Part shown: in pieces, positions 1 through 64,000 of the stretch | How the letters are laid out: each line of letters opens with the position of its first letter | Position numbering within the stretch: position 1 is the stretch's first letter | NCBI GenBank assembly: GCA_947630705.1 | Contig: CANRIK010000002.1 | Location: 1 to 64,000 of the forward strand | Reading direction: 5' to 3' | Source of the DNA: an uncultured Clostridia bacterium | Lineage (GTDB): Bacteria > Bacillota > Clostridia > Christensenellales > Borkfalkiaceae | DNA length: 64,000 nt | Notes under the pieces: generated by a model | Told to the model about the DNA's origin: nothing | Seen by the model: the letters and a program-made list of their open reading frames with translations, nothing else | Databases searched by the model: none | Translations under genes and position numbers: made by a program

Positions 1-3000
1 AGGCTCGTGCCACTGAACGCCCTATCACCGATAGTTTCAAGTTTGCTATTATTGCCAAAATAAACGCTTGTAAGGCTTGTGCAATTAAGGAACGCATACC
101 TACTGATAAAGGTAACGCTGTCGGGTATGGTTACGCTTGTAAGGCTCGTGCCACTGAACGCCCTATCACCGATAGTTTCAAGTTTGGAATTATTTCCGAA
201 ATTTACGCTTGCAAGGCCTTTACAACCATTGAACGCTTCCTTACCAATAGAAGTCACACTGTCGGGTATGGTTATGCTTTTAAGGCTTGTGCAATTAAGG
301 AACGCATTATCTGCAATTCCCTTTGTGTCTGGCCTTAAATTTACAGAAGTTACATTATTATCACAACCCACAACCCATTTGTCAACATAATGTACGCCGT
401 CTTGTATTTGCACTAATACCGTGCCGCTGAACGCATAGCTGCCGATAGAGGTAACGCTGTCGGGTATGGTTATGCTTGTAAGGTTACTGCACTGTTCGAA
501 CGCCTGTACGCCGATATAAGTAACAGAGTTGGGTATAGTTATGTTTTTAAGGCTTGTACAATACCAGAACGCACAATCTGCAATTCCCTTTGTGTCTGGC
601 CTTAAATTTACAGAGGTTACATTATTATCACAACCCACAACCCATTTGTCAACATAATGTACGCCGTCTTGTATTTGCACTAATACCGTGCCGCTGAACG
701 CATAGCTGCCGATAGAGGTAACGCTGTCGGGTATGGTTATGCTCGTAAGTTTTGTGCAACCCTTAAATGCTCTACTGGATATAGATGTAACGCCGTTCGG
801 TATTGTAACCGAAGTTTTTGCCGCCGGAACTCGTATCAAATATTTTTTATTTTTATCATACAAAATTCCGTCCTGACTTGAATATTCGGGATTGTTTGCG
901 TCAACCGTAATACTTTCAAGGTTTGTGCAACCGGCAAAATTTTCATTGGAGAAAGAATAATCTAAAAAAGTAACGCTGGCCGGTATTGTTACTTTGGTTA
1001 TTCTATTATCATTGTAAAAAGCATAATAATAAATCTTATAATTTTTACCATCTAATTTATCGGGCAGCTGCAACTCTGTATCATTGCCTTCATATCCCAA
1101 CAAATAGACGGTTTCGTCGTTCTCGTAAATTATATAACCATCTAAATTTTTTATTTTGCTTTCTTGGGCGGAATTTACTACGTTCTTGGCATACGCCGCC
1201 ACGTAACCGTAAGAGATTCCTTCCTTTACAATGGATAACTTTGATAAATTTACAACTTCTATTAATTTAACGCACCGCCTGAATGCTTCATAATCGATGG
1301 AAGTAATATTTTCGTGAATGATAACACGTTCAAGGCAGTAGCAACCGTCAAAAGCAAGATTTTTTATTTTAGTTATTTCTGTTGGTATATCCAGCGATGT
1401 TAGAAGTTTATCGTTCAAATAAAGATTATGAGCCATACTCAACGGATTCGAATAAAATTCGATATTAAACCATGATTTCAAATCCGTTATATAAACTCCC
1501 GTAAGGTTCTCGCAACCTTCAAACGCCTCATAGCCGATAGCAGTAATACTGCTCGGCAGTGATATGCTTGTAAGGTTTTTGCAACCATAGAATGCTTTAT
1601 CTGCAATACCTTTTGTGTCCGGCTTTAAAGTTACCGAAGTTACGGTTTTGTCACAATCTATTATCCATTTATCAACATACTGTAATCCGTTTTGAGTTTG
1701 TATTATTTGTGTACGACCTTTGAACGCCTCGTCACTTATGTAAGTCACGCTGTCGGGTATTGTAACATTTCCTTTTATTGCTTTGGGAACATATTCGATT
1801 TTAGTCATGTTTTTGTCATACAAAATTCCGTCCTGACTCGTATATTCGGAATTGTTTGCGTCAACCGTAATACTTTCAAGGCTTGCAAGATCTACATAAT
1901 CCAAATCATCGACATAATCCAAATCATAGATTTCCGTAACGCCGCCGCCTATGGATATACTTGCAAGATTTATGCAATCCCTGAATGCATTCATGTAGAT
2001 AGAAGTCACACTGTTGCCCGTATCAATTCTTTTAAGGTTTGTGCAACCCTCGAATGTGCCCATATCGATAAAAGTAATTCCGTTACCTATGGTTATGCCT
2101 TCAATATTTGCGCGGCCATGGAACGCAGAACCGTCGAAATAAAGGCCGGCGGCATTATCGCAGATAGGAGTTACAACACTGTCGGGTATTGTAATATCGC
2201 CCTTTATTGCTTTGGGTACATATTCGATTTGAGTTATGTTTTTATCATACAAAATTCCGTCCCTACTTGAATATACGGGATTGTTTGCGTCAACCGTAAT
2301 ACTTTCAAGGCTTGAATGGACATAATCCAAACTGCCATAACCTAAACCATAGATTTCAGTAACGCCGCTGCCTATGGATATGCTTGTAAGATTTATGCAA
2401 TCCTTGAATGTATCCAAGTCGATAAATGTAAAGCCGTTGCCCATAGTTATGCTCTCAATACTCGTGCAATCTGCAAACGCCTCATAAGAGATAGAAGTGA
2501 CACTGTCGGGCACAACGACGGAAGTTATTTTTTTAGGAACGAAAAGCAGTTCTGTCATTTCCTTATTGTAGATAATACCATCTATAATCGAATAATGATA
2601 CTCGCTTCTTATAATATTAATACTTTCAAGATTAATACAACCTTTGAATATTTCCGGAAAAATATAAAAGTAGTCTCCGTTTTCTATCGTTACGGTTTTA
2701 AGATCAGTACATTCACCGAACGCACTTTGACCCATAGAGTAAATGCTGTGTAGCGTTATGCTTTCAAGATTTTTACAGCCGTAGAACGCATAGTCGCCGA
2801 TAGTATGAATTTTGTCCGAAAGACTTATACTTTCAAGATTCGTGTAACCGTAGAGCGCATAATCATCGATAATAAAAACGTTATCGGGTATGGTTACCGA
2901 CTTTTTAGTTTGCAGAACACATTTTATTTCCGTTTTATTTCTGTTATAGAGTATTCCGTCTTCGTAATAATAAAAATTATTACCTGAGTTTATGAAAATA

Positions 3001-3671
3001 TTTTTGAGGTTTAAGCAGTTTGTAAACACCCTGTTGCCGATAGAATTAAGTCCTTCCTGAAAAGTTATACTTTCAAGATTCGTGCAGTTCGCAAACGCTT
3101 CGTCGCCTATGGAAGTAATATTTTTGCTTAAAACTATGCTTGTAAGATTTTCACAATCGGCAAACGCACCTTCATCTATGGCAGTCACGGGCAGACCTTT
3201 ATAACCGTAAGGTAAGACTATTTCGGCTTCTTTGGAATTTCCTATACCACTGACGCTGTATGAATTATTGCTCTCGTTTAAAGTATATTTCAAATTTTGG
3301 GTATAATCCCAAACGCTACTGCAAGCAAGGCATTGATTGCTTTCGGCGTAGGTATGTGCGTCAGGGTCAATTTCCGTTTTGCGTTTTTCATAATGCAGGG
3401 AACTGAGTTTGCAATAGCGGATCTCTTCGCCCTCCGAAACGCATGTGGCCTTGGTTATAACTTGCCAATCACCCCAAACGTGGTTACATTCACCCGAGGC
3501 GCCTTGTTTCCCCGACGAATTTTCACTGCTCTGTTCATTTTCGTTATTGGAATTTGACAAGTCGTTATCTTGTTGATTATTATCATCCTTTTCAAAGCAT
3601 GCCGAGAATGCAAAGGCGCAACATAGGGTCGCGGCAAAGCTCAATAGAAGAATGATCAGTTTCTTTTTCAT
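1..3671 (-). CDS. BspA-type leucine-rich-repeat lipoprotein (partial, 3' end outside window)
   Basis: The minus-strand frame starting at the ATG 3669-3671 stays open to the left edge, giving at least 1,223 residues. It opens with KKKLI, a hydrophobic stretch and the lipobox F-S-A-C, so a lipid-anchored surface protein is expected. An acidic/Asn-rich linker and a Cys-rich segment (CNHVWGDW, later CLACSSVW) follow, then many BspA-type (LRR_5) repeats of the form 'I-G-x-x-A-F-x-x-C-x-x-L-T-S-I-x-I-P'. The start follows GGAG (ggagaaagcATG). Such proteins are usually cell-surface adhesins or carbohydrate/protein-binding proteins; the ligand cannot be told. The C-terminus is missing from the window. 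The gene contains near-identical internal duplications (309-476 and 576-743). It follows a leader with a terminator directly before the start codon. Confidence 0.9.
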   Translation of the reverse strand, partial: MKKKLIILLLSFAATLCCAFAFSACFEKDDNNQQDNDLSNSNNENEQSSENSSGKQGASGECNHVWGDWQVITKATCVSEGEEIRYCKLSSLHYEKRKTEIDPDAHTYAESNQCLACSSVWDYTQNLKYTLNESNNSYSVSGIGNSKEAEIVLPYGYKGLPVTAIDEGAFADCENLTSIVLSKNITSIGDEAFANCTNLESITFQEGLNSIGNRVFTNCLNLKNIFINSGNNFYYYEDGILYNRNKTEIKCVLQTKKSVTIPDNVFIIDDYALYGYTNLESISLSDKIHTIGDYAFYGCKNLESITLHSIYSMGQSAFGECTDLKTVTIENGDYFYIFPEIFKGCINLESINIIRSEYHYSIIDGIIYNKEMTELLFVPKKITSVVVPDSVTSISYEAFADCTSIESITMGNGFTFIDLDTFKDCINLTSISIGSGVTEIYGLGYGSLDYVHSSLESITVDANNPVYSSRDGILYDKNITQIEYVPKAIKGDITIPDSVVTPICDNAAGLYFDGSAFHGRANIEGITIGNGITFIDMGTFEGCTNLKRIDTGNSVTSIYMNAFRDCINLASISIGGGVTEIYDLDYVDDLDYVDLASLESITVDANNSEYTSQDGILYDKNMTKIEYVPKAIKGNVTIPDSVTYISDEAFKGRTQIIQTQNGLQYVDKWIIDCDKTVTSVTLKPDTKGIADKAFYGCKNLTSISLPSSITAIGYEAFEGCENLTGVYITDLKSWFNIEFYSNPLSMAHNLYLNDKLLTSLDIPTEITKIKNLAFDGCYCLERVIIHENITSIDYEAFRRCVKLIEVVNLSKLSIVKEGISYGYVAAYAKNVVNSAQESKIKNLDGYIIYENDETVYLLGYEGNDTELQLPDKLDGKNYKIYYYAFYNDNRITKVTIPASVTFLDYSFSNENFAGCTNLESITVDANNPEYSSQDGILYDKNKKYLIRVPAAKTSVTIPNGVTSISSRAFKGCTKLTSITIPDSVTSIGSYAFSGTVLVQIQDGVHYVDKWVVGCDNNVTSVNLRPDTKGIADCAFWYCTSLKNITIPNSVTYIGVQAFEQCSNLTSITIPDSVTSIGSYAFSGTVLVQIQDGVHYVDKWVVGCDNNVTSVNLRPDTKGIADNAFLNCTSLKSITIPDSVTSIGKEAFNGCKGLASVNFGNNSKLETIGDRAFSGTSLTSVTIPDSVTFISRYAFLNCTSLTSVYFGNNSKLETIGDRAFSGTS
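309..743. repeat. 168-bp direct repeat inside the LRR gene (309-476 and 576-743)
   Basis: Positions 309-476 and 576-743 are almost identical (I see one mismatch) with an offset of 267 bp, exactly 89 codons, so the copy keeps frame. A second duplicated block is at 2-45 and 143-186, offset 141 bp (47 codons). Both look like recent in-frame expansions of LRR units. Confidence 0.85.
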
Positions 3672-3689
3672 GCTTTCTCCTTTTGTGCG

Positions 3690-3725
3690 GTAAAAAAATA
3701 AGGTGTGCTCCCGAAAGAGCACACC
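3690..3725 (-). terminator. Intrinsic terminator in the leader of the LRR lipoprotein gene
   Basis: On the minus strand a perfect 9-bp stem (GGTGTGCTC / GAGCACACC, 3702-3725) with a 6-nt loop is followed by TTATTTTTTT. It ends about 20 nt before the ATG of the LRR gene and about 235 nt downstream of a good promoter, so transcripts would stop here unless the hairpin is prevented from forming. Confidence 0.75.
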
Positions 3726-3730
3726 GCACG

Positions 3731-3927
3731 GTATCTCTTACGGTCACCACACCATAGAAACTTCCTGTACGATCGGATTTAAATCGGTCAACAAAAGCAA
3801 TAGAGATACGCAATGCCATTTCTTTTTGCTCTTGTTGACGTACAGAGAAAAATTTATACCCAAAAAAGCGATATAATTTGCCGTCAAAAATTTCGTAAAC
3901 GAAAAAAAGCATAAAAATACCGTACAG
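3731..3927 (-). ncRNA. Candidate structured leader RNA (attenuator-like) upstream of the LRR gene
   Basis: Between the promoter at 3959-3987 and the terminator at 3690-3725 lie long complementary segments. An 8-nt pair (3832-3839 with 3787-3794) interleaves with another 8-nt pair (3802-3809 with 3731-3738), so they are mutually exclusive or form a pseudoknot. The 7-mer CTGTACG occurs twice (rc at 3921-3927 and 3839-3845) and its complement once (3765-3771). No T-box or known riboswitch consensus was recognised. A 131-codon frame crosses the promoter and terminator and does not look like a protein. Confidence 0.4.
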
Positions 3928-3958
3928 AGATATTAAGTTTCTATAATGTGGTAGTTTT

Positions 3959-3987
3959 ACTATATCACCGCGTGAAAAATTTGTCAA
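3959..3987 (-). promoter_or_regulatory. Sigma-A promoter for the LRR gene leader
   Basis: Minus strand: -35 TTGACA (3982-3987), 17-bp spacer, -10 TATAGT (3959-3964). Transcription would start near 3952 and run through the structured leader toward the LRR gene. The rest of 3988-4127 shows nothing I recognise. Confidence 0.75.
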
Positions 3988-4115
3988 GGCTACGCCGATA
4001 ATTCTGCGGCAAACGAAGTTTGAAAAGTCGTCAAGACGCGCCGCGCACGGTCAGAGTTTGCTCCGGATTACGCGTACGGGCGGATTTGCTCCGAATAATT
4101 TTTAAAAATCATATA

Positions 4116-4152
4116 GGGCACAAAGAAATCCCAAGCGCGGAACGCTTGGGAT
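4116..4152 (-). terminator. Terminator of the GH43-MATE-deacetylase-kduD operon
   Basis: A 10-bp perfect stem (4128-4137 with 4143-4152) with a 5-nt loop follows the kduD stop on the minus strand; the T-tract is weak (ttcttt). Confidence 0.6.
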
Positions 4153-4193
4153 CGAGTTTGAATTTAAAACCATATTTTTAATTTGCGACTGTA

Positions 4194-4946
4194 TTATCTG
4201 CCCAGCCAGCCGCCGTCTACTGCGACGGTAAAGCCGTTCACGTAGTCCGAAGCCGCGGAAGCGAGGAACACCGCCGCACCTTCGAGGTCTGCCGGAGTGC
4301 CCCATCTGCCGGCGGGTATCCGCGCGAGGATATCGGCGGAACGCTCCTCGTCCTGACGGAGAGCCTGCGTGTTGTTGGTGGCCATATACCCGGGAGCTAT
4401 GCCGTTTACGTTTATGCCGTACTTCGCCCATTCGTTGGCAAGGCACATAGTAACTCCCTTAATTGCAGATTTCGAAGCCGTGTAAGAGGGCACGCGTATG
4501 CCGCCCTGATATGCGAGCATGGAAGCTATGTTAATTATCTTGCCGCCTTCGCCCTGTTTCATAAATTGACGGGCGACCGCTTGCGAGAGGAAGAAAACCG
4601 TCTTTAAGTTCACGTTCAGAACGGTATCCCAATTCTCCTCGGAAAATTCTATGCTGTCCTGCCTCTTTATTACTCCGGCGTTGTTTACGAGTATGTCTAT
4701 TCTTCCGAATTTATTCAAAGTTTCCTCTATTACGCGAGGGATAACGTCGCATGTGGAGAGGTCGGCTATTACGTTATAGAAGCTGTCGCCGAGCATTTCG
4801 GCCGTTTCCGTGCTGGGTCTGCGCGAAACTCCGACAACTTTTGCTCCGGCTTCCGCGTATGCCCTGCATATGCCCTGACCGAGGCCGGTATTGCTGCCCG
4901 TCACGATGGCGACCTTTCCGTCAAGTTTAAACAAATCGAGAATCAT
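4194..4946 (-). CDS. kduD: 2-deoxy-D-gluconate 3-dehydrogenase-like SDR oxidoreductase (KduD family)
   Basis: A 250-residue short-chain dehydrogenase. Near the N-terminus is the Rossmann motif TGSNTGLGQG, then NNAGV in the middle, the catalytic Ser/Tyr/Lys set (I-I-N-I-A-S then Y-T-A-S-K-S) and the C-terminal GFTVAVDGGWLGR typical of the family. KduD oxidises 2-deoxy-D-gluconate / interconverts uronate-derived keto sugars in pectin or uronate breakdown. The start at 4946 follows a strong GGAGG; an ATG-like codon 11 residues upstream lacks an SD. It is the last gene of a minus-strand operon with a polysaccharide deacetylase, a MATE transporter and a GH43 enzyme, which agrees with plant-polysaccharide use. 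Exact substrate is inferred; other gluconate 5-dehydrogenase-type SDRs are similar. Confidence 0.8.
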   Translation of the reverse strand: MILDLFKLDGKVAIVTGSNTGLGQGICRAYAEAGAKVVGVSRRPSTETAEMLGDSFYNVIADLSTCDVIPRVIEETLNKFGRIDILVNNAGVIKRQDSIEFSEENWDTVLNVNLKTVFFLSQAVARQFMKQGEGGKIINIASMLAYQGGIRVPSYTASKSAIKGVTMCLANEWAKYGINVNGIAPGYMATNNTQALRQDEERSADILARIPAGRWGTPADLEGAAVFLASAASDYVNGFTVAVDGGWLGR

Positions 4947-5032
4947 GGTAAAATTTTCCTCCAAAATCATTTTTATCAATCATACAATATTTTCGGCGAG
5001 TTTGCAAGAATGTTTTTGAAATTTATCGGCAG

Positions 5033-5890
5033 TTATAGTTCTCTTTCGAACAAAACGGTCTCCGAAGGCCCGATTTTATATGACCTGCCGCGTATTTCCA
5101 ACCATACGGCGCGCGCGGAAGGATTGAAAACCCTCTCTCCGTCCATGGAAAAAACGAGAGAGTTATATGCCTGTACATAGTCGTATATCTCTATATTAGT
5201 GGCATACCATATGTCCTTTCTGCCGCCCAACATGTCGGCTACTCTTTCAATCAAGTCCCAATTCCCGTCGTCGTCGAATTCGTAGCTGTGCCCCCAAATG
5301 TACATGAGCAGAGGCTCGCGGTGTTTGAATTCGCCGAGGGGGTCCTGATTGAGGAATTTTTCCGCAAGCGGAAGAAGTTGGGGGTCGGTGTGGTGGCAGG
5401 TGGGATTCCATTGCAGAAAATTTTCGGGAAGGGCAAAGTCATAAGTCGCAGAAGTCGTTCTGGCGTATGCCACTCCGAGAGCCGGAAGGACTTCGAGCAC
5501 GCGTTTATTGCAGCCGTTGTAGGCGTACGCCAGACCGCGTACTATTCTGCCGAATTTGTTTTCGAGATATACTCTGTTCTGAACCAATTCGTTGACGGCT
5601 TCGGGCAAAGGAACCTTGTCCAAAAATATGTGCCTCGCGCCGTGGAGAGCTATTTCGTGAGGCTGATTGTAAAAGGTGAGATAGGTCTGCTCCTCATCCA
5701 TTCTGTCGTGCCAACGCTCACAGCCGAACAGCATACTGTTGAGGTTGAAAGTGCCCTTCAACCCGTGGCGGTTTAAAATTTCGAGAAGTCGTTTGTCCGC
5801 TTTCACTCCGTCGTCGTAGCTGAAAGTGAGCGCCTTATTCAGACCTTCCGGAAAACGCATATATTTTTCTTCGAACATCTGACGGAACAT
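5033..5890 (-). CDS. Polysaccharide deacetylase (NodB-homology) family protein
   Basis: A 285-residue protein with the NodB-homology motif ALTFSYDDG at about residues 20-28 (the first Asp is the expected catalytic base) and the H-x-x-x-H-type segment E-I-A-L-H-G-A-R-H around 77-87 for metal binding. Further on, A-Y-A-Y-N-G (about 120) and W-G-H-S-Y-E-F (about 205) match later family motifs. No signal peptide is seen, so a cytoplasmic carbohydrate esterase role is likely rather than peptidoglycan deacetylation. The start at 5890 has AGGAGGG 7 nt upstream. It begins 13 bp after the MATE gene and is probably cotranscribed with GH43 and kduD, suggesting action on deacetylation of imported oligosaccharides (inference). 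Confidence 0.75.
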   Translation of the reverse strand: MFRQMFEEKYMRFPEGLNKALTFSYDDGVKADKRLLEILNRHGLKGTFNLNSMLFGCERWHDRMDEEQTYLTFYNQPHEIALHGARHIFLDKVPLPEAVNELVQNRVYLENKFGRIVRGLAYAYNGCNKRVLEVLPALGVAYARTTSATYDFALPENFLQWNPTCHHTDPQLLPLAEKFLNQDPLGEFKHREPLLMYIWGHSYEFDDDGNWDLIERVADMLGGRKDIWYATNIEIYDYVQAYNSLVFSMDGERVFNPSARAVWLEIRGRSYKIGPSETVLFEREL

Positions 5891-5902
5891 TGCGTATCCC
5901 TC

Positions 5903-7396
5903 CTATTTGCCGTAATTGCAGAACGTGCCCTCGCAGGAAACCGAGGCTTCGGTTTTGAGCATTCCGGAAGATTTCTTCCATCTGCCCGAAAGAAATCTGC
6001 CCGTGAACAGAATAGAACGAACTACCCAGTCGGTTACCATGCCTATCCACAGTCCGAGCGCGCCGAGGTGACAGTTGGCCCAGTCGCAGGTAAGCACGTA
6101 GCAGAGTCCGACTCGGAATATGACCATAGAGGCAATAGCCGCTATCATAACGTATTTCACGTCGCTCGTCGCTTTCAGCACGGCCGGCATGCCGAACGAC
6201 AGCGGATATGTCAAAAATTGGAAAGCGAGGCACAGGCACAGACACTGCCAAGCCTGATCGCGAGCGGCGTCCGGAACGTTGTAGGCATAGTTGATAAGCA
6301 GGGGGGATATCGCCCATATGAGAGCAACGCACAGCGCGTTGCCGGCATAAGAGAACAGTATCATCTTGCGGATATAGTATCTTACCTGACCTATATCGCC
6401 CGTGCCCACCGCCTGTCCCACAACCGTGAGTATGGCGGTATTCAGACCGTTGCCGACGATAGAACTCATCGTGTTTATGTTATAGGCGACCGAGTTCGCG
6501 GCTGTGGCGTAGTTGGTTATGTTCTGGGGGTCGAGGTTGAGGGGGTTGCCGTCAAGAAATACTCGGTAACTGGCTATTGATATAAAGGCTATTACGAGGA
6601 TTTTACCCAGCTGGAAGAGGGAATTCTCTATGCCGCTGGGTACGGCGAGTTTCAGAATTTTGCCGAGCTGTCTGCCGTTGAAGCGGAACCGCTCGAATAC
6701 CTTTATGCGGACGAGGTTGTCCTTCCGCGTCATCAGAAACAGCGTAAATCCGGCCGGAAACATGCGCGCAAGCAGAGTGCCGAGCGCAACGCCTATTACC
6801 GCAAGGTTGGCGGCATATATGAAGATGGCATTGAAAATTATGTTGAGGAAGAAACTTATTATGCCCGAAAGCATGGTGTTCATGCTCTTGCGTTGAGCGC
6901 GAAGAAGCGCCGCGCAACAGTTGAATATGGCAAGAAATGGATAGCTCGCCGCCATTATCATAAAGTATTGGCTTGCGTAATCGATTGTGTTGGGAGGAGC
7001 TTCGTTGAAAAGGAGCAGAATTATCTGCCTGTTGAACACCATACACACCACCATTACCACTATGGAGATGATGAGCATTATTACCGCAAGCTGTTTGGCC
7101 GATTTATTGGCCTCCTCCCTCCTGCCGGCGCCTAAAAACTGCGAAGTCAATATTGCGCCGCCGGCGCCGAACGCGGTGAAAAGCTGTATCAGAAGGTTTG
7201 ACACCTGATCCACCGAAGTTATCGCCGAAACAATGTCTCCGCCGGCCGCGTCCTTGGCATGAGAGGCCATTACGCCGTCTATCATTCCCAACGACATGGA
7301 GAGCGCAGACTCTATCACAATCGGGATAATGAGCACGAACAGAGCCTTGTTCGTAAAAAGGGTGTATTTTGTTTTGGTTTTAACTCTGTCGGACAT
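5903..7396 (-). CDS. MATE family efflux/antiport transporter
   Basis: A 497-residue polytopic membrane protein with about 12 hydrophobic segments. The N-terminal LFTNKALFVLIIPIVIES and the later Q-F-L-G-A-G-R-R-E-E-A loop, plus its repeat Q-A-V-G-T-G-D-I in the second half, are characteristic of the MatE domain repeat. These pumps export compounds by Na+ or H+ antiport. It lies between the GH43 gene (62 bp upstream) and the deacetylase gene (12 bp downstream) in a carbohydrate operon, so it may export a sugar-related or toxic product rather than a drug; the substrate cannot be read. The nearest AGGAGG is 18 nt upstream of the chosen ATG, which is long, so the start is less sure. Confidence 0.85.
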   Translation of the reverse strand: MSDRVKTKTKYTLFTNKALFVLIIPIVIESALSMSLGMIDGVMASHAKDAAGGDIVSAITSVDQVSNLLIQLFTAFGAGGAILTSQFLGAGRREEANKSAKQLAVIMLIISIVVMVVCMVFNRQIILLLFNEAPPNTIDYASQYFMIMAASYPFLAIFNCCAALLRAQRKSMNTMLSGIISFFLNIIFNAIFIYAANLAVIGVALGTLLARMFPAGFTLFLMTRKDNLVRIKVFERFRFNGRQLGKILKLAVPSGIENSLFQLGKILVIAFISIASYRVFLDGNPLNLDPQNITNYATAANSVAYNINTMSSIVGNGLNTAILTVVGQAVGTGDIGQVRYYIRKMILFSYAGNALCVALIWAISPLLINYAYNVPDAARDQAWQCLCLCLAFQFLTYPLSFGMPAVLKATSDVKYVMIAAIASMVIFRVGLCYVLTCDWANCHLGALGLWIGMVTDWVVRSILFTGRFLSGRWKKSSGMLKTEASVSCEGTFCNYGK

Positions 7397-7458
7397 ATTC
7401 TTTCCCGAATGAGTCCTCCTTGAATATGAATTTCGTTTTGAATATCAATTTTGTTTTT

Positions 7459-8949
7459 TCAGCGGTTGACGGGCGTAACGCGGAAAAATTTGAACGTTCC
7501 GCAGCCCTTCGAATTTACGTTCGAACGGGCATATATGCCCAGCTTTGCGCCTACCCAACGGCCGGCCGAGGCGTAGAATTTTTTCGTGAAAGCGCTTCCG
7601 CCGAACGTGTATTTTATCGCGAGACGGTGAGGCTCCTCATATCTCGCGCTTATCTGGAACGTCACGTAATTATCGTTGTAAGGCTGACTGCGGCAGAGCG
7701 TTTCGTCCTCGGCTCCGCCTATCGTGCCCTTGCGTATTTCGAGATAATTCTGACCCTCGGATCTGACCACGCAGATATACGAGTACTCCTTACCGAACAC
7801 TGTGAAGCCCACTTCGTCGCCGTCGTTTACGAGATTGAGCCTGCACTTGCACTTCGCCGAAAAATTTTTGTATTTTATCTTCTGCATAAAAAGCTGCGGA
7901 AGATCTGAAAGCGCGCTTTCGGGATAATATGCACAGTTGAGTTTCAAGCCGTTTTTGAAGGAATACCATTCCTCCTTCAAATTGGCCGGAGTCTGCCAGA
8001 TGAGGGAGAGCCTGCCGCCGTCGAACTCGTCGTTAGCGCTTATGTTATAGCCCGTCTCGATATCCACGGGATAATCTCCGGATTGCACGGGCACTCCCGG
8101 AAGGTTATCGTCGTCCGCCTCGCCGCAGAGCACCCAATCGTTGACCCAGCGCGCCGGTTGAAGGTGCACTATTCTGCCGAAAGGTCCCATCTGCTGGAAG
8201 TGCATGAAAGCCCAGCGTTTGCCCTCGTCGTCGAGGTCTATGAGCGCACCCTGATGGGGGCCGTTTACAGCGGTATCGCCCTGCCGCAAGATTATTTTAC
8301 TCTCGTAGGGGCCGTAGATCTTCTCCGAACGCAGCGCGGTCTGCCAACCCGTGCCCACTCCGCCGGCCGGCGCAAGAATGTAAAAATATTTGCCGTGCCT
8401 GTAAAATTTGGGGCCCTCTATATTGGGATTATGGTCGTGGCCGTCGTATATAAAGGCGTATCTTTCGGCCGGCGTCTTTAAGTCGGCGTCCGTTTCGAAT
8501 ACGGCGAGCTTGGAATTGAAGCCCGCGCGACTCTTCGCAAAGGCAAAAACCACATAGCACTTCCCGTGAGCCCATATGGGGCAGGGGTCCTCGTAACCCT
8601 TGCCGACGAGGAGGGGACGCATCAGCGACCACCTGCCGTAGGGATCCGAAGTCTCCGAAACGAATATCCCCTCGTCGGGAAAGGGAATGAGGCAATAAAA
8701 TTTGCCGTTGTTGTAACGTATGGACGGAGCCCATGCCCCATCGCCGTGACATACCTTGTCGAACCTTTCAAAGGGTATTTTGGGCAATACGTAGTTGATT
8801 ATTTCCCATTCCACAAGGTTTTTGGAGTGCAGAACGGGCACTCCCGGCACATGATTGAAAGAGGACGCGACCATATAGAAATCTTCTCCGACGCGGATTA
8901 CGTCGGGATCCGAATAATCTGCAAACAAAACCGGATTTTCATATCTCAT
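7459..8949 (-). CDS. Glycoside hydrolase family 43 (beta-xylosidase / alpha-L-arabinofuranosidase type)
   Basis: A 496-residue cytoplasmic enzyme without signal peptide. The N-terminal five-bladed propeller domain shows F-A-D-Y-S-D-P-D-V-I (residues 9-18, catalytic Asp base), G-Y-E-D-P-C-P-I-W (near 120, pKa-modulating Asp) and N-I-E-G-P-K (near 178, general acid Glu). From about residue 305 a beta-sandwich C-terminal domain typical of GH43 xylosidases begins (N-D-E-F-D-G-G-R-L-S-L-I-W-Q-T-P). It would release xylose or arabinose from hemicellulose oligosaccharides. It is the first gene of a four-gene operon. The start has AAGGAG upstream and a TTGATT-N17-TAAAAT promoter lies at 9001-9029. 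Subfamily and linkage cannot be assigned by eye. Confidence 0.88.
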   Translation of the reverse strand: MRYENPVLFADYSDPDVIRVGEDFYMVASSFNHVPGVPVLHSKNLVEWEIINYVLPKIPFERFDKVCHGDGAWAPSIRYNNGKFYCLIPFPDEGIFVSETSDPYGRWSLMRPLLVGKGYEDPCPIWAHGKCYVVFAFAKSRAGFNSKLAVFETDADLKTPAERYAFIYDGHDHNPNIEGPKFYRHGKYFYILAPAGGVGTGWQTALRSEKIYGPYESKIILRQGDTAVNGPHQGALIDLDDEGKRWAFMHFQQMGPFGRIVHLQPARWVNDWVLCGEADDDNLPGVPVQSGDYPVDIETGYNISANDEFDGGRLSLIWQTPANLKEEWYSFKNGLKLNCAYYPESALSDLPQLFMQKIKYKNFSAKCKCRLNLVNDGDEVGFTVFGKEYSYICVVRSEGQNYLEIRKGTIGGAEDETLCRSQPYNDNYVTFQISARYEEPHRLAIKYTFGGSAFTKKFYASAGRWVGAKLGIYARSNVNSKGCGTFKFFRVTPVNR

Positions 8950-9000
8950 CTCTGAAAATTCTCCTTCGCGCGAACGCGGACGATAAATTTGACTTTTTCA

Positions 9001-9029
9001 TTTTATCACTTCCTCGCCGTTTAATCAAC
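9001..9029 (-). promoter_or_regulatory. Promoter of the GH43 operon
   Basis: Minus strand: -35 TTGATT (9024-9029), 17-bp spacer, -10 TAAAAT (9001-9006), about 50 nt before the GH43 start. Confidence 0.6.
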
Positions 9030-9069
9030 ATTTTCACCGAATTTTCAACTTTACTATTTCAATAAAATT

Positions 9070-9111
9070 TCAAAAAACGAAAAGACGGCCGTCTCAAAAG
9101 CGAGATGGCCG
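9070..9111 (-). terminator. Terminator of the zinc-ribbon membrane protein gene
   Basis: A 10-bp stem (9086-9095 with 9102-9111, one G-U pair) followed on the minus strand by TCTTTTCGTTTTTT. Confidence 0.7.
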
Positions 9112-9129
9112 CAATTATACTCATAAAAA

Positions 9130-10572
9130 CTAAATTTTCTTTTTTTGCGCCGTAACGGTCATGGCTATTTCAAGGCCGAGAACCGCCGCGGCCAGCACAA
9201 CGATTGCAATCGGCATGCCGCATCCTATTTTCATCTGACCTTCGGCAATAAGTACTTTGCACAGTACGCTAAAATAATTGACCTGAACTATTGCAAGCAC
9301 AAGTTGTAAAACGGCTAATATCGCGAAAGGTATGGCAAAGGCAAGCAAATTTTTTTGCGGCCGACAGTCCGACATTGCCGAAAGCCCTCGCGCGGCGTAT
9401 GCGAGCGTGCAGAATATCAAGCACGCCATGGCCGCATAGCCTATGCATGAAATAATTCCGGCCAAACGCAGAAGGTTTATCTGGTAAAACGAATAATCCG
9501 AAAAACTCTGTATAGAACCGTTTATACAATTTGTCAGTCCCGTCGCCGAAAAAGCGGCCGATATTTCATATGACGAATAATTACTATAAGTGTAAGTGTA
9601 AGTGTAAGTGTAAGTGTAAGTATATGTAATGTTTATGGTCATAGTCGCGGAGAGTATCGCCATTATTATCAAAAGAACGGATTTGCCCGTTTGCAGGCCT
9701 ATGCTCACACCGTTTTCGGCATTGAACAGCTTCCTGCCGTCGGCTGCTATCGCCGTGCCCACACAGGCAAGCGAAAGCAAACCGCAGATTATCATTCCGG
9801 CAAGCGTTGCTCCGTCAGGCAAGACATTGACTCCGGCTTCGGAAAATTTGCCAATAGACTGTACGTAAATTATATTCACGTTCGTCTTTGCCAACGCCGT
9901 TATGCAAAGCGCTCCGCCGAAGAATACGGCATAAGTCAAAAGGGGAAGCAAGACACCCTTGCCGTAATTGCCTCTTTTAAGTTTTTTGACTCCCCCGATC
10001 ACGGAAAGAATCGAAAGCGTTGCGGTCGCGCAAAGCGTTATTGCCGATACTATCGTACCCAATGCCGCGATGCCATAAGACGTGCTCTCATAAAGTATCA
10101 ATGTATTGGGTTGAAGAGATTTCAAGGACCGAGATATCTTCGAATACACTTCGCCAAAAAAATAATAAATTGTATACGATTCGGGAACTCCCTGATTTTG
10201 CACGTTGAGCGAATCCGAATTCCCCAAAGACCCGTAAACGGCATAACCTATCAAAAAGACGAACAGCAGAGAGAAAGCCGCAACGGCAATGCCGCATGAC
10301 AGAGAAATTATATTCAATATTTTTCCGACGTCCGGCCACCGCGCGCCGCCTTCTCCGCTGCCGGTTGAGCTCTCTTTTAATTTGACGCTTTGCACGGGAG
10401 TAAAATCTTCCGCCGATTCAAGACGCGCGCCGCAATTCACGCAGAAGGCCGCTCCCTCCGCCGCTTCCGCGCCGCAATTCGGGCAGCGCTCCGCATCCAA
10501 CTTTTTTCCGCAAGACTTACAAAATATCGCGGCTTCGGAATTCTCTGTTCCGCATCCTTTGCAGATTTTCAC
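9130..10572 (-). CDS. Double zinc-ribbon, multi-spanning membrane protein
   Basis: A 480-residue protein. Two zinc ribbons lie at the N-terminus: C-K-G-C ... C-K-S-C (about 4-21) and C-P-N-C ... C-V-N-C (about 31-48). The rest has about eight hydrophobic segments with long loops. The loop near residue 320 is a run of alternating Thr-Tyr (about 12 residues) encoded by a hexanucleotide repeat at 9587-9621. Proteins of this kind are widespread in Clostridia and uncharacterised; the ribbon may bind nucleic acid or protein. Start is GTG at 10572 with AAAGGAGAGG upstream. Its promoter is a perfect sigma-A consensus with a palindrome in the spacer, probably bound by the divergent XRE regulator at 10667. 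Confidence 0.75.
   Translation of the reverse strand: MKICKGCGTENSEAAIFCKSCGKKLDAERCPNCGAEAAEGAAFCVNCGARLESAEDFTPVQSVKLKESSTGSGEGGARWPDVGKILNIISLSCGIAVAAFSLLFVFLIGYAVYGSLGNSDSLNVQNQGVPESYTIYYFFGEVYSKISRSLKSLQPNTLILYESTSYGIAALGTIVSAITLCATATLSILSVIGGVKKLKRGNYGKGVLLPLLTYAVFFGGALCITALAKTNVNIIYVQSIGKFSEAGVNVLPDGATLAGMIICGLLSLACVGTAIAADGRKLFNAENGVSIGLQTGKSVLLIIMAILSATMTINITYTYTYTYTYTYTYSNYSSYEISAAFSATGLTNCINGSIQSFSDYSFYQINLLRLAGIISCIGYAAMACLIFCTLAYAARGLSAMSDCRPQKNLLAFAIPFAILAVLQLVLAIVQVNYFSVLCKVLIAEGQMKIGCGMPIAIVVLAAAVLGLEIAMTVTAQKKKI
9587..9621. repeat. Hexanucleotide simple repeat (TAAGTG, about 6 units)
   Basis: Five perfect TAAGTG units (9587-9616) and a partial sixth lie inside the zinc-ribbon gene. 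On the coding strand they encode alternating Thr-Tyr. Slippage would change length by two residues without a frameshift. Confidence 0.9.
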
Positions 10573-10604
10573 TTTCGTATCCCTCTCCTTTGTTTTATAT
10601 ATCG

Positions 10605-10633
10605 ATTATATAGACAATAATTGTCTATGTCAA
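10605..10633 (-). promoter_or_regulatory. Consensus sigma-A promoter with operator palindrome in the spacer
   Basis: Minus strand: -35 TTGACA (10628-10633), exactly 17-bp spacer, -10 TATAAT (10605-10610). The spacer contains the perfect inverted repeat ATAGACAA-TAA-TTGTCTAT (10610-10628). A further half-like site AGACAA lies at 10641-10646, next to the start of the divergent XRE gene. A repressor bound here would block both promoter elements. Confidence 0.8.
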
Positions 10634-10666
10634 GAAATTAAGACAATTTTTATCTAATATTAAACT

Positions 10667-10876
10667 GTGAAACCGATGTTTAAAGAGAGGCTGAAATCGC
10701 TGCGGGCGGAAAAAAATCTAACGCAGACCCAGCTTGCCGAAAAACTGAATACCACACAGCGCAAAATTTCGTATTGGGAAAACGGAGTGACCGAACCCTC
10801 TCTGGCCGACCTCATGTCTATCAGCGAAATTCTGGAAGTGAGTCTGGATTTTCTCTTGGGAAAGACCGATTACTGA
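10667..10876 (+). CDS. XRE-family HTH transcriptional regulator
   Basis: A 69-residue single-domain protein: helix-turn-helix TQTQLAEKLNTTQRKISYWE (about 20-39), followed by N-G-V-T-E-P-S-L-A-D and L-G-K-T-D-Y, the standard Cro/CI layout. It should dimerise on a palindrome; the ATAGACAA/TTGTCTAT repeat 40 bp upstream is the obvious candidate. Start is GTG 10667; there is no Shine-Dalgarno, and a TAATAT box (10655-10660) ends 6 nt before it, so the mRNA may be leaderless. An in-frame ATG lies at 10676. Divergent from the zinc-ribbon membrane protein gene, its likely target. Confidence 0.85.
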   Translation: MKPMFKERLKSLRAEKNLTQTQLAEKLNTTQRKISYWENGVTEPSLADLMSISEILEVSLDFLLGKTDY

Positions 10877-10892
10877 ATTTTCGGCAAAAAAA

Positions 10893-10921
10893 TTGATTTT
10901 TCGGACAATCGATGATACAAT
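10893..10921 (+). promoter_or_regulatory. Promoter of the rubrerythrin gene
   Basis: -35 TTGATT (10893-10898), 17-bp spacer, -10 TACAAT (10916-10921); about 60 nt before the start codon. Confidence 0.65.
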
Positions 10922-10980
10922 AAAAGTCGGAGGAAAACATCCGCCGACCGAAATAAAATCAATTCTACGAGGTGATAAAA

Positions 10981-11529
10981 ATGAGCAACAAAAAGAATCC
11001 CTATGCCGGCACAAAGACCGAAAAGAATCTTTGGGAGGCTTTCGCCGGAGAATCGCAGGCGAGAAATAAGTATACATACTTTGCTTCGGTAGCAAAAAAA
11101 GCCGGCTACGAGCAGATTGCCGAACTCTTTTTGAAAACTGCGGAAAACGAGAAAGAGCATGCAAAGCTGTGGTTCAAGGCTCTGGGAGAGCTGGGCACGG
11201 TTGAGGAGAATCTGCTTGCCGCCGCCGAGGGCGAAAACGCCGAATGGACGGACATGTACGAGAGAATGGCGCGCGAAGCCGACGAAGAAGGCTTTACGGC
11301 TCTTGCCGAACAGTTCCGCGGAGTGGCCGCAATAGAAAAGGCGCACGAGGAGAGATATCGCGCTCTCCTTAAAAACGTGGAGACCAAGCAGGTGTTCGAA
11401 AAGAGCGGAGTTCAGGTTTGGGAATGCCGCAACTGCGGACATATCGTTGTTGGCACAAAGGCGCCCGAGCTCTGCCCCGTTTGCAAGCATCCCCAGAGCT
11501 TTTTCGAAGTCAAAAAGGAAAATTATTGA
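10981..11529 (+). CDS. rbr: Rubrerythrin
   Basis: A 182-residue non-haem iron peroxidase that reduces hydrogen peroxide in anaerobes. The ferritin-like four-helix domain (about 5-140) shows the diiron ligands in [15 protein letters not shown] and I-E-K-A-H-E-E-R-Y. The C-terminal rubredoxin-like domain has C-R-N-C-G-H then C-P-V-C-K-H-P. Start ATG 10981 has GAGGTG upstream; a GTG three codons earlier is less likely. Monocistronic, with its own promoter and a strong terminator. Its presence indicates an anaerobic organism meeting occasional oxygen. Confidence 0.95.
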
Positions 11530-11666
11530 GCGGCGAGGGCAGACGGCATAATATGGCGTTTTTTACGATATGACCGTATATATGCCCGAACGAAGGTTTA
11601 AAGAAAATTTAAACGTTTCGTAATACTCTCCATTCTCATTGCAAAAAAACGCTGTCTTTAAAAACA

Positions 11667-11704
11667 CCGCCGCGCGGGAATCCGCGCGGCGGCTCTTTAT
11701 TTTT
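11667..11704. terminator. Bidirectional terminator between rbr and the OLD-type gene
   Basis: An 11-bp GC-rich perfect stem (11667-11677 with 11682-11692), tetraloop GAAT, followed by CTCTTTATTTTT on plus; on minus the stem is followed by TGTTTTTAAA. It serves convergent genes. Confidence 0.85.
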
Positions 11705-11717
11705 ACGCAAACGATTA

Positions 11718-13892
11718 TTACGTATTGAGTTTTTTGAGACCGAGTTTATTTAAAATATTCTCGAAATTTTCAAGAGTTTGTTTTTCGCAGTCTTCCAAAG
11801 AGGTTATTTTTTTCAATGAATTCACATTTAATTTGCGCTGTCCGTTATAACGGGCGAGAGGACAGTATTTGTCGAAATCCTTGCCCTCGAACAAGTCCTC
11901 TATCTTACCATCTTCTCCTTCGCCCACGAACACTCTGTGCTTTTTGTCACTTATTATCTCCTCAATAATTTTTTCGTATTCCGTGTGTCTTTTTTTATAT
12001 TCTTCGTCCTTGAATTTGTTGTCGTTGTCGAGAAGGGCGACGAAATTTACGTTAAGCTCTTTGCACAGCTTTGTCATCTGCAAAATGGCGTCGCCGTCGC
12101 AGATGTGGAAGCGTACTCGGCTCAAATCGTAGCCGAGGAGCTCGGCAAACTTTTTTATGCAGGCCTCATCCGACTTGCCCTCCACCAGAATGGTTTTCTC
12201 GTTCAGTCTGAATAGTAGATCTGCCGCGACGAGCTTTTCCAGCCGGCGCATTTCTTCGGCGGATCTTCCCGAACTCTTGACCGCGCAGGCTACGGTGCCC
12301 TCTTCCGTCATCTTGACGTTTATTATATTTTCGAAATTATCGGGGAACATGTAGGGATTGTGCGTTGAAACGAACACATGTACGCCTCTTTGGGCGCAAC
12401 CGTTCAGTTTTTGGCGGATTTCCTCCGTCGCCGCCGGATGCAGCGTGGAAGCCGGCTCGTCCAAAATCAAGAAATCCCCTCTCTTCAAAACGCCGGCTAT
12501 AAGCATGTAACAGATATACCACCGCCTGCCGAGGCTCGTTTGGTGAAACGGCGTTTTGTGTCCGCTCTTTTCTTTGACAAACAGCTCGCACTCAATGCGC
12601 TTTTCGGCCTCCGTAAAATTAATCTCCAAGCCGTTCACCTCATCTCTGTCGAAATCGGGCAGAATATTTTTGAACAGCTCGTTATTTATTCTGTCCTGCA
12701 TTTGACGCAGTCTGTCGGAAGAGGGCTTTTGGCCCACTCCGAAAACCGTTTCGCCGCTTTTAAGCAGACCATTTTTGACAAGGAAGTTCTCTATTACCCC
12801 CTCGGGATCGCTGAAACGTAAATTTGTCCGTACTTTTTCATACCTGTCATAGCGATTCCCGTCGGTAAAATTCATTGCCGTCTCATAGTCCAAAAAATAC
12901 ACGTTGCCCACCGTTTCTTGCACTTTTGTTATGAACTTTTCGTATTTATCAAAACTTCCGCGCCGGCTCTGCTCGTATTCTTCACGGTAACCGTTAAAAT
13001 CCTCTATACCTTGCTTTACAACTTTCGTAACGGAGAGTGCAGCGTCGGTCAATTCGTTCAAAAGTCCTCCGATTCTGTCTGTAAGCTCTTCTGTTTTTTG
13101 CCTGTGAGTAGCCCGAATACGCTCCGCTTCTCCCTTGTCGAGACTTCTCTCTACGGTGGGAGATAAAATTCCGAGGTCGCGAATTTTAAAAGCGTGCTTG
13201 CGTAAATCGAGATCGGGCAAGTAGGGAACTATCATTCCGGCATTCCTCAAAAATTCGGTGGGAGTGACTCTTGCCTTGCGAAGATTCTTAAAGAAATCCG
13301 CAGCGTCGGGTTCCCGACGATAGTCGTCGCGAAGAGTTTGAATCAAATCATCCGCAGAGCCGGAGCAATAATTCTCTATTTCCAAAAACGGATCGCGGCT
13401 GTTCGGAAAACAAGAAATCATGTAGTCTTCCGCCTCTCTCAACGCGGATTGTAATTTCTCAAACAACGAATCATAGACTCTCTTGTGTTTTGAAATTTCG
13501 TTAAGATACTTGTCGAGCGGATATTTTTTCTCTCTGTCGCCGATATAATCGACAAAATTCCCTTTTCCGCCAAAAAATATTTCACCGTTCGGACGGAGCG
13601 CAACAACGTCGCCGTATTCCTCTGTCTCTTGGGCGTCGAGCTGCAAGGTGAAACCGCAATCCCTGCCTTCAAAACCGTAAGAATTGTTGGTTATACCGCT
13701 CATATCGGAGTAATAATCTTTGGAAACTTTTATGCGAAAAATATTTGCGATTGCTTCCAGAATATTGCTCTTGCCGCTGCCGTTCTTGCCAATAAAAGTA
13801 TACGGAGCTGTTGGCGAAAAGCCGTCGGTCAGATCGAGATTGATTTCCTTTATGGATTTATAATTTTTTATGGTTATGCTTTTGATTTTCAT
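11718..13892 (-). CDS. OLD-family ATP-dependent endonuclease (AAA ATPase + TOPRIM)
   Basis: A 724-residue protein. The N-terminal ABC/SMC-like half has Walker A G-K-N-G-S-G-K-S (about 37-44). A long coiled middle follows, then S-L-G-R-R-W, Walker B F-L-I-L-D-E-P (near 480) and the H-loop S-T-H-N-P (near 518). The C-terminal third is a TOPRIM nuclease domain: I-L-V-E-G-K-S-D (near 573) and L-L-D-N-D (near 622) give the conserved Glu and Asp metal ligands. OLD nucleases act in phage defence or DNA repair; the gene lacks a neighbouring UvrD-like helicase, so it is not Gabija. It stands alone beside a tRNA cluster that is an integration target. A solitary defence gene is my inference; start ATG 13892. 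Confidence 0.75.
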   Translation of the reverse strand: MKIKSITIKNYKSIKEINLDLTDGFSPTAPYTFIGKNGSGKSNILEAIANIFRIKVSKDYYSDMSGITNNSYGFEGRDCGFTLQLDAQETEEYGDVVALRPNGEIFFGGKGNFVDYIGDREKKYPLDKYLNEISKHKRVYDSLFEKLQSALREAEDYMISCFPNSRDPFLEIENYCSGSADDLIQTLRDDYRREPDAADFFKNLRKARVTPTEFLRNAGMIVPYLPDLDLRKHAFKIRDLGILSPTVERSLDKGEAERIRATHRQKTEELTDRIGGLLNELTDAALSVTKVVKQGIEDFNGYREEYEQSRRGSFDKYEKFITKVQETVGNVYFLDYETAMNFTDGNRYDRYEKVRTNLRFSDPEGVIENFLVKNGLLKSGETVFGVGQKPSSDRLRQMQDRINNELFKNILPDFDRDEVNGLEINFTEAEKRIECELFVKEKSGHKTPFHQTSLGRRWYICYMLIAGVLKRGDFLILDEPASTLHPAATEEIRQKLNGCAQRGVHVFVSTHNPYMFPDNFENIINVKMTEEGTVACAVKSSGRSAEEMRRLEKLVAADLLFRLNEKTILVEGKSDEACIKKFAELLGYDLSRVRFHICDGDAILQMTKLCKELNVNFVALLDNDNKFKDEEYKKRHTEYEKIIEEIISDKKHRVFVGEGEDGKIEDLFEGKDFDKYCPLARYNGQRKLNVNSLKKITSLEDCEKQTLENFENILNKLGLKKLNT

Positions 13893-14069
13893 GTCCGCTT
13901 TCTCCGTTGAATATCATATCAAAAATTAAAATAATATTCAATATTTTTGGAAAGACGCTCTTAAAAAACAAAAGAGAGATGCATATACTATATATTGTGG
14001 TGACGATAACACATCTCAACTATGCCGCAATTTTTTTGAGGGATTTATAAAAAATCACTAAAAAATCGC

Positions 14070-14098
14070 TTGATTTTTAAAATTATATTTGATATATT
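14070..14098 (+). promoter_or_regulatory. Promoter of the tRNA-Val/Gly/Cys cluster
   Basis: -35 TTGATT (14070-14075), 17-bp spacer, -10 TATATT (14093-14098); the first tRNA base is 12 nt further on. The remaining 13893-14069 stretch is AT-rich without a recognised gene. Confidence 0.65.
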
Positions 14099-14110
14099 AA
14101 TAAAGCGTTT

Positions 14111-14186
14111 GGGAGCTTAGCTCAGTTGGGAGAGCAACTGCCCTACAAGCAGTGGGTCACAGGTTCGAGCCCTGTAGCTCCCACCA
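14111..14186 (+). tRNA. tRNA-Val (anticodon UAC)
   Basis: Full cloverleaf by eye: acceptor GGGAGCT/AGCTCCC, anticodon stem ACTGC/GCAGT with loop CCTACAA (anticodon TAC), T-arm ACAGG-TTCGAGC-CCTGT, encoded ACCA end. Confidence 0.95.
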
Positions 14187-14208
14187 AATACAGTGCGGCT
14201 GAAAATAT

Positions 14209-14283
14209 GCGGGAGTGGCTCAGTGGTAGAGCGTTACCTTGCCAAGGTAAATGTCGCGGGTTCGAATCTCGTCTCCCGCTCCA
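14209..14283 (+). tRNA. tRNA-Gly (anticodon GCC)
   Basis: Acceptor GCGGGAG/CTCCCGC, anticodon stem TTACC/GGTAA with loop TTGCCAA (anticodon GCC), T-arm with TTCGAAT, encoded TCCA end. Confidence 0.95.
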
Positions 14284-14310
14284 ATATTTCGGTTCGCGCT
14301 GTTTTTTTAA

Positions 14311-14385
<75 letters not shown>

Positions 14386-14409
14386 AGAACACAATATATT
14401 GTGTTGATT

Positions 14410-14452
14410 TCAACCCTGTATCTACAAGATATGGGGTTGATTTTTTATTTTT
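14410..14452 (+). terminator. Element-borne terminator after tRNA-Cys
   Basis: Stem TCAACCC/GGGTTGA (14410-14416 with 14434-14440) followed by TTTTTTATTTTT; it replaces the terminator displaced by the insertion. An 18-bp palindrome (AACACAATATATTGTGTT) lies just before it at about 14389-14406. Confidence 0.75.
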
Positions 14453-14471
14453 AGAACGAAAATCGCACCTT

Positions 14472-14494
14472 TTGGGGAGTAATTTGGGGAGTAA
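14472..14494 (+). repeat. Left pair of arm-type sites (TTGGGGAGTAA x2), island 1
   Basis: TTGGGGAGTAA at 14472-14482 and 14484-14494, matched by the same pair in the same orientation near the right end (26310-26320, 26321-26331). Repeats flanking the core in this way are typical arm-binding sites for a lambda-type integrase. Confidence 0.6.
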
Positions 14495-14630
14495 AAAGTA
14501 GGCTCGTGCAATTTATTTTCAAGCCGTTGAAAATAAATTGCTACGATTTCAGGGCGTTGCCCTCTTTGCAAAATAAATAAGTGCCCACAATTAAGAAATT
14601 TTGCAAATTCACCTACTGAGGCGATAAATC

Positions 14631-14670
14631 GCAAATTGGGTCGCGCTTGCGCAAAAGCGTGGTTTTGCTT
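14631..14670 (+). repeat. Dispersed repeat copy A in island 1
   Basis: The 40-bp block starting GCAAATTGGGTC and ending TTTTGCTT recurs inverted at 22476-22514 with a few differences; weaker similarity extends about 30 bp upstream (CACC...GAGGCG). It lies between the arm sites and the integrase stop, in a stretch (14453-14715) with no gene. Confidence 0.65.
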
Positions 14671-14715
14671 GCGCCGTTAATTATTTTAAAGCCGTTTTGA
14701 TAAAATATCGCTTAT

Positions 14716-15729
14716 TTATGCTACGACAAAGTTGACTTTGTCCATTTCCTGCCGCATAAAATCGTCGCTGTAATGCACATAGGTTTTGCCTACAAGCCGT
14801 TCGGGGCTGTCGCCCATCCAAAGCTCTACGACCTCTCTTTTTACCTTTTCATCGCAGACAGAGGCAAAAGTGTGGCGAAGTTGGTAGGGAATAGCCCCTT
14901 CGGGCAACGCCTTTTTCATTATGTCGAGCGTCCTATCATATGAAAGCGGGGATTTAAGGGGGGAATCAAAATCAAACAATTTTTCCGCCTGACGGGGAAT
15001 AGGTATCTTTTTGTATGCCTTTTTCCCGTTTTTTCTCTTTCTGTTCCTGCAAATCAAGAAGCCGTTTTTAAAGTGCGCCTCGTCGTCTATCTCGCACGGG
15101 CGAAGCCCGAAGAAGTACATGGCGTAAGCAAAATTCCTTGTTTTATCGAAGAACGGAGTTTGCAGGTTGGCAAGAAAAATTTTAATCTGTTCGTCGGTCA
15201 GTCTGTCCCTGTTTTCACGCTCGGCGCGCTTGAACGGTATCATCTCAACGGGGTTGTATGTAACAATGCCGCTCGCCTTTGCATACTTGAAAATGCTGTT
15301 GAACACCGTCCGCATGTCCTCGTACTTGCGCGGAGTGTCAAGCGCGTTCATAACCTCGTCTATGTCCGAAGTGCGGATTTCCTTAATGGGCTTGTCCATA
15401 AACGTTTTGGGAATAAATCTGCGTATCTGGCTTTCGTAGCCCTTCCGCGTGTCCTCGGCAATCTTGCCGCGCTTGTATCTCAACCATTCGTCTGCGATAA
15501 AGCCGAAAGTGAATTTGTTTTTTGCGATTACTTCGGGCGGCGGAAGATTTTGCGTTGCCTCGACAAACATTGCCTTTGCCCTTTTCAGCTCTTTGTTGGA
15601 TACGGCTATGTCGTATCCGTTTCTGCGGTAACGGATTTCATAAAAGACTCCGTGTTTACCGCTTGGTCGCCCAATGATATGAGCCGCCATACCGTTTGCT
15701 ATAAATTCTCTTTTAAATGTTTTCGACAT
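14716..15729 (-). CDS. int: Tyrosine recombinase/integrase of island 1 (main ORF)
   Basis: 337 residues from the ATG at 15729. N-terminal arm-binding-like region (RYRRNGYDIAVSNKELKRA, about 33-51), a SAM-like core-binding domain (about 75-165), then the catalytic domain: F-G-L-R-P-C (Arg), Y-Q-L-R-H-T-F (Arg and His of the H/R box) and T-Y-V-H-Y (Tyr nucleophile). It catalyses site-specific recombination at the tRNA-Cys att site, whose core lies 330 bp from its stop. The ORF is the in-frame continuation of 15781-15936 across one TAG codon, and the two together align with the single 409-residue integrase of island 2. An AAGGA 9 nt before the ATG allows independent initiation. Confidence 0.88.
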   Translation of the reverse strand: MSKTFKREFIANGMAAHIIGRPSGKHGVFYEIRYRRNGYDIAVSNKELKRAKAMFVEATQNLPPPEVIAKNKFTFGFIADEWLRYKRGKIAEDTRKGYESQIRRFIPKTFMDKPIKEIRTSDIDEVMNALDTPRKYEDMRTVFNSIFKYAKASGIVTYNPVEMIPFKRAERENRDRLTDEQIKIFLANLQTPFFDKTRNFAYAMYFFGLRPCEIDDEAHFKNGFLICRNRKRKNGKKAYKKIPIPRQAEKLFDFDSPLKSPLSYDRTLDIMKKALPEGAIPYQLRHTFASVCDEKVKREVVELWMGDSPERLVGKTYVHYSDDFMRQEMDKVNFVVA

Positions 15730-15780
15730 ACTTTCAATTTCCTTTTTTGTGAATTTGATTTCTGCCGATGATGTTTTTTT

Positions 15781-15936
15781 CTAGTTGTTGCTTTTCCCGA
15801 TAAGCTCGGTTACGACTTCTTCGGTGATTGTGTCCGCCGCCGACTGCAACATTAGCTGTACGGCTTTGTCGCGCCGCTCGCCGTCGGGAATATCCTTTAA
15901 AATTTCCGTTATCTCCTGTAATTGTTTATAAGTCAT
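15781..15936 (-). CDS. Small ORF = N-terminal segment of the island-1 integrase, ended by in-frame TAG
   Basis: 51 residues from an ATG with AAGGAGG. It resembles the first 45 residues of the island-2 integrase (L-Q-x-I-...-I-P-x-x-x-R...A-A-D-T-I-T). After its TAG the same frame continues 17 codons (ending F-T-K-K-E-I-E-S) into the ATG of the main integrase ORF, and that linker also matches the island-2 protein (F-T-K-K-E-I-E-S-M-S). So it is either a once-continuous gene broken by a nonsense mutation or a deliberate two-cistron / readthrough arrangement. It is transcribed first, from the promoter at 15964-15992. Confidence 0.75.
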   Translation of the reverse strand: MTYKQLQEITEILKDIPDGERRDKAVQLMLQSAADTITEEVVTELIGKSNN

Positions 15937-15963
15937 TGTCCTCCTTATTGAATTGTGGGTCCC

Positions 15964-15992
15964 ATTGTACCCCAATTATTCGTAAAATTCAA
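15964..15992 (-). promoter_or_regulatory. Integrase promoter, island 1
   Basis: Minus strand: -35 TTGAAT (15987-15992), 17-bp spacer, -10 TACAAT (15964-15969), about 20 nt before the AAGGAGG of the first ORF. Confidence 0.65.
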
Positions 15993-16010
15993 GTAGTATT
16001 TCATAATTTT

Positions 16011-16049
16011 TTGAAAAAATTTAAGGGCGGGACACTCAAAGTCCCGCCC
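16011..16049 (-). terminator. Terminator upstream of the integrase
   Basis: Perfect 9-bp stem GGGCGGGAC/GTCCCGCCC (16025-16033 with 16041-16049) followed on minus by TTAAATTTTTTC. It would end transcripts coming from the right before they reach int. Confidence 0.75.
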
Positions 16050-16072
16050 TCGGTAAAGTAAATTGCCGCTTT

Positions 16073-16273
16073 TTAAAATTTGAAGTTGTTGTTTGATTTG
16101 GGTTTCGGCGTGTGGTGGATGAGCTGTGCGTATGCCGCAGGGTTTTCTATCCGCAGTTTTGCAAGCAATTCCATTGCTCTTTTGTCCTGCGCCGCGGCAA
16201 ACTTCGCTTTTATGTTATCCGCGTAAGCGCGAATAACAAGTTTTCTTCGTTGCCGCTCCTTTTTCCAAAAATC
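16073..16273 (-). pseudogene. Start-less ORF fragment of unknown family
   Basis: A 66-codon open frame with no usable start, preceded by a stop. Its sequence (A-A-Q-D-K-R-A-M-E-L-L-A-K-L-R then P-A-A-Y-A-Q-L-I-H-H, Asn/Lys-rich end) looks like the C-terminus of a real protein. Probably a truncated remnant; family not recognised. Confidence 0.35.
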
Positions 16274-16317
16274 TCACTACGTTGCGATTTTCGGGAACCC
16301 TATTTGTCGTGTAGTGG

Positions 16318-16587
16318 CTAACTTGTTTCGCCAGTGTAGCTCACTACACTTAGTTGCGCTTCGCTACATAAGTTCCGTTCGCCCTGTGGGATGAGTTTCG
16401 AGTTCTCCAAACAGCACAGTGCGCTGTTTGGGCGGAACGAAATGAGTGAGCGCATCCGTCCCACGCGAACGGTGACCGAACGCGGTGTTGTCCTTACGCC
16501 GCGTGAGACCTGTTTTGTAATGTCGGTATGTAATCGGCGTTCATTCGTTATGTAAATTCTTACCGAATATGGCGGTCTGACTGTCAT
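16318..16587 (-). CDS. Small ORF over an inverted-repeat-rich segment, unknown
   Basis: 89 codons with AAGGAG 9 nt before the ATG, which argues for translation, but most of the frame lies in nested inverted repeats (16333-16350, 16377-16393/16453-16470, 16409-16429). The N-terminus (M-T-V-R-P-P-Y-S-V-R-I-Y-I-T-N) looks protein-like; the rest may be fortuitous or the product of a frameshifted remnant. No family recognised. Confidence 0.3.
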   Translation of the reverse strand: MTVRPPYSVRIYITNERRLHTDITKQVSRGVRTTPRSVTVRVGRMRSLISFRPNSALCCLENSKLIPQGERNLCSEAQLSVVSYTGETS

Positions 16588-16618
16588 TATTTTTCTCCTT
16601 AAAAATTAATCATACGTA

Positions 16619-16652
16619 AAGAAGGCTCACAGCAGCGTGCCATAAGCCTTCT
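16619..16652 (-). terminator. Hairpin after the MATE-like gene of island 1
   Basis: Stem AAGAAGGCT / AGCCTTCTT separated by 17 nt, downstream of the transporter stop on the minus strand; the T-tract is poor, so this may be a weak terminator. Confidence 0.45.
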
Positions 16653-16702
16653 TAATTGAATTATTGATTTTTATTAAGTTGCGTTACCGTTTATAATTCG
16701 TT

Positions 16703-18001
16703 CTATTTTTGGTTTTTCAACTCCCGTTTGCGGAAGAAAAGTTGTTCCTCTATAACGGAAACAATTAAGTGAACCACCATGCCGAACCCGAACATTAAAA
16801 TAATAACGTCCATTGTAAAGTTGATAGCATTTGTTAAGTACAAAATAAAGAATATTCCGTAATACACAAGGTTTATTATCAGTGAGTTGATAGCATTGTA
16901 TATCGTATGCCCCGTGCCGATAAAGTAGTTATCTATAATTGCGCAACCCACATAAGCAATGTAGAACGGAGCAAGTTTTATGGTAATTAAGAAAATCTCG
17001 TGCGCATTTTCAAGCCCTTCGGCATGGCGGTAAAACGGAGTCCATAACGGAATGGTAATTGCCCACAATAAAACTACGCAAGCCGCTATAAAAAAGTAAT
17101 TGAACTGTTTTAAAGCAAGATAGCCGTCTTTACAGTCGTGCCGTATAACCTCGCTTAGAGCAGTAATCGGAATAAGCAACCAACCCCATATAAAGTTATT
17201 TGCTATCCAATAATTGCCCTGTTCGGCTACCATGTTTACCATTTTGCCTATCATTACGGCATAAATCAAATTATCTATAAACTGTTGCACTCCGGAAAAT
17301 ACGCCTACTTTACCCCATTCCTTTAAAGTCTGCAAGTCGCTCTTTTGGTACCATGCAGGTCTGATAAGCCTTTGCAAAAACAATACCAAAAACCCTGCCA
17401 CGGCAAGCAAAGCGTTTACTATAATATTCGAAGCCGCTATTCCGTATACGCCCATTGACGGAATGAGCAAAAAATCGGCAATGACAGACAATACTGTTTG
17501 CACTGCCAAAAATATGTACACGTTTTTGTCTTTACCGACTACGACGAAAACCACATTGAAGAAGCTCGGCAAAATCCCCACCATAAAAGCTACGGTTTCG
17601 AGTTGCAAATAATGATTGGTTACGGGAAAATCGACTTCCGCAGGATTCATCGCGGCAACCAACACAGAGCCGTAAATCAAAACACCGACAGAAAACAATG
17701 TATACAAAGCAAAAGCGATTACGCCAACCTTGAAGGTATGTTTTGCAAAGTTTTCTTCATCGTGTTTCAACAATTTATTTAACACCGAATAGAGCGGAAT
17801 TATTAAAAATGCCCGAAGAGTTTCGTCAATTAAATCAAACCACTCCATCTGTCCGATGATATCGAACACACCGCTTTCAGTGTTAGATGAAATAATAAAA
17901 GTTCTCACCGTTTGATATATCGCCGGTATGAGCGCAAGAGCGCAAAGCGATATAAACAGTCGCCAATTAAAACTTTTTAAATTTTTAAATTTTTCTTTCA
18001 T
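16703..18001 (-). CDS. MATE/MOP-superfamily multidrug-type transporter
   Basis: 432 residues, about 12 transmembrane segments. The order of helices, the F-F-N-V-V-F-V-V-V-G segment before the middle, and the S-M-G-V-Y-G-I-A-A-S-N element (about 180) match MatE-like flippases/antiporters, although the family signature is weak. Start is ATG 18001 with AAAGGA 7 nt upstream; a TTG two codons earlier is less likely. It has its own transcription unit on the minus strand in island 1, divergent from the HTH regulator at 18194. Substrate unknown; probable cargo gene. Confidence 0.7.
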   Translation of the reverse strand: MKEKFKNLKSFNWRLFISLCALALIPAIYQTVRTFIISSNTESGVFDIIGQMEWFDLIDETLRAFLIIPLYSVLNKLLKHDEENFAKHTFKVGVIAFALYTLFSVGVLIYGSVLVAAMNPAEVDFPVTNHYLQLETVAFMVGILPSFFNVVFVVVGKDKNVYIFLAVQTVLSVIADFLLIPSMGVYGIAASNIIVNALLAVAGFLVLFLQRLIRPAWYQKSDLQTLKEWGKVGVFSGVQQFIDNLIYAVMIGKMVNMVAEQGNYWIANNFIWGWLLIPITALSEVIRHDCKDGYLALKQFNYFFIAACVVLLWAITIPLWTPFYRHAEGLENAHEIFLITIKLAPFYIAYVGCAIIDNYFIGTGHTIYNAINSLIINLVYYGIFFILYLTNAINFTMDVIILMFGFGMVVHLIVSVIEEQLFFRKRELKNQK

Positions 18002-18181
18002 ATTCAAATCCTTTGTAAGTTTACTTATTTGCTCATAAACAGATTATAGCACATAAAAATGTTTTAGGGAATAATTTCACCCCTCAAATAAGTAGATAAT
18101 TTTTTTGCCGAAAATTTCAGGAATTTTATAATTTTTTAAAAAATTTTTTAATTATGACTAAACCTGTCCTGTTTTCCTTGT

Positions 18182-18187
18182 TATAAT
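18182..18187 (+). promoter_or_regulatory. Extended -10 promoter giving a leaderless mRNA
   Basis: TGTTATAAT (18179-18187) with a TGTC motif at 18165-18168; the start codon of the regulator begins 6 nt after the -10, where transcription should start. The same TGTC...TTGTTATAATA arrangement precedes the homologous gene of island 2. Confidence 0.65.
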
Positions 18188-18193
18188 ACTCTT

Positions 18194-19333
18194 ATGAACG
18201 ACGAGTATTATAGGGACGAGCCGGTCTATAAAATAAGACCTTCAAGCGTAAAGGCAAAATTAAAGCCGATGTTCAAGACGGAAAACGGCTATTTTTCGCC
18301 CTATCTTTTAAACAAAAAGCCCGTTCCCACAAACAGGGAAGGGTATTGTAAATACTTCTATATGGAAAGTAACAACACCGTGGAGGAGCGCGTTGTCGGC
18401 GGTAAAAAACAAAAAATCACCGTTTGCCGTTCGCGCAAGAAGTTTGTTGAAGTCACTATCGAGCTATGGAAGCAGTTGCACTATTTCGATTTGAAAGATT
18501 ACGAAATGGCACGCGACGAGTACGAGGGGACGGAGTACGACGTCCACAGAAACGACAGGTATTACAATGTCTATGACTTCATGTTACAGCAGTGGGACAA
18601 CCACAATCACGAGCAGTTTTGGATAAACGCAATGGACTTGGAGCGAGTGCTGAACAATCTTTCCGACGAGGACTTGGACATATACCTCTACGCCAAAGAA
18701 AAGCACTTAAAGCAGAAGCAAATTGCAGGGATTATCGGCAGGTCTGAAAGCTACATAACGCGCAGAATGAAGTTTATCGAGGACAAAATAGAGCGCGACA
18801 TGATAGACGACGGCGAGCTTACGCCCAAAGAAATTTTTGCCGAGCTTGAATACCGAAAGTACGCGAGGACGGGCAAGACGGAAACTTTTGCCGACGTGTT
18901 TGTCTATGACTACCTGACGAGCCTGCCGCAGGAAATGGTTTTAAGGTATTTGTTCCTCTTTCGGGGACAACAAAATCTAATTCGTTTTATCTTTAAATTG
19001 CTTGTTTTGTATGACGGACAGCCTATCCACACAAAGGAAGAAATGAGTAAGTACGGCAAACAACTCTACAAAAAGTACGCTGTAAAAATGAAAGTTTGGG
19101 CGAAACAGCTTTTTATTGTGTTGGAAATTGAGCTTGACAGACTTGTGAAGCGACACGGCATTAAGGACAGCCGCCCGAACGAGAAGTTTATAAAGACTGT
19201 GCAAAAAGCGGCGGCATCCAAAGGAATGACCGTCGCCCAATACCGCGATAAAATTCTGTTCCCACACGGGAAGCAGAAGATAATCGCTCGCTTTGAACAG
19301 TATTTTAAACAGAAAAACAAATCAAAGAAATAA
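18194..19333 (+). CDS. Island-borne HTH / sigma-region-4-like regulator (island 1 copy)
   Basis: 379 residues, unnamed family. About residues 55-105 form an N-terminal domain (F-V-E-V-T-I-E-L-W-K-Q-L). A helix-turn-helix follows near 170-190: L-K-Q-K-Q-I-A-G-I-I-G-R-S-E-S-Y-I-T, resembling sigma region 4. An alpha-helical C-terminal half rich in aromatic residues follows. The same architecture, including the HTH and the 'T-P-K-E-I-F' / 'F-L-F-R-G-Q' region, is found in the 30068-31090 gene of island 2, so it is a conserved backbone gene of this element family. No ribosome site; the -10 box lies 6 nt before ATG, so leaderless. Likely controls element genes (inference). Confidence 0.65.
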   Translation: MNDEYYRDEPVYKIRPSSVKAKLKPMFKTENGYFSPYLLNKKPVPTNREGYCKYFYMESNNTVEERVVGGKKQKITVCRSRKKFVEVTIELWKQLHYFDLKDYEMARDEYEGTEYDVHRNDRYYNVYDFMLQQWDNHNHEQFWINAMDLERVLNNLSDEDLDIYLYAKEKHLKQKQIAGIIGRSESYITRRMKFIEDKIERDMIDDGELTPKEIFAELEYRKYARTGKTETFADVFVYDYLTSLPQEMVLRYLFLFRGQQNLIRFIFKLLVLYDGQPIHTKEEMSKYGKQLYKKYAVKMKVWAKQLFIVLEIELDRLVKRHGIKDSRPNEKFIKTVQKAAASKGMTVAQYRDKILFPHGKQKIIARFEQYFKQKNKSKK

Positions 19334-19412
19334 TCTTCCCACTTCGGAAAAAGTTGGTTATCCCAAAAAATCCGAAATGATAATGTTGTCGTGGATGATA
19401 TTATATAGTTGA

Positions 19413-19470
19413 TTTGCTCCAACAAGTTGTGTTCAACGCAACTTGTTGGAGCAAATATTATTTTATTGCA
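19413..19470 (+). terminator. Terminator after the island-1 regulator
   Basis: A 17-bp perfect stem (19413-19429 with 19439-19455) with a 9-nt loop, followed by TATTATTTTATT. Confidence 0.75.
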
Positions 19471-19485
19471 TAGATTTTTCAACTT

Positions 19486-19522
19486 TCAAAATTCAACGGT
19501 GAAGGTGCTGCCGACGCCAAGG
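19486..19522 (-). pseudogene. 3'-end remnant of a histidine kinase gene
   Basis: 37 bp match 20432-20468, the 3' end and stop of the phoR-like gene, with two differences; translated it reads L-G-V-G-S-T-F-T-V-E-F-stop. Only the tail is left, so an earlier kinase gene was deleted or displaced here. Confidence 0.7.
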
Positions 19523-19535
19523 AGTAAATGTCAAT

Positions 19536-19865
19536 CTATAATCTATTCTTATCTCCCCATTCGCACATCATATCAAGAATAGGCATAAGCGATTTTCCGC
19601 GTTCGGAAAGGCTGTATTCCACTTTCGGCGGAATTTGCGGATATTCTTTGCGAACAATCAGCTTGTCCGCTTCGAGTTCTTTCAGCATTACACTCAATGT
19701 CTTATAAGAAATCCCCTTGATATACCTTTGTAGCTCATTAAAGCGCACCACGGAAAATTCCATGAGTGTGTAGAGAATGGTCATCTTGTATTTTCCGTTG
19801 ATGAGCGAAAGAGTGTATGAAAAGCCCGTGTCCGAAAGTTTTTCATTGGCAATGCAACGTTCCAT
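19536..19865 (-). CDS. HxlR-family winged-helix transcriptional regulator
   Basis: 109 residues with the complete HxlR fold: L-I-N-G-K-Y-K-M-T-I-L-Y-T-L (about 21-34), R-F-N-E-L-Q-R-Y-I-K-G-I-S-Y-K-T-L (recognition region, about 41-57), and the wing P-P-K-V-E-Y-S-L-S-E-R-G-K. HxlR proteins often sense electrophiles or aldehydes through a conserved Cys; one Cys is at residue 4 (M-E-R-C), another near the end. AGGAG lies before ATG. It is divergent from the SnoaL-like gene, with two inverted repeats between them (19878-19919) as probable operators. Confidence 0.88.
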   Translation of the reverse strand: MERCIANEKLSDTGFSYTLSLINGKYKMTILYTLMEFSVVRFNELQRYIKGISYKTLSVMLKELEADKLIVRKEYPQIPPKVEYSLSERGKSLMPILDMMCEWGDKNRL

Positions 19866-19877
19866 AATGTTCTCCTA

Positions 19878-19919
19878 TACTTTCTAAATAGTAAGTACCG
19901 CACATAAATGTGCGTACTT
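19878..19919. promoter_or_regulatory. HxlR operator region (two inverted repeats)
   Basis: TACTT-N10-AAGTA (19878-19897) resembles operators known for HxlR proteins such as YodB/HypR. It overlaps a second near-perfect inverted repeat, AAGTAC..GCACAT-AA-ATGTGC.GTACTT (19893-19919), that abuts the -35 of the SnoaL-like gene. Confidence 0.65.
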
Positions 19920-19946
19920 GACAAAATAATTATACAGTCATAAAAT
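19918..19946 (+). promoter_or_regulatory. Promoter of the SnoaL-like gene
   Basis: -35 TTGACA (19918-19923), 17-bp spacer, -10 TAAAAT (19941-19946), touching the second HxlR-type inverted repeat. Confidence 0.7.
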
Positions 19947-19981
19947 CTACCTGTCAATAAATTTTTAAGGAGGCTCATCTT

Positions 19982-20365
19982 ATGAGAGCAACATTGAAAG
20001 ACTATCAGAACGTGGAAAAAGCGGCTATGAACTTCGTCAAGAGCGTAGCCGAGGGCAACAGCAAATATGCAAAAGAACTTTTTACCGACGAAGCTGTCTT
20101 GTTCGGTATTCTCAACGGCGAGCTGGAACACGGTTCTATCGAACAGTTCTATAAAAATGTGGATACGGTCGGCGCGGACGAGAATTTCAAAGCAAGAGTT
20201 GACGTTATTACCGTCGAGGAAACGCTTGCCGTCGTACGTGTTTTGGAAGAAGGCTGGGGTGGCAGTATTGATTTTACAGACTACTTGCTTCTTCTGAAAT
20301 TAAACGGCGAATGGAAATGCGTTGCCAAAGCCTACAACCAAAATTCCAATACCATTAAAAAATAA
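19982..20365 (+). CDS. SnoaL/NTF2-like small protein (putative lumazine-binding type)
   Basis: 127 residues; the N-terminal helix-rich part (F-V-K-S-V-A-E-G-N-S-K-Y-A-K-E-L-F-T-D-E-A) and the later beta strands with L-L-L-L-K-L-N-G-E-W-K-C-V-A-K-A-Y fit the NTF2-like cone fold of the SnoaL_3 / lumazine-binding group. Function uncertain: detoxification enzymes and ligand-binding proteins share this fold. AAGGAGG precedes the ATG. Divergent from hxlR and probably repressed by it, which suggests a stress-induced role. A terminator follows. Confidence 0.7.
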   Translation: MRATLKDYQNVEKAAMNFVKSVAEGNSKYAKELFTDEAVLFGILNGELEHGSIEQFYKNVDTVGADENFKARVDVITVEETLAVVRVLEEGWGGSIDFTDYLLLLKLNGEWKCVAKAYNQNSNTIKK

Positions 20366-20387
20366 TCTTTAACATTAACAATAGTTT

Positions 20388-20417
20388 AAGGAAGTCCCGT
20401 AAAGGGGCTTCCTTTTT
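20388..20417 (+). terminator. Terminator of the SnoaL-like gene
   Basis: AAGGAAG.CCC / GGG.CTTCC hairpin (20388-20412) followed by TTTTT, facing the convergent kinase gene. Confidence 0.75.
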
Positions 20418-20431
20418 GCATTTTACTGTTT

Positions 20432-21769
20432 TCAAAACTCAACGGTGAAGGTGCTGCCGACGCCGAGGGTGCTGGTTACGCCGATTTTCCATCCGGATTT
20501 TTGGCAAATCTTCTTTGCGACGGCAAGCCCCAAGCCGAAGCCGCCGTTTTTGCCGCCGTGCGATTTATCCACCGTGAAGAAGCGCGAGAAAACCTTGCTC
20601 ATATTTTCCTCGGCAATGCCGATGCCCGTATCTTCAACTGTAAGACCGTGATAGTTCAGCGTGATTGTAATGCTCCCACCGTCTTTATTGTACTTTATCG
20701 CGTTCCGCACCAAATTCCCGAAGATTTCGGTAAGCCTTTCGTGACGGCTCATAATCATCACGTTGTCGTCGATGTGTTCGATGATCGTGATATTCCGTTT
20801 GTCCGCTTCGGGCTTCAATGCGGAAATCATCTCTCGCGCGAGCGCCGAAAAGTCCACTTCGTAGGCAGGCAAATCGTCGCTGTCGAGCTTGCTGTAATTT
20901 ATTATGCAAGCAATCAGGCTCGAAAGACGCTCGCTCTGCGTTAAGATTGTGGAGTACGCAACGTCCTTTTGCTCTTCTGTCATGCCGCCCGATTCCAAGA
21001 GTTCGGCGTAACCGCGAATGGACGTTAAGGGCGTATTCATTTCGTGCGTGACATTGGAAATAAATTCGTCTTTCGAGCTTTGCGCGCGCTCCACAAGCTC
21101 TTTTTCGGCCTTGATTTCGTCCATTTGACGGGCGATATTGCGGTTACGCTCGTTCAGAATTTCGGCGATAGGTTTCAGCTCGGAATATTTACTTTTGACT
21201 TCGCCGCTCGCCGCCTCTTTGGCAAGCGTTTTTACGGGATTCAATATGAAATATGTCGCGACAAATGAGAGCACAAGGCAAAGTATGACGTCGATACCGA
21301 TATAGGTTGCAAGAGTGGGCAGAGTGCGAGCGAATATCGCCCATTCGGACGGCACCGGCACGGCGAGCCGCACCAAAATTCCCCCGATACTCTTGCAGTA
21401 ATAAATCATATTTTCACCGAGGGTAGAGCTTGACCGCGCGGCAAATCCCTCACCGTTTAAGATTGCCTCTTTTACTTCCTCGCGGTCGGAATGGTCGGGG
21501 GAAATATCCTCAGTCTGGCTGTCGCCCAAAACTTTTCCTTGCAGGTCCATAAAGGTCACGCGCACGCCGTTCAAATCGGCGGAATAGTCGGTTGCCCCCG
21601 TACTATCCCTCAAATAACCTCCTTTTTCGAATGAATTTATATAGGTTTTTAAAGCGTTTTCCGTTTCGGTCACAGACGAATTATAGTAGACCTGCGTTGA
21701 GCCGATAGAAAAAAGCAATATACACACCAGTGTTATGCCGAGCGAAAGTAAAAGTATGCGCCACTTCAT
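20432..21769 (-). CDS. phoR: Sensor histidine kinase (PhoR-like)
   Basis: 445 residues: an N-terminal TM helix, an extracytoplasmic domain (about 30-150), a second TM helix (about 155-180), then the HisKA box F-I-S-N-V-T-H-E-M-N-T-P-L-T (His near 243) and HATPase_c with N-L-V-R-N-A-I-K-Y, V-E-D-T-G-I-G-I and G-G-F-G-L-G-L-A. It phosphorylates the response regulator whose gene overlaps its start by 4 bp (ATGA). Because a pst phosphate transporter lies just upstream, phosphate sensing is likely, but that rests on context. Its 3' end has a partial copy at 19486-19522. Confidence 0.85.
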   Translation of the reverse strand: MKWRILLLSLGITLVCILLFSIGSTQVYYNSSVTETENALKTYINSFEKGGYLRDSTGATDYSADLNGVRVTFMDLQGKVLGDSQTEDISPDHSDREEVKEAILNGEGFAARSSSTLGENMIYYCKSIGGILVRLAVPVPSEWAIFARTLPTLATYIGIDVILCLVLSFVATYFILNPVKTLAKEAASGEVKSKYSELKPIAEILNERNRNIARQMDEIKAEKELVERAQSSKDEFISNVTHEMNTPLTSIRGYAELLESGGMTEEQKDVAYSTILTQSERLSSLIACIINYSKLDSDDLPAYEVDFSALAREMISALKPEADKRNITIIEHIDDNVMIMSRHERLTEIFGNLVRNAIKYNKDGGSITITLNYHGLTVEDTGIGIAEENMSKVFSRFFTVDKSHGGKNGGFGLGLAVAKKICQKSGWKIGVTSTLGVGSTFTVEF

Positions 21770-22407
21770 AATTTGTACCCCACGCCGAACACCGTTTCGA
21801 TTTGTACGCCCAATTTACGGAGACGGGCGACGTGGTTGTCGAGGGTGCGCGTTTCACCCGTGTCGTAGCCCCAGACTTCGGTCAGGAGTTTATCGCGCGA
21901 GAGGACTTTGCCCTGATTTTCCATAAAGCACTTCAAAAGTTCAAACTCCTTGCGATTGAGCGTTACGGGCTTTCCGTCTATCTCGCAGGCGAAAGTTTCG
22001 GTATCGAGCGTGATATTTTGCGCCGTAAGTACGGCGGATTTTTGCTTGCTGCGAAGTCGTGCGTTGACGCGCGCAATGAGTTCTAACACTGAAAACGGTT
22101 TTGCAATGTAGTCGTCGGCGCCCATATTCAAACCGTTCACCTTGTCCTCCTCTTTCGAAAGCGCGGACAGCATAATGCAACTCACGGACGGGTATTTTTC
22201 TTTGAGAAGTTTTAAGGCGTCCAGCCCGCTTCCGTCGGGGAGCATAATATCGAGAAGGGCGATGTCGGGTAGCTCCTTTTGCAGTGCGGCGGTAAAATCT
22301 TTTAACGTGGAAAAGGACGAAAACATAAAGTCGTTCATTTCAAGTGCGACCTTAACAAGACCGCAAATGCTATTATCGTCCTCCAACAAAAATACTTTTC
22401 CTTTCAT
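21766..22407 (-). CDS. phoP: Response regulator, OmpR/PhoB class (PhoP-like)
   Basis: 213 residues: receiver domain with E-D-D (9-11), phospho-acceptor Asp in L-L-D-I-M-L-P-D-G (near 53) and Lys in I-A-K-P-F; C-terminal winged helix with N-R-K-E-F-E-L-L-K and R-T-L-D-N-H-V-A-R-L-R-K-L-G. Stops 4 bp inside the kinase start, so translation is coupled. It probably activates the pst operon under phosphate limitation; no clear Pho-box array could be confirmed by eye upstream of pstS. Confidence 0.88.
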   Translation of the reverse strand: MKGKVFLLEDDNSICGLVKVALEMNDFMFSSFSTLKDFTAALQKELPDIALLDIMLPDGSGLDALKLLKEKYPSVSCIMLSALSKEEDKVNGLNMGADDYIAKPFSVLELIARVNARLRSKQKSAVLTAQNITLDTETFACEIDGKPVTLNRKEFELLKCFMENQGKVLSRDKLLTEVWGYDTGETRTLDNHVARLRKLGVQIETVFGVGYKL

Positions 22408-22475
22408 AGCTAATTTTATTATAACACCTTAAATAAATTTTGAAAATGTTTTATATTCTAAATAATTTATGTTGC

Positions 22476-22630
22476 AAGCAAAATCACACTTTTGCGCAGC
22501 AAGACCCAATTTGCGCATACCTGCGCCTCGGCGGGGTGAATGCCCACGATTATATAATTTGTGCGCCCTCAAAAATCGTGGGCAGAGGGCACGCGCCCTC
22601 AAATCACGAAAAATCGCAGTGCGCGCAATC
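22476..22630. repeat. Dispersed repeat copy B and nested inverted repeats between phoP and pstB
   Basis: 22476-22514 is the inverted copy of the 14631-14670 repeat. It is followed by a hairpin (22542-22550 with 22575-22583, GCCCACGAT/ATCGTGGGC) and a short one (22585-22600, GAGGGC-ACGC-GCCCTC). The 247-bp gap has no gene; the structures could end the pst transcript. Confidence 0.6.
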
Positions 22631-22654
22631 GCACGAGATTTTTGTGAACTTGAA

Positions 22655-23500
22655 TCAGCCGAAGCGACCGTTTATATAGTCATCTGTCTTTTTGTCTTTC
22701 GGGTGCGCGAATAATTCTTTTGTTTCGTTCATTTCAATCATTTCACCAAGCAGAAAATAAGCTGTAAAGTCGGCAATGCGGAACGCCTGTTGCATATTGT
22801 GCGTGACCATTATAACCGTCATGCGCTTTTTGAGTTCCAAACAGAGTTCCTCTATCTTTGCCGTAGAAATGGGGTCGAGTGCACTAGTCGGCTCGTCCAT
22901 TAAAAGTATTTGCGGTTCGACTGCAAGCGCTCTTGCAATGCACAACCGTTGCTGTTGTCCGCCCGAAAGCCCCAAAGCCGATTTTGAGAGCCTGTCTTTC
23001 ACTTCGTCCCACATAGCCGCACCTTTTAAAGAGCTTTCCACAATGCCGTCCAAATCCTCCTTTTTGCGGATGCCGAACGTGCGCGGACCGTAGGCAATGT
23101 TATCATACACGCTCATCGCAAGTGGGTTGGGACGTTGAAAGACCATTCCGACGTTTTTGCGAAGCCGCGCCAAATCGCACCGCCTGTCATAGATATTGTC
23201 GTTACCGATTTTTATTTCGCCTGTAATTTTACAGCCTTCAACTAAATCGTTCATTCGGTTAAGGCTTTTAATGAGTGTAGATTTTCCACAACCGGAAGGT
23301 CCGATAAGGGCGGTGAGTTTGTTTTTGGGAAACTCCATAAACACGCTTTTGAGAGCATGAAAACTACCGTAATATAAATTCATTTCCCTGACGGAAACGG
23401 CGGTATCGCCCGTGATTTCAAAGGGCGTTATGCACTTTGTTTTTTGCGGCTTTTGCGCCGAAATATCCTGACATATGTTACGTTTTTTGAGTAAAATCAT
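22655..23500 (-). CDS. pstB: Phosphate ABC transporter ATP-binding protein PstB
   Basis: 281 residues: Walker A G-P-S-G-C-G-K-S-T, Q-loop V-F-Q-R-P-N-P (the PstB-specific QRPNPF-like segment), signature L-S-G-G-Q-Q-Q-R, Walker B I-L-L-M-D-E-P, switch His in V-T-H-N. It couples ATP hydrolysis to phosphate import through the fused PstCA permease. Slightly long N-terminus (about 30 extra residues). Overlaps the pstCA stop by 4 bp and has AAGGAG. No phoU follows. Confidence 0.93.
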   Translation of the reverse strand: MILLKKRNICQDISAQKPQKTKCITPFEITGDTAVSVREMNLYYGSFHALKSVFMEFPKNKLTALIGPSGCGKSTLIKSLNRMNDLVEGCKITGEIKIGNDNIYDRRCDLARLRKNVGMVFQRPNPLAMSVYDNIAYGPRTFGIRKKEDLDGIVESSLKGAAMWDEVKDRLSKSALGLSGGQQQRLCIARALAVEPQILLMDEPTSALDPISTAKIEELCLELKKRMTVIMVTHNMQQAFRIADFTAYFLLGEMIEMNETKELFAHPKDKKTDDYINGRFG

Positions 23501-25287
23501 ACCTTATTTCTCCTTTTGAACAGCCACTCGCAGAGCGTTACAAGTATATTCAAGACGACCACGACAAACATTAAAACTGCGGCTGTCGCATACGCTTCTT
23601 CGGTGTGCGTGCCCTCTACCATAAACCTGTAAATGAGGACGGCGAACGTCGAACCCTGACTTGAAAATCCCGTGGGCATATATATTGATGACCCTGCCGT
23701 GTATATGAGAGCCGCGCTTTCGGAAACTATTCTGCCTATCGATAATATTATGGACGTGACTATGCCGGAAAGAGCCTGTGGCAACACCACTCTGAACACA
23801 GTGCGGAGCTTGCCGGCGCCCAAGGCATAGCTTGCCTCACGCATGCTGTCCGGAACTTCGGAAAGAGCCTGCTCCGTGCTTCTTATAACGGTTGGCAAAA
23901 TCATTAAAGCAAGAGTTATTCCGCCGGCTGTCAGCGAATAGTTGAGGCGGCATGCCGTAACAAAGAACAACATTCCGAACATACCGAAGATTATCGACGG
24001 AATACCCGAAAGCGTATCTATAAAAATCCTTATGATTTTTACAAACGGATTGTCTTTCTTTGCGTATTCGTTGAGGTATATTGCCGCTCCGATTCCAAGC
24101 GGCAAAGCTATTGCTAGCGACAGTAATATCAGAAGTCCCGTGGAAATAAATGCCGGTTGCAAAGTGGTCTGCCTATTTGAACTCTTTCCAAACAAAAAGT
24201 TTACCGAAAGGTTAGGAAGACCTTTGACAAGCACGAAAATAACTATAAAACACAGCACGAACGCCATAAACAGGGCGACTATCCAGCTTATAATCCACAG
24301 CACGTCCTGCACGCTCCCCGTGCGCTTGTAGGAGCGAAGTTGCCCCTCTATTCCGTTGCTCTCGTCAATGCGGCGAGTGAAAAAGCGGTTGCCGCCCAAA
24401 CTATCCCGCCTTGTCAGAAGAAGCAATAGGTTGAGTATTAAAATGAACACGAGAAGTACAAATCCCGACCCCATAAGCGCGGAAGTTTGAAGTTCGCTCG
24501 CGTAGCCCATGTCGCGAACGATAATCGAAGTAAGTGTCGAAAATGACGTGAAAAACGAAAATGGGTAGGCGTTTGCTCCACCGACAAGCATCTGCACAGC
24601 CATTGTTTCGCCCACTGCCCGTCCTATTCCCAAAATCAGCCCCGCCAAAATTCCGTTTTTAGCGGCAGGCACGAGCACCTTCCACACCGTTTGGTTTTTG
24701 GTACACCCCAACGCGAGCGCGCCCTCGTAATAGTTGGACGGCACGTTTTTGAGCGAGTTTTTGGCAACCGACGTTACGGTGGGTAAAATCATTATCGAAA
24801 GAATTATACTGCTTGCCAGAAGTCCCGTTCCCGAAGTGCCGCTCTCCGCCAGATTGAACGCCTTTGTAAGCGTGGGCACGATAAATGTGTAGCCGAATAG
24901 TCCATAAATTACAGATGGTATTCCCGCCAAAAGGTTTATCAGTTGCTCGTATGCTTTTTTGAGTTTTTGGGGGCAGTAATACACCATCCAAACAGCAGTC
25001 ACGACCGCAAGAGTTCCGCCGACAAGCACCGAAAGCGAAGTTAGGAATATACTGCCGACTATCATCGGGAGTATGCCGTATTGATTGGTCTGCGCGTTCC
25101 ATACGTCAGAAAAAATAAATTTGAAGAAGCCTATTTGACGGAAAGTGGGGATAGCCGCGTAGAGTATGTAAAAAATTATCCCAAACACCGCCACGGTTGA
25201 AAAAGCCGCAAACACGGCAAACACCGCGCTTGCAACCTTCTCACTGTTGAAATGCAGGGATATGTGCGATTTTTTCTCACTTTCCAT
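23497..25287 (-). CDS. Phosphate ABC permease, PstC-PstA fusion
   Basis: 596 residues joining two permeases that are normally separate. Residues about 15-290 are PstC (I-P-S-V-I-Y-G-L-F-G, and the EAA loop A-L-A-L-G-C-T-K-N-Q-T), then a hydrophilic linker (about 295-325), and about 330-590 PstA (L-S-G-I-P-S-I-I-F-G-M-F-G and E-A-S-Y-A-L-G-A-G-K-L-R-T). Six TM segments per half. The fusion would give a fixed 1:1 heterodimer channel for phosphate. It overlaps pstS by 11 bp and pstB by 4 bp. No frameshift is evident, so the fusion looks real, not a sequencing join. Confidence 0.92.
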   Translation of the reverse strand: MESEKKSHISLHFNSEKVASAVFAVFAAFSTVAVFGIIFYILYAAIPTFRQIGFFKFIFSDVWNAQTNQYGILPMIVGSIFLTSLSVLVGGTLAVVTAVWMVYYCPQKLKKAYEQLINLLAGIPSVIYGLFGYTFIVPTLTKAFNLAESGTSGTGLLASSIILSIMILPTVTSVAKNSLKNVPSNYYEGALALGCTKNQTVWKVLVPAAKNGILAGLILGIGRAVGETMAVQMLVGGANAYPFSFFTSFSTLTSIIVRDMGYASELQTSALMGSGFVLLVFILILNLLLLLTRRDSLGGNRFFTRRIDESNGIEGQLRSYKRTGSVQDVLWIISWIVALFMAFVLCFIVIFVLVKGLPNLSVNFLFGKSSNRQTTLQPAFISTGLLILLSLAIALPLGIGAAIYLNEYAKKDNPFVKIIRIFIDTLSGIPSIIFGMFGMLFFVTACRLNYSLTAGGITLALMILPTVIRSTEQALSEVPDSMREASYALGAGKLRTVFRVVLPQALSGIVTSIILSIGRIVSESAALIYTAGSSIYMPTGFSSQGSTFAVLIYRFMVEGTHTEEAYATAAVLMFVVVVLNILVTLCEWLFKRRNKV

Positions 25288-26164
25288 AGGTGGATACGCA
25301 TCCTTCGTCGGTTATCACAGCCTGCGCCTCTTCACTCATTATGTAGTCGTAAAATCCCTGTGCCGCAGGCGAAAGTTCGCGAGTGGTTGAAAGCACTATC
25401 GTGAACGGTCTTTGAAGAGCGTATGTGCCGTTTAACACGTTTTCGGCTGTCGCGGCAACGTATTCTTCCTGCCCGTAGCCCTTAAATGCAAGGGCTTTTA
25501 TGTTTGCGCTGCTCATAAGCACCGAGCCGAGCGAGATATAGCCGATTGACACGGTGGACTGTTCGATAAGCGATATAACGCTGCCCGTCGCCGGCTGTTC
25601 GTCCCATTTCGCGTGGGTGTAGCCCGATAGCTCGTAGTTGCCGTTGTAGTGGGTTTTAATATCATTGCCTTCGGGGTCTTTTATGCCCTCGTTGAACGCC
25701 TCTCGCGTGCCGCTGGCTTGGTCGCGGGCAATTGCGGTGGTTATGGTGTCTTGGATTGCCGTGCCTTTCATGTAGAGATCGAAAACTTCTTCGTTGGTAA
25801 CTTGTGTTACGTTGCAGTCTTTGTTGACAGTCAAAGCAATTCCGTCGAGGCAGAGCTGAACGCCCTTTACGCCGTCGCCCTCGTCAACTTTTTTGGAGGC
25901 AAGCCCAAAGTCGTTCAAGCCTTCTTTCGTATCGGAAATTCCCACCGACGAACCGCCCTGATTTACGATAATCTGAACGTTGGGGTGAGCGTCTTCGTAC
26001 TCGGCGGCGAGAGCCTGCATAAGCTCGGTCATAGAGGTCGAACCCGAAACAGTGATTGTCTCCGTATCGTTTGCACAGCCCGAAAACGCCGCCAAACTGC
26101 CTGCACCCATAGCGGCAACGCACGCCGCCGCAAGCATAATCTTTGCAATTTTTTTCTTTCTCAT
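25277..26164 (-). CDS. pstS: Phosphate-binding lipoprotein PstS
   Basis: 295 residues with signal peptide and lipobox F-S-G-C (Cys near 30). The mature start T-I-T-V-S-G-S-T-S-M-T is the phosphate-binding loop of the PBP-like family, and A-R-D-Q-A-S-G-T-R-E-A-F in the middle is the second ligand loop. First gene of the island-1 phosphate operon; strong AAAGGAG before ATG. It captures extracellular phosphate for PstCA-PstB. Confidence 0.93.
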   Translation of the reverse strand: MRKKKIAKIMLAAACVAAMGAGSLAAFSGCANDTETITVSGSTSMTELMQALAAEYEDAHPNVQIIVNQGGSSVGISDTKEGLNDFGLASKKVDEGDGVKGVQLCLDGIALTVNKDCNVTQVTNEEVFDLYMKGTAIQDTITTAIARDQASGTREAFNEGIKDPEGNDIKTHYNGNYELSGYTHAKWDEQPATGSVISLIEQSTVSIGYISLGSVLMSSANIKALAFKGYGQEEYVAATAENVLNGTYALQRPFTIVLSTTRELSPAAQGFYDYIMSEEAQAVITDEGCVSTYGK

Positions 26165-26249
26165 TTTTATTACTCCTTTCGTTTTACTACCCCGATTTTA
26201 CTCAAAAGAAGTAACAAACCTTTACACAAAGTTGTAATAAAAACGTAAA

Positions 26250-26281
26250 AAAACCGAAAGAGTGACTTTCGGTTTTTTGCT
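26250..26281. terminator. Hairpin upstream of pstS
   Basis: Stem AACCGAAAG/CTTTCGGTT flanked by T-runs on both strands, so it could terminate transcription entering from either side. The stretch 26165-26440 has no gene; it holds this hairpin, the pst promoter region, arm-type sites and a subterminal inverted repeat. Confidence 0.65.
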
Positions 26282-26309
26282 TAACATCATCGGCAAATTT
26301 GGTTTTATT

Positions 26310-26331
26310 TTGGGGAGTAATTGGGGAGTAA
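26310..26331 (+). repeat. Right pair of arm-type sites, island 1
   Basis: TTGGGGAGTAA at 26310-26320 and 26321-26331, same sequence and orientation as the left pair; unit spacing 11 here, 12 at the left. Confidence 0.6.
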
Positions 26332-26377
26332 AAATTTTTCTTAAAAATGCTTGACGTAAAATAGCGGTTTTTATATA

Positions 26378-26407
26378 ATAAATAAGCTATATTTGCTCAA
26401 AAACGGC
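26378..26407 (-). repeat. Subterminal inverted repeat, island 1 (partner 14691-14719)
   Basis: Read on minus, GCCGTTTTTGAG...GCTTATTTAT aligns with plus 14691-14719 GCCGTTTTGATA...GCTTATTTAT at about 80 percent identity over about 30 bp. It lies just inside attR. Confidence 0.5.
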
Positions 26408-26440
26408 ACTTTGGCAAGGCGAATTTTTGGCACGCCACTT

Positions 26441-26466
26441 GGTTCAAATCCGGGTGGCGCCTCCAA
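26441..26466 (+). repeat. attR of island 1 (copy of tRNA-Cys 3' end)
   Basis: Identical to 14361-14386; the sequence to its left is not tRNA, so this is a duplicate 3' end and not a functional gene. Confidence 0.9.
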
Positions 26467-26469
26467 AAT

Positions 26470-26505
26470 AACGCCTTGACAGAAATAAGTCAAGGCGTTT
26501 TAAAT
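26470..26505 (+). terminator. Displaced native terminator of the tRNA-Cys cluster
   Basis: 11-bp perfect stem (26470-26480 with 26489-26499) followed by TTTAAATT, immediately after the attR copy. 26506-26750 shows no gene; it should hold the promoter of the split tRNA-Leu. Confidence 0.7.
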
Positions 26506-26750
26506 TGAATTACCACCTTATGGTTCCGAATCCGAAAAATTGCCAAACAGATGAACGTTATAAGCAATATTCCCGTCATTTTGAAAACAGTGAATTTTCG
26601 GCAAAAGGTTATGAAGCGCAATCTGCAAATATGCTCCGTTACCTCTCCCCTTCCCCATCTAAACTCATATGATTACGTATTCGGAAGATCCTATTCTTTG
26701 CGTCTTTGATAAAATATCGCTTGGAATATAAAAACAAATTAAATATTCAC

Positions 26751-26789
26751 GCTTGTGTGGCGGAATAGGCAGACGCAAGGGACTTAAAA
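26751..26789 (+). pseudogene. 5' half of tRNA-Leu(UAA) no. 1, split by island 2
   Basis: Runs from acceptor GCTTGTG through the D arm and the anticodon stem AGGGA to loop CTTAAAA. The complementary 3' half (TCCCT ... CACAAGC-ACCA) is at 46858-46912. Acceptor and anticodon stems of the two pieces pair perfectly, so they were one gene. Confidence 0.92.
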
Positions 26790-26991
26790 GCATTGACAGA
26801 AAGAAATTAACACTTTTTTAACATTTATAAATGAAAACTTCACAAAAATCGTGCCCGAGTGGCGGAACGGCAGACGCACTGGACTTAAAAGCATTGACAG
26901 AAAGAAATTAACACTTTTTTAACATTTATAAATGAAAACTTCACAAAAATCGTGCCCGAGTGGCGGAACGGCAGACGCACTGGACTTAAAA
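26790..26991 (+). repeat. Tandem 101-bp repeat: island end + tRNA-Leu 5' half
   Basis: Copies 26790-26890 and 26891-26991 are identical. Each is 63 bp of spacer (starting GCATTGACAG) plus the first 38 bases of tRNA-Leu no. 2 up to CTTAAAA. Both units begin and end exactly at CTTAAAA, the integration core, so they look like products of site-specific recombination. Confidence 0.92.
26853..26890 (+). pseudogene. Truncated tRNA-Leu(UAA) no. 2, 5' half
   Basis: Identical to the first 38 bases of the intact gene at 26954; ends at the anticodon-loop core CTTAAAA and lacks a 3' half. Confidence 0.9.
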
Positions 26992-27039
26992 TCCAGAGCT
27001 CGCAAGGGCGTATCGGTTCAAATCCGATCTCGGGCACCA
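26954..27039 (+). tRNA. tRNA-Leu (anticodon UAA) no. 2, intact, next to the island end
   Basis: Class II tRNA: acceptor GCCCGAG/CTCGGGC, anticodon stem CTGGA/TCCAG with loop CTTAAAA (anticodon TAA), long variable arm (GCTCGCAAGGGCG), T-arm ATCGG-TTCAAAT-CCGAT, ACCA end. It has the same anticodon as the split tRNA and probably replaces its function. Confidence 0.95.
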
Positions 27040-27085
27040 GCGAAATGAGAGGAATTTTTTGAGATTTCTCTCATTTTTGTTACTT

Positions 27086-27104
27086 TTGGGAAATAATTGG
27101 GAAA
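27086..27104 (+). repeat. Left arm-type sites, island 2 (TTGGGAAA x2)
   Basis: TTGGGAAA at 27086-27093 and 27097-27104; a matching pair, TTGGGAAA/TTGGGAAG, is at 46703-46710 and 46713-46720 near the right end, same orientation. The layout parallels island 1. Confidence 0.55.
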
Positions 27105-27151
27105 CGATTTTCGCCCTGTTTTTGCCCAAATAGCCCGATTTTGTGAGCAAT

Positions 27152-28381
27152 TTACAAAATATAGTCGATTTTGTTGATTTCTTTCAAACTGTATTCTTCC
27201 GAAAAGGTTGTGTAGCCTCTGTCCACGCGCGAAGTCTTAACGTCTTGGTCAAATTCGTGCCCGACCCATTTCATTATCAGTTCGGGATCGCAGCCGCACT
27301 CTTTCGCCCTTGTAATAAAGGTGTAGCGTAGCTCGTGAATATGTCTGTCGGGGAAAATTCGCTTTACTGCGTCGCGCACCGCATATTTGCTCGCTTCCCG
27401 TGCAAGGTCGAAGTCAATCATGTCAAGCACTCTTTTCAGCATTGGCGAAACAGGAATTTTTCTTATAACGGTAGCATAGCCCTTGCGTGTTTTCTCCGAT
27501 TCACAGGTAACAAACGTTCCATCGTACCTCATACTTTTCAGCTCGCCCACGCGCATACCGCTGTACATTAACAACAGCATTGCCGAATTGCCCTCGTAGT
27601 GCGGATTGCGCTTGCAGAAGTCCACAATTTTGCGCTCCTCGTCTTTGGTGAACGCCCTGCCCTTTTTTACTTCGTAGTGAGAGAGGGCAATTTTCGTCAT
27701 CGGGGATTTGAGGTTGTAGTCCTCGCACGCAACGTTGAATATCGCCGAAAGCAGTTGTTTGAGCTTTGCCGCCGTGCGGTTCTTGCCCGCGTCAGTCAGC
27801 TCAAACAAAAAATTTTGAATATGACTTCGCGTTATCTCGTTGATGTGCATATCGCCGAAGCGCGGCAACACGTGGTAATCTATCAATGTGCAGTAGCCTG
27901 TGTAAGTGGTTGTTTTCACCGTCTGTTTTTTGACTTGTAGCCATTCGGCTAAAAAGTCTTTGAGCAGAGGATATCGCGCGTTCTTTTTTGCCTTTTCGTC
28001 TTTAATCAGCCGCTCCAAAAATTTTTGTTTCATCATATCGAAGTTTTTGGAGGCAACCTCGATATTGTAGCCGTCACGACGGAATCTCGCTTGATACACG
28101 CCGTTTATGTAGCGGTAGGTTACAATTTTGTCGTTGACGACAAATAATTTTTTTAAATTGTCGGACATGGATTCTATCTCCTTTTTAGTAAATTTGACGA
28201 ATCCGCTTGTCCCGTGTTCTTTTCCGTTACTTCTTATTTCCCTCGAAGTGAGCGTTTTCAGCCTTTCAAGCGTTATGCTCTCCGACGCCGCTTTCAGTAT
28301 GATTTGAGTTACTTCATCGCGCCCATCTTCGGGTATGTACTTTATTGCGTTTAAAACTTTTTGTAATTCTCTATCGTTCAA
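27152..28381 (-). CDS. int: Tyrosine recombinase/integrase of island 2
   Basis: 409 residues. N-terminal segment (about 1-45) matches the small ORF before the island-1 integrase; then F-T-K-K-E-I-E-S-M-S (near 65), an arm-binding domain (R-F-R-R-D-G-Y-N-I-E-V-A-S-K), a core-binding domain (about 150-240) and the catalytic domain with Y-S-G-M-R-V-G-E-L (Arg), H-E-L-R-Y-T-F (His/Arg), W-V-G-H (His) and the C-terminal Tyr in D-R-G-Y-T-T-F. Its stop lies 113 bp from the intact tRNA-Leu, as expected for an att-adjacent integrase. The annotated start is a TTG only 2 nt after AAGGAG, so the true start is uncertain. Confidence 0.9.
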   Translation of the reverse strand: MNDRELQKVLNAIKYIPEDGRDEVTQIILKAASESITLERLKTLTSREIRSNGKEHGTSGFVKFTKKEIESMSDNLKKLFVVNDKIVTYRYINGVYQARFRRDGYNIEVASKNFDMMKQKFLERLIKDEKAKKNARYPLLKDFLAEWLQVKKQTVKTTTYTGYCTLIDYHVLPRFGDMHINEITRSHIQNFLFELTDAGKNRTAAKLKQLLSAIFNVACEDYNLKSPMTKIALSHYEVKKGRAFTKDEERKIVDFCKRNPHYEGNSAMLLLMYSGMRVGELKSMRYDGTFVTCESEKTRKGYATVIRKIPVSPMLKRVLDMIDFDLAREASKYAVRDAVKRIFPDRHIHELRYTFITRAKECGCDPELIMKWVGHEFDQDVKTSRVDRGYTTFSEEYSLKEINKIDYIL

Positions 28382-28480
28382 TTCTCCTTAAATTTATTTT
28401 TGTGTAGTTACAATATTCTCTCACTAAATGGTTGTTTACCATATTCACAAAAGTTTCCTCCTTAATTTATTAAAAAGTAT

Positions 28481-28687
28481 TCAGTTGTGATTAAGTTGTT
28501 CTTTTAACGCTTGCCAACCTGCGTATATCAGTTGGACTTTGGTTATGCGGTTATCTTTGAGAAACTTGTTCAGCTCTTCAAAGTCCGCCCTGTTCATAGA
28601 CGTCCCCCAAACCGCATGTGCAGCTTTGCGTTCGTCCTTGTGTTTGTCCTCGTAACGCTTGTCTATTATCTTCTTTTCGGTTTTCAT
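28481..28687 (-). CDS. Small conserved-looking protein of unknown function
   Basis: 68 residues, highly charged (K-T-E-K-K-I-I-D-K-R-Y-E-D-K-H-K-D-E-R) with a C-terminal helix ending A-L-K-E-Q-L. GAGGTG lies 5 nt before the ATG, and it starts 9 bp downstream of the TnpV-like gene, so it is in the same transcript. No family recognised; similar small genes accompany TnpV/Mob modules. Confidence 0.6.
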   Translation of the reverse strand: MKTEKKIIDKRYEDKHKDERKAAHAVWGTSMNRADFEELNKFLKDNRITKVQLIYAGWQALKEQLNHN

Positions 28688-28696
28688 TTCTTCACC

Positions 28697-29065
28697 TCAC
28701 ACATAAACTATCTCGTTAAGGATTTCCGTTTCTATGACCTTTTGCATTTCGGTGATACGTCGGTAATCTTCCATAAAATTACCCGTTCTTTTGTACTGCT
28801 CGCTGTTTGAGAGCTTATTGTACATCACCTCATACAGTTCGTCCGCCTGCCTGTCTACTCCGTGCAAATAGTCTACAAGCTCGTTGTTTGCTATCATTAC
28901 CCAATACCTCGCGGTTTGATGTTCCGAAAGATACTGTTTTGCAAGTGTGCCGTACTTGCCATAAACCTGCTTTTGCGGTTTTACAAGCTGTTGATACCTT
29001 TTAATTTCGGGTACAGTCAGCCCCTCGCCGTTTTCAACCTTTTGCAATATTTCTTTATCCGTCAT
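28697..29065 (-). CDS. TnpV-family mobile-element protein
   Basis: 122 residues from an ATG with AAGGAGG. The central Y-G-K-Y-G-T-L-A-K-Q-Y-L-S-E-H segment (about 40-55) and the C-terminal E-T-E-I-L-N-E-I-V-Y are the hallmarks of TnpV proteins, transposon/ICE-borne proteins of unknown role found in Clostridia. A longer frame starting at 29155 overlaps the Mob-like gene and lacks a ribosome site, so the shorter start is preferred. Confidence 0.75.
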   Translation of the reverse strand: MTDKEILQKVENGEGLTVPEIKRYQQLVKPQKQVYGKYGTLAKQYLSEHQTARYWVMIANNELVDYLHGVDRQADELYEVMYNKLSNSEQYKRTGNFMEDYRRITEMQKVIETEILNEIVYV

Positions 29066-29151
29066 ATAAACCTCCTTACTGAATGTTAATACGGTTATAG
29101 CGAGGTTTTGAAATTTGTCAATAGCTGGCGCGAAAATTTTTGAGCGGGGAT

Positions 29152-29913
29152 TCAAAATGGGCTGTCGTCGAAGTAAAGCTCGTCGTAGAGGTCGCCCTCA
29201 AACCTGCCATAGCGTTCCTGTTGCCGAAGGGTGGTATTCTTGACAAGCGAGAAACTCTCACCTCGGACGGCTCCGTATTTTTTGGATACTTTGATATAGA
29301 AATCTTCCTGCAAGTCCGAATAGGAAGTCAACCCGCCGCGCGCCTTCCAAAACTCAGAATGCGAAAGTAATGGTTCGTCTATTTCAATGCGTTGTCTATA
29401 CATAGGCATATCGTACTCATCGCGCATTTGAAGTCTGTTGCCTGCTTCGCTTTTGTCATTACTTAAAACTTTCCTTTGCCAAACTTCGGTGACGGGAAGA
29501 TAATAGACAAAGAGGTTTCGCCTGTTCGGCTCGGTGACGATTACTGCGCAGATGATGTTCTCATGTGTGTGCAGAAAGCCTATCTTGTCTATGGCGTAGG
29601 CATAGCACTTACGGAAGTATGCCTTTATTTCTTCTTCGTCGGGGAAGTCGTCCCATAACTCCCTGTTGCCGCCGAATTGCAGGCACTCCAAGACAATGTT
29701 CTTGCCTCGGTTGTTGTACGTTGCGTTCGTAGACTTCATTACTTTGTTCCACGCCTGTTCGGTTGTGGACATTCTTTTTAAGTATTCTACCTTATACCGC
29801 TGTTCGCAGTCTTTTAGGTATTCGTCTATACTTGCAAATTCGCTTTTCTTGTGCGTAATGACGGAAATGGTTGCGTGCTTGTCCCGCAGATACTTCTGTT
29901 CGGGCATTCCCAT
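29152..29913 (-). CDS. Pre/Mob (MobV)-like mobilization-related protein
   Basis: 253 residues. The second half (F-W-K-A-R-G-G-L-T-S-Y-S-D-L-Q-E-D-F-Y, then K-K-Y-G-A-V-R-G-E-S) resembles the G-x-x-x-L-x-x-L-Q-D ... R-G-E region of plasmid recombination/Mob proteins. The metal-binding H-x-D-E..P-H-x-H motif is not seen; the equivalent region reads V-I-V-T-E-P-N-R-R-N-L-F. It may therefore be a degenerate or divergent relaxase. The only strong SD (AAAGGAGGTG, about 29945-29954) lies 31 nt before this ATG and 7 nt before an in-frame ATT at 29937, so the protein may start there with eight more residues. Confidence 0.5.
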   Translation of the reverse strand: MGMPEQKYLRDKHATISVITHKKSEFASIDEYLKDCEQRYKVEYLKRMSTTEQAWNKVMKSTNATYNNRGKNIVLECLQFGGNRELWDDFPDEEEIKAYFRKCYAYAIDKIGFLHTHENIICAVIVTEPNRRNLFVYYLPVTEVWQRKVLSNDKSEAGNRLQMRDEYDMPMYRQRIEIDEPLLSHSEFWKARGGLTSYSDLQEDFYIKVSKKYGAVRGESFSLVKNTTLRQQERYGRFEGDLYDELYFDDSPF

Positions 29914-29954
29914 TTTGTTCTCGTAATACTTGTAAATCTTGTTTCACCTCCTTT

Positions 29955-29991
29955 TGAGGGCAGAAAAAACAGCCCTTTGTTCAAGGACTGT
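29955..29991 (-). terminator. Terminator of the island-2 regulator gene
   Basis: Hairpin ACAG.CCTT-gaac-AAGG.CTGT (29969-29991) followed on minus by TTTTTTCTG. Confidence 0.7.
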
Positions 29992-30067
29992 CTTTATGTG
30001 TATAGTTTTCCCTCCATATATAAGCCACGGAAACGCCGAAATTATTAGTCATTACGAAAAAATTTTT

Positions 30068-31090
30068 TTATTTCTTCAAATTTTTGCCTGTATAGTATTT
30101 ATAAAACTGCCTTATGCGTTTGTTTCTCCATTTGGCTATATAAGGATAAAACCTTTGAGTTAAAAATTCTTCCACTCCTATGTTTAGCCGCGAGGTAATC
30201 TTTTCTATCGCCGAAAAGATACTTGTATAGAGCTTATAAGATTCTCTTAAACCTATTTCCTTTCTGCGTTCCATCTCTTTACATAGACGGATATATACTG
30301 CACCAACAATAGGCGGTTGGTCACCATAGTAATCTTCATAGTGCTGTTTATTTTCCTTGCCTGCGGTTTTAAGATATTCGGCAATCTCGTCGTCCATTTT
30401 GTCGTTGTCAAAATAGTAGTAGGTGAGTATGTGACGGAACAGCTCGCCCACGCTGTAAAACCAATGCAGGAACGGCATTAAGTCGTTAAATAGCGCACGG
30501 AGGACAAACTCCAACTCTACGTCGAGGAAGTAGGGCATCTCGCCGTCGTTTACAAACCTGTTCCAGCAGTGCCATACGATTTCCTCGCGCGTTCCCGTAT
30601 TGAATATGTAATCGTCCACAGAACAGTTGGCGTGTTTCAGTTGAGTTGAGATATACCCCTGCGTAACGCCAAGCTCCTCGGCGGTTTCTTTCTGCGTTTT
30701 GCTGCTTGACATAATCTTTAAAATATCTCTGTCCTGTTGCGACAAGTGAGCAAACAGAATTTCCCTGTCTCTCCGCTCGTCTGCAAGTGCGTTAAAAGGT
30801 ATAGACTTATCTATTCTGCGTTCACGTTGCTTGGGTGTTAGCTCGTCCTCGTCCTTGTCTGAAAACCGAACGGTATGGCGTTGGTACTTATGGGTATTGT
30901 TGTATTCTAACCTATCCAACTCAAACAGGGCTTCCCATTCGGTTTCGCTTACTTCTATGACAATATAAGGTCTGCCATTGATATAGGTGTTGGGCGAATC
31001 CGTCTCTGTGCAGGGATAGTAATAGAGGAATTTGCCTGACGTTTTTGCGGGTTTTTTCTTTTTATTATAATGGTATGCCAATTTATCCAT
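30068..31090 (-). CDS. Island-borne HTH / sigma-region-4-like regulator (island 2 copy)
   Basis: 340 residues from ATG 31090. N-terminal domain with V-I-E-V-S-E-T-E-W-E-A-L-F (about 45-57); HTH near 140-165: L-S-Q-Q-D-R-D-I-L-K-I-M then Q-K-E-T-A-E-E-L-G-V-T-Q-G-Y-I-S; aromatic, helical C-terminal half. Same order and length of parts as the island-1 gene at 18194, so the two are distant homologues. No SD; an extended -10 TGTTATAAT (31097-31105) ends 6 nt before the ATG, so the transcript should be leaderless. A 13-codon upstream extension of the frame runs through the promoter and is rejected. Likely a regulator of island excision or cargo. Confidence 0.65.
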   Translation of the reverse strand: MDKLAYHYNKKKKPAKTSGKFLYYYPCTETDSPNTYINGRPYIVIEVSETEWEALFELDRLEYNNTHKYQRHTVRFSDKDEDELTPKQRERRIDKSIPFNALADERRDREILFAHLSQQDRDILKIMSSSKTQKETAEELGVTQGYISTQLKHANCSVDDYIFNTGTREEIVWHCWNRFVNDGEMPYFLDVELEFVLRALFNDLMPFLHWFYSVGELFRHILTYYYFDNDKMDDEIAEYLKTAGKENKQHYEDYYGDQPPIVGAVYIRLCKEMERRKEIGLRESYKLYTSIFSAIEKITSRLNIGVEEFLTQRFYPYIAKWRNKRIRQFYKYYTGKNLKK

Positions 31091-31096
31091 GGCATT

Positions 31097-31105
31097 ATTA
31101 TAACA
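31097..31105 (-). promoter_or_regulatory. Extended -10 promoter of the island-2 regulator (leaderless)
   Basis: Minus-strand TGTTATAAT followed by AATGCC and the ATG; preceded by TGTC and T-rich sequence as in island 1 (18165-18187). Confidence 0.65.
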
Positions 31106-31223
31106 AATAAACCTGACATAAATCGGCATATATTAAAAATTTTTTGGACAAATTTTGAACTAAAATTCTTATTTTTCTTATGCAACAAAAGTGGGCATTT
31201 TTTTGATGCCTAAGCAGGATAAG

Positions 31224-31293
31224 GAAGGTGGTATTTCTCGCCACCTTCGCCCACTTCCGCGCATGCTCACAAAAACAAGTCGGAAACCGACTT
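31224..31293. other. Two hairpins in the intergenic region before the Dnd-like operon
   Basis: GAAGGTGG-N9-CCACCTTC (31224-31248) and AAGTCGG-AAA-CCGACTT (31277-31293); on minus the second is followed by GTTTTT and could act as a terminator. A 75-codon frame here (31191-31418) has no supporting features and is not called. The 31091-31542 gap otherwise holds the two promoters. Confidence 0.5.
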
Positions 31294-31376
31294 TCGTATA
31301 TATCATTATGATATTGCTTATGTTAAGCATTATCCAAAAACTTTATGTTGCAGCTCATAAATTGTCGATTATTGTA

Positions 31377-31405
31377 TTGCTTTACTTCGATGATTGTAGT
31401 ATAAT
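31377..31405 (+). promoter_or_regulatory. Promoter of the Dnd-like operon
   Basis: -35 TTGCTT (31377-31382), 17-bp spacer, -10 TATAAT (31400-31405), giving a 5' leader of about 130 nt before the first gene. Confidence 0.7.
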
Positions 31406-31542
31406 TTATTTTGAGTAATTGTTATCATTAGATAGCATTTAGAGTTTAACAGTACAGTAATATATTCAGTTCAATCGCTTCTCTATTCGGAAACGAAACA
31501 AATTAGAACATTAAATAGATTGCCATTATTTCTAAGGTTATT

Positions 31543-33273
31543 ATGTGGTGTAAAAATTGCAAAAAAATTGTATACGGCAACATATGTGATACTTGCGGTC
31601 AGCAAGCTGTTGAAGAGTCCCCTGTTGAATTATTCTGGTGCTCTAATTGTCGTATCCCTATAATTACAAATAGCGACACACTGCTTAGAGAAAACTGTCC
31701 TATTTGCAGCGGGAAAATAAAATATCTCGCTAAGGATTTGCGCCCTGTGTTTCCGGAAGAAAGACTTCTTTTAGAGGTGTTGGAAAATAAGCCTTTAGGA
31801 TTTATTGATGAGTCTATTTGGGCAGCAGGGAGCAGGTATTATGTTGATGGTAAGCCTATAAATTTGAGTATTGATAAGATTAAAAAGTTAGATATTGATG
31901 ATCTTATTGAAACCTTGAACAAATATAAATACAAAAACTCATATGAGTTTTTTAATGTTAATATAAAACTCTTTATTGAAGCAAACAAGGAACGTCTTCA
32001 ATTCATTAAAGACGAAGCTTTTAGCTTTGTAAAAGAGCAAGTACAAAAATTTTTTGACCACGAGATAGTAATTTCGTTTTCGGGAGGGAAAGATTCAACG
32101 GTTGTAGCCGATATTGTAACTCGGGCATTATCAAATCCGTCGCTTGTTCATATTTTTGGCGACACTACGTTGGAGTTCCCTACGACATATGAATATATAA
32201 CGAGATTCCGCCAGAATAATCCTAAAACTATACTTAAAATTGCCAAAAATAGGGAACAGGATTTTTATTCTGTCTGCGAAGAAATTGGGCCTCCAGCCAG
32301 AATGCTGCGTTGGTGCTGCACTATGTTTAAAACAGGTCCCATAACGCGCATTCTAAATTCTCTTTTCCGTGATAAAAAGGTATTGACTTTCTATGGAATA
32401 AGGAAAGGAGAATCGGTATCAAGAAGTAAATATGATCGCGTAGCAAATGGTGCTAATGTCAAAATACAGAAACAAACCGTAGCTGCCCCAATATTTAATT
32501 GGGGAGATATAGATGTGTGGCTATATCTGCTTGGTGAAGAAGTTGATTTTAACGATGCTTATAGATTAGGTTATGACAGAGTAGGTTGTTGGTGCTGTCC
32601 CAACAACACTATTCGCGCGCAACTTTTATCAAAAGTATATATGCCGGAAAAGTCTAAAAAATGGCGCGACTACTTGATTGAGTTTGCAAAATCTATAGGC
32701 AAACAAGATGCGGAAGCTTATGTTGACGACGGGAATTGGAAGGCAAGGCAAGGCGGAAATGGTTTGGCTGCGGCAGAGGACGTAAAGATTAAATTTACTA
32801 ATTGCACAGCAGAGGAACACGCTAAAATATATAAGATAAATAGACCACTCTCTGACGAATTCTTGAATTTGTTTATTCCATTTGGTAAAGTTAGCAAAGA
32901 ATTAGGCAGGAAGCTATTAAACGAAACGCTCGTATTAGATTTATCGACTAATGTCCCCATACTTTCTATACAACCCATGAAAAGCGACTCGTATGATTTT
33001 GCAGTAAAGATAAAAACGCTCAATGTTGCTGACCATGAAGCGCTACAAAGAATGGCATCTTATCAGGTACGAAAATTCAATGCTTGTCGCAAGTGTTTGA
33101 AATGTGAATCAGTTTGTCCATTCGGTGCGATTAGTGTTACAGCATTAGAATATAAAATTGATCCAAATAAATGCAAACGTTGTAAAAAATGTGTCACTAA
33201 CAAATATCTTTCAGGTGGATGCCTTATGGACAGATTCTTAAAGTCAAAGGACGGAGAAACATATGAAAATTAG
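31543..33273 (+). CDS. PAPS-reductase-family protein, DndC-like, with zinc ribbon and ferredoxin domains
   Basis: 576 residues. N-terminal zinc-ribbon pair: C-K-N-C ... C-D-T-C (3-18) and C-S-N-C ... C-P-I-C (33-55). PP-loop ATPase/PAPS-reductase domain (about 160-400) with S-F-S-G-G-K-D-S-T, R-W-C-C-T-M-F-K and a later G-C-W-C-C-P-N-N. C-terminal ferredoxin-like domain (about 515-565): C-x-x-C-x-x-C-x-x-x-C-P and C-x-x-C-x-x-C. DndC activates the DNA backbone by adenylation before sulfur insertion; the same chemistry is proposed here. Canonical DndC lacks the N-terminal ribbons and the full C-terminal ferredoxin, so this is a variant. First gene of a plus-strand operon; overlaps the next by 11 bp. 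Confidence 0.8.
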   Translation: MWCKNCKKIVYGNICDTCGQQAVEESPVELFWCSNCRIPIITNSDTLLRENCPICSGKIKYLAKDLRPVFPEERLLLEVLENKPLGFIDESIWAAGSRYYVDGKPINLSIDKIKKLDIDDLIETLNKYKYKNSYEFFNVNIKLFIEANKERLQFIKDEAFSFVKEQVQKFFDHEIVISFSGGKDSTVVADIVTRALSNPSLVHIFGDTTLEFPTTYEYITRFRQNNPKTILKIAKNREQDFYSVCEEIGPPARMLRWCCTMFKTGPITRILNSLFRDKKVLTFYGIRKGESVSRSKYDRVANGANVKIQKQTVAAPIFNWGDIDVWLYLLGEEVDFNDAYRLGYDRVGCWCCPNNTIRAQLLSKVYMPEKSKKWRDYLIEFAKSIGKQDAEAYVDDGNWKARQGGNGLAAAEDVKIKFTNCTAEEHAKIYKINRPLSDEFLNLFIPFGKVSKELGRKLLNETLVLDLSTNVPILSIQPMKSDSYDFAVKIKTLNVADHEALQRMASYQVRKFNACRKCLKCESVCPFGAISVTALEYKIDPNKCKRCKKCVTNKYLSGGCLMDRFLKSKDGETYEN

Positions 33274-34126
33274 AGCGCATGAAACTTTTAATCTTAGAAA
33301 AGGATGGCTTCGCAAAGGCATAAAAAATATATTAAACGACCCTACTCTATTTACAAATAAAAATATTAACCCTTGCAATCAACTCGGAATAGGGACGAAT
33401 ATGGTTAAATCTCTCCGCTATTGGCTGATTGCTACGGGCATAACCGAAGAAACTATCGATAATAACAAGCATATCCAAAAGCTTACAGAATTAGGCATTC
33501 TAATAAATAACTACGATAAATATTTTGAGGAAGATGGAACGCAATGGCTAATCCAGTATAAGCTGGCTACTAATAAGGAAAACGCAACTGCGTGGTATTG
33601 GTTTTTTAATGAATTTGATGTTCAAGAATTTGATAAAGAATTGTTTGTTAAAGAACTTGAAGAATATCTTGAAACGGAAGGATTTAGTAGCTCCACAAAA
33701 ATGCTTTCAGATGAGTATGCATGCTTATTAAACACATATTATTCTAAAGAAAAAGAAGAAGATCCGGAAGAAACAAACAGTTGCCCGTTGACTTCATTAA
33801 AACTGATAAAGAAATCTGAAGGTGGTGCTTACAGAAAAAATGTCCCCGATAGAGATAGTATCCCTCCGCTTATAGTTTTAGCAATTATTGTTGCTGAAAA
33901 CAGTGGCAACGAAATAAACATATCGGAGCTGATAGACAAGCCAAATTCTATTACTAAGGTGTTTAATTTGGATAGAAGCACATTATTTTATTTGCTTGAA
34001 ACTCTTGTCAAGATGGATATGATAACTATGCCTAGAACCGCAGGATTAGATGTAGTAAAATTTAATTGTGACTATACTTTTGATGGATTAGTCGAAAAAT
34101 ATTATGAATCTTTGAATGGTAAATAA
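33263..34126 (+). CDS. DUF4007 family protein
   Basis: 287 residues: K-I-R-A-H-E-T-F-N-L-R-K-G-W-L-R-K-G (start), L-G-I-G-T-N-M-V-K-S-L-R-Y-W (near 43-57) and, near the C-terminus, P-P-L-I-V-L-A-I-I-V then a winged-helix-like R-S-T-L-F-Y-L-L-E-T-L. These are the signatures of DUF4007, a family repeatedly found beside PAPS-reductase-like genes in DNA-modification/defence loci. Probably a DNA-binding or adaptor subunit. ATG follows GGACGGAGAA; overlaps both neighbours. Confidence 0.75.
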   Translation: MKIRAHETFNLRKGWLRKGIKNILNDPTLFTNKNINPCNQLGIGTNMVKSLRYWLIATGITEETIDNNKHIQKLTELGILINNYDKYFEEDGTQWLIQYKLATNKENATAWYWFFNEFDVQEFDKELFVKELEEYLETEGFSSSTKMLSDEYACLLNTYYSKEKEEDPEETNSCPLTSLKLIKKSEGGAYRKNVPDRDSIPPLIVLAIIVAENSGNEINISELIDKPNSITKVFNLDRSTLFYLLETLVKMDMITMPRTAGLDVVKFNCDYTFDGLVEKYYESLNGK

Positions 34127-37100
34127 AATGGGTACACTTAGTAAAATAGTTCAGCCTGTAGGCGGATTTCAATATTCGGTAAATATCTACTATGATATTA
34201 ACGATGATAATAAAATCAAAAGCTATGTCCCTTCAAGTAGTTCTCTTCAAATAATTGAAGATGTTTTACTGAGCACTGAAAATAGTTCAGCAGATAGGGC
34301 TAGAATACTAACGGGAGCTTATGGTAAAGGCAAATCGCATTTAATTTTGACTATTGCCGCTTTACTTTCGGGAAGAGATAGCACCTTGTTTTCAAATATA
34401 TTGGACAAGGCTAAACAAACAAATGACGTATTGTATCGAAACCTTTTAAGATATCTTGAAAGCAAAAAAAAGCTACTACCCATTATTATTAATGCGGACA
34501 GCTTAGATATAAAAGCTGTTTTATTACATAGTTTAAACGAATCTCTTAGACGTGCCAATCTTGCGAAGTTTATGCCTACCACATTTTTTGATGCCGCTGT
34601 TGAGAAAATTCAATCATGGGAACAAGATTTCCCTAATACATACAATCAATTTGAAACAGCTATAGGGCAACCCGTTGAACAATTTATACAGGACTTAAAG
34701 GTATTTAATCAAAAGACTTATGATAGGTTTATAAAACTCTATCCCACACTTACCTCCGGAAGTGAATTTAATCCTGTACTTGGTACAAACGTAATTAACA
34801 TTTTTGAACGTGTTGCTAAAGAATTGCATTCGGTAGGATATAATGGTATTTTTATTGTTTATGACGAGTTTGGCAAATACCTAGAAAGCATATCCGGCAG
34901 AGCGGCTGCTCAAGACACTCAATTCCTACAAAATTTAGTTGAAGCATGTGCGCGGAGCAAGGAAAATCAATTACATGTACTGCTGGTTTCACATAAAAAC
35001 ATAGAGAACTATTTAGGAGGAATTTCCAAGAAAAATATAAGTAGTTGGAGAGCAATTTCGGGTAGATTTAAGCCTCTCAGCTTAAATAATAGCGATAAAG
35101 AAATTTATGATATGGTCGCTACCATCCTAAATAAAAATCCTTCTGAATATGAAAGGTTTATTGAAAGAAATCAGAGCGAATTTGCAAGATTACGCAAAAC
35201 AGTTGATAAATATCGTGCATTTGATAAGATAAGAGGCTCAATTGCTGATGATTTGGCGCAGTCTTGCTATCCCCTGCACCCCTACTCTTTGTTGTTATTA
35301 CCCAAAATTTCAGAACTTATTGCGCAAAATGAGCGTACTATTTTTACTTTTCTTTCTTCAAATGAAAGAAATACCGTTCCTTATTTTTTACGTAAAGACG
35401 ACAGCAGATTCCCTCTTATTGAGCCCGACTATATTTATGATTATTTTGAAAAATTAATAAAAAGCGAACCTTATGGAAGCAATATTAAAAAGCAATGGCA
35501 GATAGCTGACACAGCACTTGCAAAGATAAAAGAATGGGATAATGAACTTGCAGAAAAAATAATAAAAACGATAGCACTTATCTACTGCGTAAACGAGTTT
35601 GAGGTGATTCCGCCCAGTTGGGATATAATAGATGATATCTATAGTGTAAATTATAGACCGACAGAAATAAATGCCGCTAAGGAATTATTGAAAACTAATA
35701 ATATTTTAATAGAACTATTGTATAAACCCCATGTCAGGCTTACTGAAGGCAGTGGGCATAACGTGGTTGACCTTATCAAACAAGAATCATATAAAATCAA
35801 AAGCAAAATAGATTGTAAAAATGTACTTGCAGATATTTCGAGTACAAAGTATTTCTATCCCGTTGAATACAATGATGAAAACGAAATTATAAGGTATTTT
35901 GAGCTTAAATTTATTACTTATAATGAGTTGTTATCTTTAGATGCCAACATTGCAGACATTGACTCATCTGCCGACGGAATTGTTTTTGCAGTGTACTTGA
36001 GGGAATCGGAAGATAAAGATATGGTAGTTGATAAAATAACCCAAATAACAAATCCACGGATTATCTTTATTCTTCCGAATAAAAAGTTAGACCTTGATGA
36101 ACGTTTAATAGAATATGCGGCAATTCAAGATTTAATTGGTATTTACAGCGGTAAAGAAGTTGCTCTTGTTGACGAATTGGTTTATATCGAAGAAGATAGA
36201 TATAAACTTCTTGCTAACTTTATTGATTCTTATTATTTGCAACCCGAATGTGGGCTCTCTGAGTATTATAATGAAGGTAAGCCTATTTCAATAAACAGAA
36301 AGTCCCAATTTTCCAAATTGCTTTCTAACATAATGGATAGGACATATTATCAAACGCCGATAATCATTAACGATCTAATTAATAAGAATAATATTAGCCC
36401 TACTATTAGGAATGCAAGGCAGAAGATAATATCCGGATTGCTACTTGGCAATTATAAAAAAAATTTGGGCATCATCGGATACGGACCTGAAATAAATATT
36501 CTTAATGCAGTTCTCGTAGCACCGAAGTTATTTATCAATGAAGATGATGCGAAGTTGTCTATTGTTGGAGTTGATGAAAAGGTAGTAAATGTGCTAATTA
36601 CAATAAAAGACTTCATTATTAGCACAACTGACAGAAAAAAGTCCCTTGGTATTTTATATAATAAACTCACGAGTGCGGAATATGGTTATGGATTAAAAAA
36701 AGGTGTAGTCGCCATCTATTTGGCGGTTGCTATTGTGGTATGGTTTAAGGATCATATCGTTATTACTAAAAAAGATAGAGAGATACCTCTAAATGCAGCT
36801 CTTTTCAATGAAATAGACATAGCACCCGATTCCTACTATATGTTGCTTGAAAGTTGGGATGCAAGTAAAGATGCATATATTTCAAATCTCGAAAGCACTT
36901 TCTATCAATACATAAATAATGAAGATAAAATAGGCGGCTCATTTGTGTATGTAGTAAAAGCTATGCGCCGTTGGTATTTGCAACTTTCAAAGTTTGAATG
37001 TGTAACAAAATTTGCTTGCGATAATGACGGAAAAATCGAGGAACTTACAAAAACAACACTTAAATTCCGTAGCCTCTTAAATAACCCTGACATTAATGCG

Positions 37101-37739
37101 CATGAGTTACTCTTTGAAACGCTATTCAAATGTTTCAATACCCAAGACCCCACACAAGTTATTGTTGGAGTCAGACAAGCATATAAAGAGCTTGACGGAA
37201 ATCTTTTAAATTATAAGCGATATATTTTAAGTATAATAGCAAAACTGTTTAGGGCTACGGACGGGACAAGCATAACTTCATCAATGGCAAATTATTACGA
37301 TGATTTAAACCAAGCTACAAAAGAGCACTCATTCAGCGGGAAATATAGCGCGTTTTTAAATATTGCAAAGAATCCCAACAACGACGAACTTAAGCTTGTA
37401 GAAGATATAGCGCGTGCGATTTGCAATTTGCGTATAGGCGATTTTACCGACGAAATAATGTCGGGATTTATTGAAGATTTAAATTTAATAAAGCAAGAAA
37501 TTGATGAATATAACGAAAATGCAAAAAATGGTGCTATTTCTTCTGAAGGATATAAAATAAGTTATGTTGATGGCGACGGCAATGAAGTAGTTAAACAATT
37601 TGATACCGCAGATGTCACCAAACCCCAGAGCCAATACTTTTATAATGACATATTGAGTATTTTTGAAGAATTTGGCGATTCTCTGACAATAGATGAAAAG
37701 AGGCAGGTATTATTTAACCTGCTTAAGGATTTGATATAA
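34116..37739 (+). CDS. Large P-loop ATPase of the Dnd-like operon
   Basis: 1,207 residues. Walker A is G-A-Y-G-K-G-K-S-H (about residue 68), which resembles the G-x-Y-G-x-G-K-T/S-H motif of BrxC/DUF499-type defence ATPases; Walker B-like I-F-I-V-Y-D-E-F-G-K near 248. The remainder is helical with no domain I can name. In the operon it may load or power the modification or restriction machinery. Translation can start at 34116 or at ATG 34128; neither has a good ribosome site, so coupling to the upstream gene (10-bp overlap) is likely. Ends TAATG with the next gene. Confidence 0.7.
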   Translation: MVNKMGTLSKIVQPVGGFQYSVNIYYDINDDNKIKSYVPSSSSLQIIEDVLLSTENSSADRARILTGAYGKGKSHLILTIAALLSGRDSTLFSNILDKAKQTNDVLYRNLLRYLESKKKLLPIIINADSLDIKAVLLHSLNESLRRANLAKFMPTTFFDAAVEKIQSWEQDFPNTYNQFETAIGQPVEQFIQDLKVFNQKTYDRFIKLYPTLTSGSEFNPVLGTNVINIFERVAKELHSVGYNGIFIVYDEFGKYLESISGRAAAQDTQFLQNLVEACARSKENQLHVLLVSHKNIENYLGGISKKNISSWRAISGRFKPLSLNNSDKEIYDMVATILNKNPSEYERFIERNQSEFARLRKTVDKYRAFDKIRGSIADDLAQSCYPLHPYSLLLLPKISELIAQNERTIFTFLSSNERNTVPYFLRKDDSRFPLIEPDYIYDYFEKLIKSEPYGSNIKKQWQIADTALAKIKEWDNELAEKIIKTIALIYCVNEFEVIPPSWDIIDDIYSVNYRPTEINAAKELLKTNNILIELLYKPHVRLTEGSGHNVVDLIKQESYKIKSKIDCKNVLADISSTKYFYPVEYNDENEIIRYFELKFITYNELLSLDANIADIDSSADGIVFAVYLRESEDKDMVVDKITQITNPRIIFILPNKKLDLDERLIEYAAIQDLIGIYSGKEVALVDELVYIEEDRYKLLANFIDSYYLQPECGLSEYYNEGKPISINRKSQFSKLLSNIMDRTYYQTPIIINDLINKNNISPTIRNARQKIISGLLLGNYKKNLGIIGYGPEINILNAVLVAPKLFINEDDAKLSIVGVDEKVVNVLITIKDFIISTTDRKKSLGILYNKLTSAEYGYGLKKGVVAIYLAVAIVVWFKDHIVITKKDREIPLNAALFNEIDIAPDSYYMLLESWDASKDAYISNLESTFYQYINNEDKIGGSFVYVVKAMRRWYLQLSKFECVTKFACDNDGKIEELTKTTLKFRSLLNNPDINAHELLFETLFKCFNTQDPTQVIVGVRQAYKELDGNLLNYKRYILSIIAKLFRATDGTSITSSMANYYDDLNQATKEHSFSGKYSAFLNIAKNPNNDELKLVEDIARAICNLRIGDFTDEIMSGFIEDLNLIKQEIDEYNENAKNGAISSEGYKISYVDGDGNEVVKQFDTADVTKPQSQYFYNDILSIFEEFGDSLTIDEKRQVLFNLLKDLI

Positions 37740-38887
37740 TGTTACAGCTTGGATATTTTGACAATGCGGCAACCACATTAAAAAAAGTGCCGGGGTTATA
37801 TGAATATATCGCTCAGTACATGAATGATTATGGACTGAATTCAGGCAGAGGTGAATACGGCGCAGTTCGTTCAACAGGTAAAATGGTTAATGATACTCGC
37901 CATTTACTATTAAATCTGGTACATGCCGATACAAAAAAAGAGGTGGTTTTTTGCCCCTCTGCAACGATAGCAATCAATACCATTATTCGTGGTATAGATA
38001 TTTCGGCAGGTGATAATGTATATATCTCTCACTTTGAACATAATGCGGTTGTCCGTGTATTGCACAATATCCAAAAAGAAGTCAAATTTAATCTCGAATA
38101 TCTTACTTTAGACTCATCTTCCTTAGAATATAATGAGCGCGCCATAAAAGCACAGTTTGCGGCTAAAAAGCCTAAAGCGATAATCGTCTCTCAAGTGAGC
38201 AATGTTTGTGGATTAGTACAGCCCATAGAGATGCTTTTTAAAATAGCTAAAGAGTATAAGGCAATAACTATTGCAGATGCCGCACAAGCTTGTGGCGTTA
38301 TAGATACTTCTCTTGAGAATATCGATTATTATGTGTTTGCCGGGCATAAAACTCTTTATGCCCCTTTTGGAGCAGCAGGCTTTATTTGTAACAAAACTTC
38401 AACTTTAAAGGCTTTTATTTATGGCGGAACGGGCATAGATTCGGCTAATATAGAAATGCCTAATACAATTCCCGAAAGGTTTGAAGCCGGTAGTTTGAAT
38501 ACAATGGCTATTGCCGGACTAAATTATTCTTTAAAATGGATTCTTGAAAAAGGCATTCAATGTATAAGGGGAAAAGAAATTGAAAATTATAATCGGCTTA
38601 AAGAAATATTATCAACATATGATTTTATTTCTTTAGTAGGAATATGCGAAAGCACATCCGCCATTATATCTTGTAAGTTTAAAGGATATGCCCCCGACGA
38701 AATCGGCGGAGTATTAGACAGGTTGGGCATATCGGTCAGGACAGGTCTACACTGTGCCCCTATTGCCCATAAATTTTTAAATACATTTCCTGAGGGAACG
38801 GTAAGATTCAGTATCAGTTATTTTACCGAACTAAATGATTTTGACAGACTAAAAGAAACATTGGATACTATTGAGGAACAAATGTAG
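37739..38887 (+). CDS. Cysteine desulfurase (class V aminotransferase), DndA-like
   Basis: 382 residues. Y-F-D-N-A-A-T-T at the N-terminus, I-A-D-A-A-Q-A-C-G (PLP-binding Asp near 180), A-G-H-K-T-L-Y (PLP Lys near 204), and R-T-G-L-H-C-A-P (catalytic Cys near 337) are all present. It mobilises sulfur from cysteine, presumably for the PAPS-reductase-like enzyme of the same operon, as DndA does in DNA phosphorothioation. It could also be a generic SufS-type enzyme captured by the island; operon position (1-bp overlap upstream, 8 bp before the helicase) favours the Dnd-like role. Confidence 0.85.
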   Translation: MLQLGYFDNAATTLKKVPGLYEYIAQYMNDYGLNSGRGEYGAVRSTGKMVNDTRHLLLNLVHADTKKEVVFCPSATIAINTIIRGIDISAGDNVYISHFEHNAVVRVLHNIQKEVKFNLEYLTLDSSSLEYNERAIKAQFAAKKPKAIIVSQVSNVCGLVQPIEMLFKIAKEYKAITIADAAQACGVIDTSLENIDYYVFAGHKTLYAPFGAAGFICNKTSTLKAFIYGGTGIDSANIEMPNTIPERFEAGSLNTMAIAGLNYSLKWILEKGIQCIRGKEIENYNRLKEILSTYDFISLVGICESTSAIISCKFKGYAPDEIGGVLDRLGISVRTGLHCAPIAHKFLNTFPEGTVRFSISYFTELNDFDRLKETLDTIEEQM

Positions 38888-38895
38888 GTGATGAA

Positions 38896-41046
38896 ATGGC
38901 ATTATCTGAACTTGACATAAAAAAGGAATATCGAAATCTTCAATGTGACGTAGTCAAAGATTTTTACATCCCTGTCCTTAAAAAGGCAATCGTATATAAA
39001 AGAGCTGTTGGCTTTTTTTGCTCCTCTGCTTTATACGAAATTGCCACAGGACTTGAACAATTAGTTTTTAATAACGGCCATATATCACTAATTGTTTCCC
39101 CCAAACTTAACGAGGAAGACATTGCCGCCATTCAACTTGGTTATAAAAGACGAGAAGAAATAGTTTCCGATGCAATCCTTCGTGAATTTGAAGCACCCTA
39201 TAATAGAAGGCAGATATTAAAATTAAATCTCTTATCTGAACTTATAGCTAAAAATATACTTGATATAAAAGTTGCATTTAAAGCAGATGGGAGCGAAGTC
39301 GGCATTTTTCACGAAAAGATAGGTTTGGTTGCTGATACTGATGGCAATAAAGTTGCATTTACCGGATCGATGAATGAAACTTATTCCGGTTTACTTTTAA
39401 ATTATGAATCCATAGATGTTTATTGTTCCTGGAAAGATGAAGATACTGAAAGGGTTGCAATAAAGGAAGCGGCCTTTGACAACCTTTGGAATAATGCGGA
39501 TGATGCATTAACGGTAATAGATTTTCCGGAAGTTGCCGTTGAGAAACTCAATACATATAGACAATTATCAATTTCTGAGATATATGAAAATGATCATCTG
39601 ACTGAAATTGAAGACAAAGAAACTCATTTCTTTGCAAAACCCGAAAATATAAATTTCTTTGATTATCAACTTGAAGCTATAGAAAATTGGCAACGACAAA
39701 ATTTTAGAGGGATTTTTGATATGGCGACAGGTACAGGTAAAACCTATACCGCTCTTGGAGCCTTGTGCCAACTCACAAAGGTATGTAACGGAAAACTCGC
39801 TGTTGTAATAATTTGTCCATATCAACACCTTGTTGAACAATGGGTTGAAGATATCAACTTGTTTGGTGTCACTCCTCTTATATGTTATTCTAAATATGAT
39901 TGGAAGAAAAAGCTTAAAAGACTAGTTGAAGCATACAATCTTGAAGTTGAAGATAATTTTTGCATTATCACAACTAACGCTACTTTTATTTTGAAAGATA
40001 TGCAAAATGAGCTTTTGAAATTAGATGGGAATGCATGCTTAGTAGTAGATGAGGCGCACAACTTCGGCTCAAGAAGACAAATTGCTTGCATGAGTGAAGT
40101 ATTTAATTATCGACTTGCGTTGTCCGCAACTTTAGAGCGGCATCATGATGAGTATGGTACACAGAAACTGTATGAATACTTCGGTGAAAAATGTATTGAA
40201 TATTCCCTTAAACGCGCCATTGAAGAAGGTAAACTTACACCGTACTACTATTATCCGATTCCCGTGTCGCTTCTGCAAGATGAATTAGACTATTATATAG
40301 AATTAACTGATAAAGTTGTTAATATATTACGCAAATCAGGACCGCTTTCAAATATTGATGATATGCCCGAGTCGGCAAAACGCATTTTAATTGAGCGCGC
40401 AAGAATTATCGCAGGCGCTCGAAACAAACTCGGAGCCTTACAAGAAGCAATGATGCCTTACAAGCAAAGTAAGCATTTATTGGTATATTGCGGTGCAACT
40501 CATGTTGATCCTTTGAGTAATGACGATACAGATGAAATCACATCTTCTGAAACAAGACAAATAGATGAGGTAACAACCATCTTAGGGAAAAAGCTTGGCA
40601 TGACGGTTACTCAATTTACCTCTAAAGAGGATAGCGGAACACGAGAAACTATTAAAAAACGATACATAGAAGAAAAGATACAAGCGCTTGTCGCAATAAA
40701 ATGTTTGGATGAAGGAATGAATATCCCCGGAATTGAAACGGCGTTTATATTGGCAAGCAGCACTAATCCAAAAGAATATATACAACGACGGGGTAGAGTT
40801 TTAAGGAAAGCACCCAATAAGCAATTTGCCAGAATTTATGACTTTATAACGCTGCCGCGTTCACTTGATGAAAACTCTCCGCCATATGCAATACAGGCAG
40901 AACTTTCATTGATAAATCGTGAGGTTGAGCGCATGAATGATTTTATGTCACTAGCAGAAAATCCCAGTGAAACTACTAAATTAATTAACAAAATAACTGA
41001 AAAATACAACTTATACTATTTAGGAGAAGATTATGGACGAATATAA
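38896..41046 (+). CDS. DEAD/DEAH helicase with N-terminal PLD-like domain
   Basis: 716 residues. N-terminal 1-200 resembles the phospholipase-D nuclease fold (A-V-G-F-F-C-S-S-A-L-Y near 35-45; G-I-F-H-E-K-I-G-L near 137 in place of H-x-K; T-G-S-M-N-E-T). Helicase core from about 253: Q motif F-F-D-Y-Q-L-E-A, motif I M-A-T-G-T-G-K-T, II V-D-E-A-H, III L-S-A-T, then motifs IV-VI (L-D-E-G-M-N-I-P-G; Y-I-Q-R-R-G-R-V-L). PLD-helicase fusions are typical restriction effectors. The HKD motif reads H-E-K with no second copy seen, so nuclease activity is uncertain. Stop overlaps the next gene by 14 bp. Confidence 0.8.
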   Translation: MALSELDIKKEYRNLQCDVVKDFYIPVLKKAIVYKRAVGFFCSSALYEIATGLEQLVFNNGHISLIVSPKLNEEDIAAIQLGYKRREEIVSDAILREFEAPYNRRQILKLNLLSELIAKNILDIKVAFKADGSEVGIFHEKIGLVADTDGNKVAFTGSMNETYSGLLLNYESIDVYCSWKDEDTERVAIKEAAFDNLWNNADDALTVIDFPEVAVEKLNTYRQLSISEIYENDHLTEIEDKETHFFAKPENINFFDYQLEAIENWQRQNFRGIFDMATGTGKTYTALGALCQLTKVCNGKLAVVIICPYQHLVEQWVEDINLFGVTPLICYSKYDWKKKLKRLVEAYNLEVEDNFCIITTNATFILKDMQNELLKLDGNACLVVDEAHNFGSRRQIACMSEVFNYRLALSATLERHHDEYGTQKLYEYFGEKCIEYSLKRAIEEGKLTPYYYYPIPVSLLQDELDYYIELTDKVVNILRKSGPLSNIDDMPESAKRILIERARIIAGARNKLGALQEAMMPYKQSKHLLVYCGATHVDPLSNDDTDEITSSETRQIDEVTTILGKKLGMTVTQFTSKEDSGTRETIKKRYIEEKIQALVAIKCLDEGMNIPGIETAFILASSTNPKEYIQRRGRVLRKAPNKQFARIYDFITLPRSLDENSPPYAIQAELSLINREVERMNDFMSLAENPSETTKLINKITEKYNLYYLGEDYGRI

Positions 41047-41209
41047 TAAGGCACTCGAAACCCTTGACGAAGTAACGCTTCGTAGGATAAGAATGAAAGT
41101 ATTTACCCTTGAGAAGCATAATCGTGCTACGCAGGAATATTCTGAATCTCAAATGGTTGATAAAATCAGGAAGATTATAGATGAATGCGTTAAGGAGATA
41201 AAAAGATGA
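41033..41209 (+). CDS. 58-residue small protein in the Dnd-like operon
   Basis: Short gene between the helicase and the DndD-like gene: ATG 41033 preceded by TAGGAGAAG, stop TGA at 41207-41209. It overlaps the helicase stop by 14 bp and the next start by 4 bp (ATGA), so it is translationally coupled on both sides. The product is acidic/basic and helical (L-E-T-L-D-E-V-T-L-R-R-I-R-M-K, then V-D-K-I-R-K-I-I-D-E). No family recognised. DndE is a small protein in canonical systems, but I see no sequence support for that identity. Confidence 0.75.
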   Translation: MDEYNKALETLDEVTLRRIRMKVFTLEKHNRATQEYSESQMVDKIRKIIDECVKEIKR

Positions 41210-43215
41210 TTTTTAAATCGATTATGTTAAATAATTTTAGACAATATCGCGGCGAAAATATCATAAACTTTTCAACTGACCCCGTGCGCAATGTTACTGT
41301 TGTATTAGGCGTAAACACAAGTGGGAAGACCACTCTTGTCCAGTCTTTTTTATGGTGTTTATATGGGATTTCTTCGTTCAAAACAAAGGAAATCCTTAAT
41401 TCGGAACTATCGAATTCATTAACGCCAAATACTGAGGTGAAAGCAACTGTTAAAATCGTGCTTGTCCATGACGGGAAGGAATATACAATAGAGCGCAGTC
41501 AGACTTTTACAAAAGATTCATATGACTCATTGAGGTCTTCTCAATCGAAGCTTACTATTTGTTATAAAGATGATATTGGCAATACTCAATGGGTTTCAGA
41601 TTCGGAAAAGGCTAAAACGGAAGTAATAAATAGTATTTTATCAAAAGATTTATCTGACTACTTCTTCTTTGACGGCGAACGCATCGAAGAGATTAGTGAT
41701 AAGAAAAACGTTGTGGAAGCTGTTCGTGGATTGATGGGCATAGATATTTTAGGGTCTGCAATTGACCATTTGGATCCAAAAACTTCGAGGACTAATTCCG
41801 TTGTCGGAAAATTAAGAAGAGAACTTGACATTGGAAGCGATAATCGGGGCGCCGAACTTACAAGAAAGCAGGAAGCTTTAACTAATAAATTGCAGGGATA
41901 TGAGGCAAGGCTAGAAACTGTTAAAAGTGAAATAGAAACGTTCAAGGCTGAACGCGAAAAGTATCAAAAGTTATTATTAGATACTAAAGAGGTCGCCGGC
42001 AAGCAAAAAGAAAGATTACGGATAGAAACTAATATAAAAAATTTGGAATCCAACATAAATATTTTCAGGGCGAGATTGTTAGATGACTTTAACCGCGAAT
42101 ATTTTGCATTCCTTGCAGTCCCTTTAATAAAAAGGGCATTTGATTGCTTGGCTTCAGCAAAAGAAGATCCTCAGGGAATACCAATGATGCATTCCGAATC
42201 GATTGATTACATATTAAACAGAAAAAGATGTATTTGCGGCTGTGATTTATCCAAAAATCAAGGAGCCGTTGATAATATCCTATACGAACGAAAATTATTA
42301 CCTCCTCATCATATCGGTACAGATATTAATACGCTGAAAACATCAGGATTACAATATTGCAAACAAGCTGAAGGAATGGATGACCGTATTATTCAAGATT
42401 ATAAAGAAATAGTACGATTGACAAGAAACTTGGATGATGTACGTGAGGATTTAAAACATGTTAGCGAAGAAATAAAAAATCTAGGTGAAGTCAATGTAAG
42501 AAAGATAGAGGATGATTATCAGGCTAATGAAAGACTTTTGGATGGTAAAATTAGTCTTCGTGGAAGCATAGAAAGAGATATTTCCGAAACCAAACGTCAA
42601 ATAGATGATTGCGTTCGTGAATTGAGTGGATTAGCAGTTAAAAATGATAAGAATGATTTGATAAGATTGGAAATCAAATATGCTGAAGCTGTATACTATT
42701 GGTTTAAAGATACCTATGACCAACTTGAACATGAAGTGCGCGACCAACTTACTGAAAGCATAAATCGCATCTTTAAACAGATGTATCACGGCTCTAGGAA
42801 GGTTGAAGTTGATTCAAATTATCGTATCAGATTAAAAACCGATATTGGAGAAAAAGAAATAACGACCGATGAATCAAAGGGTCTTGAAGCTGTCAAGAAC
42901 TTCTCGTTTATTAGTGGACTCGTTGATTTAGCTAGAAGTAAAGCGCGGCAGACTGAAAATGACGATGTGTCGATTTCTACTGAACCTTATCCTATAGTAA
43001 TGGATGCACCGTTTTCAAACGTTGACGAAATTCACATAGGAAATATTTCCACCATACTGCCTGAAACAGCAGAACAAGTAATTTTAATCGTTATGAAAAA
43101 AGACTGGGAATATGCAAGAGAAAAAATGATAGACAAGGTTGGCGCAAGCTATATTATTGAAAAAGTAAACAACTCTGAAACGTTCTCAAAAATCAGGAGG
43201 AATGAAGATGTTTGA
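41206..43215 (+). CDS. DndD-like SMC/Rad50-type ATPase
   Basis: 669 residues. N-terminal F-K-S-I-M-L-N-N-F-R-Q-Y-R-G and Walker A V-L-G-V-N-T-S-G-K-T-T; two coiled-coil arms (about 225-290 and 395-490) flank a central C-I-C-G-C segment (about 344) that looks like a zinc hook; the C-terminal half has the ABC-type E-T-E-I region, T-D-E-S-K-G-L (near 555) and Walker B P-I-V-M-D-A-P-F (about 600). This is the DndD/RecN-like layout. DndD is proposed to nick or open DNA for sulfur insertion. ATG overlaps the 58-aa gene by 4 bp. Confidence 0.8.
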   Translation: MIFKSIMLNNFRQYRGENIINFSTDPVRNVTVVLGVNTSGKTTLVQSFLWCLYGISSFKTKEILNSELSNSLTPNTEVKATVKIVLVHDGKEYTIERSQTFTKDSYDSLRSSQSKLTICYKDDIGNTQWVSDSEKAKTEVINSILSKDLSDYFFFDGERIEEISDKKNVVEAVRGLMGIDILGSAIDHLDPKTSRTNSVVGKLRRELDIGSDNRGAELTRKQEALTNKLQGYEARLETVKSEIETFKAEREKYQKLLLDTKEVAGKQKERLRIETNIKNLESNINIFRARLLDDFNREYFAFLAVPLIKRAFDCLASAKEDPQGIPMMHSESIDYILNRKRCICGCDLSKNQGAVDNILYERKLLPPHHIGTDINTLKTSGLQYCKQAEGMDDRIIQDYKEIVRLTRNLDDVREDLKHVSEEIKNLGEVNVRKIEDDYQANERLLDGKISLRGSIERDISETKRQIDDCVRELSGLAVKNDKNDLIRLEIKYAEAVYYWFKDTYDQLEHEVRDQLTESINRIFKQMYHGSRKVEVDSNYRIRLKTDIGEKEITTDESKGLEAVKNFSFISGLVDLARSKARQTENDDVSISTEPYPIVMDAPFSNVDEIHIGNISTILPETAEQVILIVMKKDWEYAREKMIDKVGASYIIEKVNNSETFSKIRRNEDV

Positions 43216-43705
43216 TAATGACATTAAAATTACAGGTAAGCATGCTAGGTATTTAAAGTTTCTTGCTAAAAAGAGTACCGAATTAAAAAAAGATGCAAAA
43301 TCAGCAGAAATATTTAAACGCTATATTGACGTATATATGGCAGGAATAATAGTCGGTGATGTAAAAAACAGGAAATCCGATATTGATAATTCTATTGACG
43401 ATTCGGCAAACATATTGGCGTCAGCCGTAATAGGCGAACAGGACAGATTAAAGTTTTTATATCGCTTGGTATTATTAACGGACAACCCTTCCTCTACATC
43501 TGTTGAAGATAGAATTGATAATGCCTTTAGATATGACGGAGATGCGGCTAAATTAAAAGAGGGAATGGCTATATTAAATTCCTATGCAAGAGGCGGCATC
43601 GAATGGCTATACGAAAAATTTAATGACGGTGTAACTACGCAGGAAGATTATTATAGAATTGTATATGAGCTGACTAAAGAATACAGCGAAGATTATTATT
43701 GTTAA
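43208..43705 (+). CDS. Conserved-looking 165-residue protein of the Dnd-like operon
   Basis: From ATG 43208 (AGGAGG 6-7 nt upstream; the ATG two codons earlier sits too close to the SD). Helical, charged; I-T-G-K-H-A-R-Y-L-K-F-L-A-K near the N-terminus, then F-K-R-Y-I-D-V-Y-M-A-G-I-I-V-G and F-L-Y-R-L-V-L-L. It occupies the place of a DndE-like partner after DndD, but it is longer than DndE and I cannot recognise the family. Overlaps the dndD-like stop by 8 bp, so probably a stoichiometric partner. Confidence 0.65.
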   Translation: MFDNDIKITGKHARYLKFLAKKSTELKKDAKSAEIFKRYIDVYMAGIIVGDVKNRKSDIDNSIDDSANILASAVIGEQDRLKFLYRLVLLTDNPSSTSVEDRIDNAFRYDGDAAKLKEGMAILNSYARGGIEWLYEKFNDGVTTQEDYYRIVYELTKEYSEDYYC

Positions 43706-43741
43706 ACCATATCAGTTCACAGATACATTTAAGAAAAGGCC

Positions 43742-44263
43742 ATGGAAGATTTAATTCAAGATTTACGAAATAAAAAATTTCAAATCGAGTTGCCATCGCA
43801 TTTATGGAGAACATTTGATCCCAATATTTTAAAGGTTTTACAGACGAAGCAATGGAATACGTTTAAATATTTTACATCGTATGGGATTATAAATAATGCT
43901 ATTTCCTCTGTTAATAATAAAAAAGGTGGAATTTACATATTTTATGTTGACCCGCAGATCATTCCTGAAAGGCAACGCATTTTAATGTATGTGGGAGAAG
44001 CGCAATTAACCGCTAATCAAAATCTGCGAAAAAGGATAAGCGAATATAAAAATTATTTACCGCCTGATTATAGTCGCCCCAAAATCAGCACTATGTTACA
44101 ACAATGGTGGGAAGATTTGTACTGCAGTTATATAGAGCTGGACGACAATGAGCTGATAATGCAAATTGAAACGGAACTTATTAATAAATTGATTTTACCG
44201 TTTAACGATAAAATACCAGATAAAAAAATTGGTTTTGCAGTCAAAGCTGCCGGATTGCAATAA
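43742..44263 (+). CDS. GIY-YIG-type endonuclease
   Basis: 173 residues. G-G-I-Y-I-F-Y-V (about 61-68) and M-Y-V-G-E-A (about 82-87) are the GIY and YIG strands; L-R-K-R-I-S-E-Y supplies the Arg; E-T-E-L-I-N-K near 150 gives the metal-binding Glu; F-N-D follows. The nuclease fold appears complete. In a modification operon it is the best candidate for a restriction nuclease, perhaps sensing the absence or presence of sulfur; this is inference. GGCC(ATG) with AAGAAAAGG upstream; starts 36 bp after the preceding gene. Confidence 0.75.
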   Translation: MEDLIQDLRNKKFQIELPSHLWRTFDPNILKVLQTKQWNTFKYFTSYGIINNAISSVNNKKGGIYIFYVDPQIIPERQRILMYVGEAQLTANQNLRKRISEYKNYLPPDYSRPKISTMLQQWWEDLYCSYIELDDNELIMQIETELINKLILPFNDKIPDKKIGFAVKAAGLQ

Positions 44264-44278
44264 AGAGAGGAATTTATT

Positions 44279-45556
44279 ATGAAGAAATTATCGCTAAGAG
44301 AAAAATCAGGGGATTGGATATACTATTTAACCAGTTTTACTTATAAAGAAGTAAAAGAAAACGTAAAACGCGTCGATGATGAATTGCATAAATCAAAGTC
44401 TTTAAATGAGTTGATACAGAGAAGTCTTACTGATAATGTTAATAGCATCGCTCGATATATTGAGAACCAAAAGGAACATTTTTTCAACGCGTTAGTTTTA
44501 GCTGTTTATGATGGCGATCCCCAATGGAGAGAAATTGAGTTAAATTACGGCGACGGTGAAAAATATGAAATGGGGATATTAGAGTTATCTGGCGAAGAAA
44601 AAATATTTCCTGTAGATGGCCAACATAGAGTTGAAGGGATAAAACAAGTTTTAGCTGGTGAAAAAGGCCCGAACTATGAAGATGAAACTATACCTGTTAT
44701 TTTAATTGGACATAAAAACACCGCCATCGGCATGCAAAGAACAAGACGTTTGTTCAGCACGTTGAATAGATATGCCAAACCCGTAAGTTTAAATGATATT
44801 ATAGCCCTTGATGAAGACGACATTGTTGCGATCGTTACTAGACATTTAATAGAAAATTGTGAACTGTTTAAAGAGAAAAGGCTTAATAATCATAAACAGA
44901 AAGCAATACCCGAAAAAGATAAAACCGCGTTTACCAACATTATATCATTATATGAATGCAATACAGAGTTGCTTAAATATTTTATTAAAGATAAAGAAGT
45001 ATCAATAGATAACAAATTATTAAAAGGGAAACGGAAAATCGAAGAATATTGCAGAAAAAGACCCCCAGATGAAGATATCACAAAATTTATAAATTTTGTT
45101 GATGATTATTGGGCAAACTTTTCTAGTAAAATTACTCCCATCAAGGAATATTTATTCAAAGACGTAGACGAAGCCCCCGTATCAAGTTTCAGAAATAAGG
45201 AAGGCGGCAATCTAATATTTCGTCCAATAGGGCAAAGACCATTTGTGCTGTGTGCATTAAGTTTATATGAAATATATAAAGATTTCGAACAAGTAATGGC
45301 TAAAATGGATTTAGTAAATTATGATTTGACTAATGAAGTATGGAAGTTTATTGCATGGAACCCTATAAGCAAGAAAATGATTGCCTCATCTAATGGGAAA
45401 CTTATAGAATTGATGCTAAAATATTTTGTTGGGGTAGAACTAAGCCTCAAAGAATATGGTGCTATGATAGATTCTTATATAGAAATGAAAGGCAATGAAG
45501 AATTAACACCTCAAATGGCGCAAGATGAATTGATTAAATATAAAATTAACAATTAG
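44279..45556 (+). CDS. DGQHR-domain protein, DndB-like
   Basis: 425 residues. P-V-D-G-Q-H-R-V-E-G (about 117-126) is the DGQHR motif; Q-R-T-R-R-L-F-S-T-L-N-R-Y-A-K (about 158-172) and P-V-S-L-N-D follow as in DndB/DGQHR proteins. DndB regulates dnd transcription and affects modification frequency in known systems. Strong AGAGAGG before ATG, 15 bp after the GIY-YIG gene. Last gene of the operon; no terminator is evident in 45557-45657. Confidence 0.75.
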   Translation: MKKLSLREKSGDWIYYLTSFTYKEVKENVKRVDDELHKSKSLNELIQRSLTDNVNSIARYIENQKEHFFNALVLAVYDGDPQWREIELNYGDGEKYEMGILELSGEEKIFPVDGQHRVEGIKQVLAGEKGPNYEDETIPVILIGHKNTAIGMQRTRRLFSTLNRYAKPVSLNDIIALDEDDIVAIVTRHLIENCELFKEKRLNNHKQKAIPEKDKTAFTNIISLYECNTELLKYFIKDKEVSIDNKLLKGKRKIEEYCRKRPPDEDITKFINFVDDYWANFSSKITPIKEYLFKDVDEAPVSSFRNKEGGNLIFRPIGQRPFVLCALSLYEIYKDFEQVMAKMDLVNYDLTNEVWKFIAWNPISKKMIASSNGKLIELMLKYFVGVELSLKEYGAMIDSYIEMKGNEELTPQMAQDELIKYKINN

Positions 45557-45657
45557 CAAAAGTAAAATTTTACCGCATAATGAACAGGTACTAGAATTTT
45601 AGCTAGGCAGAGAAATATAACAGCGAGTTTATTTACTTTTCCCAGATTTCATAGTAA

Positions 45658-45703
45658 AAATCTTTACTTTTTATGGGTAATATGCTATAATAAGTAAAGA
45701 TTT
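45658..45703 (+). promoter_or_regulatory. Fic promoter flanked by a 12-bp perfect inverted repeat (operator)
   Basis: AAATCTTTACTT (45658-45669) and its exact reverse complement (45692-45703) bracket the promoter: -35 TTACTT (45664-45669), 16-bp spacer, -10 TATAAT (45686-45691). Each arm overlaps a promoter element, ideal for autorepression by the XRE domain of the adjacent protein. Confidence 0.75.
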
Positions 45704-45715
45704 GAGAGGTGAAAT

Positions 45716-46627
45716 ATGTTTTCCTATGCAGGACTTTCGGAAATTTTAAAGAAAAACGGGCTGAAAAAGTCAGATTTGACGGCAAAAGCCGGCATATCTT
45801 CGCGCACGATTGCCAAGATTTCAAAGGGTGAAAAGATTGCCGACAACGTCATAAACAGGCTATGTAAATTTTTCGGCTGTAAAAGCGGGGATATTTGCCG
45901 AGAGATAAGCGACAACCCCGTTTTGCAGGTGTTGCGCGACGAAAAGGGTGCAAAAATAAGCGGCGGGCTGTATCACGAAACGCAGATTCGCCTGACGTAC
46001 AACTCCAACCGCATTGAGGGCAGCCGCCTTTCCGAGGACCAAACACGTTTGATATTCGAAACAAACACGATAGGCGCAGAGGAAGGCGTGCCCGTGGACG
46101 ACGTCATCGAAACCGCCAACCACTTCCGCGCGGTGGACTACGTGATAGACTGCGCCGAACAACCCCTCACCGAAGACATCATCAAAACTCTGCATAAAAT
46201 TTTAAAGACGGGCACGAAGGATTCATACCTCGCCTGGTTCAACGTCGGAGAGTACAAAAAACGTGCTAACGTGGTAGGCGGAATTGAAACGGTTGCGCCG
46301 TCCAAAGTCGCAGAAAAAATGAAGGAGCTGTTGCAAAACTATAACGGCAAGACGGGAATAAAACTTGAAGACATAGTTGAATTTCACTATAATTTCGAGC
46401 GCATCCACCCCTTTCAGGACGGCAACGGCAGAGTGGGCAGGCTGATATGCTTTAAGGAGTGTTTGCGGCATAAAATTATCCCGTTCATCATTGAGGATAG
46501 AAAGAAAATGTTTTACTACCGCGGTTTGCGTGAATGGGAAAACGAAAGAGTTTATTTGATTGACACCTGCCTCGACGGGCAGGATACCTACAAGGCGTTG
46601 CTGAAGTATTTTGGGGTAGTTGAATAA
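45716..46627 (+). CDS. XRE-Fic protein (HTH domain fused to Fic AMP-transferase)
   Basis: 303 residues. N-terminal XRE HTH (about 15-60: K-S-D-L-T-A-K-A-G-I-S-S-R-T-I-A-K-I). Inhibitory helix S-N-R-I-E-G (about 97-102, the S-x-x-x-E-G motif of self-inhibited Fic proteins). Catalytic loop H-P-F-Q-D-G-N-G-R-V-G-R (about 224-235) is complete. Fic enzymes usually transfer AMP to a protein; with the internal inhibitory helix no separate antitoxin is needed. The HTH and the flanking operator imply self-regulation. GAGAGGTG precedes ATG. Base composition differs from the AT-rich operon before it, so it may have another origin. Confidence 0.88.
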   Translation: MFSYAGLSEILKKNGLKKSDLTAKAGISSRTIAKISKGEKIADNVINRLCKFFGCKSGDICREISDNPVLQVLRDEKGAKISGGLYHETQIRLTYNSNRIEGSRLSEDQTRLIFETNTIGAEEGVPVDDVIETANHFRAVDYVIDCAEQPLTEDIIKTLHKILKTGTKDSYLAWFNVGEYKKRANVVGGIETVAPSKVAEKMKELLQNYNGKTGIKLEDIVEFHYNFERIHPFQDGNGRVGRLICFKECLRHKIIPFIIEDRKKMFYYRGLREWENERVYLIDTCLDGQDTYKALLKYFGVVE

Positions 46628-46638
46628 TCGGAATTAAA

Positions 46639-46673
46639 GGCAGAACCGCGGATTCGCAAGCGGTTCTGCCTTT
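46639..46673 (+). terminator. Terminator of the fic gene
   Basis: 11-bp perfect stem (46639-46649 with 46660-46670) followed by TTTGG; short T-tract. Confidence 0.65.
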
Positions 46674-46702
46674 GGTAAATGTATAATTTTATGTGAAAAT
46701 GA

Positions 46703-46720
46703 TTGGGAAATTTTGGGAAG
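46703..46720 (+). repeat. Right arm-type sites, island 2
   Basis: TTGGGAAA (46703-46710) and TTGGGAAG (46713-46720), matching the left pair at 27086-27104. Between here and the att core (46721-46857) the sequence has no gene and several TTTTC/CCTCGTTTT-like repeats. Confidence 0.5.
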
Positions 46721-46857
46721 TACGGAAATTTTGCAGAAAACGGGAACAAGCGGAAACGCCTCGTTTTTGATTGTTTTTAATGATTTTTTGCCTTAAAATG
46801 CCTCGTTTTCGATGCTTTTCAAATACTCAAAAATGACCTGAAATCAGGGCGATTTGC

Positions 46858-46912
46858 CTTAAAATCCCTCGGACGAGAGTCCGTATCGGTTCAAGTCCGA
46901 TCACAAGCACCA
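46858..46912 (+). pseudogene. 3' half of tRNA-Leu(UAA) no. 1, split by island 2
   Basis: Begins at core CTTAAAA; continues with anticodon stem TCCCT, variable arm CGGACGAGAGTCCG, T-arm ATCGG-TTCAAGT-CCGAT and CACAAGC-ACCA, which pairs with the 5' half at 26751-26789. The sequence before the core is not tRNA, so the gene is not restored here. Confidence 0.92.
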
Positions 46913-46917
46913 AAAGG

Positions 46918-46940
46918 ACAGGCTTTGCCTGTCTTTTGTG
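46918..46940 (+). terminator. Terminator of the original tRNA-Leu transcript
   Basis: GACAGGC-TTT-GCCTGTC followed by TTTTG, directly after the CCA end. Confidence 0.7.
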
Positions 46941-46975
46941 CTTTATGAAATGTATGAATATGTCTCGGGAGAAAA

Positions 46976-47014
46976 GTGCCCTATGCTATTGTTTACCGCA
47001 CGAGCATAGGGCAC
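46976..47014. other. Isolated long hairpin in the 46913-47340 gap
   Basis: 12-bp perfect stem GTGCCCTATGCT/AGCATAGGGCAC with a 15-nt loop. On minus it is followed by TTTTCTCCC. No gene is visible on either side within 300 bp; the gap otherwise holds only the RM promoter. Confidence 0.6.
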
Positions 47015-47269
47015 AACTAAAATGAAAGAATCTGAAATTTTTATTGCCTTTGAAAAACGATTTCAAAATAAAATTACATTTTTTTAAAAATCTGCCAACT
47101 TTGAATAGTCAGTTAATTGCAATAAATTTCTTGCGAAAAAACGGCGGATATCGGGAGGCATGAAGCGCCGCATGCGAAAACGGGCTTTAATGAATATATC
47201 CTCCGCTTTTCTTCCATTCGGCGACATGCAAAAAATTGAAACGCACTGCAAAAAAATCAAGCCGTAAGG

Positions 47270-47298
47270 TTGCAAGCGTCTGCAAAATATGTTATTAT
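47270..47298 (+). promoter_or_regulatory. Promoter of the restriction-modification locus
   Basis: -35 TTGCAA (47270-47275), 17-bp spacer, -10 TATTAT (47293-47298); about 45 nt before the GTG of the small HTH gene. Confidence 0.55.
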
Positions 47299-47340
47299 AT
47301 TATTCGTCCCGTGGAATAATACGATAAGGCGGAGGTTCAT

Positions 47341-47523
47341 GTGGCAAACGATTTCATAACGGCCAGTCAAGCCGCAAAAAAATGGAATATTTCTCAACGC
47401 CGCGTGCAGATCCTCTGCGCGACCGGTCGGATAGACGGCGTTTTCAAACTGGGCGAAAACTGGGCTATACCCAAAAACACGGAAAAACCGCACGACGCGC
47501 GCAGAAAACAGGAGATAATCTAA
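47341..47523 (+). CDS. Small HTH (MerR/excisionase-like fold) protein of the RM locus
   Basis: 60 residues: I-T-A-S-Q-A-A-K-K-W-N-I-S-Q-R-R-V-Q (about 6-23) is a winged-HTH of the MerR/HTH_17 kind; G-R-I-D-G-V-F-K-L-G-E-N-W-A-I-P is the wing found in such small DNA-binding proteins. GTG start with GGCGGAGG 7 nt upstream. Stop overlaps the methyltransferase start by one base (TAATG), so it is co-translated and may act as a controller of the RM genes. Confidence 0.7.
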   Translation: MANDFITASQAAKKWNISQRRVQILCATGRIDGVFKLGENWAIPKNTEKPHDARRKQEII

Positions 47524-49982
47524 TGAACGTACTCGATTTGTTCTGCGGTTGCGGCGGTCTTTCTTACGGATTCGAGAAAGCCGGATTTGATATCGTCTTG
47601 GGAATAGACAACGATAAAAAAGCTCTTGAAACGTTCGCTTTTAACCATAATAACGCAAAAACGCTGTGCGGAGATCTCACGCAGATTACCGCCGACGATA
47701 TTCGTAAAATTATCGGCGATACCAAAATAGACGTTATAATCGGCGGTCCGCCCTGTCAGGGAATGTCGCTTTCGGGACCGAGAAAATTCGACGACCCTCG
47801 CAACAGCCTCTACCTCTCTTACATTCGTTTGGTAAATGAAATAAGTCCGGAAGCCGTTGTCTTGGAGAACGTTCCCGGGCTCGCCTCTCTGTTCGACGGT
47901 CAAATTGAAGAAAACTTGTTAAAGCGGCTGTCCGATCTGGGTTATACAGTTACAAAAAAAATTCTTTGCGCGGCAGACTACGGCGTTCCGCAGAGCAGAC
48001 GGAGAATAATTTTTGTAGGAATGCGCGACAAGGAATATGTCTTCCCGAAAAGCAGTAATGTAAAAGTGACATGCAAGGACGCTCTTTCGGATCTGCCTCC
48101 CCTCGAAGACACTTTGGGCGACAGCGTACAGAGCTACGCTCTGCCGCCGCAGAACGAGTATCAGAAATTGATGCGAAAGAACTCTTGCGTCGTCAAAAAC
48201 CACATAGCCGCCGTTCATTCCGAAAAAGTACGCAAAATTATTTCCCTTGTTCCGGACGGAGGAAATTACAAGGATCTGCCCGAACCCTATAAATCAAGCA
48301 GAAATTTTCATATAGCATGGACAAGGTTCAACAGCGAAAAACCCGCGCCCACGATAGATACGGGGCACAGGCACCACTTCCACTATAAATACAACAGAGT
48401 TCCCACGGTAAGGGAATGTGCGCGGCTTCAATCCTTTCCTGACGACTTTATATTTTTCGGAAACAAGACGGAGCAATTCAGACAGGTAGGCAATGCCGTG
48501 CCTCCGCTTTTGGCGCAAGCCGTAGCGGAAAATCTGAAAGAGCGGATGAATCAAAATATCGGAGAAGAAAAAATGTATAAAGTTCCCGACGAATATTACT
48601 TCCGGATCCATCACGTACGCCCGAGGTTCAAAACCGATATCGAAAACGTTCTGCTGTATATGGCTTCGGAAATATCCAAATTAAAGGAACTGCCGGAGTA
48701 TGAATTCGCGGCGGCATTGAACGGCGCGATAAAACGTTACCCGGGGAATACCGTCAAAACTTTAAAGACAATAAATAATTGGCGCACGGAGATTTCCGCT
48801 CTTTTCGGCTTTCTTATCACCGAAAACGGCTATACGCGCCCCGGGCGCAGAGCGCTCGAACTTGCCGAAAAAGAAGATCTCGTGGAGGCGTTCAAAGTAT
48901 TTTTATATTCATTTCAATATCCCGGAGCGCACATTAAACCGCAGGAAGTCGCAAAACAGATACAAAAAGGCGTACGCTTCAAGCCGGCTCAATACATTCT
49001 GCGCGTATACGGCGCGGCGGAAAAACTCGAAGGCCGCCGCATAGGGCTTACGAAGGGCGAAATCTGTCACTGTATATTCAACGATTTAAGGTGCACTACC
49101 GGAGCGGAAACTCCGGAAGATACTTGGAAAAGAATAAAACAGAACAGATCAACCGACACGGAATACGACATGAGAGGCGACGTTATCCGCTACGCCGGAG
49201 ACATAATAGATTACATGGAAACAGCCAATCTTCTTGTCTCGCATGACAGCCGAGTATACTATACCAACACTCTCGAAAATCAAATAATCATGAAGTTCGT
49301 CAATTCGAAGGAATGGTTCGGCGGTTACGATAAAATGATAGAAAACGGATACGGAAGCATAAAGGATATAGAGGCTCTCGCGCCCGAATGGTATCGCTTC
49401 GTGAACAGACAGATATCCTATACCGATTTCGCCACTGACATACTCGCTTTTATCTCTTCGGATTCACGGGAATATGAAGCTCTGCAAGCCAACCGAGAAC
49501 AGACTTTTGCCGACATTCTGGACGGAGACGGGATAAAAACCAAGGATATCGGCGATATGGGCGAAAGTCTCGTACATACTCACGAATGTCAACGCATAAA
49601 GTCGGGAGGCCGACCGGACCTCGTTCACCTCATAAAGAGAATACCCACGAGTTTGGCGGCCGGATACGATATACAGTCTGTTGAACTCGACGGAAAAAAG
49701 AGATATATCGAAGTTAAAACGACCATAAGCTCGAAACCCCTGCATTTCAACAAACTGCATATGACTCCGAACGAGTGGAATACCGCGAGCAGTATTAAAG
49801 ACAGATATTTTATTTACCGTCTGTTCATAAGCAAGAACGATAAAAAACTTTTCATTATTCAGGATCCCGTCGGACTGTACAAAGACGACAAAATAGAAAT
49901 GATTCCGAAAGACGGAGCGGAAATAGCTTTCGACACCGATAAGGCCGGAATTTTCGAGGATTTACTTTCATGGACAAATTAA
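47523..49982 (+). CDS. C5-cytosine DNA methyltransferase fused to a putative restriction nuclease domain
   Basis: 819 residues from ATG 47523 (AGGAGATAA upstream). About 1-335 is a complete C5-MTase: D-L-F-C-G-C-G-G (I), G-G-P-P-C-Q-G-M-S (IV, catalytic Cys), L-E-N-V-P-G-L (VI), Q-S-R-R-R (VIII), R-E-C-A-R-L-Q-S-F-P (IX), Q-V-G-N-A-V-P-P (X). After a linker, a helical region (about 345-700) leads to a C-terminal DUF3883-like PD-(D/E)xK-type domain: G-Y-D-I-Q-S-V-E-L, K-R-Y-I-E-V-K-T-T (E-x-K), then P-N-E-W. So one chain could methylate and cut. A longer frame back to 47382 overlaps the HTH gene and lacks a ribosome site. Confidence 0.82.
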   Translation: MNVLDLFCGCGGLSYGFEKAGFDIVLGIDNDKKALETFAFNHNNAKTLCGDLTQITADDIRKIIGDTKIDVIIGGPPCQGMSLSGPRKFDDPRNSLYLSYIRLVNEISPEAVVLENVPGLASLFDGQIEENLLKRLSDLGYTVTKKILCAADYGVPQSRRRIIFVGMRDKEYVFPKSSNVKVTCKDALSDLPPLEDTLGDSVQSYALPPQNEYQKLMRKNSCVVKNHIAAVHSEKVRKIISLVPDGGNYKDLPEPYKSSRNFHIAWTRFNSEKPAPTIDTGHRHHFHYKYNRVPTVRECARLQSFPDDFIFFGNKTEQFRQVGNAVPPLLAQAVAENLKERMNQNIGEEKMYKVPDEYYFRIHHVRPRFKTDIENVLLYMASEISKLKELPEYEFAAALNGAIKRYPGNTVKTLKTINNWRTEISALFGFLITENGYTRPGRRALELAEKEDLVEAFKVFLYSFQYPGAHIKPQEVAKQIQKGVRFKPAQYILRVYGAAEKLEGRRIGLTKGEICHCIFNDLRCTTGAETPEDTWKRIKQNRSTDTEYDMRGDVIRYAGDIIDYMETANLLVSHDSRVYYTNTLENQIIMKFVNSKEWFGGYDKMIENGYGSIKDIEALAPEWYRFVNRQISYTDFATDILAFISSDSREYEALQANREQTFADILDGDGIKTKDIGDMGESLVHTHECQRIKSGGRPDLVHLIKRIPTSLAAGYDIQSVELDGKKRYIEVKTTISSKPLHFNKLHMTPNEWNTASSIKDRYFIYRLFISKNDKKLFIIQDPVGLYKDDKIEMIPKDGAEIAFDTDKAGIFEDLLSWTN

Positions 49983-50983
49983 AAACCGTATCGCTTTTCT
50001 GCGGTTGCGGCGGTACCGAAACGGGACTATTGGGCGGTTTCGATTTCTTGGGAAAGAAATACGCTCCCAATCCCTTCGAACTGGTTTATGCAAACGATAT
50101 AGATAAACGCGCATGCGACATTTTCAGTAACAATTTCACTATCAAACCCGACAACAGAGATATTCGTCAAGTGAGTATTTCGGATATACCCGACGCAGAC
50201 ATAATAACGGGCGGATTCCCGTGCCAATCATTTTCAATAGTGGCGCAGAACCCGAAGAGATTGGGAGTTAAGGACGAGCGCGGAATGCTCTTTTTCGAAA
50301 TGTGCCGAATTCTGCGCGCCAAAAATCCCAAATGCTTTATCGCCGAGAACGTAAAAGGCCTGCTCTCCGCCAACGGAAAACAGGCGTTCCCTCTGATTAT
50401 GGAAGAATTCGAAAACTGCGGCTATAATGTAACCAGCACGACTTTGAATGCCGCAGACTTCGGCGTCCCTCAAAAGAGAGAGAGAGTCATACTCGTCGGG
50501 ATCCGCAACGATTTGAACAAGAAATTTGATTTCAAAGGCGTCGTTCCCGTCTGTCAACCCGTCCCTCTCTCCGCCGTATTGGACAATAACGTGGACGAGA
50601 AATATTATTTTTCACAGCACGCGGTGGAAGGAATGATTCGCAACAGGGAGCTGATGAACAAGGGCAGAGCGCAGGACATTTCCAAGCCGTGCAATACCGT
50701 AGGCGCGCATCTTGCAAAAGTATCTTTGAACAGCACCGACCCCGTTCTTCAAGTGGACGGAAGATACAGAAGATTTACTCCGCGCGAAGTGGCGAGGATA
50801 CAGTCCTTCCCCGATACGTTCCGGCTTACGGGAACGGAGAGCGCACAGTACCGAGCGCTGGGCAACGCCATTCCGCCCGTCATGATGTGGCACATAGCCG
50901 AAGCGGTCGCCGATCTTATTGCCGAAAAACAAACTGCCGAAAAAGACGGATTGGTCGCGCCTTCGCCCGAATCGGCACGGTAA
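49970..50983 (+). CDS. C5-cytosine DNA methyltransferase (second of the locus)
   Basis: 337 residues, all motifs present: V-S-L-F-C-G-C-G-G (I), G-G-F-P-C-Q-S-F-S (IV), A-E-N-V-K-G-L (VI), Q-K-R-E-R (VIII), R-E-V-A-R-I-Q-S-F-P (IX), A-L-G-N-A-I-P-P (X). It overlaps the upstream fusion gene by 13 bp, so both are made together. Two C5 methyltransferases in one locus usually mean an asymmetric recognition site with each strand needing its own enzyme; the recognition sequence cannot be read. Confidence 0.92.
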   Translation: MDKLKTVSLFCGCGGTETGLLGGFDFLGKKYAPNPFELVYANDIDKRACDIFSNNFTIKPDNRDIRQVSISDIPDADIITGGFPCQSFSIVAQNPKRLGVKDERGMLFFEMCRILRAKNPKCFIAENVKGLLSANGKQAFPLIMEEFENCGYNVTSTTLNAADFGVPQKRERVILVGIRNDLNKKFDFKGVVPVCQPVPLSAVLDNNVDEKYYFSQHAVEGMIRNRELMNKGRAQDISKPCNTVGAHLAKVSLNSTDPVLQVDGRYRRFTPREVARIQSFPDTFRLTGTESAQYRALGNAIPPVMMWHIAEAVADLIAEKQTAEKDGLVAPSPESAR

Positions 50984-51030
50984 GCCGACGGATCCCAAAA
51001 CAACCGGATAAAAATTCTACTTAAAAGAAA

Positions 51031-51058
51031 AAGCGGCGGAAATCCGCCGCTTTTTTTA
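51031..51058. terminator. Terminator between the RM locus and the CDF gene
   Basis: Stem AAAGCGGCGG/CCGCCGCTTT with AAAT loop, T-run on plus and A-run (T on minus) on the other side; bidirectional for convergent genes. Confidence 0.8.
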
Positions 51059-52165
51059 CTCCCTTTCAACCGTTACGGAAAGGGTATATTCATCGGGTAA
51101 ACTCAATATATCTTTGATTTTCTCCCTGATTTCGGCATCGGTCAGCTTGCTCGAATACGGAGCCGCGACATCGAAAACCAACTTCTTTTTCGCTCCGCGG
51201 ACAAGACGGAAATCGTGGACGTTCAACCCGACGTTTTCGGAGGCAAGCGCCTCCTTTACCCGTTTTTCGAGTTCGAGCGCCTCGCTGTCGGAGAGATCTA
51301 CCGGATCGAGGTGAATAGTGAGATTTACTCCGAATTTATCGTAGACTCCGTGCTCCATACCGTCGAGAACGGAATGGGCTTCCAGAGGCGGTATCCTACT
51401 GTCCATTTCCACATGCGCCGTCGCGTAATACATGCCTCTGCCGTAGTTCAAAACGCGCAAATCGTGCACTCCGCGGACATTTTCGCCGGCGGTGAGGAAA
51501 TCGCGCACTCCCTTTACGAGTTTTTCGTCGGGCGCCTGCCCCAAAAGTTCGGATATTGCCTTTTTGAGCACGGCTATGCCCTGCCACAGAATGAACAGCG
51601 CAACGAGTATACCCACATATCCGTCTGCCGGCACGGAGCCGTAATCGGCGATAAGCAATCCGACTATTACGGCGGCGGTTGCGGCACAGTCGCAGAAGCT
51701 GTCAACAGCGGCCGCGCGCAGAGTTTCCGACTGTAATTTTCGGGATACGACCAAAAGATAAGTTCCCAACCCCACTTTTACGGCAATGGACAGAGCGGAA
51801 ATAATATAGGCGGCAAGGTTACCGGAAGGCATTTCGCCCGTCACCGCTTTTTCAACGGAGCCTCGCAAAAGCTCGGCGGCGAGAAACAGTATTATAAACC
51901 CTATGATCATCGACGCAACATATTCCGCTCGGCGATGACCGTAGGGGTGCTCTTTATCCGCCGGCTTCTCCGCCACTTGGAACGAGGCGAGAGAAACCAC
52001 TCCGCTTCCGCAGTCGCTGAGGTTATTGAAACCGTCAACGGTGAGCGAAATCAGACCGAATACGAGACCGGCGGCGATTTTCGCCGCCGCAAGCGCTATA
52101 TTCGCAATCATACATACCGCGCTGGAAATTATTCCGGTCTTTGCGCGGCTCGAAACCTTTACCAT
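51056..52165 (-). CDS. Cation diffusion facilitator (CDF) transporter
   Basis: 369 residues with six TM segments in the N-terminal two-thirds: D-G-F-N-N-L-S-D (metal-binding Asp pair, about 44-51), H-P-Y-G-H-R-R (about 74-80) and D-S-F-C-D-C-A-A-T (second metal site, about 154). A cytoplasmic ferredoxin-like domain follows (V-R-G-V-H-D-L-R, then H-V-E-M-D and H-L-D-P-V). It exports Zn, Mn, Fe or similar. No SD: the -10 TATAAT ends 6 nt before ATG, so leaderless. Confidence 0.93.
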   Translation of the reverse strand: MVKVSSRAKTGIISSAVCMIANIALAAAKIAAGLVFGLISLTVDGFNNLSDCGSGVVSLASFQVAEKPADKEHPYGHRRAEYVASMIIGFIILFLAAELLRGSVEKAVTGEMPSGNLAAYIISALSIAVKVGLGTYLLVVSRKLQSETLRAAAVDSFCDCAATAAVIVGLLIADYGSVPADGYVGILVALFILWQGIAVLKKAISELLGQAPDEKLVKGVRDFLTAGENVRGVHDLRVLNYGRGMYYATAHVEMDSRIPPLEAHSVLDGMEHGVYDKFGVNLTIHLDPVDLSDSEALELEKRVKEALASENVGLNVHDFRLVRGAKKKLVFDVAAPYSSKLTDAEIREKIKDILSLPDEYTLSVTVERE

Positions 52166-52171
52166 ATTGCT

Positions 52172-52200
52172 ATTATACGTTTTAACGGGAAAAAAGTCAA
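52172..52200 (-). promoter_or_regulatory. Leaderless promoter of the CDF gene
   Basis: Minus strand: -35 TTGACT (52195-52200), 17-bp spacer, -10 TATAAT (52172-52177); AGCAAT then ATG. Confidence 0.75.
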
Positions 52201-52225
52201 TATGAGTGCGTAATTTTGAAAACGC

Positions 52226-52254
52226 TTGAAAATCGGGACATTATGTGATAAAAT
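52226..52254 (+). promoter_or_regulatory. Promoter of the NUDIX-YraN gene
   Basis: -35 TTGAAA (52226-52231), 17-bp spacer, -10 TAAAAT (52249-52254), divergent from the CDF promoter 26 bp away. Confidence 0.6.
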
Positions 52255-52371
52255 CGATTTCGGACGGAAACAGAAGAAAATGCGGCGCAACTTCGGCGCA
52301 GACAATATGCCGAAGCTACGAGCCGCTGAACCGACAAGTACGCATGCCGTCAAGACGCGTTGGAAGCAATA

Positions 52372-53091
52372 ATGGAAGTAGTCGCAGCATTGATTTACAA
52401 CTCCGAAAACAAATTTTTGATCTGCCAGAGGCCGGCAAACAAGGCCAGAGGGCTGATGTGGGAATTTGCCGGCGGAAAGACGGAGCCCGACGAGACTCCG
52501 ACGGAAGCTCTTAAAAGAGAATGTCGGGAAGAGCTGGGTATAGAAATACAAGTAAAGGAAAAATTCGCCGAGGTAAAGTACAGATATCCTGACGTCTCGA
52601 TACACCTTACGGTATTTTCGGCGGAAATTACAGAGGGCGAGCCGATTTTAAAGGAACACGCCGCAATGAAATGGATATATCCCGACGAAATCAGATATTA
52701 CGATTTCTGTCCGGCAGACGTTCGGATCCTCAAAAAGATATGCCGTTCGGACAGAGGCAGGAAAAACAAAAAACTCGGCGTAAAAGGCGAAAAACTCGCG
52801 GCGAAATATCTTGCAAGGCATGGCTATAAAATTGTGGCGAAGAACTACAAAACTCCCTTCTGCGAAGTGGATATAATCGCAAAACGCGGAGACGTGTTGA
52901 GTTTTTGCGAAGTAAAAACGAGGCTTTCAGATGCGTACGGCAGTCCCTCCGAAGCGGTCAACCGCAAAAAACAAACGCAGTACTTGCAGGCGGCAAAATT
53001 CTTCGACGGCGGAGATTTGACTGTAAGATTCGACATAATAGAGGTTTACAAGGGGGAAATAAATCATATAGAAAACGCCTTCGGCGCATAG
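52372..53091 (+). CDS. NUDIX hydrolase fused to a YraN/UPF0102 domain
   Basis: 239 residues from ATG 52372 (weak GGA upstream; a TTG four codons earlier is the alternative). About 1-125 is a MutT-type NUDIX domain with the box G-G-K-T-E-P-D-E-T...R-E-C-R-E-E-L-G, which sanitises oxidised nucleotides or similar diphosphates. About 130-239 is YraN: L-G-V-K-G-E-K-L-A-A-K-Y-L, E-V-D-I-I-A, F-C-E-V-K-T-R, a PD-(D/E)xK-like nuclease fold of unclear role near DNA repair and transformation. The two are normally separate genes; no frameshift is visible between them. Confidence 0.85.
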   Translation: MEVVAALIYNSENKFLICQRPANKARGLMWEFAGGKTEPDETPTEALKRECREELGIEIQVKEKFAEVKYRYPDVSIHLTVFSAEITEGEPILKEHAAMKWIYPDEIRYYDFCPADVRILKKICRSDRGRKNKKLGVKGEKLAAKYLARHGYKIVAKNYKTPFCEVDIIAKRGDVLSFCEVKTRLSDAYGSPSEAVNRKKQTQYLQAAKFFDGGDLTVRFDIIEVYKGEINHIENAFGA

Positions 53092-53112
53092 AGCGCCGAA
53101 GGCGTAATTTTT
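53079..53112 (+). terminator. Terminator overlapping the end of the NUDIX-YraN gene
   Basis: Stem CGCCTTCGGCG/CGCCGAAGGCG (53079-53089 with 53095-53105), stop codon in the loop, followed by TAATTTTTAT. 53113-53239 holds no gene. Confidence 0.75.
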
Positions 53113-53239
53113 ATATACAATTTTTATATTCTTTATCTCTTAATATATTCCTTTAATTCTTTGCTATCACGACTCCGCAAAGGACAAATGTAATCTTATA
53201 TCCCTTTGATGCCTTTATTTTCCCGTCGCGCAAAGGGTC

Positions 53240-54547
53240 TCACGCAAAGAGCAGAGAAACGTACAGTCCGCCGAGCGCCGCAAAAAGCGAGGGTATAGCC
53301 ACCGCGACGCCGAGTTTGAGAAAATCCACATAGCCGAACTTTATGTCGTGGTGATTGAGAATATTTCCGAACATTATTCCGGCAAGAGCTCCCACAGGCG
53401 TCAGAAACGCGCCGAGATTGGAGCCTATTACGGTGGCAAGAACCGCCGGAAGCCCCACTCCCTCCGCCTCCGCGATGATTGAAGAAAAGAGCACGCTCAT
53501 GGGGATATTGTTTATCACGTTCGCGGCAAAGAACGACGCCGCGCCGTAAACCAAGACCTGAAAGTCCGAACCGAGGAAATTGCCTATGATTCCCGTAACT
53601 CCCTTCTGTTCGAGAATGACTATCAGAACGAACATGGATAAAATGAAGGGCACGAGAGGATATGGAGCGCGCTTTACACAGCCCAAAAGCTCTACGGGCT
53701 TCTTTTTTCTTATGAGCGCGGTCAAGCCGGATATTATAAAGAGACTCGCGACCGCAGAGACGGAAACCAGCCACATCTCTATGCCTATATACGAGCCTAT
53801 TGCAAGCAGAACCGTGCAGACGGCAAGATGCGCCACTCCCACCCAAAGCTGAAATTTATCCTCTATATGTACTTCCTCCGCCGCGCCGCCGAGAGGCGCG
53901 GCAAGTTTTTTGCGGAAAATGAGAAACAGACACATAAAGGAGACTATTCCGGCAAAAACCGTGGGGATTATGCTCAATTTCAGATAGCTCAAAAAGTCGA
54001 GACCGTACGCTGTGGCGAGGTAGATATTAGTGGGGTTGCCGATAATCAGCGCCATGCTCCACGTGTTGGCGGCGACAAACTCCGCCGCAAGATAGGGCAC
54101 GGGATTTATGTCGGCGTGCTTTGCAAAGTAACAGATGAAGGGCGTGAACGAGAGAATTATTACGTCGTTGGACGTGAATACCGTTAAAACGGAGACGGTG
54201 ACGTAGAGATATACGAAAAGTTTTTTCTGACCCGAACGGGCGCGGCGGAGCGCCACGCTCGCAAGATAGCGGAAAAATCCGAGTTCGTCCAAAAAAACAG
54301 AGAGCACCGTCATCGACAGAAACAGCGCGAGAATTTTTAACGGGTTCACGGCGGTATCCGCCACCAGCGCACCGCCGAGAGCGGCGAAATCCGGCGACGC
54401 GAACGCAAGAGCCAACGCCGCGCCTATGAGCGTTATCACCCAATAAGATGAGATTTTTACCTTTCCTATTTTTATGTGCGGAAAGAAGAGCACGCCGACT
54501 ATCATGAGTATGCAGGTTGCGGCGGCAATGCAAATTATAGTAATCAT
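53240..54547 (-). CDS. ArsB/NhaD-type (SLC13-like) anion or Na+/H+ permease
   Basis: 435 residues, about 11 TM segments. F-T-S-N-D-V-I-I-L-S-F-T-P (about 125) and N-I-P-M-S-V-L-F-S with G-S-N-L-G-A-F-L-T-P-V-G-A (about 345-385) are the paired hairpin signatures of the ion-transporter superfamily that includes ArsB, NhaD and SLC13. Substrate cannot be decided; no ars operon genes surround it. No clear SD before ATG 54547. Single-gene unit on the minus strand. Confidence 0.8.
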   Translation of the reverse strand: MITIICIAAATCILMIVGVLFFPHIKIGKVKISSYWVITLIGAALALAFASPDFAALGGALVADTAVNPLKILALFLSMTVLSVFLDELGFFRYLASVALRRARSGQKKLFVYLYVTVSVLTVFTSNDVIILSFTPFICYFAKHADINPVPYLAAEFVAANTWSMALIIGNPTNIYLATAYGLDFLSYLKLSIIPTVFAGIVSFMCLFLIFRKKLAAPLGGAAEEVHIEDKFQLWVGVAHLAVCTVLLAIGSYIGIEMWLVSVSAVASLFIISGLTALIRKKKPVELLGCVKRAPYPLVPFILSMFVLIVILEQKGVTGIIGNFLGSDFQVLVYGAASFFAANVINNIPMSVLFSSIIAEAEGVGLPAVLATVIGSNLGAFLTPVGALAGIMFGNILNHHDIKFGYVDFLKLGVAVAIPSLFAALGGLYVSLLFA

Positions 54548-54706
54548 CGGTATTTATCAGTTTCAAGACGCGCTAATAAGCGGCCGACAGAAATATTCTA
54601 TCACCCTCCTCTATTAAATGCAAGGTTTTTGAGGCGCAAAGGGTCAACGTCCGCCGCTCTTTAACGCCGTCGGCAAAAGCCCCTTTTTGAGCGAGCATTT
54701 ACGCTT

Positions 54707-54910
54707 TCATATGTCGCTCAATCCCAGCAAATAGTCGGCGGAACACCCGAAAAACTTTGCCATGTTCCTTATATAGGTCGCCTTCGGCTCGTTTATCTCT
54801 TGTTCCCAGAAAATGACGGCGCGCTTATCCACCCCCACCGCCTCGGCAAGTTTTTTCTGACTGACTCCGCATGCCTTTCTCAATTCTTTTATTCTCTGTG
54901 CGATTATCAT
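54707..54910 (-). CDS. XRE-family HTH regulator (second module)
   Basis: 67 residues: V-S-Q-K-K-L-A-E-A-V-G-V-D-K-R-A-V-I-F-W (about 15-34), then E-P-K-A-T-Y-I and Y-L-L-G-L-S-D-I. Same family and layout as the regulator at 10667. ATG 54910 lies 12 nt after GGAGGG; a TTG three codons earlier is the alternative. A palindrome GGTGAGA-TTT-CTCA (54958-54970) lies upstream and a related one sits in the promoter spacer of the divergent 55055 gene. Confidence 0.82.
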   Translation of the reverse strand: MIIAQRIKELRKACGVSQKKLAEAVGVDKRAVIFWEQEINEPKATYIRNMAKFFGCSADYLLGLSDI

Positions 54911-54977
54911 GAAATCCAAATTCCCTCCGTTTCTTTCTTAAATCATTAAAAGTATATGAGAAATCTCACCCAAATGC

Positions 54978-55006
54978 TTGACAGGTGAAGTTTTCTCACC
55001 TATAAT
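54978..55006 (+). promoter_or_regulatory. Consensus promoter with operator palindrome in its spacer (second module)
   Basis: -35 TTGACA (54978-54983), 17-bp spacer consisting of GGTGAAG-TTT-TCTCACC, -10 TATAAT (55001-55006). The spacer palindrome (GGTGA/TCACC) fits an XRE dimer, as in the 10605-10633 module. Confidence 0.8.
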
Positions 55007-55054
55007 ATTTGCGGAAGCCGAAAAACGATACATGACTTCAAAGGAGGTTTACAT

Positions 55055-55411
55055 ATGAAGAAAAAGTCAATTCCCGGCGCAGTGCTCGGAATAATCGGAG
55101 CGGTATTTGCCATAATCGGCGGCTTGGGACTTGCGCTCTGCGCGGAGATAGTCTCGGGAGCGTCCGGCGGAGCCGTTGATTATACTTGGGCCGCTTATGT
55201 GCTCGGACTCGGAAGCGGAATAGTCGGGCTCATAGGAGCGATTCTCGATTTCAGCAAGCCTAAAATCGGCGGCGTATTGCAGCTTATCGCGCTTGTCATG
55301 GGCATAGTCGTTTGCGTGTTGATGTATTGGCAATGGGCTATGATAATAGCGTTTATTCTGTTTGCCATCGGCGGCATACTTTCCTTCTGCGTACAGAAAG
55401 AAGTGCCGTAA
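55055..55411 (+). CDS. Small four-TM membrane protein, XRE-controlled
   Basis: 118 residues, four hydrophobic segments (about 8-32, 45-65, 70-90, 92-112), Gly-rich first helix (I-I-G-A-V-F-A-I-I-G-G). DUF4064-like in appearance. AAAGGAGG before ATG. Promoter with operator in the spacer implies repression by the divergent XRE regulator. Stop overlaps the lgt-like start by one base (TAATG). Function unknown. Confidence 0.7.
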   Translation: MKKKSIPGAVLGIIGAVFAIIGGLGLALCAEIVSGASGGAVDYTWAAYVLGLGSGIVGLIGAILDFSKPKIGGVLQLIALVMGIVVCVLMYWQWAMIIAFILFAIGGILSFCVQKEVP

Positions 55412-56175
55412 TGTATCCGGTAATAAGTATAGGTGGGGCGGAAATCCCCACCTTTACCGTTGCGGCGATTGTGGGCGTATGTTCGTTTATCCTTATTGCT
55501 CTTTACAGGATATCCAAACTCGAAAATTCCGCAAAGGAGGCCTTCTACATTCTTCCGAAGCTGTTCATAGCGCTCGGAATCGGATTTGCCGGCGCGATAT
55601 TTTTCGACGCGCTCTTTAAAATCGAGGAAAACGGCGGTCTGAAACTCTCCGGAATGACCTTCTACGGCGGAATAATCACGGGAGCGGCGGTTTTATCCGT
55701 GCTGTTGGCGGTATTCAAAAAGAATACTCGCCTCGGTGCGGAAGAATGGCTCAATCTTTTGACCGTTCCCTTCCTCGTATTCCATTTTTGCGGAAGAATA
55801 GGCTGCTTTCTCGGCGGTTGCTGTTACGGCAAAGAGACGGACGGGATATGGGGTTTGACCTTCCCCGACAATCCGACGGCGAACATTTTCCACCACGGCA
55901 ACAAAGTGTATCCCACGCAACTTTACGAAGCGGCGGCAATAGCCGTCATAGCCCTCTCGATTTCAAAGACAAAACACGCGTTTGCGGCTTACTGCTTCGC
56001 CTATCCCGCCGCGAGATTTTTAATAGAATTTCTGCGCGGAGACGACAGGGGCGGATATCTTTGGATATTCTCTCCGGCACAGGTTATATCCCTTGTCATA
56101 ATAGCTTGCGCCGCAATATTTATCACGGTTAAAGTCATTCGGAAAAACAGAGGCAAAACATCTGAAAAGACGTAA
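55411..56175 (+). CDS. lgt: Prolipoprotein diacylglyceryl transferase family protein
   Basis: 254 residues, seven TM segments. I-P-T-F-T-V at the N-terminus, H-F-C-G-R-I-G-C-F-L-G-G-C-C-Y-G-K (about 126-142; Lgt signature with the essential Arg/Gly-rich segment), and Y-P-T-Q-L-Y-E-A (about 164-171) are family motifs; R-F-L-I-E-F-L-R-G-D-D-R-G follows. Lgt adds diacylglycerol to lipobox Cys. The protein is somewhat short and it is in an XRE-controlled operon, so it may be a specialised paralogue. ATG overlaps the preceding stop (TAATG). Confidence 0.85.
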   Translation: MYPVISIGGAEIPTFTVAAIVGVCSFILIALYRISKLENSAKEAFYILPKLFIALGIGFAGAIFFDALFKIEENGGLKLSGMTFYGGIITGAAVLSVLLAVFKKNTRLGAEEWLNLLTVPFLVFHFCGRIGCFLGGCCYGKETDGIWGLTFPDNPTANIFHHGNKVYPTQLYEAAAIAVIALSISKTKHAFAAYCFAYPAARFLIEFLRGDDRGGYLWIFSPAQVISLVIIACAAIFITVKVIRKNRGKTSEKT

Positions 56176-56179
56176 AAAG

Positions 56180-56215
56180 ACCCGTTGCGAGACAAAACTC
56201 GCCACGGGTTTTCAT
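56180..56215 (+). terminator. Terminator after the lgt-like gene
   Basis: ACCCGT-TGCGAG-N6-CTCGCC-ACGGGT hairpin, followed by TTTTCATTT. Confidence 0.65.
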
Positions 56216-56273
56216 TTGCTTTGAAAATTGAAAAAAGAAGGCTTGAAAACTTTCCGACAGCCATAAAAGTTCG

Positions 56274-56301
56274 TTGACTTATGCACGAGAGGTGATATAA
56301 T
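56274..56301 (+). promoter_or_regulatory. Promoter of the MATE gene
   Basis: -35 TTGACT (56274-56279), 16-bp spacer, -10 TATAAT (56296-56301). Confidence 0.65.
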
Positions 56302-56324
56302 ATATCGGTGCCGAGGATTGGACC

Positions 56325-57731
56325 ATGAACGTTAAAGAAATTGACATGACTTCGGGCAACAAGCTCTTCAAGAGCATGTGCCTCTTTATAGCTCCCCTCA
56401 TGTTCACGGGGATATTACAGCTTCTGTACACGGCGAGCGACCTTATAATTTGCGGATTATTCGGCCCGAGCAATTCCACCGCGGCCATTTCGGAGACCAA
56501 CCCGTTGGTGAATCTTATAGTAAACACCTTTCTGGGGCTGGCCACCGGATCGAACGTGCTGATGGCGCAGTGTTACGGCGCGAACGACAGACAGCGCGGC
56601 GAGCGAGTCGTCTGCACCTCAATGGCAATGTCGCTCGTTCTGGGCGTTGCCGTGGGAGTGTTCGGGGCCGTCTGCTCTAAATATTTTCTGATATGGATGC
56701 AGACTCCGGATGACATCATAGACTTCTCCGCAGAGTATCTCGCCATATATTTTATCGGCGTGCCGTTCACAATGATATACAACTTCGGCTCCTCCCTTCT
56801 TCGGGCTGTGGGCGACACAAGAAAGCCCTTTTACTTTCTCACCGCCTCCGGCATTATAAACGTTCTTTTGAATCTGCTGTTCGTCATAGTGTTCCGGCTG
56901 GGAGTGGCCGGCGTTGCGATATGCACATCAATTTCGCAATTCTGCGCCGCCGCAATGGTGATTGTCTACATGCTTAAAAAGAGAAACTCTTTCTTTTCCT
57001 TCAAACTGCATAAAATAAGATTTTACGCGAAAGAGACGGGGGAGATTACAAAAATCGGGCTGCCGGCCGGAATTCAGTCATTTATATTTTCGCTGTCCAA
57101 TCTCATGATAATGTCGAGCATAAATTCCCTCGGCACCGAAGTGCTCGGCGGAAACGGAGCGTCGTCCTCGCTGGAAGGCTTCGTATACACCGCCATGGAG
57201 AGCTGCGCGCAGGGGGCAATGACCTTTGCCTCCGCAAACTACGGCGCGCGCAACAAGGCAAATATAGTGCGCGTAATGAGATACGCGCTGATTCTGATAG
57301 TGATAGTCTGGGCCGTTTTGAGCGCTATAATATTGCTGCTCGCAAGACAGCTATTGGGGCTGTACGTCTCGACGGAAGCCGCCGCAAACGCCGGCTTGCA
57401 GAGACTGTTCGCAATACTTCTGACATATTTTCTGTGCGGATTCATGGACACCTTCGCCTACTGTCTGCGCGCCATCGGCTACTCCCTTCTTCCGGCAATC
57501 GTAAGCGCGGTGGGAGCGTGCGGATTCCGACTGATATGGGTGTTCTTCATATTCCCCATTCCCTTCTTCAACAATCTTCTATGGCTGGCGCTGTCTTACC
57601 CCATTTCGTGGGTAATAACGGGCACGGTGCAGGCCGTATGCTTTTTTGCGCTCTATGGCAGACTGCGCTTTGACAAGTACGCGGAAAATCCCCGTGCAGA
57701 GAGCACTCTTCATCGCGAAGAGCGTGCATAG
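56325..57731 (+). CDS. MATE family efflux transporter
   Basis: 468 residues, 12 TM segments. D-L-I-I-C-G-L-F-G-P and V-L-M-A-Q-C-Y-G-A-N-D-R-Q-R in the first half, repeated as A-M-T-F-A-S-A-N-Y-G-A-R-N in the second, are MatE signatures. Close to the DinF/NorM branch. GAGGATTGG precedes ATG. Own promoter; monocistronic. Substrate unknown. Confidence 0.9.
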   Translation: MNVKEIDMTSGNKLFKSMCLFIAPLMFTGILQLLYTASDLIICGLFGPSNSTAAISETNPLVNLIVNTFLGLATGSNVLMAQCYGANDRQRGERVVCTSMAMSLVLGVAVGVFGAVCSKYFLIWMQTPDDIIDFSAEYLAIYFIGVPFTMIYNFGSSLLRAVGDTRKPFYFLTASGIINVLLNLLFVIVFRLGVAGVAICTSISQFCAAAMVIVYMLKKRNSFFSFKLHKIRFYAKETGEITKIGLPAGIQSFIFSLSNLMIMSSINSLGTEVLGGNGASSSLEGFVYTAMESCAQGAMTFASANYGARNKANIVRVMRYALILIVIVWAVLSAIILLLARQLLGLYVSTEAAANAGLQRLFAILLTYFLCGFMDTFAYCLRAIGYSLLPAIVSAVGACGFRLIWVFFIFPIPFFNNLLWLALSYPISWVITGTVQAVCFFALYGRLRFDKYAENPRAESTLHREERA

Positions 57732-57763
57732 AGCGTCTTTAAAAGAAAAAATTTCATATACTC

Positions 57764-57792
57764 TTGAAATCGGAACGGGAATATGATATAAT
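57764..57792 (+). promoter_or_regulatory. Promoter of the ECF-S / DUF1893 / AKR operon
   Basis: -35 TTGAAA (57764-57769), 17-bp spacer, -10 TATAAT (57787-57792), about 22 nt before the start codon's SD region. Confidence 0.65.
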
Positions 57793-57820
57793 TGTCAAAA
57801 TTCATTTTGGAGAAAAAAAT

Positions 57821-58390
57821 ATGTTGGATTGCGTTCTTGCAAAACATAAATCTTACGTAAGAATTACGGTCAAAACAACCATTTCCGTACTGCTGGTCAT
57901 TATGGCGTTCGCCCTTCCTCAACTGACTCACGCCATAGGCGGAGCCGAGGCCGGTTCCGTATACATGCCAATGTATATGCCGGCTTTGCTTGCCGGACTT
58001 CTGCTCGGCTGGCAATGGGGGCTTGCAGTGGGACTTCTCTCCCCGACGGTAAGCTACGGCTTTACTTTGCTTGCGTCGGGCACGGCAATGCCCTCGCTGC
58101 AAAGATTGCCCTATATGATACTCGAAACGGGCGCATACGGGCTCATAACCGGATTGTTCTCCGGCCGCGCAGCAAAGAACGCTCTTCTCGCCTTCCCGGC
58201 GGTACTCGCGGCGCAGGCCACGGGCAGAGCTATATACATTGTGTACAACTTGATTGCCGGCAGAGATTTTGCCTCGCTCTGGGCATCGGTGCAGACGGGC
58301 CTGACGGGGCTCTGGCTTCAAGCAATAATAGTGCCGCTTGCGGCAATGCTGCTATTTGCGGCGATGAAAGATGAACGGCAAACCGAATAG
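57821..58390 (+). CDS. ECF transporter S-component-like membrane protein
   Basis: 189 residues from ATG 57821 (TTGGAG upstream; a frame back to 57764 includes the promoter and is rejected). Six TM segments; P-M-Y-M-P-A-L-L-A-G-L-L-L-G-W-Q-W-G and P-Y-M-I-L-E-T-G-A-Y-G-L in the middle are characteristic of vitamin/metal S components of energy-coupling-factor transporters. Substrate unknown; the next genes are DUF1893 and an aldo/keto reductase, with overlaps of 20 and 4 bp. Confidence 0.75.
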   Translation: MLDCVLAKHKSYVRITVKTTISVLLVIMAFALPQLTHAIGGAEAGSVYMPMYMPALLAGLLLGWQWGLAVGLLSPTVSYGFTLLASGTAMPSLQRLPYMILETGAYGLITGLFSGRAAKNALLAFPAVLAAQATGRAIYIVYNLIAGRDFASLWASVQTGLTGLWLQAIIVPLAAMLLFAAMKDERQTE

Positions 58391-58775
58391 AGCCGAAGAG
58401 CTCTTACAAAATGGCGCCACTCTCGTGCTTATCGACGGGAGCGGCGTCTTGTGCTACTATGACAGAGGCATTAAAACTCTTCTCTCCCTTCAAGGGAAGT
58501 TGGAGGGTGCCTTCGCCGCGGACAAGGTAATAGGCAAAGCCGCGGCAATGCTGTTCGTGCGCGGAAAAATAGGCGAGGTGTATGCGGAATTGATATCGGA
58601 GCCGGCTCTCGAAGTGTTCGAAAGGCACGGCGTGCCCTGCTCATATAAAAAATGCGTGCCTAATATAATAAACCGCGAGGGCACGGGCATGTGTCCCATG
58701 GAACGGGCGGTGCTCGACGTGGACGACGTAGAGAAAGCGTACGAAATTCTGATTGAAAGGACGGGCGGAAGATGA
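58371..58775 (+). CDS. DUF1893 family protein
   Basis: 134 residues; D-G-S-G-V-L-C-Y-Y-D-R-G-I-K-T-L-L (about 22-38), G-K-A-A-A-M-L-F-V-R-G-K (about 54-65) and C-P-M-E-R-A-V-L at the end mark DUF1893, a small alpha/beta family related to cytidine-deaminase-like folds, function unknown. Overlaps the transporter gene by 20 bp and the next by 4 bp (ATGA), so tightly coupled. Confidence 0.8.
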   Translation: MNGKPNRAEELLQNGATLVLIDGSGVLCYYDRGIKTLLSLQGKLEGAFAADKVIGKAAAMLFVRGKIGEVYAELISEPALEVFERHGVPCSYKKCVPNIINREGTGMCPMERAVLDVDDVEKAYEILIERTGGR

Positions 58776-59881
58776 AGAAACTGGGCTTCGGCTGTATGCG
58801 TCTGCCCGTTATAGGCGGCGACCAGAGCAACATAGACATTGAAAAATTCAAACGCATGGTGGACGTGTTTCAGAGCCGCGGCTTCACTTACTACGACACT
58901 GCCTACGTCTATCACGGCGGAAAGAGCGAAGAGGCTGTGCGCGAAGCGCTTGTAAAAAGATACGACAGAGACGCCTATACCGTAACCACGAAGATGCCCA
59001 TGTTCGCCATAAGCGAAAGGGCCGACCTTAAAAGAATTTTCGACGAACAGCTTAAACGGCTGGGCGTGGATTTTATCGACTATTATTGGCTGCACGCCCT
59101 GAATAAAAAAGAATACGAAAAGGCGGAAAGGCTCGAAGCCTTCCGGTTCATCTCCGAAAAGAAAGCCGAAGGAAAAGTAAAACACATAGGCTTTTCCTTC
59201 CACGATACTCCACAACTGCTCGACAGAATACTCACCGAACACCCCGAGGCGGAGTATGTTCAGCTTCAAATAAATTACATAGATTGGGATTCGCCCACGG
59301 TCTGCGCCGGAGATTGCTACAATGTAGCCGCGGCGCACAATAAGCCGGTAATCGTCATGGAGCCCGTAAAGGGCGGAGCGTTGGTAAACGTGCCCGAAGC
59401 GGTCAAAGCCATGTTTTTAAGTCGGAATCCGGAGGCTTCGACGGCGAGCTGGGCAATACGATATGCCGCAAGCCTCGAAAACGTCGTTACTGTGCTCTCC
59501 GGAATGTCCGATCTGGTGCAGATAGAGGACAATACGTCGTATATGAGCAATTTCACTCCTCTCGACGACGGCGAAAGACAGATAGTCGAGCTGGCGGCAA
59601 AAGTTATAAAGGACAATACATTTATCCCCTGCACCTCCTGCCGCTATTGCGTTGACGGCTGTCCGAAGAAGATTTCCATACCCGACTATTTCACTCTTTA
59701 CAACGAGCACAGACGCATGCACGGGCACTCCGACAGCGATTACTATTACGATAACGTATTCGGCGCAAGAGGCGGAAAACCCGGGAACTGCATAGGCTGC
59801 GGCAAATGCGAGGCCGTTTGTCCGCAGAAACTTTCCATAAGAAAGTATTTAAAGCAGGTGGCTTTGGAATTCGAAAAATAA
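58772..59881 (+). CDS. Aldo/keto reductase with 4Fe-4S ferredoxin domain
   Basis: 369 residues. About 1-280 is the AKR barrel: L-G-F-G-C-M-R-L-P, Y-Y-D-T-A-Y-V-Y-H-G-G-K-S-E (catalytic Asp/Tyr), T-T-K-M-P (Lys) and Y-Y-W-L-H-A (His-like). C-terminal about 285-360 carries C-x-x-C-x-x-C-x-x-x-C-P (T-S-C-R-Y-C-V-D-G-C-P) and C-I-G-C-G-K-C-E-A-V-C-P, two 4Fe-4S clusters. Such fused AKRs are common in anaerobes; substrate unknown. Last gene of the ECF-S operon. Confidence 0.92.
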   Translation: MKKLGFGCMRLPVIGGDQSNIDIEKFKRMVDVFQSRGFTYYDTAYVYHGGKSEEAVREALVKRYDRDAYTVTTKMPMFAISERADLKRIFDEQLKRLGVDFIDYYWLHALNKKEYEKAERLEAFRFISEKKAEGKVKHIGFSFHDTPQLLDRILTEHPEAEYVQLQINYIDWDSPTVCAGDCYNVAAAHNKPVIVMEPVKGGALVNVPEAVKAMFLSRNPEASTASWAIRYAASLENVVTVLSGMSDLVQIEDNTSYMSNFTPLDDGERQIVELAAKVIKDNTFIPCTSCRYCVDGCPKKISIPDYFTLYNEHRRMHGHSDSDYYYDNVFGARGGKPGNCIGCGKCEAVCPQKLSIRKYLKQVALEFEK

Positions 59882-59955
59882 AACCGACTTTTTGCGGCGG
59901 AGAAATTCCGCCGCAAGCATGTTTATAAACGGAGGATATTGTAAATAAAATCTGT

Positions 59956-60888
59956 ATGTGTACTGCTCTGGGATTTAAAACGGAAAACAATTATCTGTTC
60001 GGAAGAACGCTGGACGTCTGCTCCTCTGACGGCGAGAAAATAGTTCTCACTCCCGAAAATTTTCCCCTCGTTTTCAGAGACGGAACAAAACTCCAAAAGC
60101 ACCGCGCAATCTTGGGAACGGCGTGCGTCGTGGGGGGATTGCCCCTATACTATGACGCGATGAACGCCGACGGGCTGTGCATGGCCGGACTGAATTTCCC
60201 CGATAACGCCGTGTACCACAAGAGACAGGACGGCAAAATAAACGTCGCTCCTTTCGAGATAATATTATACATTCTGGGCAAGTGCGGAACGCTTCGCGAG
60301 GCGCGCGCGGAACTCGAAAAACTGAACGTGTGCGACATTTCCTTTTCGGACAAGCTGCCCCATACTCCTCTGCACTGGATGATAGGCGACGGCACGGGAG
60401 AGCTCGTGGCGGAGAGCGTGGCCGACGGTCTCAAAGTGTACGACAACCCCTCCGGCGTGCTCACAAATAATCCTCCCTTCCCCCAACAGCTCTTCAATCT
60501 CAAAAATTATTCCCGTCTTTCTCCCTACAATCCGCGCAAACCGTTCACCGACAAGCTCGACCTGCAACCGTACAGCCGCGGAATGGGAGCATTGGGACTG
60601 CCCGGCGACTGGTCGTCTCCCTCGCGCTTTGTAAGAGCGGCGTTTGTAAAGTTCAATTACCTCACGGAGGGCGGAGAGGCGACGGAAAACGACTTCTTCA
60701 ACATGCTCGACGCGGTGAAAGTACCCAACGGGTGCGTGGAAGGAGCAAACGGATTTCAGTATACCGTATACTCCTGCTGCTGCGATACCGGAAATCTGAC
60801 TTACACTATGAAAACCTACGGCGGCGCGATACATTCGGCCGATTTCAAAAGCGGCGCAGACGGAACGCGGCTTATAACAGCCGATTGA
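59956..60888 (+). CDS. Choloylglycine hydrolase family (bile-salt hydrolase / penicillin acylase type)
   Basis: 310 residues of the Ntn-hydrolase fold. M-C-T at the start provides the N-terminal Cys nucleophile after Met removal; F-G-R-T-L-D (Arg/Asp near 16-20), M-N-A-D-G-L-C-M-A-G-L-N-F (about 68-80), L-T-N-N-P-P-F (Asn near 173) and S-R-F-V-R-A (Arg near 220) are the other active-site elements. Substrate (conjugated bile salts, penicillin V, acyl-homoserine lactones) cannot be told by eye. GGAGG lies about 20 nt before the ATG, longer than usual. Confidence 0.88.
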   Translation: MCTALGFKTENNYLFGRTLDVCSSDGEKIVLTPENFPLVFRDGTKLQKHRAILGTACVVGGLPLYYDAMNADGLCMAGLNFPDNAVYHKRQDGKINVAPFEIILYILGKCGTLREARAELEKLNVCDISFSDKLPHTPLHWMIGDGTGELVAESVADGLKVYDNPSGVLTNNPPFPQQLFNLKNYSRLSPYNPRKPFTDKLDLQPYSRGMGALGLPGDWSSPSRFVRAAFVKFNYLTEGGEATENDFFNMLDAVKVPNGCVEGANGFQYTVYSCCCDTGNLTYTMKTYGGAIHSADFKSGADGTRLITAD

Positions 60889-60894
60889 TGACGG

Positions 60895-60940
60895 ACGAAG
60901 TACTTTATTGAAAGGCAAACGAAGTATTTTATTGAAAGGA
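60895..60940 (+). repeat. 23-bp tandem repeat after the choloylglycine-hydrolase gene
   Basis: ACGAAGTACTTTATTGAAAGG-CA recurs once in tandem with one T/C change (60895-60917, 60918-60940). Confidence 0.6.
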
Positions 60941-60941
60941 A

Positions 60942-60979
60942 GGGCGCGCGGACTTAAATGTCCGCGCGCCCTTTTATTT
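60942..60979 (+). terminator. Terminator of the choloylglycine-hydrolase gene
   Basis: 12-bp perfect GC-rich stem (60942-60953 with 60960-60971), followed by TTTTATTTG. Confidence 0.85.
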
Positions 60980-61011
60980 GTTTTTGATTTCTTCTGCTTA
61001 TTTTACTTTCA

Positions 61012-61533
61012 TTATATTAAATACAGCAATACTCCCAACGCCGCTCCAAATACCACGGCGATACGGAACAGTATATTGAATATTTTATATATCTTTCTTC
61101 TCTTTTTGACTTTGGCGTTATAGGCGCACAGCACGCCCTCCTCACAGAGGGGCACGTCCGATTCGGCTGTAACGACCGGCTTATCGCCCGTCGCGCTCGA
61201 AACTATATCGAAATTAATGTGCGCGTCGGCGTCGGCCTTTCCGCTCGCCGAATAGAAGATTTCCTGCTCCTCGTACTTTTTGAATCTGGGCGCAAACAGC
61301 CCGAATATCCCGAAAAACCAGAAAAGAAGCGTCCAGCCGAACCAATATTTAATCGACAGCAACGACTTCCTTATGATGCGTATTTCGAATTCTCCGTTTT
61401 CTTCCGTTTGAGCTTCGACCGCATAACCGCCCTTCTCCACGGGGGAAAATCTGACGGGTTGCCCGTTCACATATACGACCGGATCGCGCAGACCGTACGA
61501 ATCTCTTATTTTAAAGAATAAATTCAGTTTCAT
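61012..61533 (-). CDS. Membrane protein of unknown function (two-gene unit)
   Basis: 173 residues from ATG 61533 (GAGGTG upstream). N-terminal beta-rich soluble part (K-L-N-L-F-F-K-I-R-D, then V-Y-V-N-G-Q-P-V-R-F), a TM hairpin (about 65-90), a soluble segment, and a C-terminal TM helix ending L-L-Y-L-I. No family recognised. Starts 10 bp after the preceding membrane protein gene. Confidence 0.65.
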   Translation of the reverse strand: MKLNLFFKIRDSYGLRDPVVYVNGQPVRFSPVEKGGYAVEAQTEENGEFEIRIIRKSLLSIKYWFGWTLLFWFFGIFGLFAPRFKKYEEQEIFYSASGKADADAHINFDIVSSATGDKPVVTAESDVPLCEEGVLCAYNAKVKKRRKIYKIFNILFRIAVVFGAALGVLLYLI

Positions 61534-61543
61534 GGCCGCCACC

Positions 61544-62080
61544 TCATAACACCGCCGAATACACGACGAACAGCAAAATTACATAGCTCAAAACGCCTAC
61601 CCCCGTAAACACGCATGAAACTATCGATTTTGCATAGTTTTTCTTGAAACCCGCCAGCTTTTTGTTTTTTATGCACAGCACGAGCGAGACCGTTGCGGCG
61701 GCTGCCGCAAATACGGCGGCTATGGGACAAATTATTTTATATGCGCCGAAAACCGACGGAGCGACATTGCTTACAACCGACAGAGCGGAACTGAAATCGA
61801 AAAGGGTCAAGACGTGGGCGACATGCTCTCTGAAACCCTCGATAATCCAACATAGGAACAGCGTACACGCCGAGCCGAACACGAGGAATATGAGATAGAA
61901 CACCAGCGCTATATCCCAAATAATTCCGCAGATATACATGAACGCATAGCCGGCTGCGGAAAACAGCCCCATGAACAGCGGAACCATCAATACAAGCGAA
62001 AGGACGAGCGCGAAAGAAGAGAACAGAGAGCACACGTTCATTACAACTACGTCGCGCTCATATGTGGGTAATTTTGACAT
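61544..62080 (-). CDS. Four-TM membrane protein of unknown function
   Basis: 178 residues with four hydrophobic segments (about 20-45, 47-75, 110-130, 155-178) and a short charged N-terminus (M-S-K-L-P-T-Y-E-R-D). AAGGAGGAGG before ATG. Paired with the following gene, so the two products may form one complex. Confidence 0.7.
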   Translation of the reverse strand: MSKLPTYERDVVVMNVCSLFSSFALVLSLVLMVPLFMGLFSAAGYAFMYICGIIWDIALVFYLIFLVFGSACTLFLCWIIEGFREHVAHVLTLFDFSSALSVVSNVAPSVFGAYKIICPIAAVFAAAAATVSLVLCIKNKKLAGFKKNYAKSIVSCVFTGVGVLSYVILLFVVYSAVL

Positions 62081-62155
62081 ACTTATCCTCCTCCTTATTT
62101 CTTATTTTGCACTTTTATTATATAAAATAAATAGCGCAATGTCAATGCCCATAGA

Positions 62156-62189
62156 AAACGGCGCCTCGCGGCTGTTGCCGCGAGGCGCC
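62156..62189. terminator. Terminator of the nad operon
   Basis: 12-bp perfect stem GGCGCCTCGCGG/CCGCGAGGCGCC (62160-62171 with 62178-62189); on minus followed by GTTTTC. Confidence 0.75.
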
Positions 62190-62226
62190 TTCGTTGCGAT
62201 TTCATTTCAGCTTTTATATTCCTGCT

Positions 62227-62736
62227 TTATATTTCGATAAGGAAGCCCGAAGCACGCAGTTTCTTCTCTATGTCGTCGAGAATTTTCTCGCTTTCGGCCG
62301 TCACGGTATGATAATGATAGCCGTCGGTTACGCTCATGAGCGGCTTCGAAGCTCCCGATTTCAGCGAGCGGTAGAGCTCCTCAACGTGCGTGCGGCTGTT
62401 GAGGTCGAGCCTCGCGGAAATTCTGCCGTACAGACGGTGGTTTACGAAGATATCCTCCACTCTTCCGCCGGCATCGATTATCAGCGCGCCCTCTTCCACT
62501 ATCTGGTCGAACGTATGTCGGCACTTGAACACGCGGCTGGCGCGCGCCCTCGTGTTGAACACGTAGCCGCGGTTTGTGGCGGTTATGTTATACCCGTTTG
62601 CGCGCAGTATGGCTATATCCTGCACTATTACCTGACGGGAAACGTCGAATTTTTCGGCAAGTATTCCGGCGGAAAGAGGATTTTCCGCGTTGCCGATGAG
62701 ACTCAATATCTCCTCTCTGCGGTTTGCGGCTTTCAT
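62227..62736 (-). CDS. niaR: NAD biosynthesis transcriptional repressor NiaR (HTH_11 + 3H domain)
   Basis: 169 residues. HTH_11 at the N-terminus (R-R-E-E-I-L-S-L-I, then L-A-E-K-F-D-V-S-R-Q-V-I-V-Q-D-I) and the 3H ligand domain with C-R-H-T, N-H-R-L-Y-G and Y-H-Y-H-T. NiaR represses NAD-synthesis genes when niacin is bound. Overlaps nadC by 4 bp, so it controls its own operon. Confidence 0.88.
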   Translation of the reverse strand: MKAANRREEILSLIGNAENPLSAGILAEKFDVSRQVIVQDIAILRANGYNITATNRGYVFNTRARASRVFKCRHTFDQIVEEGALIIDAGGRVEDIFVNHRLYGRISARLDLNSRTHVEELYRSLKSGASKPLMSVTDGYHYHTVTAESEKILDDIEKKLRASGFLIEI

Positions 62737-63599
62737 TCTTCCTCCATCAGCGGATGAAGATTTTTAAGGGAGAGGTCAAGTATGGGCGCGGAATGGGTCA
62801 GAGCTCCGCTCGACACAAAATCAACGCCTGTGTCGAGTATTTCGGCTATATTTTCGCGCGTGACGTTGCCGCTGCACTCCGTCAGCGCCCTGCCGCCTAT
62901 CATTTCGACCGCCGCTTTCATATCCTCTTTGGACATGTTGTCGAGCATGATAATGTCCGCTCCGGCTTCCAAAGCCTCCGCTACCTGTTCCAGATTCTCG
63001 ACTTCCACTTCTATTTTCCTTACGAAAGAGGCGTATTTCTTTGCCATGAGCACGGCGTTCTTAACGCCGCCCGCCGCGCCGATATGGTTGTCTTTGAGGA
63101 GTATGCCGTCCGAAAGATTGTATCGGTGATTTTCGCCGCCGCCCACCTTCACCGCATACTTTTCGAATATGCGCATGTTGGGAGTAGTCTTGCGAGTATC
63201 GAGAAGTCGGGTCTTGCTGCCGTCCAAAAGAGCGACCATCTCATGCGTGTAAGTGGCTATTCCGCTCATTCTTTGAAGGTAGTTGAGCGCGACTCTTTCG
63301 CCCGAAAGGAGCACCCTTATATCTCCCACCACCTCGGCGAGGAGCTGTCCCTTCCTGACTTCTTCTCCGTCCTTTACGTACGCCTTTATCCAAGTTCTGC
63401 CGTCGAGTATTTTGAAAGTGCGCTCGAACACTTCGAGACCGCAGATTATTCCGTCCTGCTTGCATATCAGCTGTACGCTGCCCTTTCTGAAATCGGGCAT
63501 TACGGCGTTGGTGCTCACGTCCTCGTTGGATATATCTTCTTTGAGCGCCGACTTTATCAGCTCGTCGGCATTAAGTACGCCCGAAATGGGGTTTAGCAT
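62733..63599 (-). CDS. nadC: Nicotinate-nucleotide pyrophosphorylase (carboxylating), NadC
   Basis: 288 residues. [11 protein letters not shown] (N-terminal), [13 protein letters not shown] (about 103-115), T-R-K-T-T-P (about 135) and [16 protein letters not shown] (about 155-170) are the quinolinate phosphoribosyltransferase signatures; E-V-E-V-E-N near 195. It converts quinolinate and PRPP to nicotinate mononucleotide. Overlaps nadB by 29 bp. Confidence 0.95.
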
Positions 63600-64000
63600 C
63601 TTCCGCCTCCTTTATTGCCTTGCGTATATTATTCTTATATTCTTCCAAAAGTTCTTCCGGCTTCGAATATTGACCGAAATCCAGCTTCGACGCGGCATAT
63701 TCCGCGGTCAATCGGTCTATCGGCGTATAATTTGCCGAAATATCGAGCGCCGCGCGCTCGGCAAACAGCAGACTTTCCAAAAGGGAATTGGACGCAAGTC
63801 TGTTTGCGCCGTGCACTCCGTTGCAACATGTCTCGCCTACGGCGTACAGTCTGGGCATTGTGGTCTTTCCGTTCAAATCGCTGCGTATTCCGCCCATAAA
63901 ATAGTGCTGTGCCGGAACTACGGGGATACACTCCGTAAATACGTCGTATCCCTCTTCCGCGCACTTCTCCACGATAGAGGGAAAATGCGCCTTTATTTCC
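63571..64000 (-). CDS. nadB: L-aspartate oxidase NadB (C-terminal part, cut by window edge)
   Basis: The minus frame is open to the right edge; visible C-terminal 143 residues. [11 protein letters not shown] (substrate/FAD site), [23 protein letters not shown] (split here by the family's FAD-binding Ser/Asn) are diagnostic of NadB. The tail after this is short, lacking the long C-terminal helical domain of E. coli NadB. It oxidises aspartate to iminoaspartate for quinolinate synthesis; nadA should lie upstream, outside the window. Confidence 0.92.

Follow-up and report, generated by a model that had tools for sequence, protein, structure and literature searches.

A probable hybrid phosphorothioate defence operon, pairing Ssp-type modification with Pbe restriction, on a mobile island of a gut bacterium

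The SspABCD members studied to date introduce single-strand phosphorothioate (PT) into DNA, at 5′-CCA. PbeABCD cassettes are characterised by halting virus replication in a PT-dependent manner. In the portion of PMC8092258 available to us, 2,211 of 2,678 sspBCD loci are counted without sspE or sspFGH (printed as 83.9%; 82.6% by division), and further restriction partners for sspBCD are proposed. A DndCDEA-PbeABCD system of haloarchaea is described in the accessible text of PMC6459918, and the CxC ABC-ATPase systems in that of PMC10853773, where the partners named are Dnd and methylase, not Ssp. The available part of PMC7464106 counts strains with pbeA-D (“MA”) with dnd and ssp pooled; thus, Ssp–Pbe cases may be included there without mention. 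No paper on the Ssp–Pbe pairing was found in the open-licence literature, and the pairing looks undescribed.

Here, we analyse a ten-gene operon in a 64,000-nucleotide stretch of DNA (the window). The reading that we favour, and consider probable, is a hybrid PT defence operon in which Ssp modification and Pbe restriction are cassettes repeatedly joined, accompanied by an exchangeable pair encoding a GIY-YIG-like protein and DndB (GIY-DndB).

The island and its ten genes

All ten ORFs are present on the plus strand at 31543–45556, in the order and placement given by an earlier note on this DNA; the eighth product, put at 166 aa in that note, is actually 167 aa. From gene 1 to gene 10, the products are 576, 287, 1207, 382, 716, 58, 669, 167, 173, and 425 aa long. 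The successive junctions are −11, −11, −1, +8, −14, −4, −14, +36, and +15 bases, and the gap from gene 10 to the next gene is +159 bases. This spacing is compatible with a single operon, and by that measure the ten genes fit one; the “one transcript” proposed earlier suits the spacing but is itself a prediction. Scans for promoters (75 versus 64.0, s.d. 6.8, in shuffles) and terminators (11 versus 10.1, s.d. 2.6) gave little excess.

The operon is carried on a low-GC island at tRNA-Leu(TAA) (26954–27039), and the island is mobile, with near-copies elsewhere (loci L002 and L003). The 3′ end of the tRNA gene forms attL (27009–27039, plus strand), 27 of whose 31 bases recur in the imperfect copy, attR (46882–46912, plus strand); likeness to the L002 copy ends at 46913, bordering attR. 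The minus strand encodes a tyrosine integrase (27152–28381; Phage_int_SAM_3 1.8e-16, Phage_integrase 1e-9), a TnpV-like gene (28697–29155; PF14198 2.1e-13), and a Sigma70_r4-like gene (30068–31129; PF04545 9.4e-5, below the cut-off at 22.3 bits versus 24.1). An HTH-Fic gene at the right end (45716–46627, plus strand; Fic 1e-17, HTH_26 7.3e-12) probably lies outside the system. Compared with L003, a 96%-identical copy, seven of the eight core genes have a pN/pS of 0.05–0.17 and are under purifying selection; changes in the 58-aa gene are too scarce for the ratio. Since the gene order is repeated in other genomes and pN/pS is low, the ten-gene set is more than a chance assembly.

Judged from profiles, genes 1–4 are an Ssp/BREX-4-type phosphorothioation module, the SspA, SspB, SspC, and SspD families all being matched together. 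Gene 1 (31543–33273) encodes a predicted SspD/BrxP-type sulfurtransferase with the PP-loop SGGKDS and C-terminal 4Fe-4S cysteines, without a DUF4007 fusion; its best profile is BrxP, ahead of SspD (1.9e-87 versus 1.3e-16; PAPS_reduct, 7.9e-31). SspB follows (33263–34126; SspB 3.9e-56, DUF4007 PF13182 6.1e-75), then the BrxC-like ATPase SspC (34116–37739; SspC 8.1e-115, BrxC 1.1e-39), with Walker A GAYGKGKS and Walker B FIVYDEF. The SspA/DndA-type cysteine desulfurase (37739–38887; SspA 3.9e-30, DndA 2.8e-27) has the motifs GHKT and RTGLHCA and reaches 371 bits against TIGR01977 (6.4e-111; cut-off 377). The profiles thus support the earlier idea of an operon for sulfur modification and defence that includes nuclease effectors and an ATPase resembling BrxC; “Dnd-like”, the term then used, does not suit the modification half, given its SspB, SspC, and BrxP scores. 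Membership in Dnd was rejected: BrxP outscores DndC (2.8e-14) for gene 1, and PbeC outscores DndD (3.1e-114 versus 2e-34) for gene 7.

Genes 5–8 are PbeA-PbeB-PbeC-PbeD, an already described cassette, so that most of the “putative effectors” of the earlier note turn out to be PbeABCD. PbeA (38896–41046; PbeA 4.7e-240) combines an HKD (PLD) nuclease with an SF2 helicase; it scores 517 bits against TIGR04095 (3.5e-155; cut-off 600), and its HKD and helicase residues are invariant or almost so in 11 aligned sequences, the window’s among them. PbeC (41206–43215; PbeC 3.1e-114) is a CxC ABC ATPase; CxCG occurs in 17 of 18 aligned sequences, the remaining one reading CACCG, and the ABC signature pattern LS[GK]G was not found in PbeC. 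HKD, DEAH, Walker, and CxC motifs are all present in the two proteins. Between them lies a 58-aa gene (41033–41209) with no match above any cut-off among PADLOC, Pfam, and TIGR profiles; position and alignment identify it as the likely PbeB, as all 12 aligned members, the window’s included, sit between PbeA and PbeC. The 167-aa gene 8 (43202–43705) is assigned to PbeD by homology, as its profile matches (94.9%, E 4.2e-8) the proteins that occupy the PbeD position in other loci; it falls below the cut-off for dnd_assoc_4 (0.0091), and the PDB gave no credible match. PbeD is called the DndE cognate in the accessible text of PMC10853773. A direct profile comparison of gene 8 with only two DndE sequences found nothing; calling it a DndE cognate therefore relies on its homology to PbeD and on the literature. 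DndFGH is indeed absent among the matches listed for the operon proteins, as the earlier note had it; its companion claim that DndE is lacking is qualified by this PbeD relative. TIGR03238, which we take to be DndH, had no match in the whole genome or in any control genome.

The last two genes are, by comparison of islands, an exchangeable accessory pair. Gene 9 (43742–44263) matches Pfam GIY-YIG below the cut-off (E 0.0023). The GIY-YIG call made earlier thus falls short by profile and gains from residues G63-I64-Y65, Y83, G85, R96, E143, and N155, invariant in the three known copies; which of these are catalytic is our assumption. The searched draws contain just these three copies, each beside DndB in an Ssp operon; those of the window and L094 score below the Pfam cut-off and that of L012 gives no match. 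No credible PDB match was obtained, and no relatives were found in plasmids, phage records, or IMG/VR. A 180-aa Ruegeria gene preceding a DGQHR gene was rejected as a further member; it has no GIY-YIG match and resembles a membrane protein. Gene 10 (44279–45556; PF14072 3.3e-30) encodes a DndB/DGQHR (ParB-like) protein with DGQHR at residue 113. In two near-identical islands the pair is replaced (L002) or deleted with loss of part of DndB (L003), and the other eight genes stay open in both. The remaining domain calls made earlier (PAPS_reduct, DUF4007, Aminotran_5, PLDc_2 with ResIII/DEAD/Helicase_C, AAA_23 in the DndD-like gene, and DndB) all exceed Pfam cut-offs.

Recurrence and inheritance of the pairing

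Among 30 genomes with a PbeA match, the Ssp module adjoins PbeA in 15, Dnd is present in 5, and neither was found in 9. In the one other genome, insertion sequences separate the Ssp module from PbeA; the IS copies are 99.75% identical, and halves of one small ORF flank the two sides. Of the 14 adjacent loci besides the window, nine have the order D-B-C-A followed by PbeA, PbeC, and PbeD (one of them, L012, with GIY-DndB inserted), and the other five (L040, L046, L049, L053, and L098) deviate in order or content. A PbeB was recognised in just 7 of these 14 loci. With the window left out, Ssp and PbeA co-occur in 10 genomes, versus 1.04 expected by chance (p 1.6e-9). The pairing is also found in two faecal contigs and one Rhizobium plasmid. 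No PbeA relatives were found in IMG/VR. Two “Bacteriophage sp.” records with the operon are probably bacterial DNA, since no structural PHROG was listed for any of nine of their proteins and one record (L129) has two tRNA-Arg.

In the PbeA tree, 17 Ssp-linked loci form one group (support 99/99) whose members are all Ssp-linked and which is separate from the Dnd-linked rows; the PbeA of the 18th, on the Rhizobium plasmid, falls outside. SspC shows no sorting by effector. Distances correlate within modules (0.52–0.88), whereas for the 12 gene pairs that span the modules r ranges from −0.09 to 0.26 and p is never below 0.051, so that they are uncorrelated; a test for co-evolution of the modules therefore found none. 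Elsewhere, Ssp modules occur with SspF/SspG, GmrSD, or other genes, and PbeA with Dnd, with methylases, or with neither found. The grouping of Ssp-linked PbeA, the unsorted SspC, and the module distances together suggest that one Pbe branch stays with Ssp, whereas the Ssp module changes effectors.

Proposed working and rival readings

In the proposed hybrid, sulfur drawn from cysteine by SspA would be handed to SspD, the Fe-S/PP-loop enzyme. Together with SspB, which would bind DNA, and the ATPase SspC, this enzyme would introduce PT into the backbone of the cell’s own DNA. PbeC and PbeD would scan DNA, and PbeA would cut unmarked incoming DNA or block its replication, with the small PbeB restraining or gating it. 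The two modules would be separately inherited cassettes, joined repeatedly, and GIY-DndB an exchangeable regulator or second-effector pair. Here we infer the PT chemistry, target motif, antiviral action, and the roles of PbeB and GIY-DndB.

The uncorrelated distances between modules, and the varied partners of each, would suit two independent systems that are merely neighbours within a defence island. We think this unlikely, as the module junction is +8 bases (−14 to −1 inside modules), the D-B-C-A-Pbe order is repeated across loci, Ssp-linked PbeA is almost limited to one clade, and co-occurrence exceeds chance. Still harder to accept is a BREX type 4 variant in which BrxP, BrxC, and DUF4007 serve an unusual effector: BrxP is the best match of SspD, and the available text of PMC12839542 makes three BREX-4 components homologous to SspB, SspC, and SspD, but no PglZ was found in the genome (97% complete; the control was positive in 4 of 14 genomes), for which BREX type 4 membership was rejected. 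Moreover, the window’s BrxP is not fused to DUF4007, and 14 genomes drawn from the phylum score far higher for BrxP, most of their high-scoring proteins covering nearly the whole 779-position profile. We give very little credence to one indivisible ten-gene system requiring both GIY-YIG and DndB; the shared strand and short gaps (+36, +15) speak for it, and the islands that keep eight open genes with the pair replaced or deleted speak against it.

It is possible, though improbable, that GIY-YIG and DndB are a two-gene counterpart of SspE, a DGQHR ParB-like sensor with a separate nuclease, forming a second PT-gated effector beside Pbe. SspE is a DUF262 ParB-like DGQQR sensor fused to HNH in the accessible part of PMC13251355, and sspE is termed the equivalent of DndB in that of PMC10853773. 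GmrSD genes follow PbeD in L047, L048, L053, and L124 and lie between the modules in L049, the very places taken by GIY-DndB in the window and L012; DGQQR occurs in six of the eight sequences scanned, and the window’s genome has no GmrSD_N (the control found it in 8 of 14 genomes). However, three GIY-DndB loci are too few for a test, no locus with both GIY-DndB and GmrSD was seen among neighbours profile-scanned in part, L011 has DndB without GIY, and in L042 and L098 GmrSD is found upstream of the module as well. For Dnd systems, besides, the available texts of PMC6459918 and PMC10853773 report DndB to be a negative regulator of transcription. A broader and equally doubtful proposal is that the Pbe branch is specialised on Ssp-type single-strand marks and is the missing effector of many orphan Ssp loci, with GIY-YIG/DGQHR as the split SspE. 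If so, one sulfur mark would license two effectors at once, Pbe handling unmarked DNA beside a ParB-like sensor that PT activates and that has a nuclease of its own.

PbeABCD is a recurrent Ssp partner in the window’s phylum. The asymmetry in inheritance yields a sharp prediction, that Ssp marks but not Dnd marks would license the Pbe of the Ssp clade, and the locus offers ready-made pairs for an Ssp-versus-Dnd swap. The near-identical islands with and without GIY-DndB are a natural experiment on the pair’s role.

Comparison with known systems

PADLOC matched seven of the ten genes, the exceptions being those of 58, 167, and 173 aa. As a whole, the operon matches no single named subtype, and to that extent the earlier proposal of an undescribed system holds; because it resolves into an Ssp module, the described Pbe cassette, and exchangeable GIY-DndB, the proposal shrinks to an apparently undescribed, recurrent pairing.

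BREX type 4 (brxPCZL) has BrxP, BrxC, and DUF4007 homologues in common with the window, which differs in having no PglZ, an unfused BrxP, and Pbe as effector; BrxL was not among the matches listed for the ten operon proteins. SspABCD (with SspE or SspFGH) shares the four families SspA, B, C, and D. The window’s SspD is of the longer, BrxP-like, ferredoxin-bearing kind, and its effector is PbeABCD instead of SspE or SspFGH: an SspE-type DUF262 DGQQR domain fused to HNH was not found, the genome having no GmrSD_N, and no SspFGH was among the matches listed for the operon’s proteins. The CxC ABC-ATPase systems, as presented in the accessible text of PMC10853773, share the PbeC CxC ABC ATPase, the HKD-SF2 protein, the small protein, and PbeD; the partner in the window is Ssp-type modification. 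The haloarchaeal DndCDEA-PbeABCD system likewise places PbeA-B-C-D next to a module for PT modification, which is DndCDE there and Ssp-type here.

Layout and gene assignments of the operon

All ten ORFs that the earlier note had placed at 31543..45556 were found, on the plus strand. Their junctions are, in order, -11, -11, -1, +8, -14, -4, -14, +36 and +15 bases, and a gap of +159 bases precedes the next gene. The GC content of the operon is 35%, versus 46% and 49% in the flanks. Seven window proteins were scanned for motif patterns; these were present with two exceptions, as C-x2-C-x2-CG was not found in SspD and an LSGG-type pattern was not found in PbeC. PADLOC assigns genes 1–4 to BrxP/SspD, SspB, SspC and SspA/DndA, gene 5 to PbeA, gene 7 to PbeC and gene 10 to DndB (Pfam agrees on the last, 3.3e-30), with no match for genes 6, 8 and 9. 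Gene 9, a GIY-YIG nuclease in the earlier note, is GIY-YIG-like: the motif residues are invariant in three copies, and the Pfam score lies below the cut-off.

The Pbe genes are named after section 16 of PMC10853773, where PbeA is an HKD nuclease plus SF2 helicase, PbeB a small protein, PbeC a CxC ABC ATPase and PbeD a DndE cognate. The CxCG motif is found in 17 of 18 PbeC rows, the remaining row having CACCG. No family match above cut-off was obtained for gene 6 (58 aa); 11 relatives align with it, each situated between PbeA and PbeC. For gene 8 (167 aa), 15 relatives could be aligned, and a profile comparison with 8 proteins that occupy the PbeD position at loci lacking an adjacent Ssp module gave a match (94.9%, E 4.2e-8); a direct comparison of gene 8 with two DndE sequences gave none. 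By analogy with published work on these families, phosphorothioate (PT) chemistry and a defence role are predicted for the operon.

Against L003, a near-identical island copy (96% DNA identity), pN/pS is 0.05 for PbeA, 0.06 for PbeD, and 0.08, 0.10, 0.13, 0.13 and 0.17 for other core genes; the 58-aa gene differs by a single non-synonymous change and no synonymous one, which is not enough to judge by. Against the second copy, L002, values range from 0.00 to 0.56 on few changes.

The island and its accessory slot

A tyrosine integrase adjoins tRNA-Leu at the island end, and the tRNA 3′ end is repeated at 46882-46912 (27/31 of its last bases). Similarity of L002 to the window starts at 28895 and ends at 46913, interrupted at the accessory slot. 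L002 and L003 are MAG records of uncultured Clostridia bacterium, isolates Lapin-012 and Lapin-032, names that suggest a rabbit gut origin. At the island's left end, a direct repeat of ~134 bp (97%) at 26757-26991 overlaps the 5′ part of tRNA-Leu. Just beyond the island, 47382-50983 encodes a single chain that unites a C5 methylase, a BpuJI recognition and a NO VEIN domain, and after it a second C5 methylase.

Where the window has GIY-DndB, L002:14849-16184 encodes a protein of 247 aa plus an exonuclease of the RNase_T family; the L002 island is otherwise 98% identical to the window over 28895-43697. In L003 the window's 43702-44703 is missing, so that it has neither GIY nor the first part of DndB. 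The GIY family occurs in 2/398 genomes of the phylum draw and 2/367 of the order draw, three distinct genomes, and in all three the gene lies directly before DndB inside an Ssp operon. The placement of the pair differs: after PbeD in the window, between SspA and PbeA in L012, and between SspC and SspA in L094, a locus at which PbeA was not found.

GmrSD_N or GmrSD_C genes, which are SspE-like, lie within or beside the operons of L042, L047, L048, L049, L053, L098 and L124, and also at the L092 Ssp operon, which has no adjacent PbeABCD. DGQQR is present in 6 of 8 sequences scanned (L053 not among them); the two without it come from L042, where the gene is cut, and from L125, where the gene has no Pfam match. 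Homologous Sigma-70-like genes, with regions 2 and 4 and a weak 1.1, directly follow PbeD at L011:5683-6852, L041:13854-14954 and L044:13862-14950. A 92-aa ORF between SspA and PbeA (L043:8618-8896) has no family above cut-off; a relative is present as two halves in the IS-split locus L041/L099.

Partners of PbeA and of the shorter BrxP module

PbeA (profile PDLC02704, E <= 1e-60) matched in 6/396 genomes of the order draw and 24/398 of the phylum draw, with one more from a search of 13 genomes of the order at E <= 1e-100, giving 30 distinct genomes, the window's counted and L002, L003 and L004 (whose contig starts in PbeA) left out. Neighbourhoods covered ~10 kb each side as the contig permits, using single-sequence searches that may miss divergent Dnd or Ssp genes. 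Ssp is adjacent in 15/30 (window, L011, L012, L013, L040, L042-L049, L053, L098). Among these, SspA was not seen in L040, L046, L049 and L053; L040, where Pbe genes precede Ssp genes, ends inside SspC; L053 showed SspB, SspC and a weak SspD-like neighbour (E 2.5e-4); and PbeA is broken in L098, where no PbeC or PbeD was found. In one further genome (1/30), Ssp lies ~31 kb from PbeA on the same contig. Two IS copies, L041:7156-8783 and L099:12294-13921, are 99.75% identical, one after SspA and the other before PbeA, with the halves of one and the same small ORF at the two junctions. This locus is an Ssp–Pbe operon split by insertion sequences. Dnd stands beside PbeA in 5/30 (L014, L015, L050, L057, L137; the L050 stretch holds DndD/DndE alone). 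Neither Dnd nor Ssp, the modules that the neighbourhood survey covered systematically, was found in 9/30 (L051, L052, L054, L055, L056, L058, L059, L101 and L138, a 7-kb contig).

Of 4 phage-labelled records with a PbeA match, the best 2 (MT835506.1, L124; MT835493.1, L125) were examined, and in each the eight core genes are complete and in sequence. Both are labelled 'UNVERIFIED: Bacteriophage sp.'; no structural PHROG was listed among nine proteins checked, and one of the records has two tRNA-Arg genes. PbeA also matched in 139 plasmid records; 7 of these were examined, one being unannotated and left out of the analysis. A Rhizobium plasmid has another order, SspA-B-C-D convergent with PbeC-D-A; DndBCDE was present in one plasmid, methylases lay nearby in three, and one showed neither.

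BrxP occurs in 34/398 phylum-draw genomes, and in 19 of these it was classed as shorter (E above about 1e-110; G680 was excluded, its match being the long kind in two pieces). PbeA and shorter BrxP share 11 genomes; without the window, 10 were observed versus 1.04 expected (p 1.6e-9, related genomes being non-independent). In eight phylum-draw genomes with shorter BrxP and no PbeA match, the partners were SspF and SspG (L096), GmrSD (L092), an upstream UvrD-like helicase (L090), a second, weakly scoring SspB/SspC-like pair (L093:10949-16342, L097:7711-12840), and an SF2 helicase, GHKL ATPase and PLD protein (L094:1014-5476 and L091:3770-7951, both on the minus strand and from the window's phylum); no named partner was found near L095. 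The helicase-GHKL-PLD set, also beside an Ssp module on a Treponema saccharophilum plasmid (L126:16736-21315, plus strand), is possibly another Ssp effector; its GHKL ATPase is MzaB-like.

Inheritance of the two modules

On our reading, the Ssp and Pbe modules have separate lines of inheritance and have been brought together repeatedly. One Pbe branch goes with Ssp, and Ssp modules are also found with other effectors. In the 27-row PbeA tree, 14 Ssp-linked rows and L041 lie behind one branch (support 99/95), and the Ssp label needs 2 changes versus 9.3 in shuffles (0/500 as low). After the IS result, L041 was relabelled Ssp in the 35-row tree, where 17 Ssp rows group (99/99) with no other row inside. 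The remaining Ssp row, that of the Rhizobium plasmid, lies outside this group; placing all 18 in a single clade is nevertheless compatible with the data (p-AU 0.177, not rejected, with a long-branch warning). In the 23-row SspC tree, built under a simpler model and with long-branch warnings, the Pbe label needs 7 changes versus 6.8 in shuffles (350/500 as low).

Distances were correlated over 12 loci (10 for SspA), with L048 PbeC a fragment, L040 SspC cut and L012 SspD taken from L100. Correlation with rpoB distances is 0.47 for PbeA (p 0.006), 0.39 for PbeD (0.033), 0.34 for PbeC (0.013) and 0.32 for SspC (0.027); for SspA, SspB and SspD, p was not below 0.05. No description of Ssp paired with Pbe was found in the parts of the open-licence literature searched. 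Correlations are 0.71-0.88 inside Ssp and 0.52-0.72 inside Pbe; between the modules the range is -0.09 to 0.26, and p is at least 0.05 throughout. These low values agree in kind with the correlation of 0.107 between DndCD and PbeAC reported in PMC6459918.
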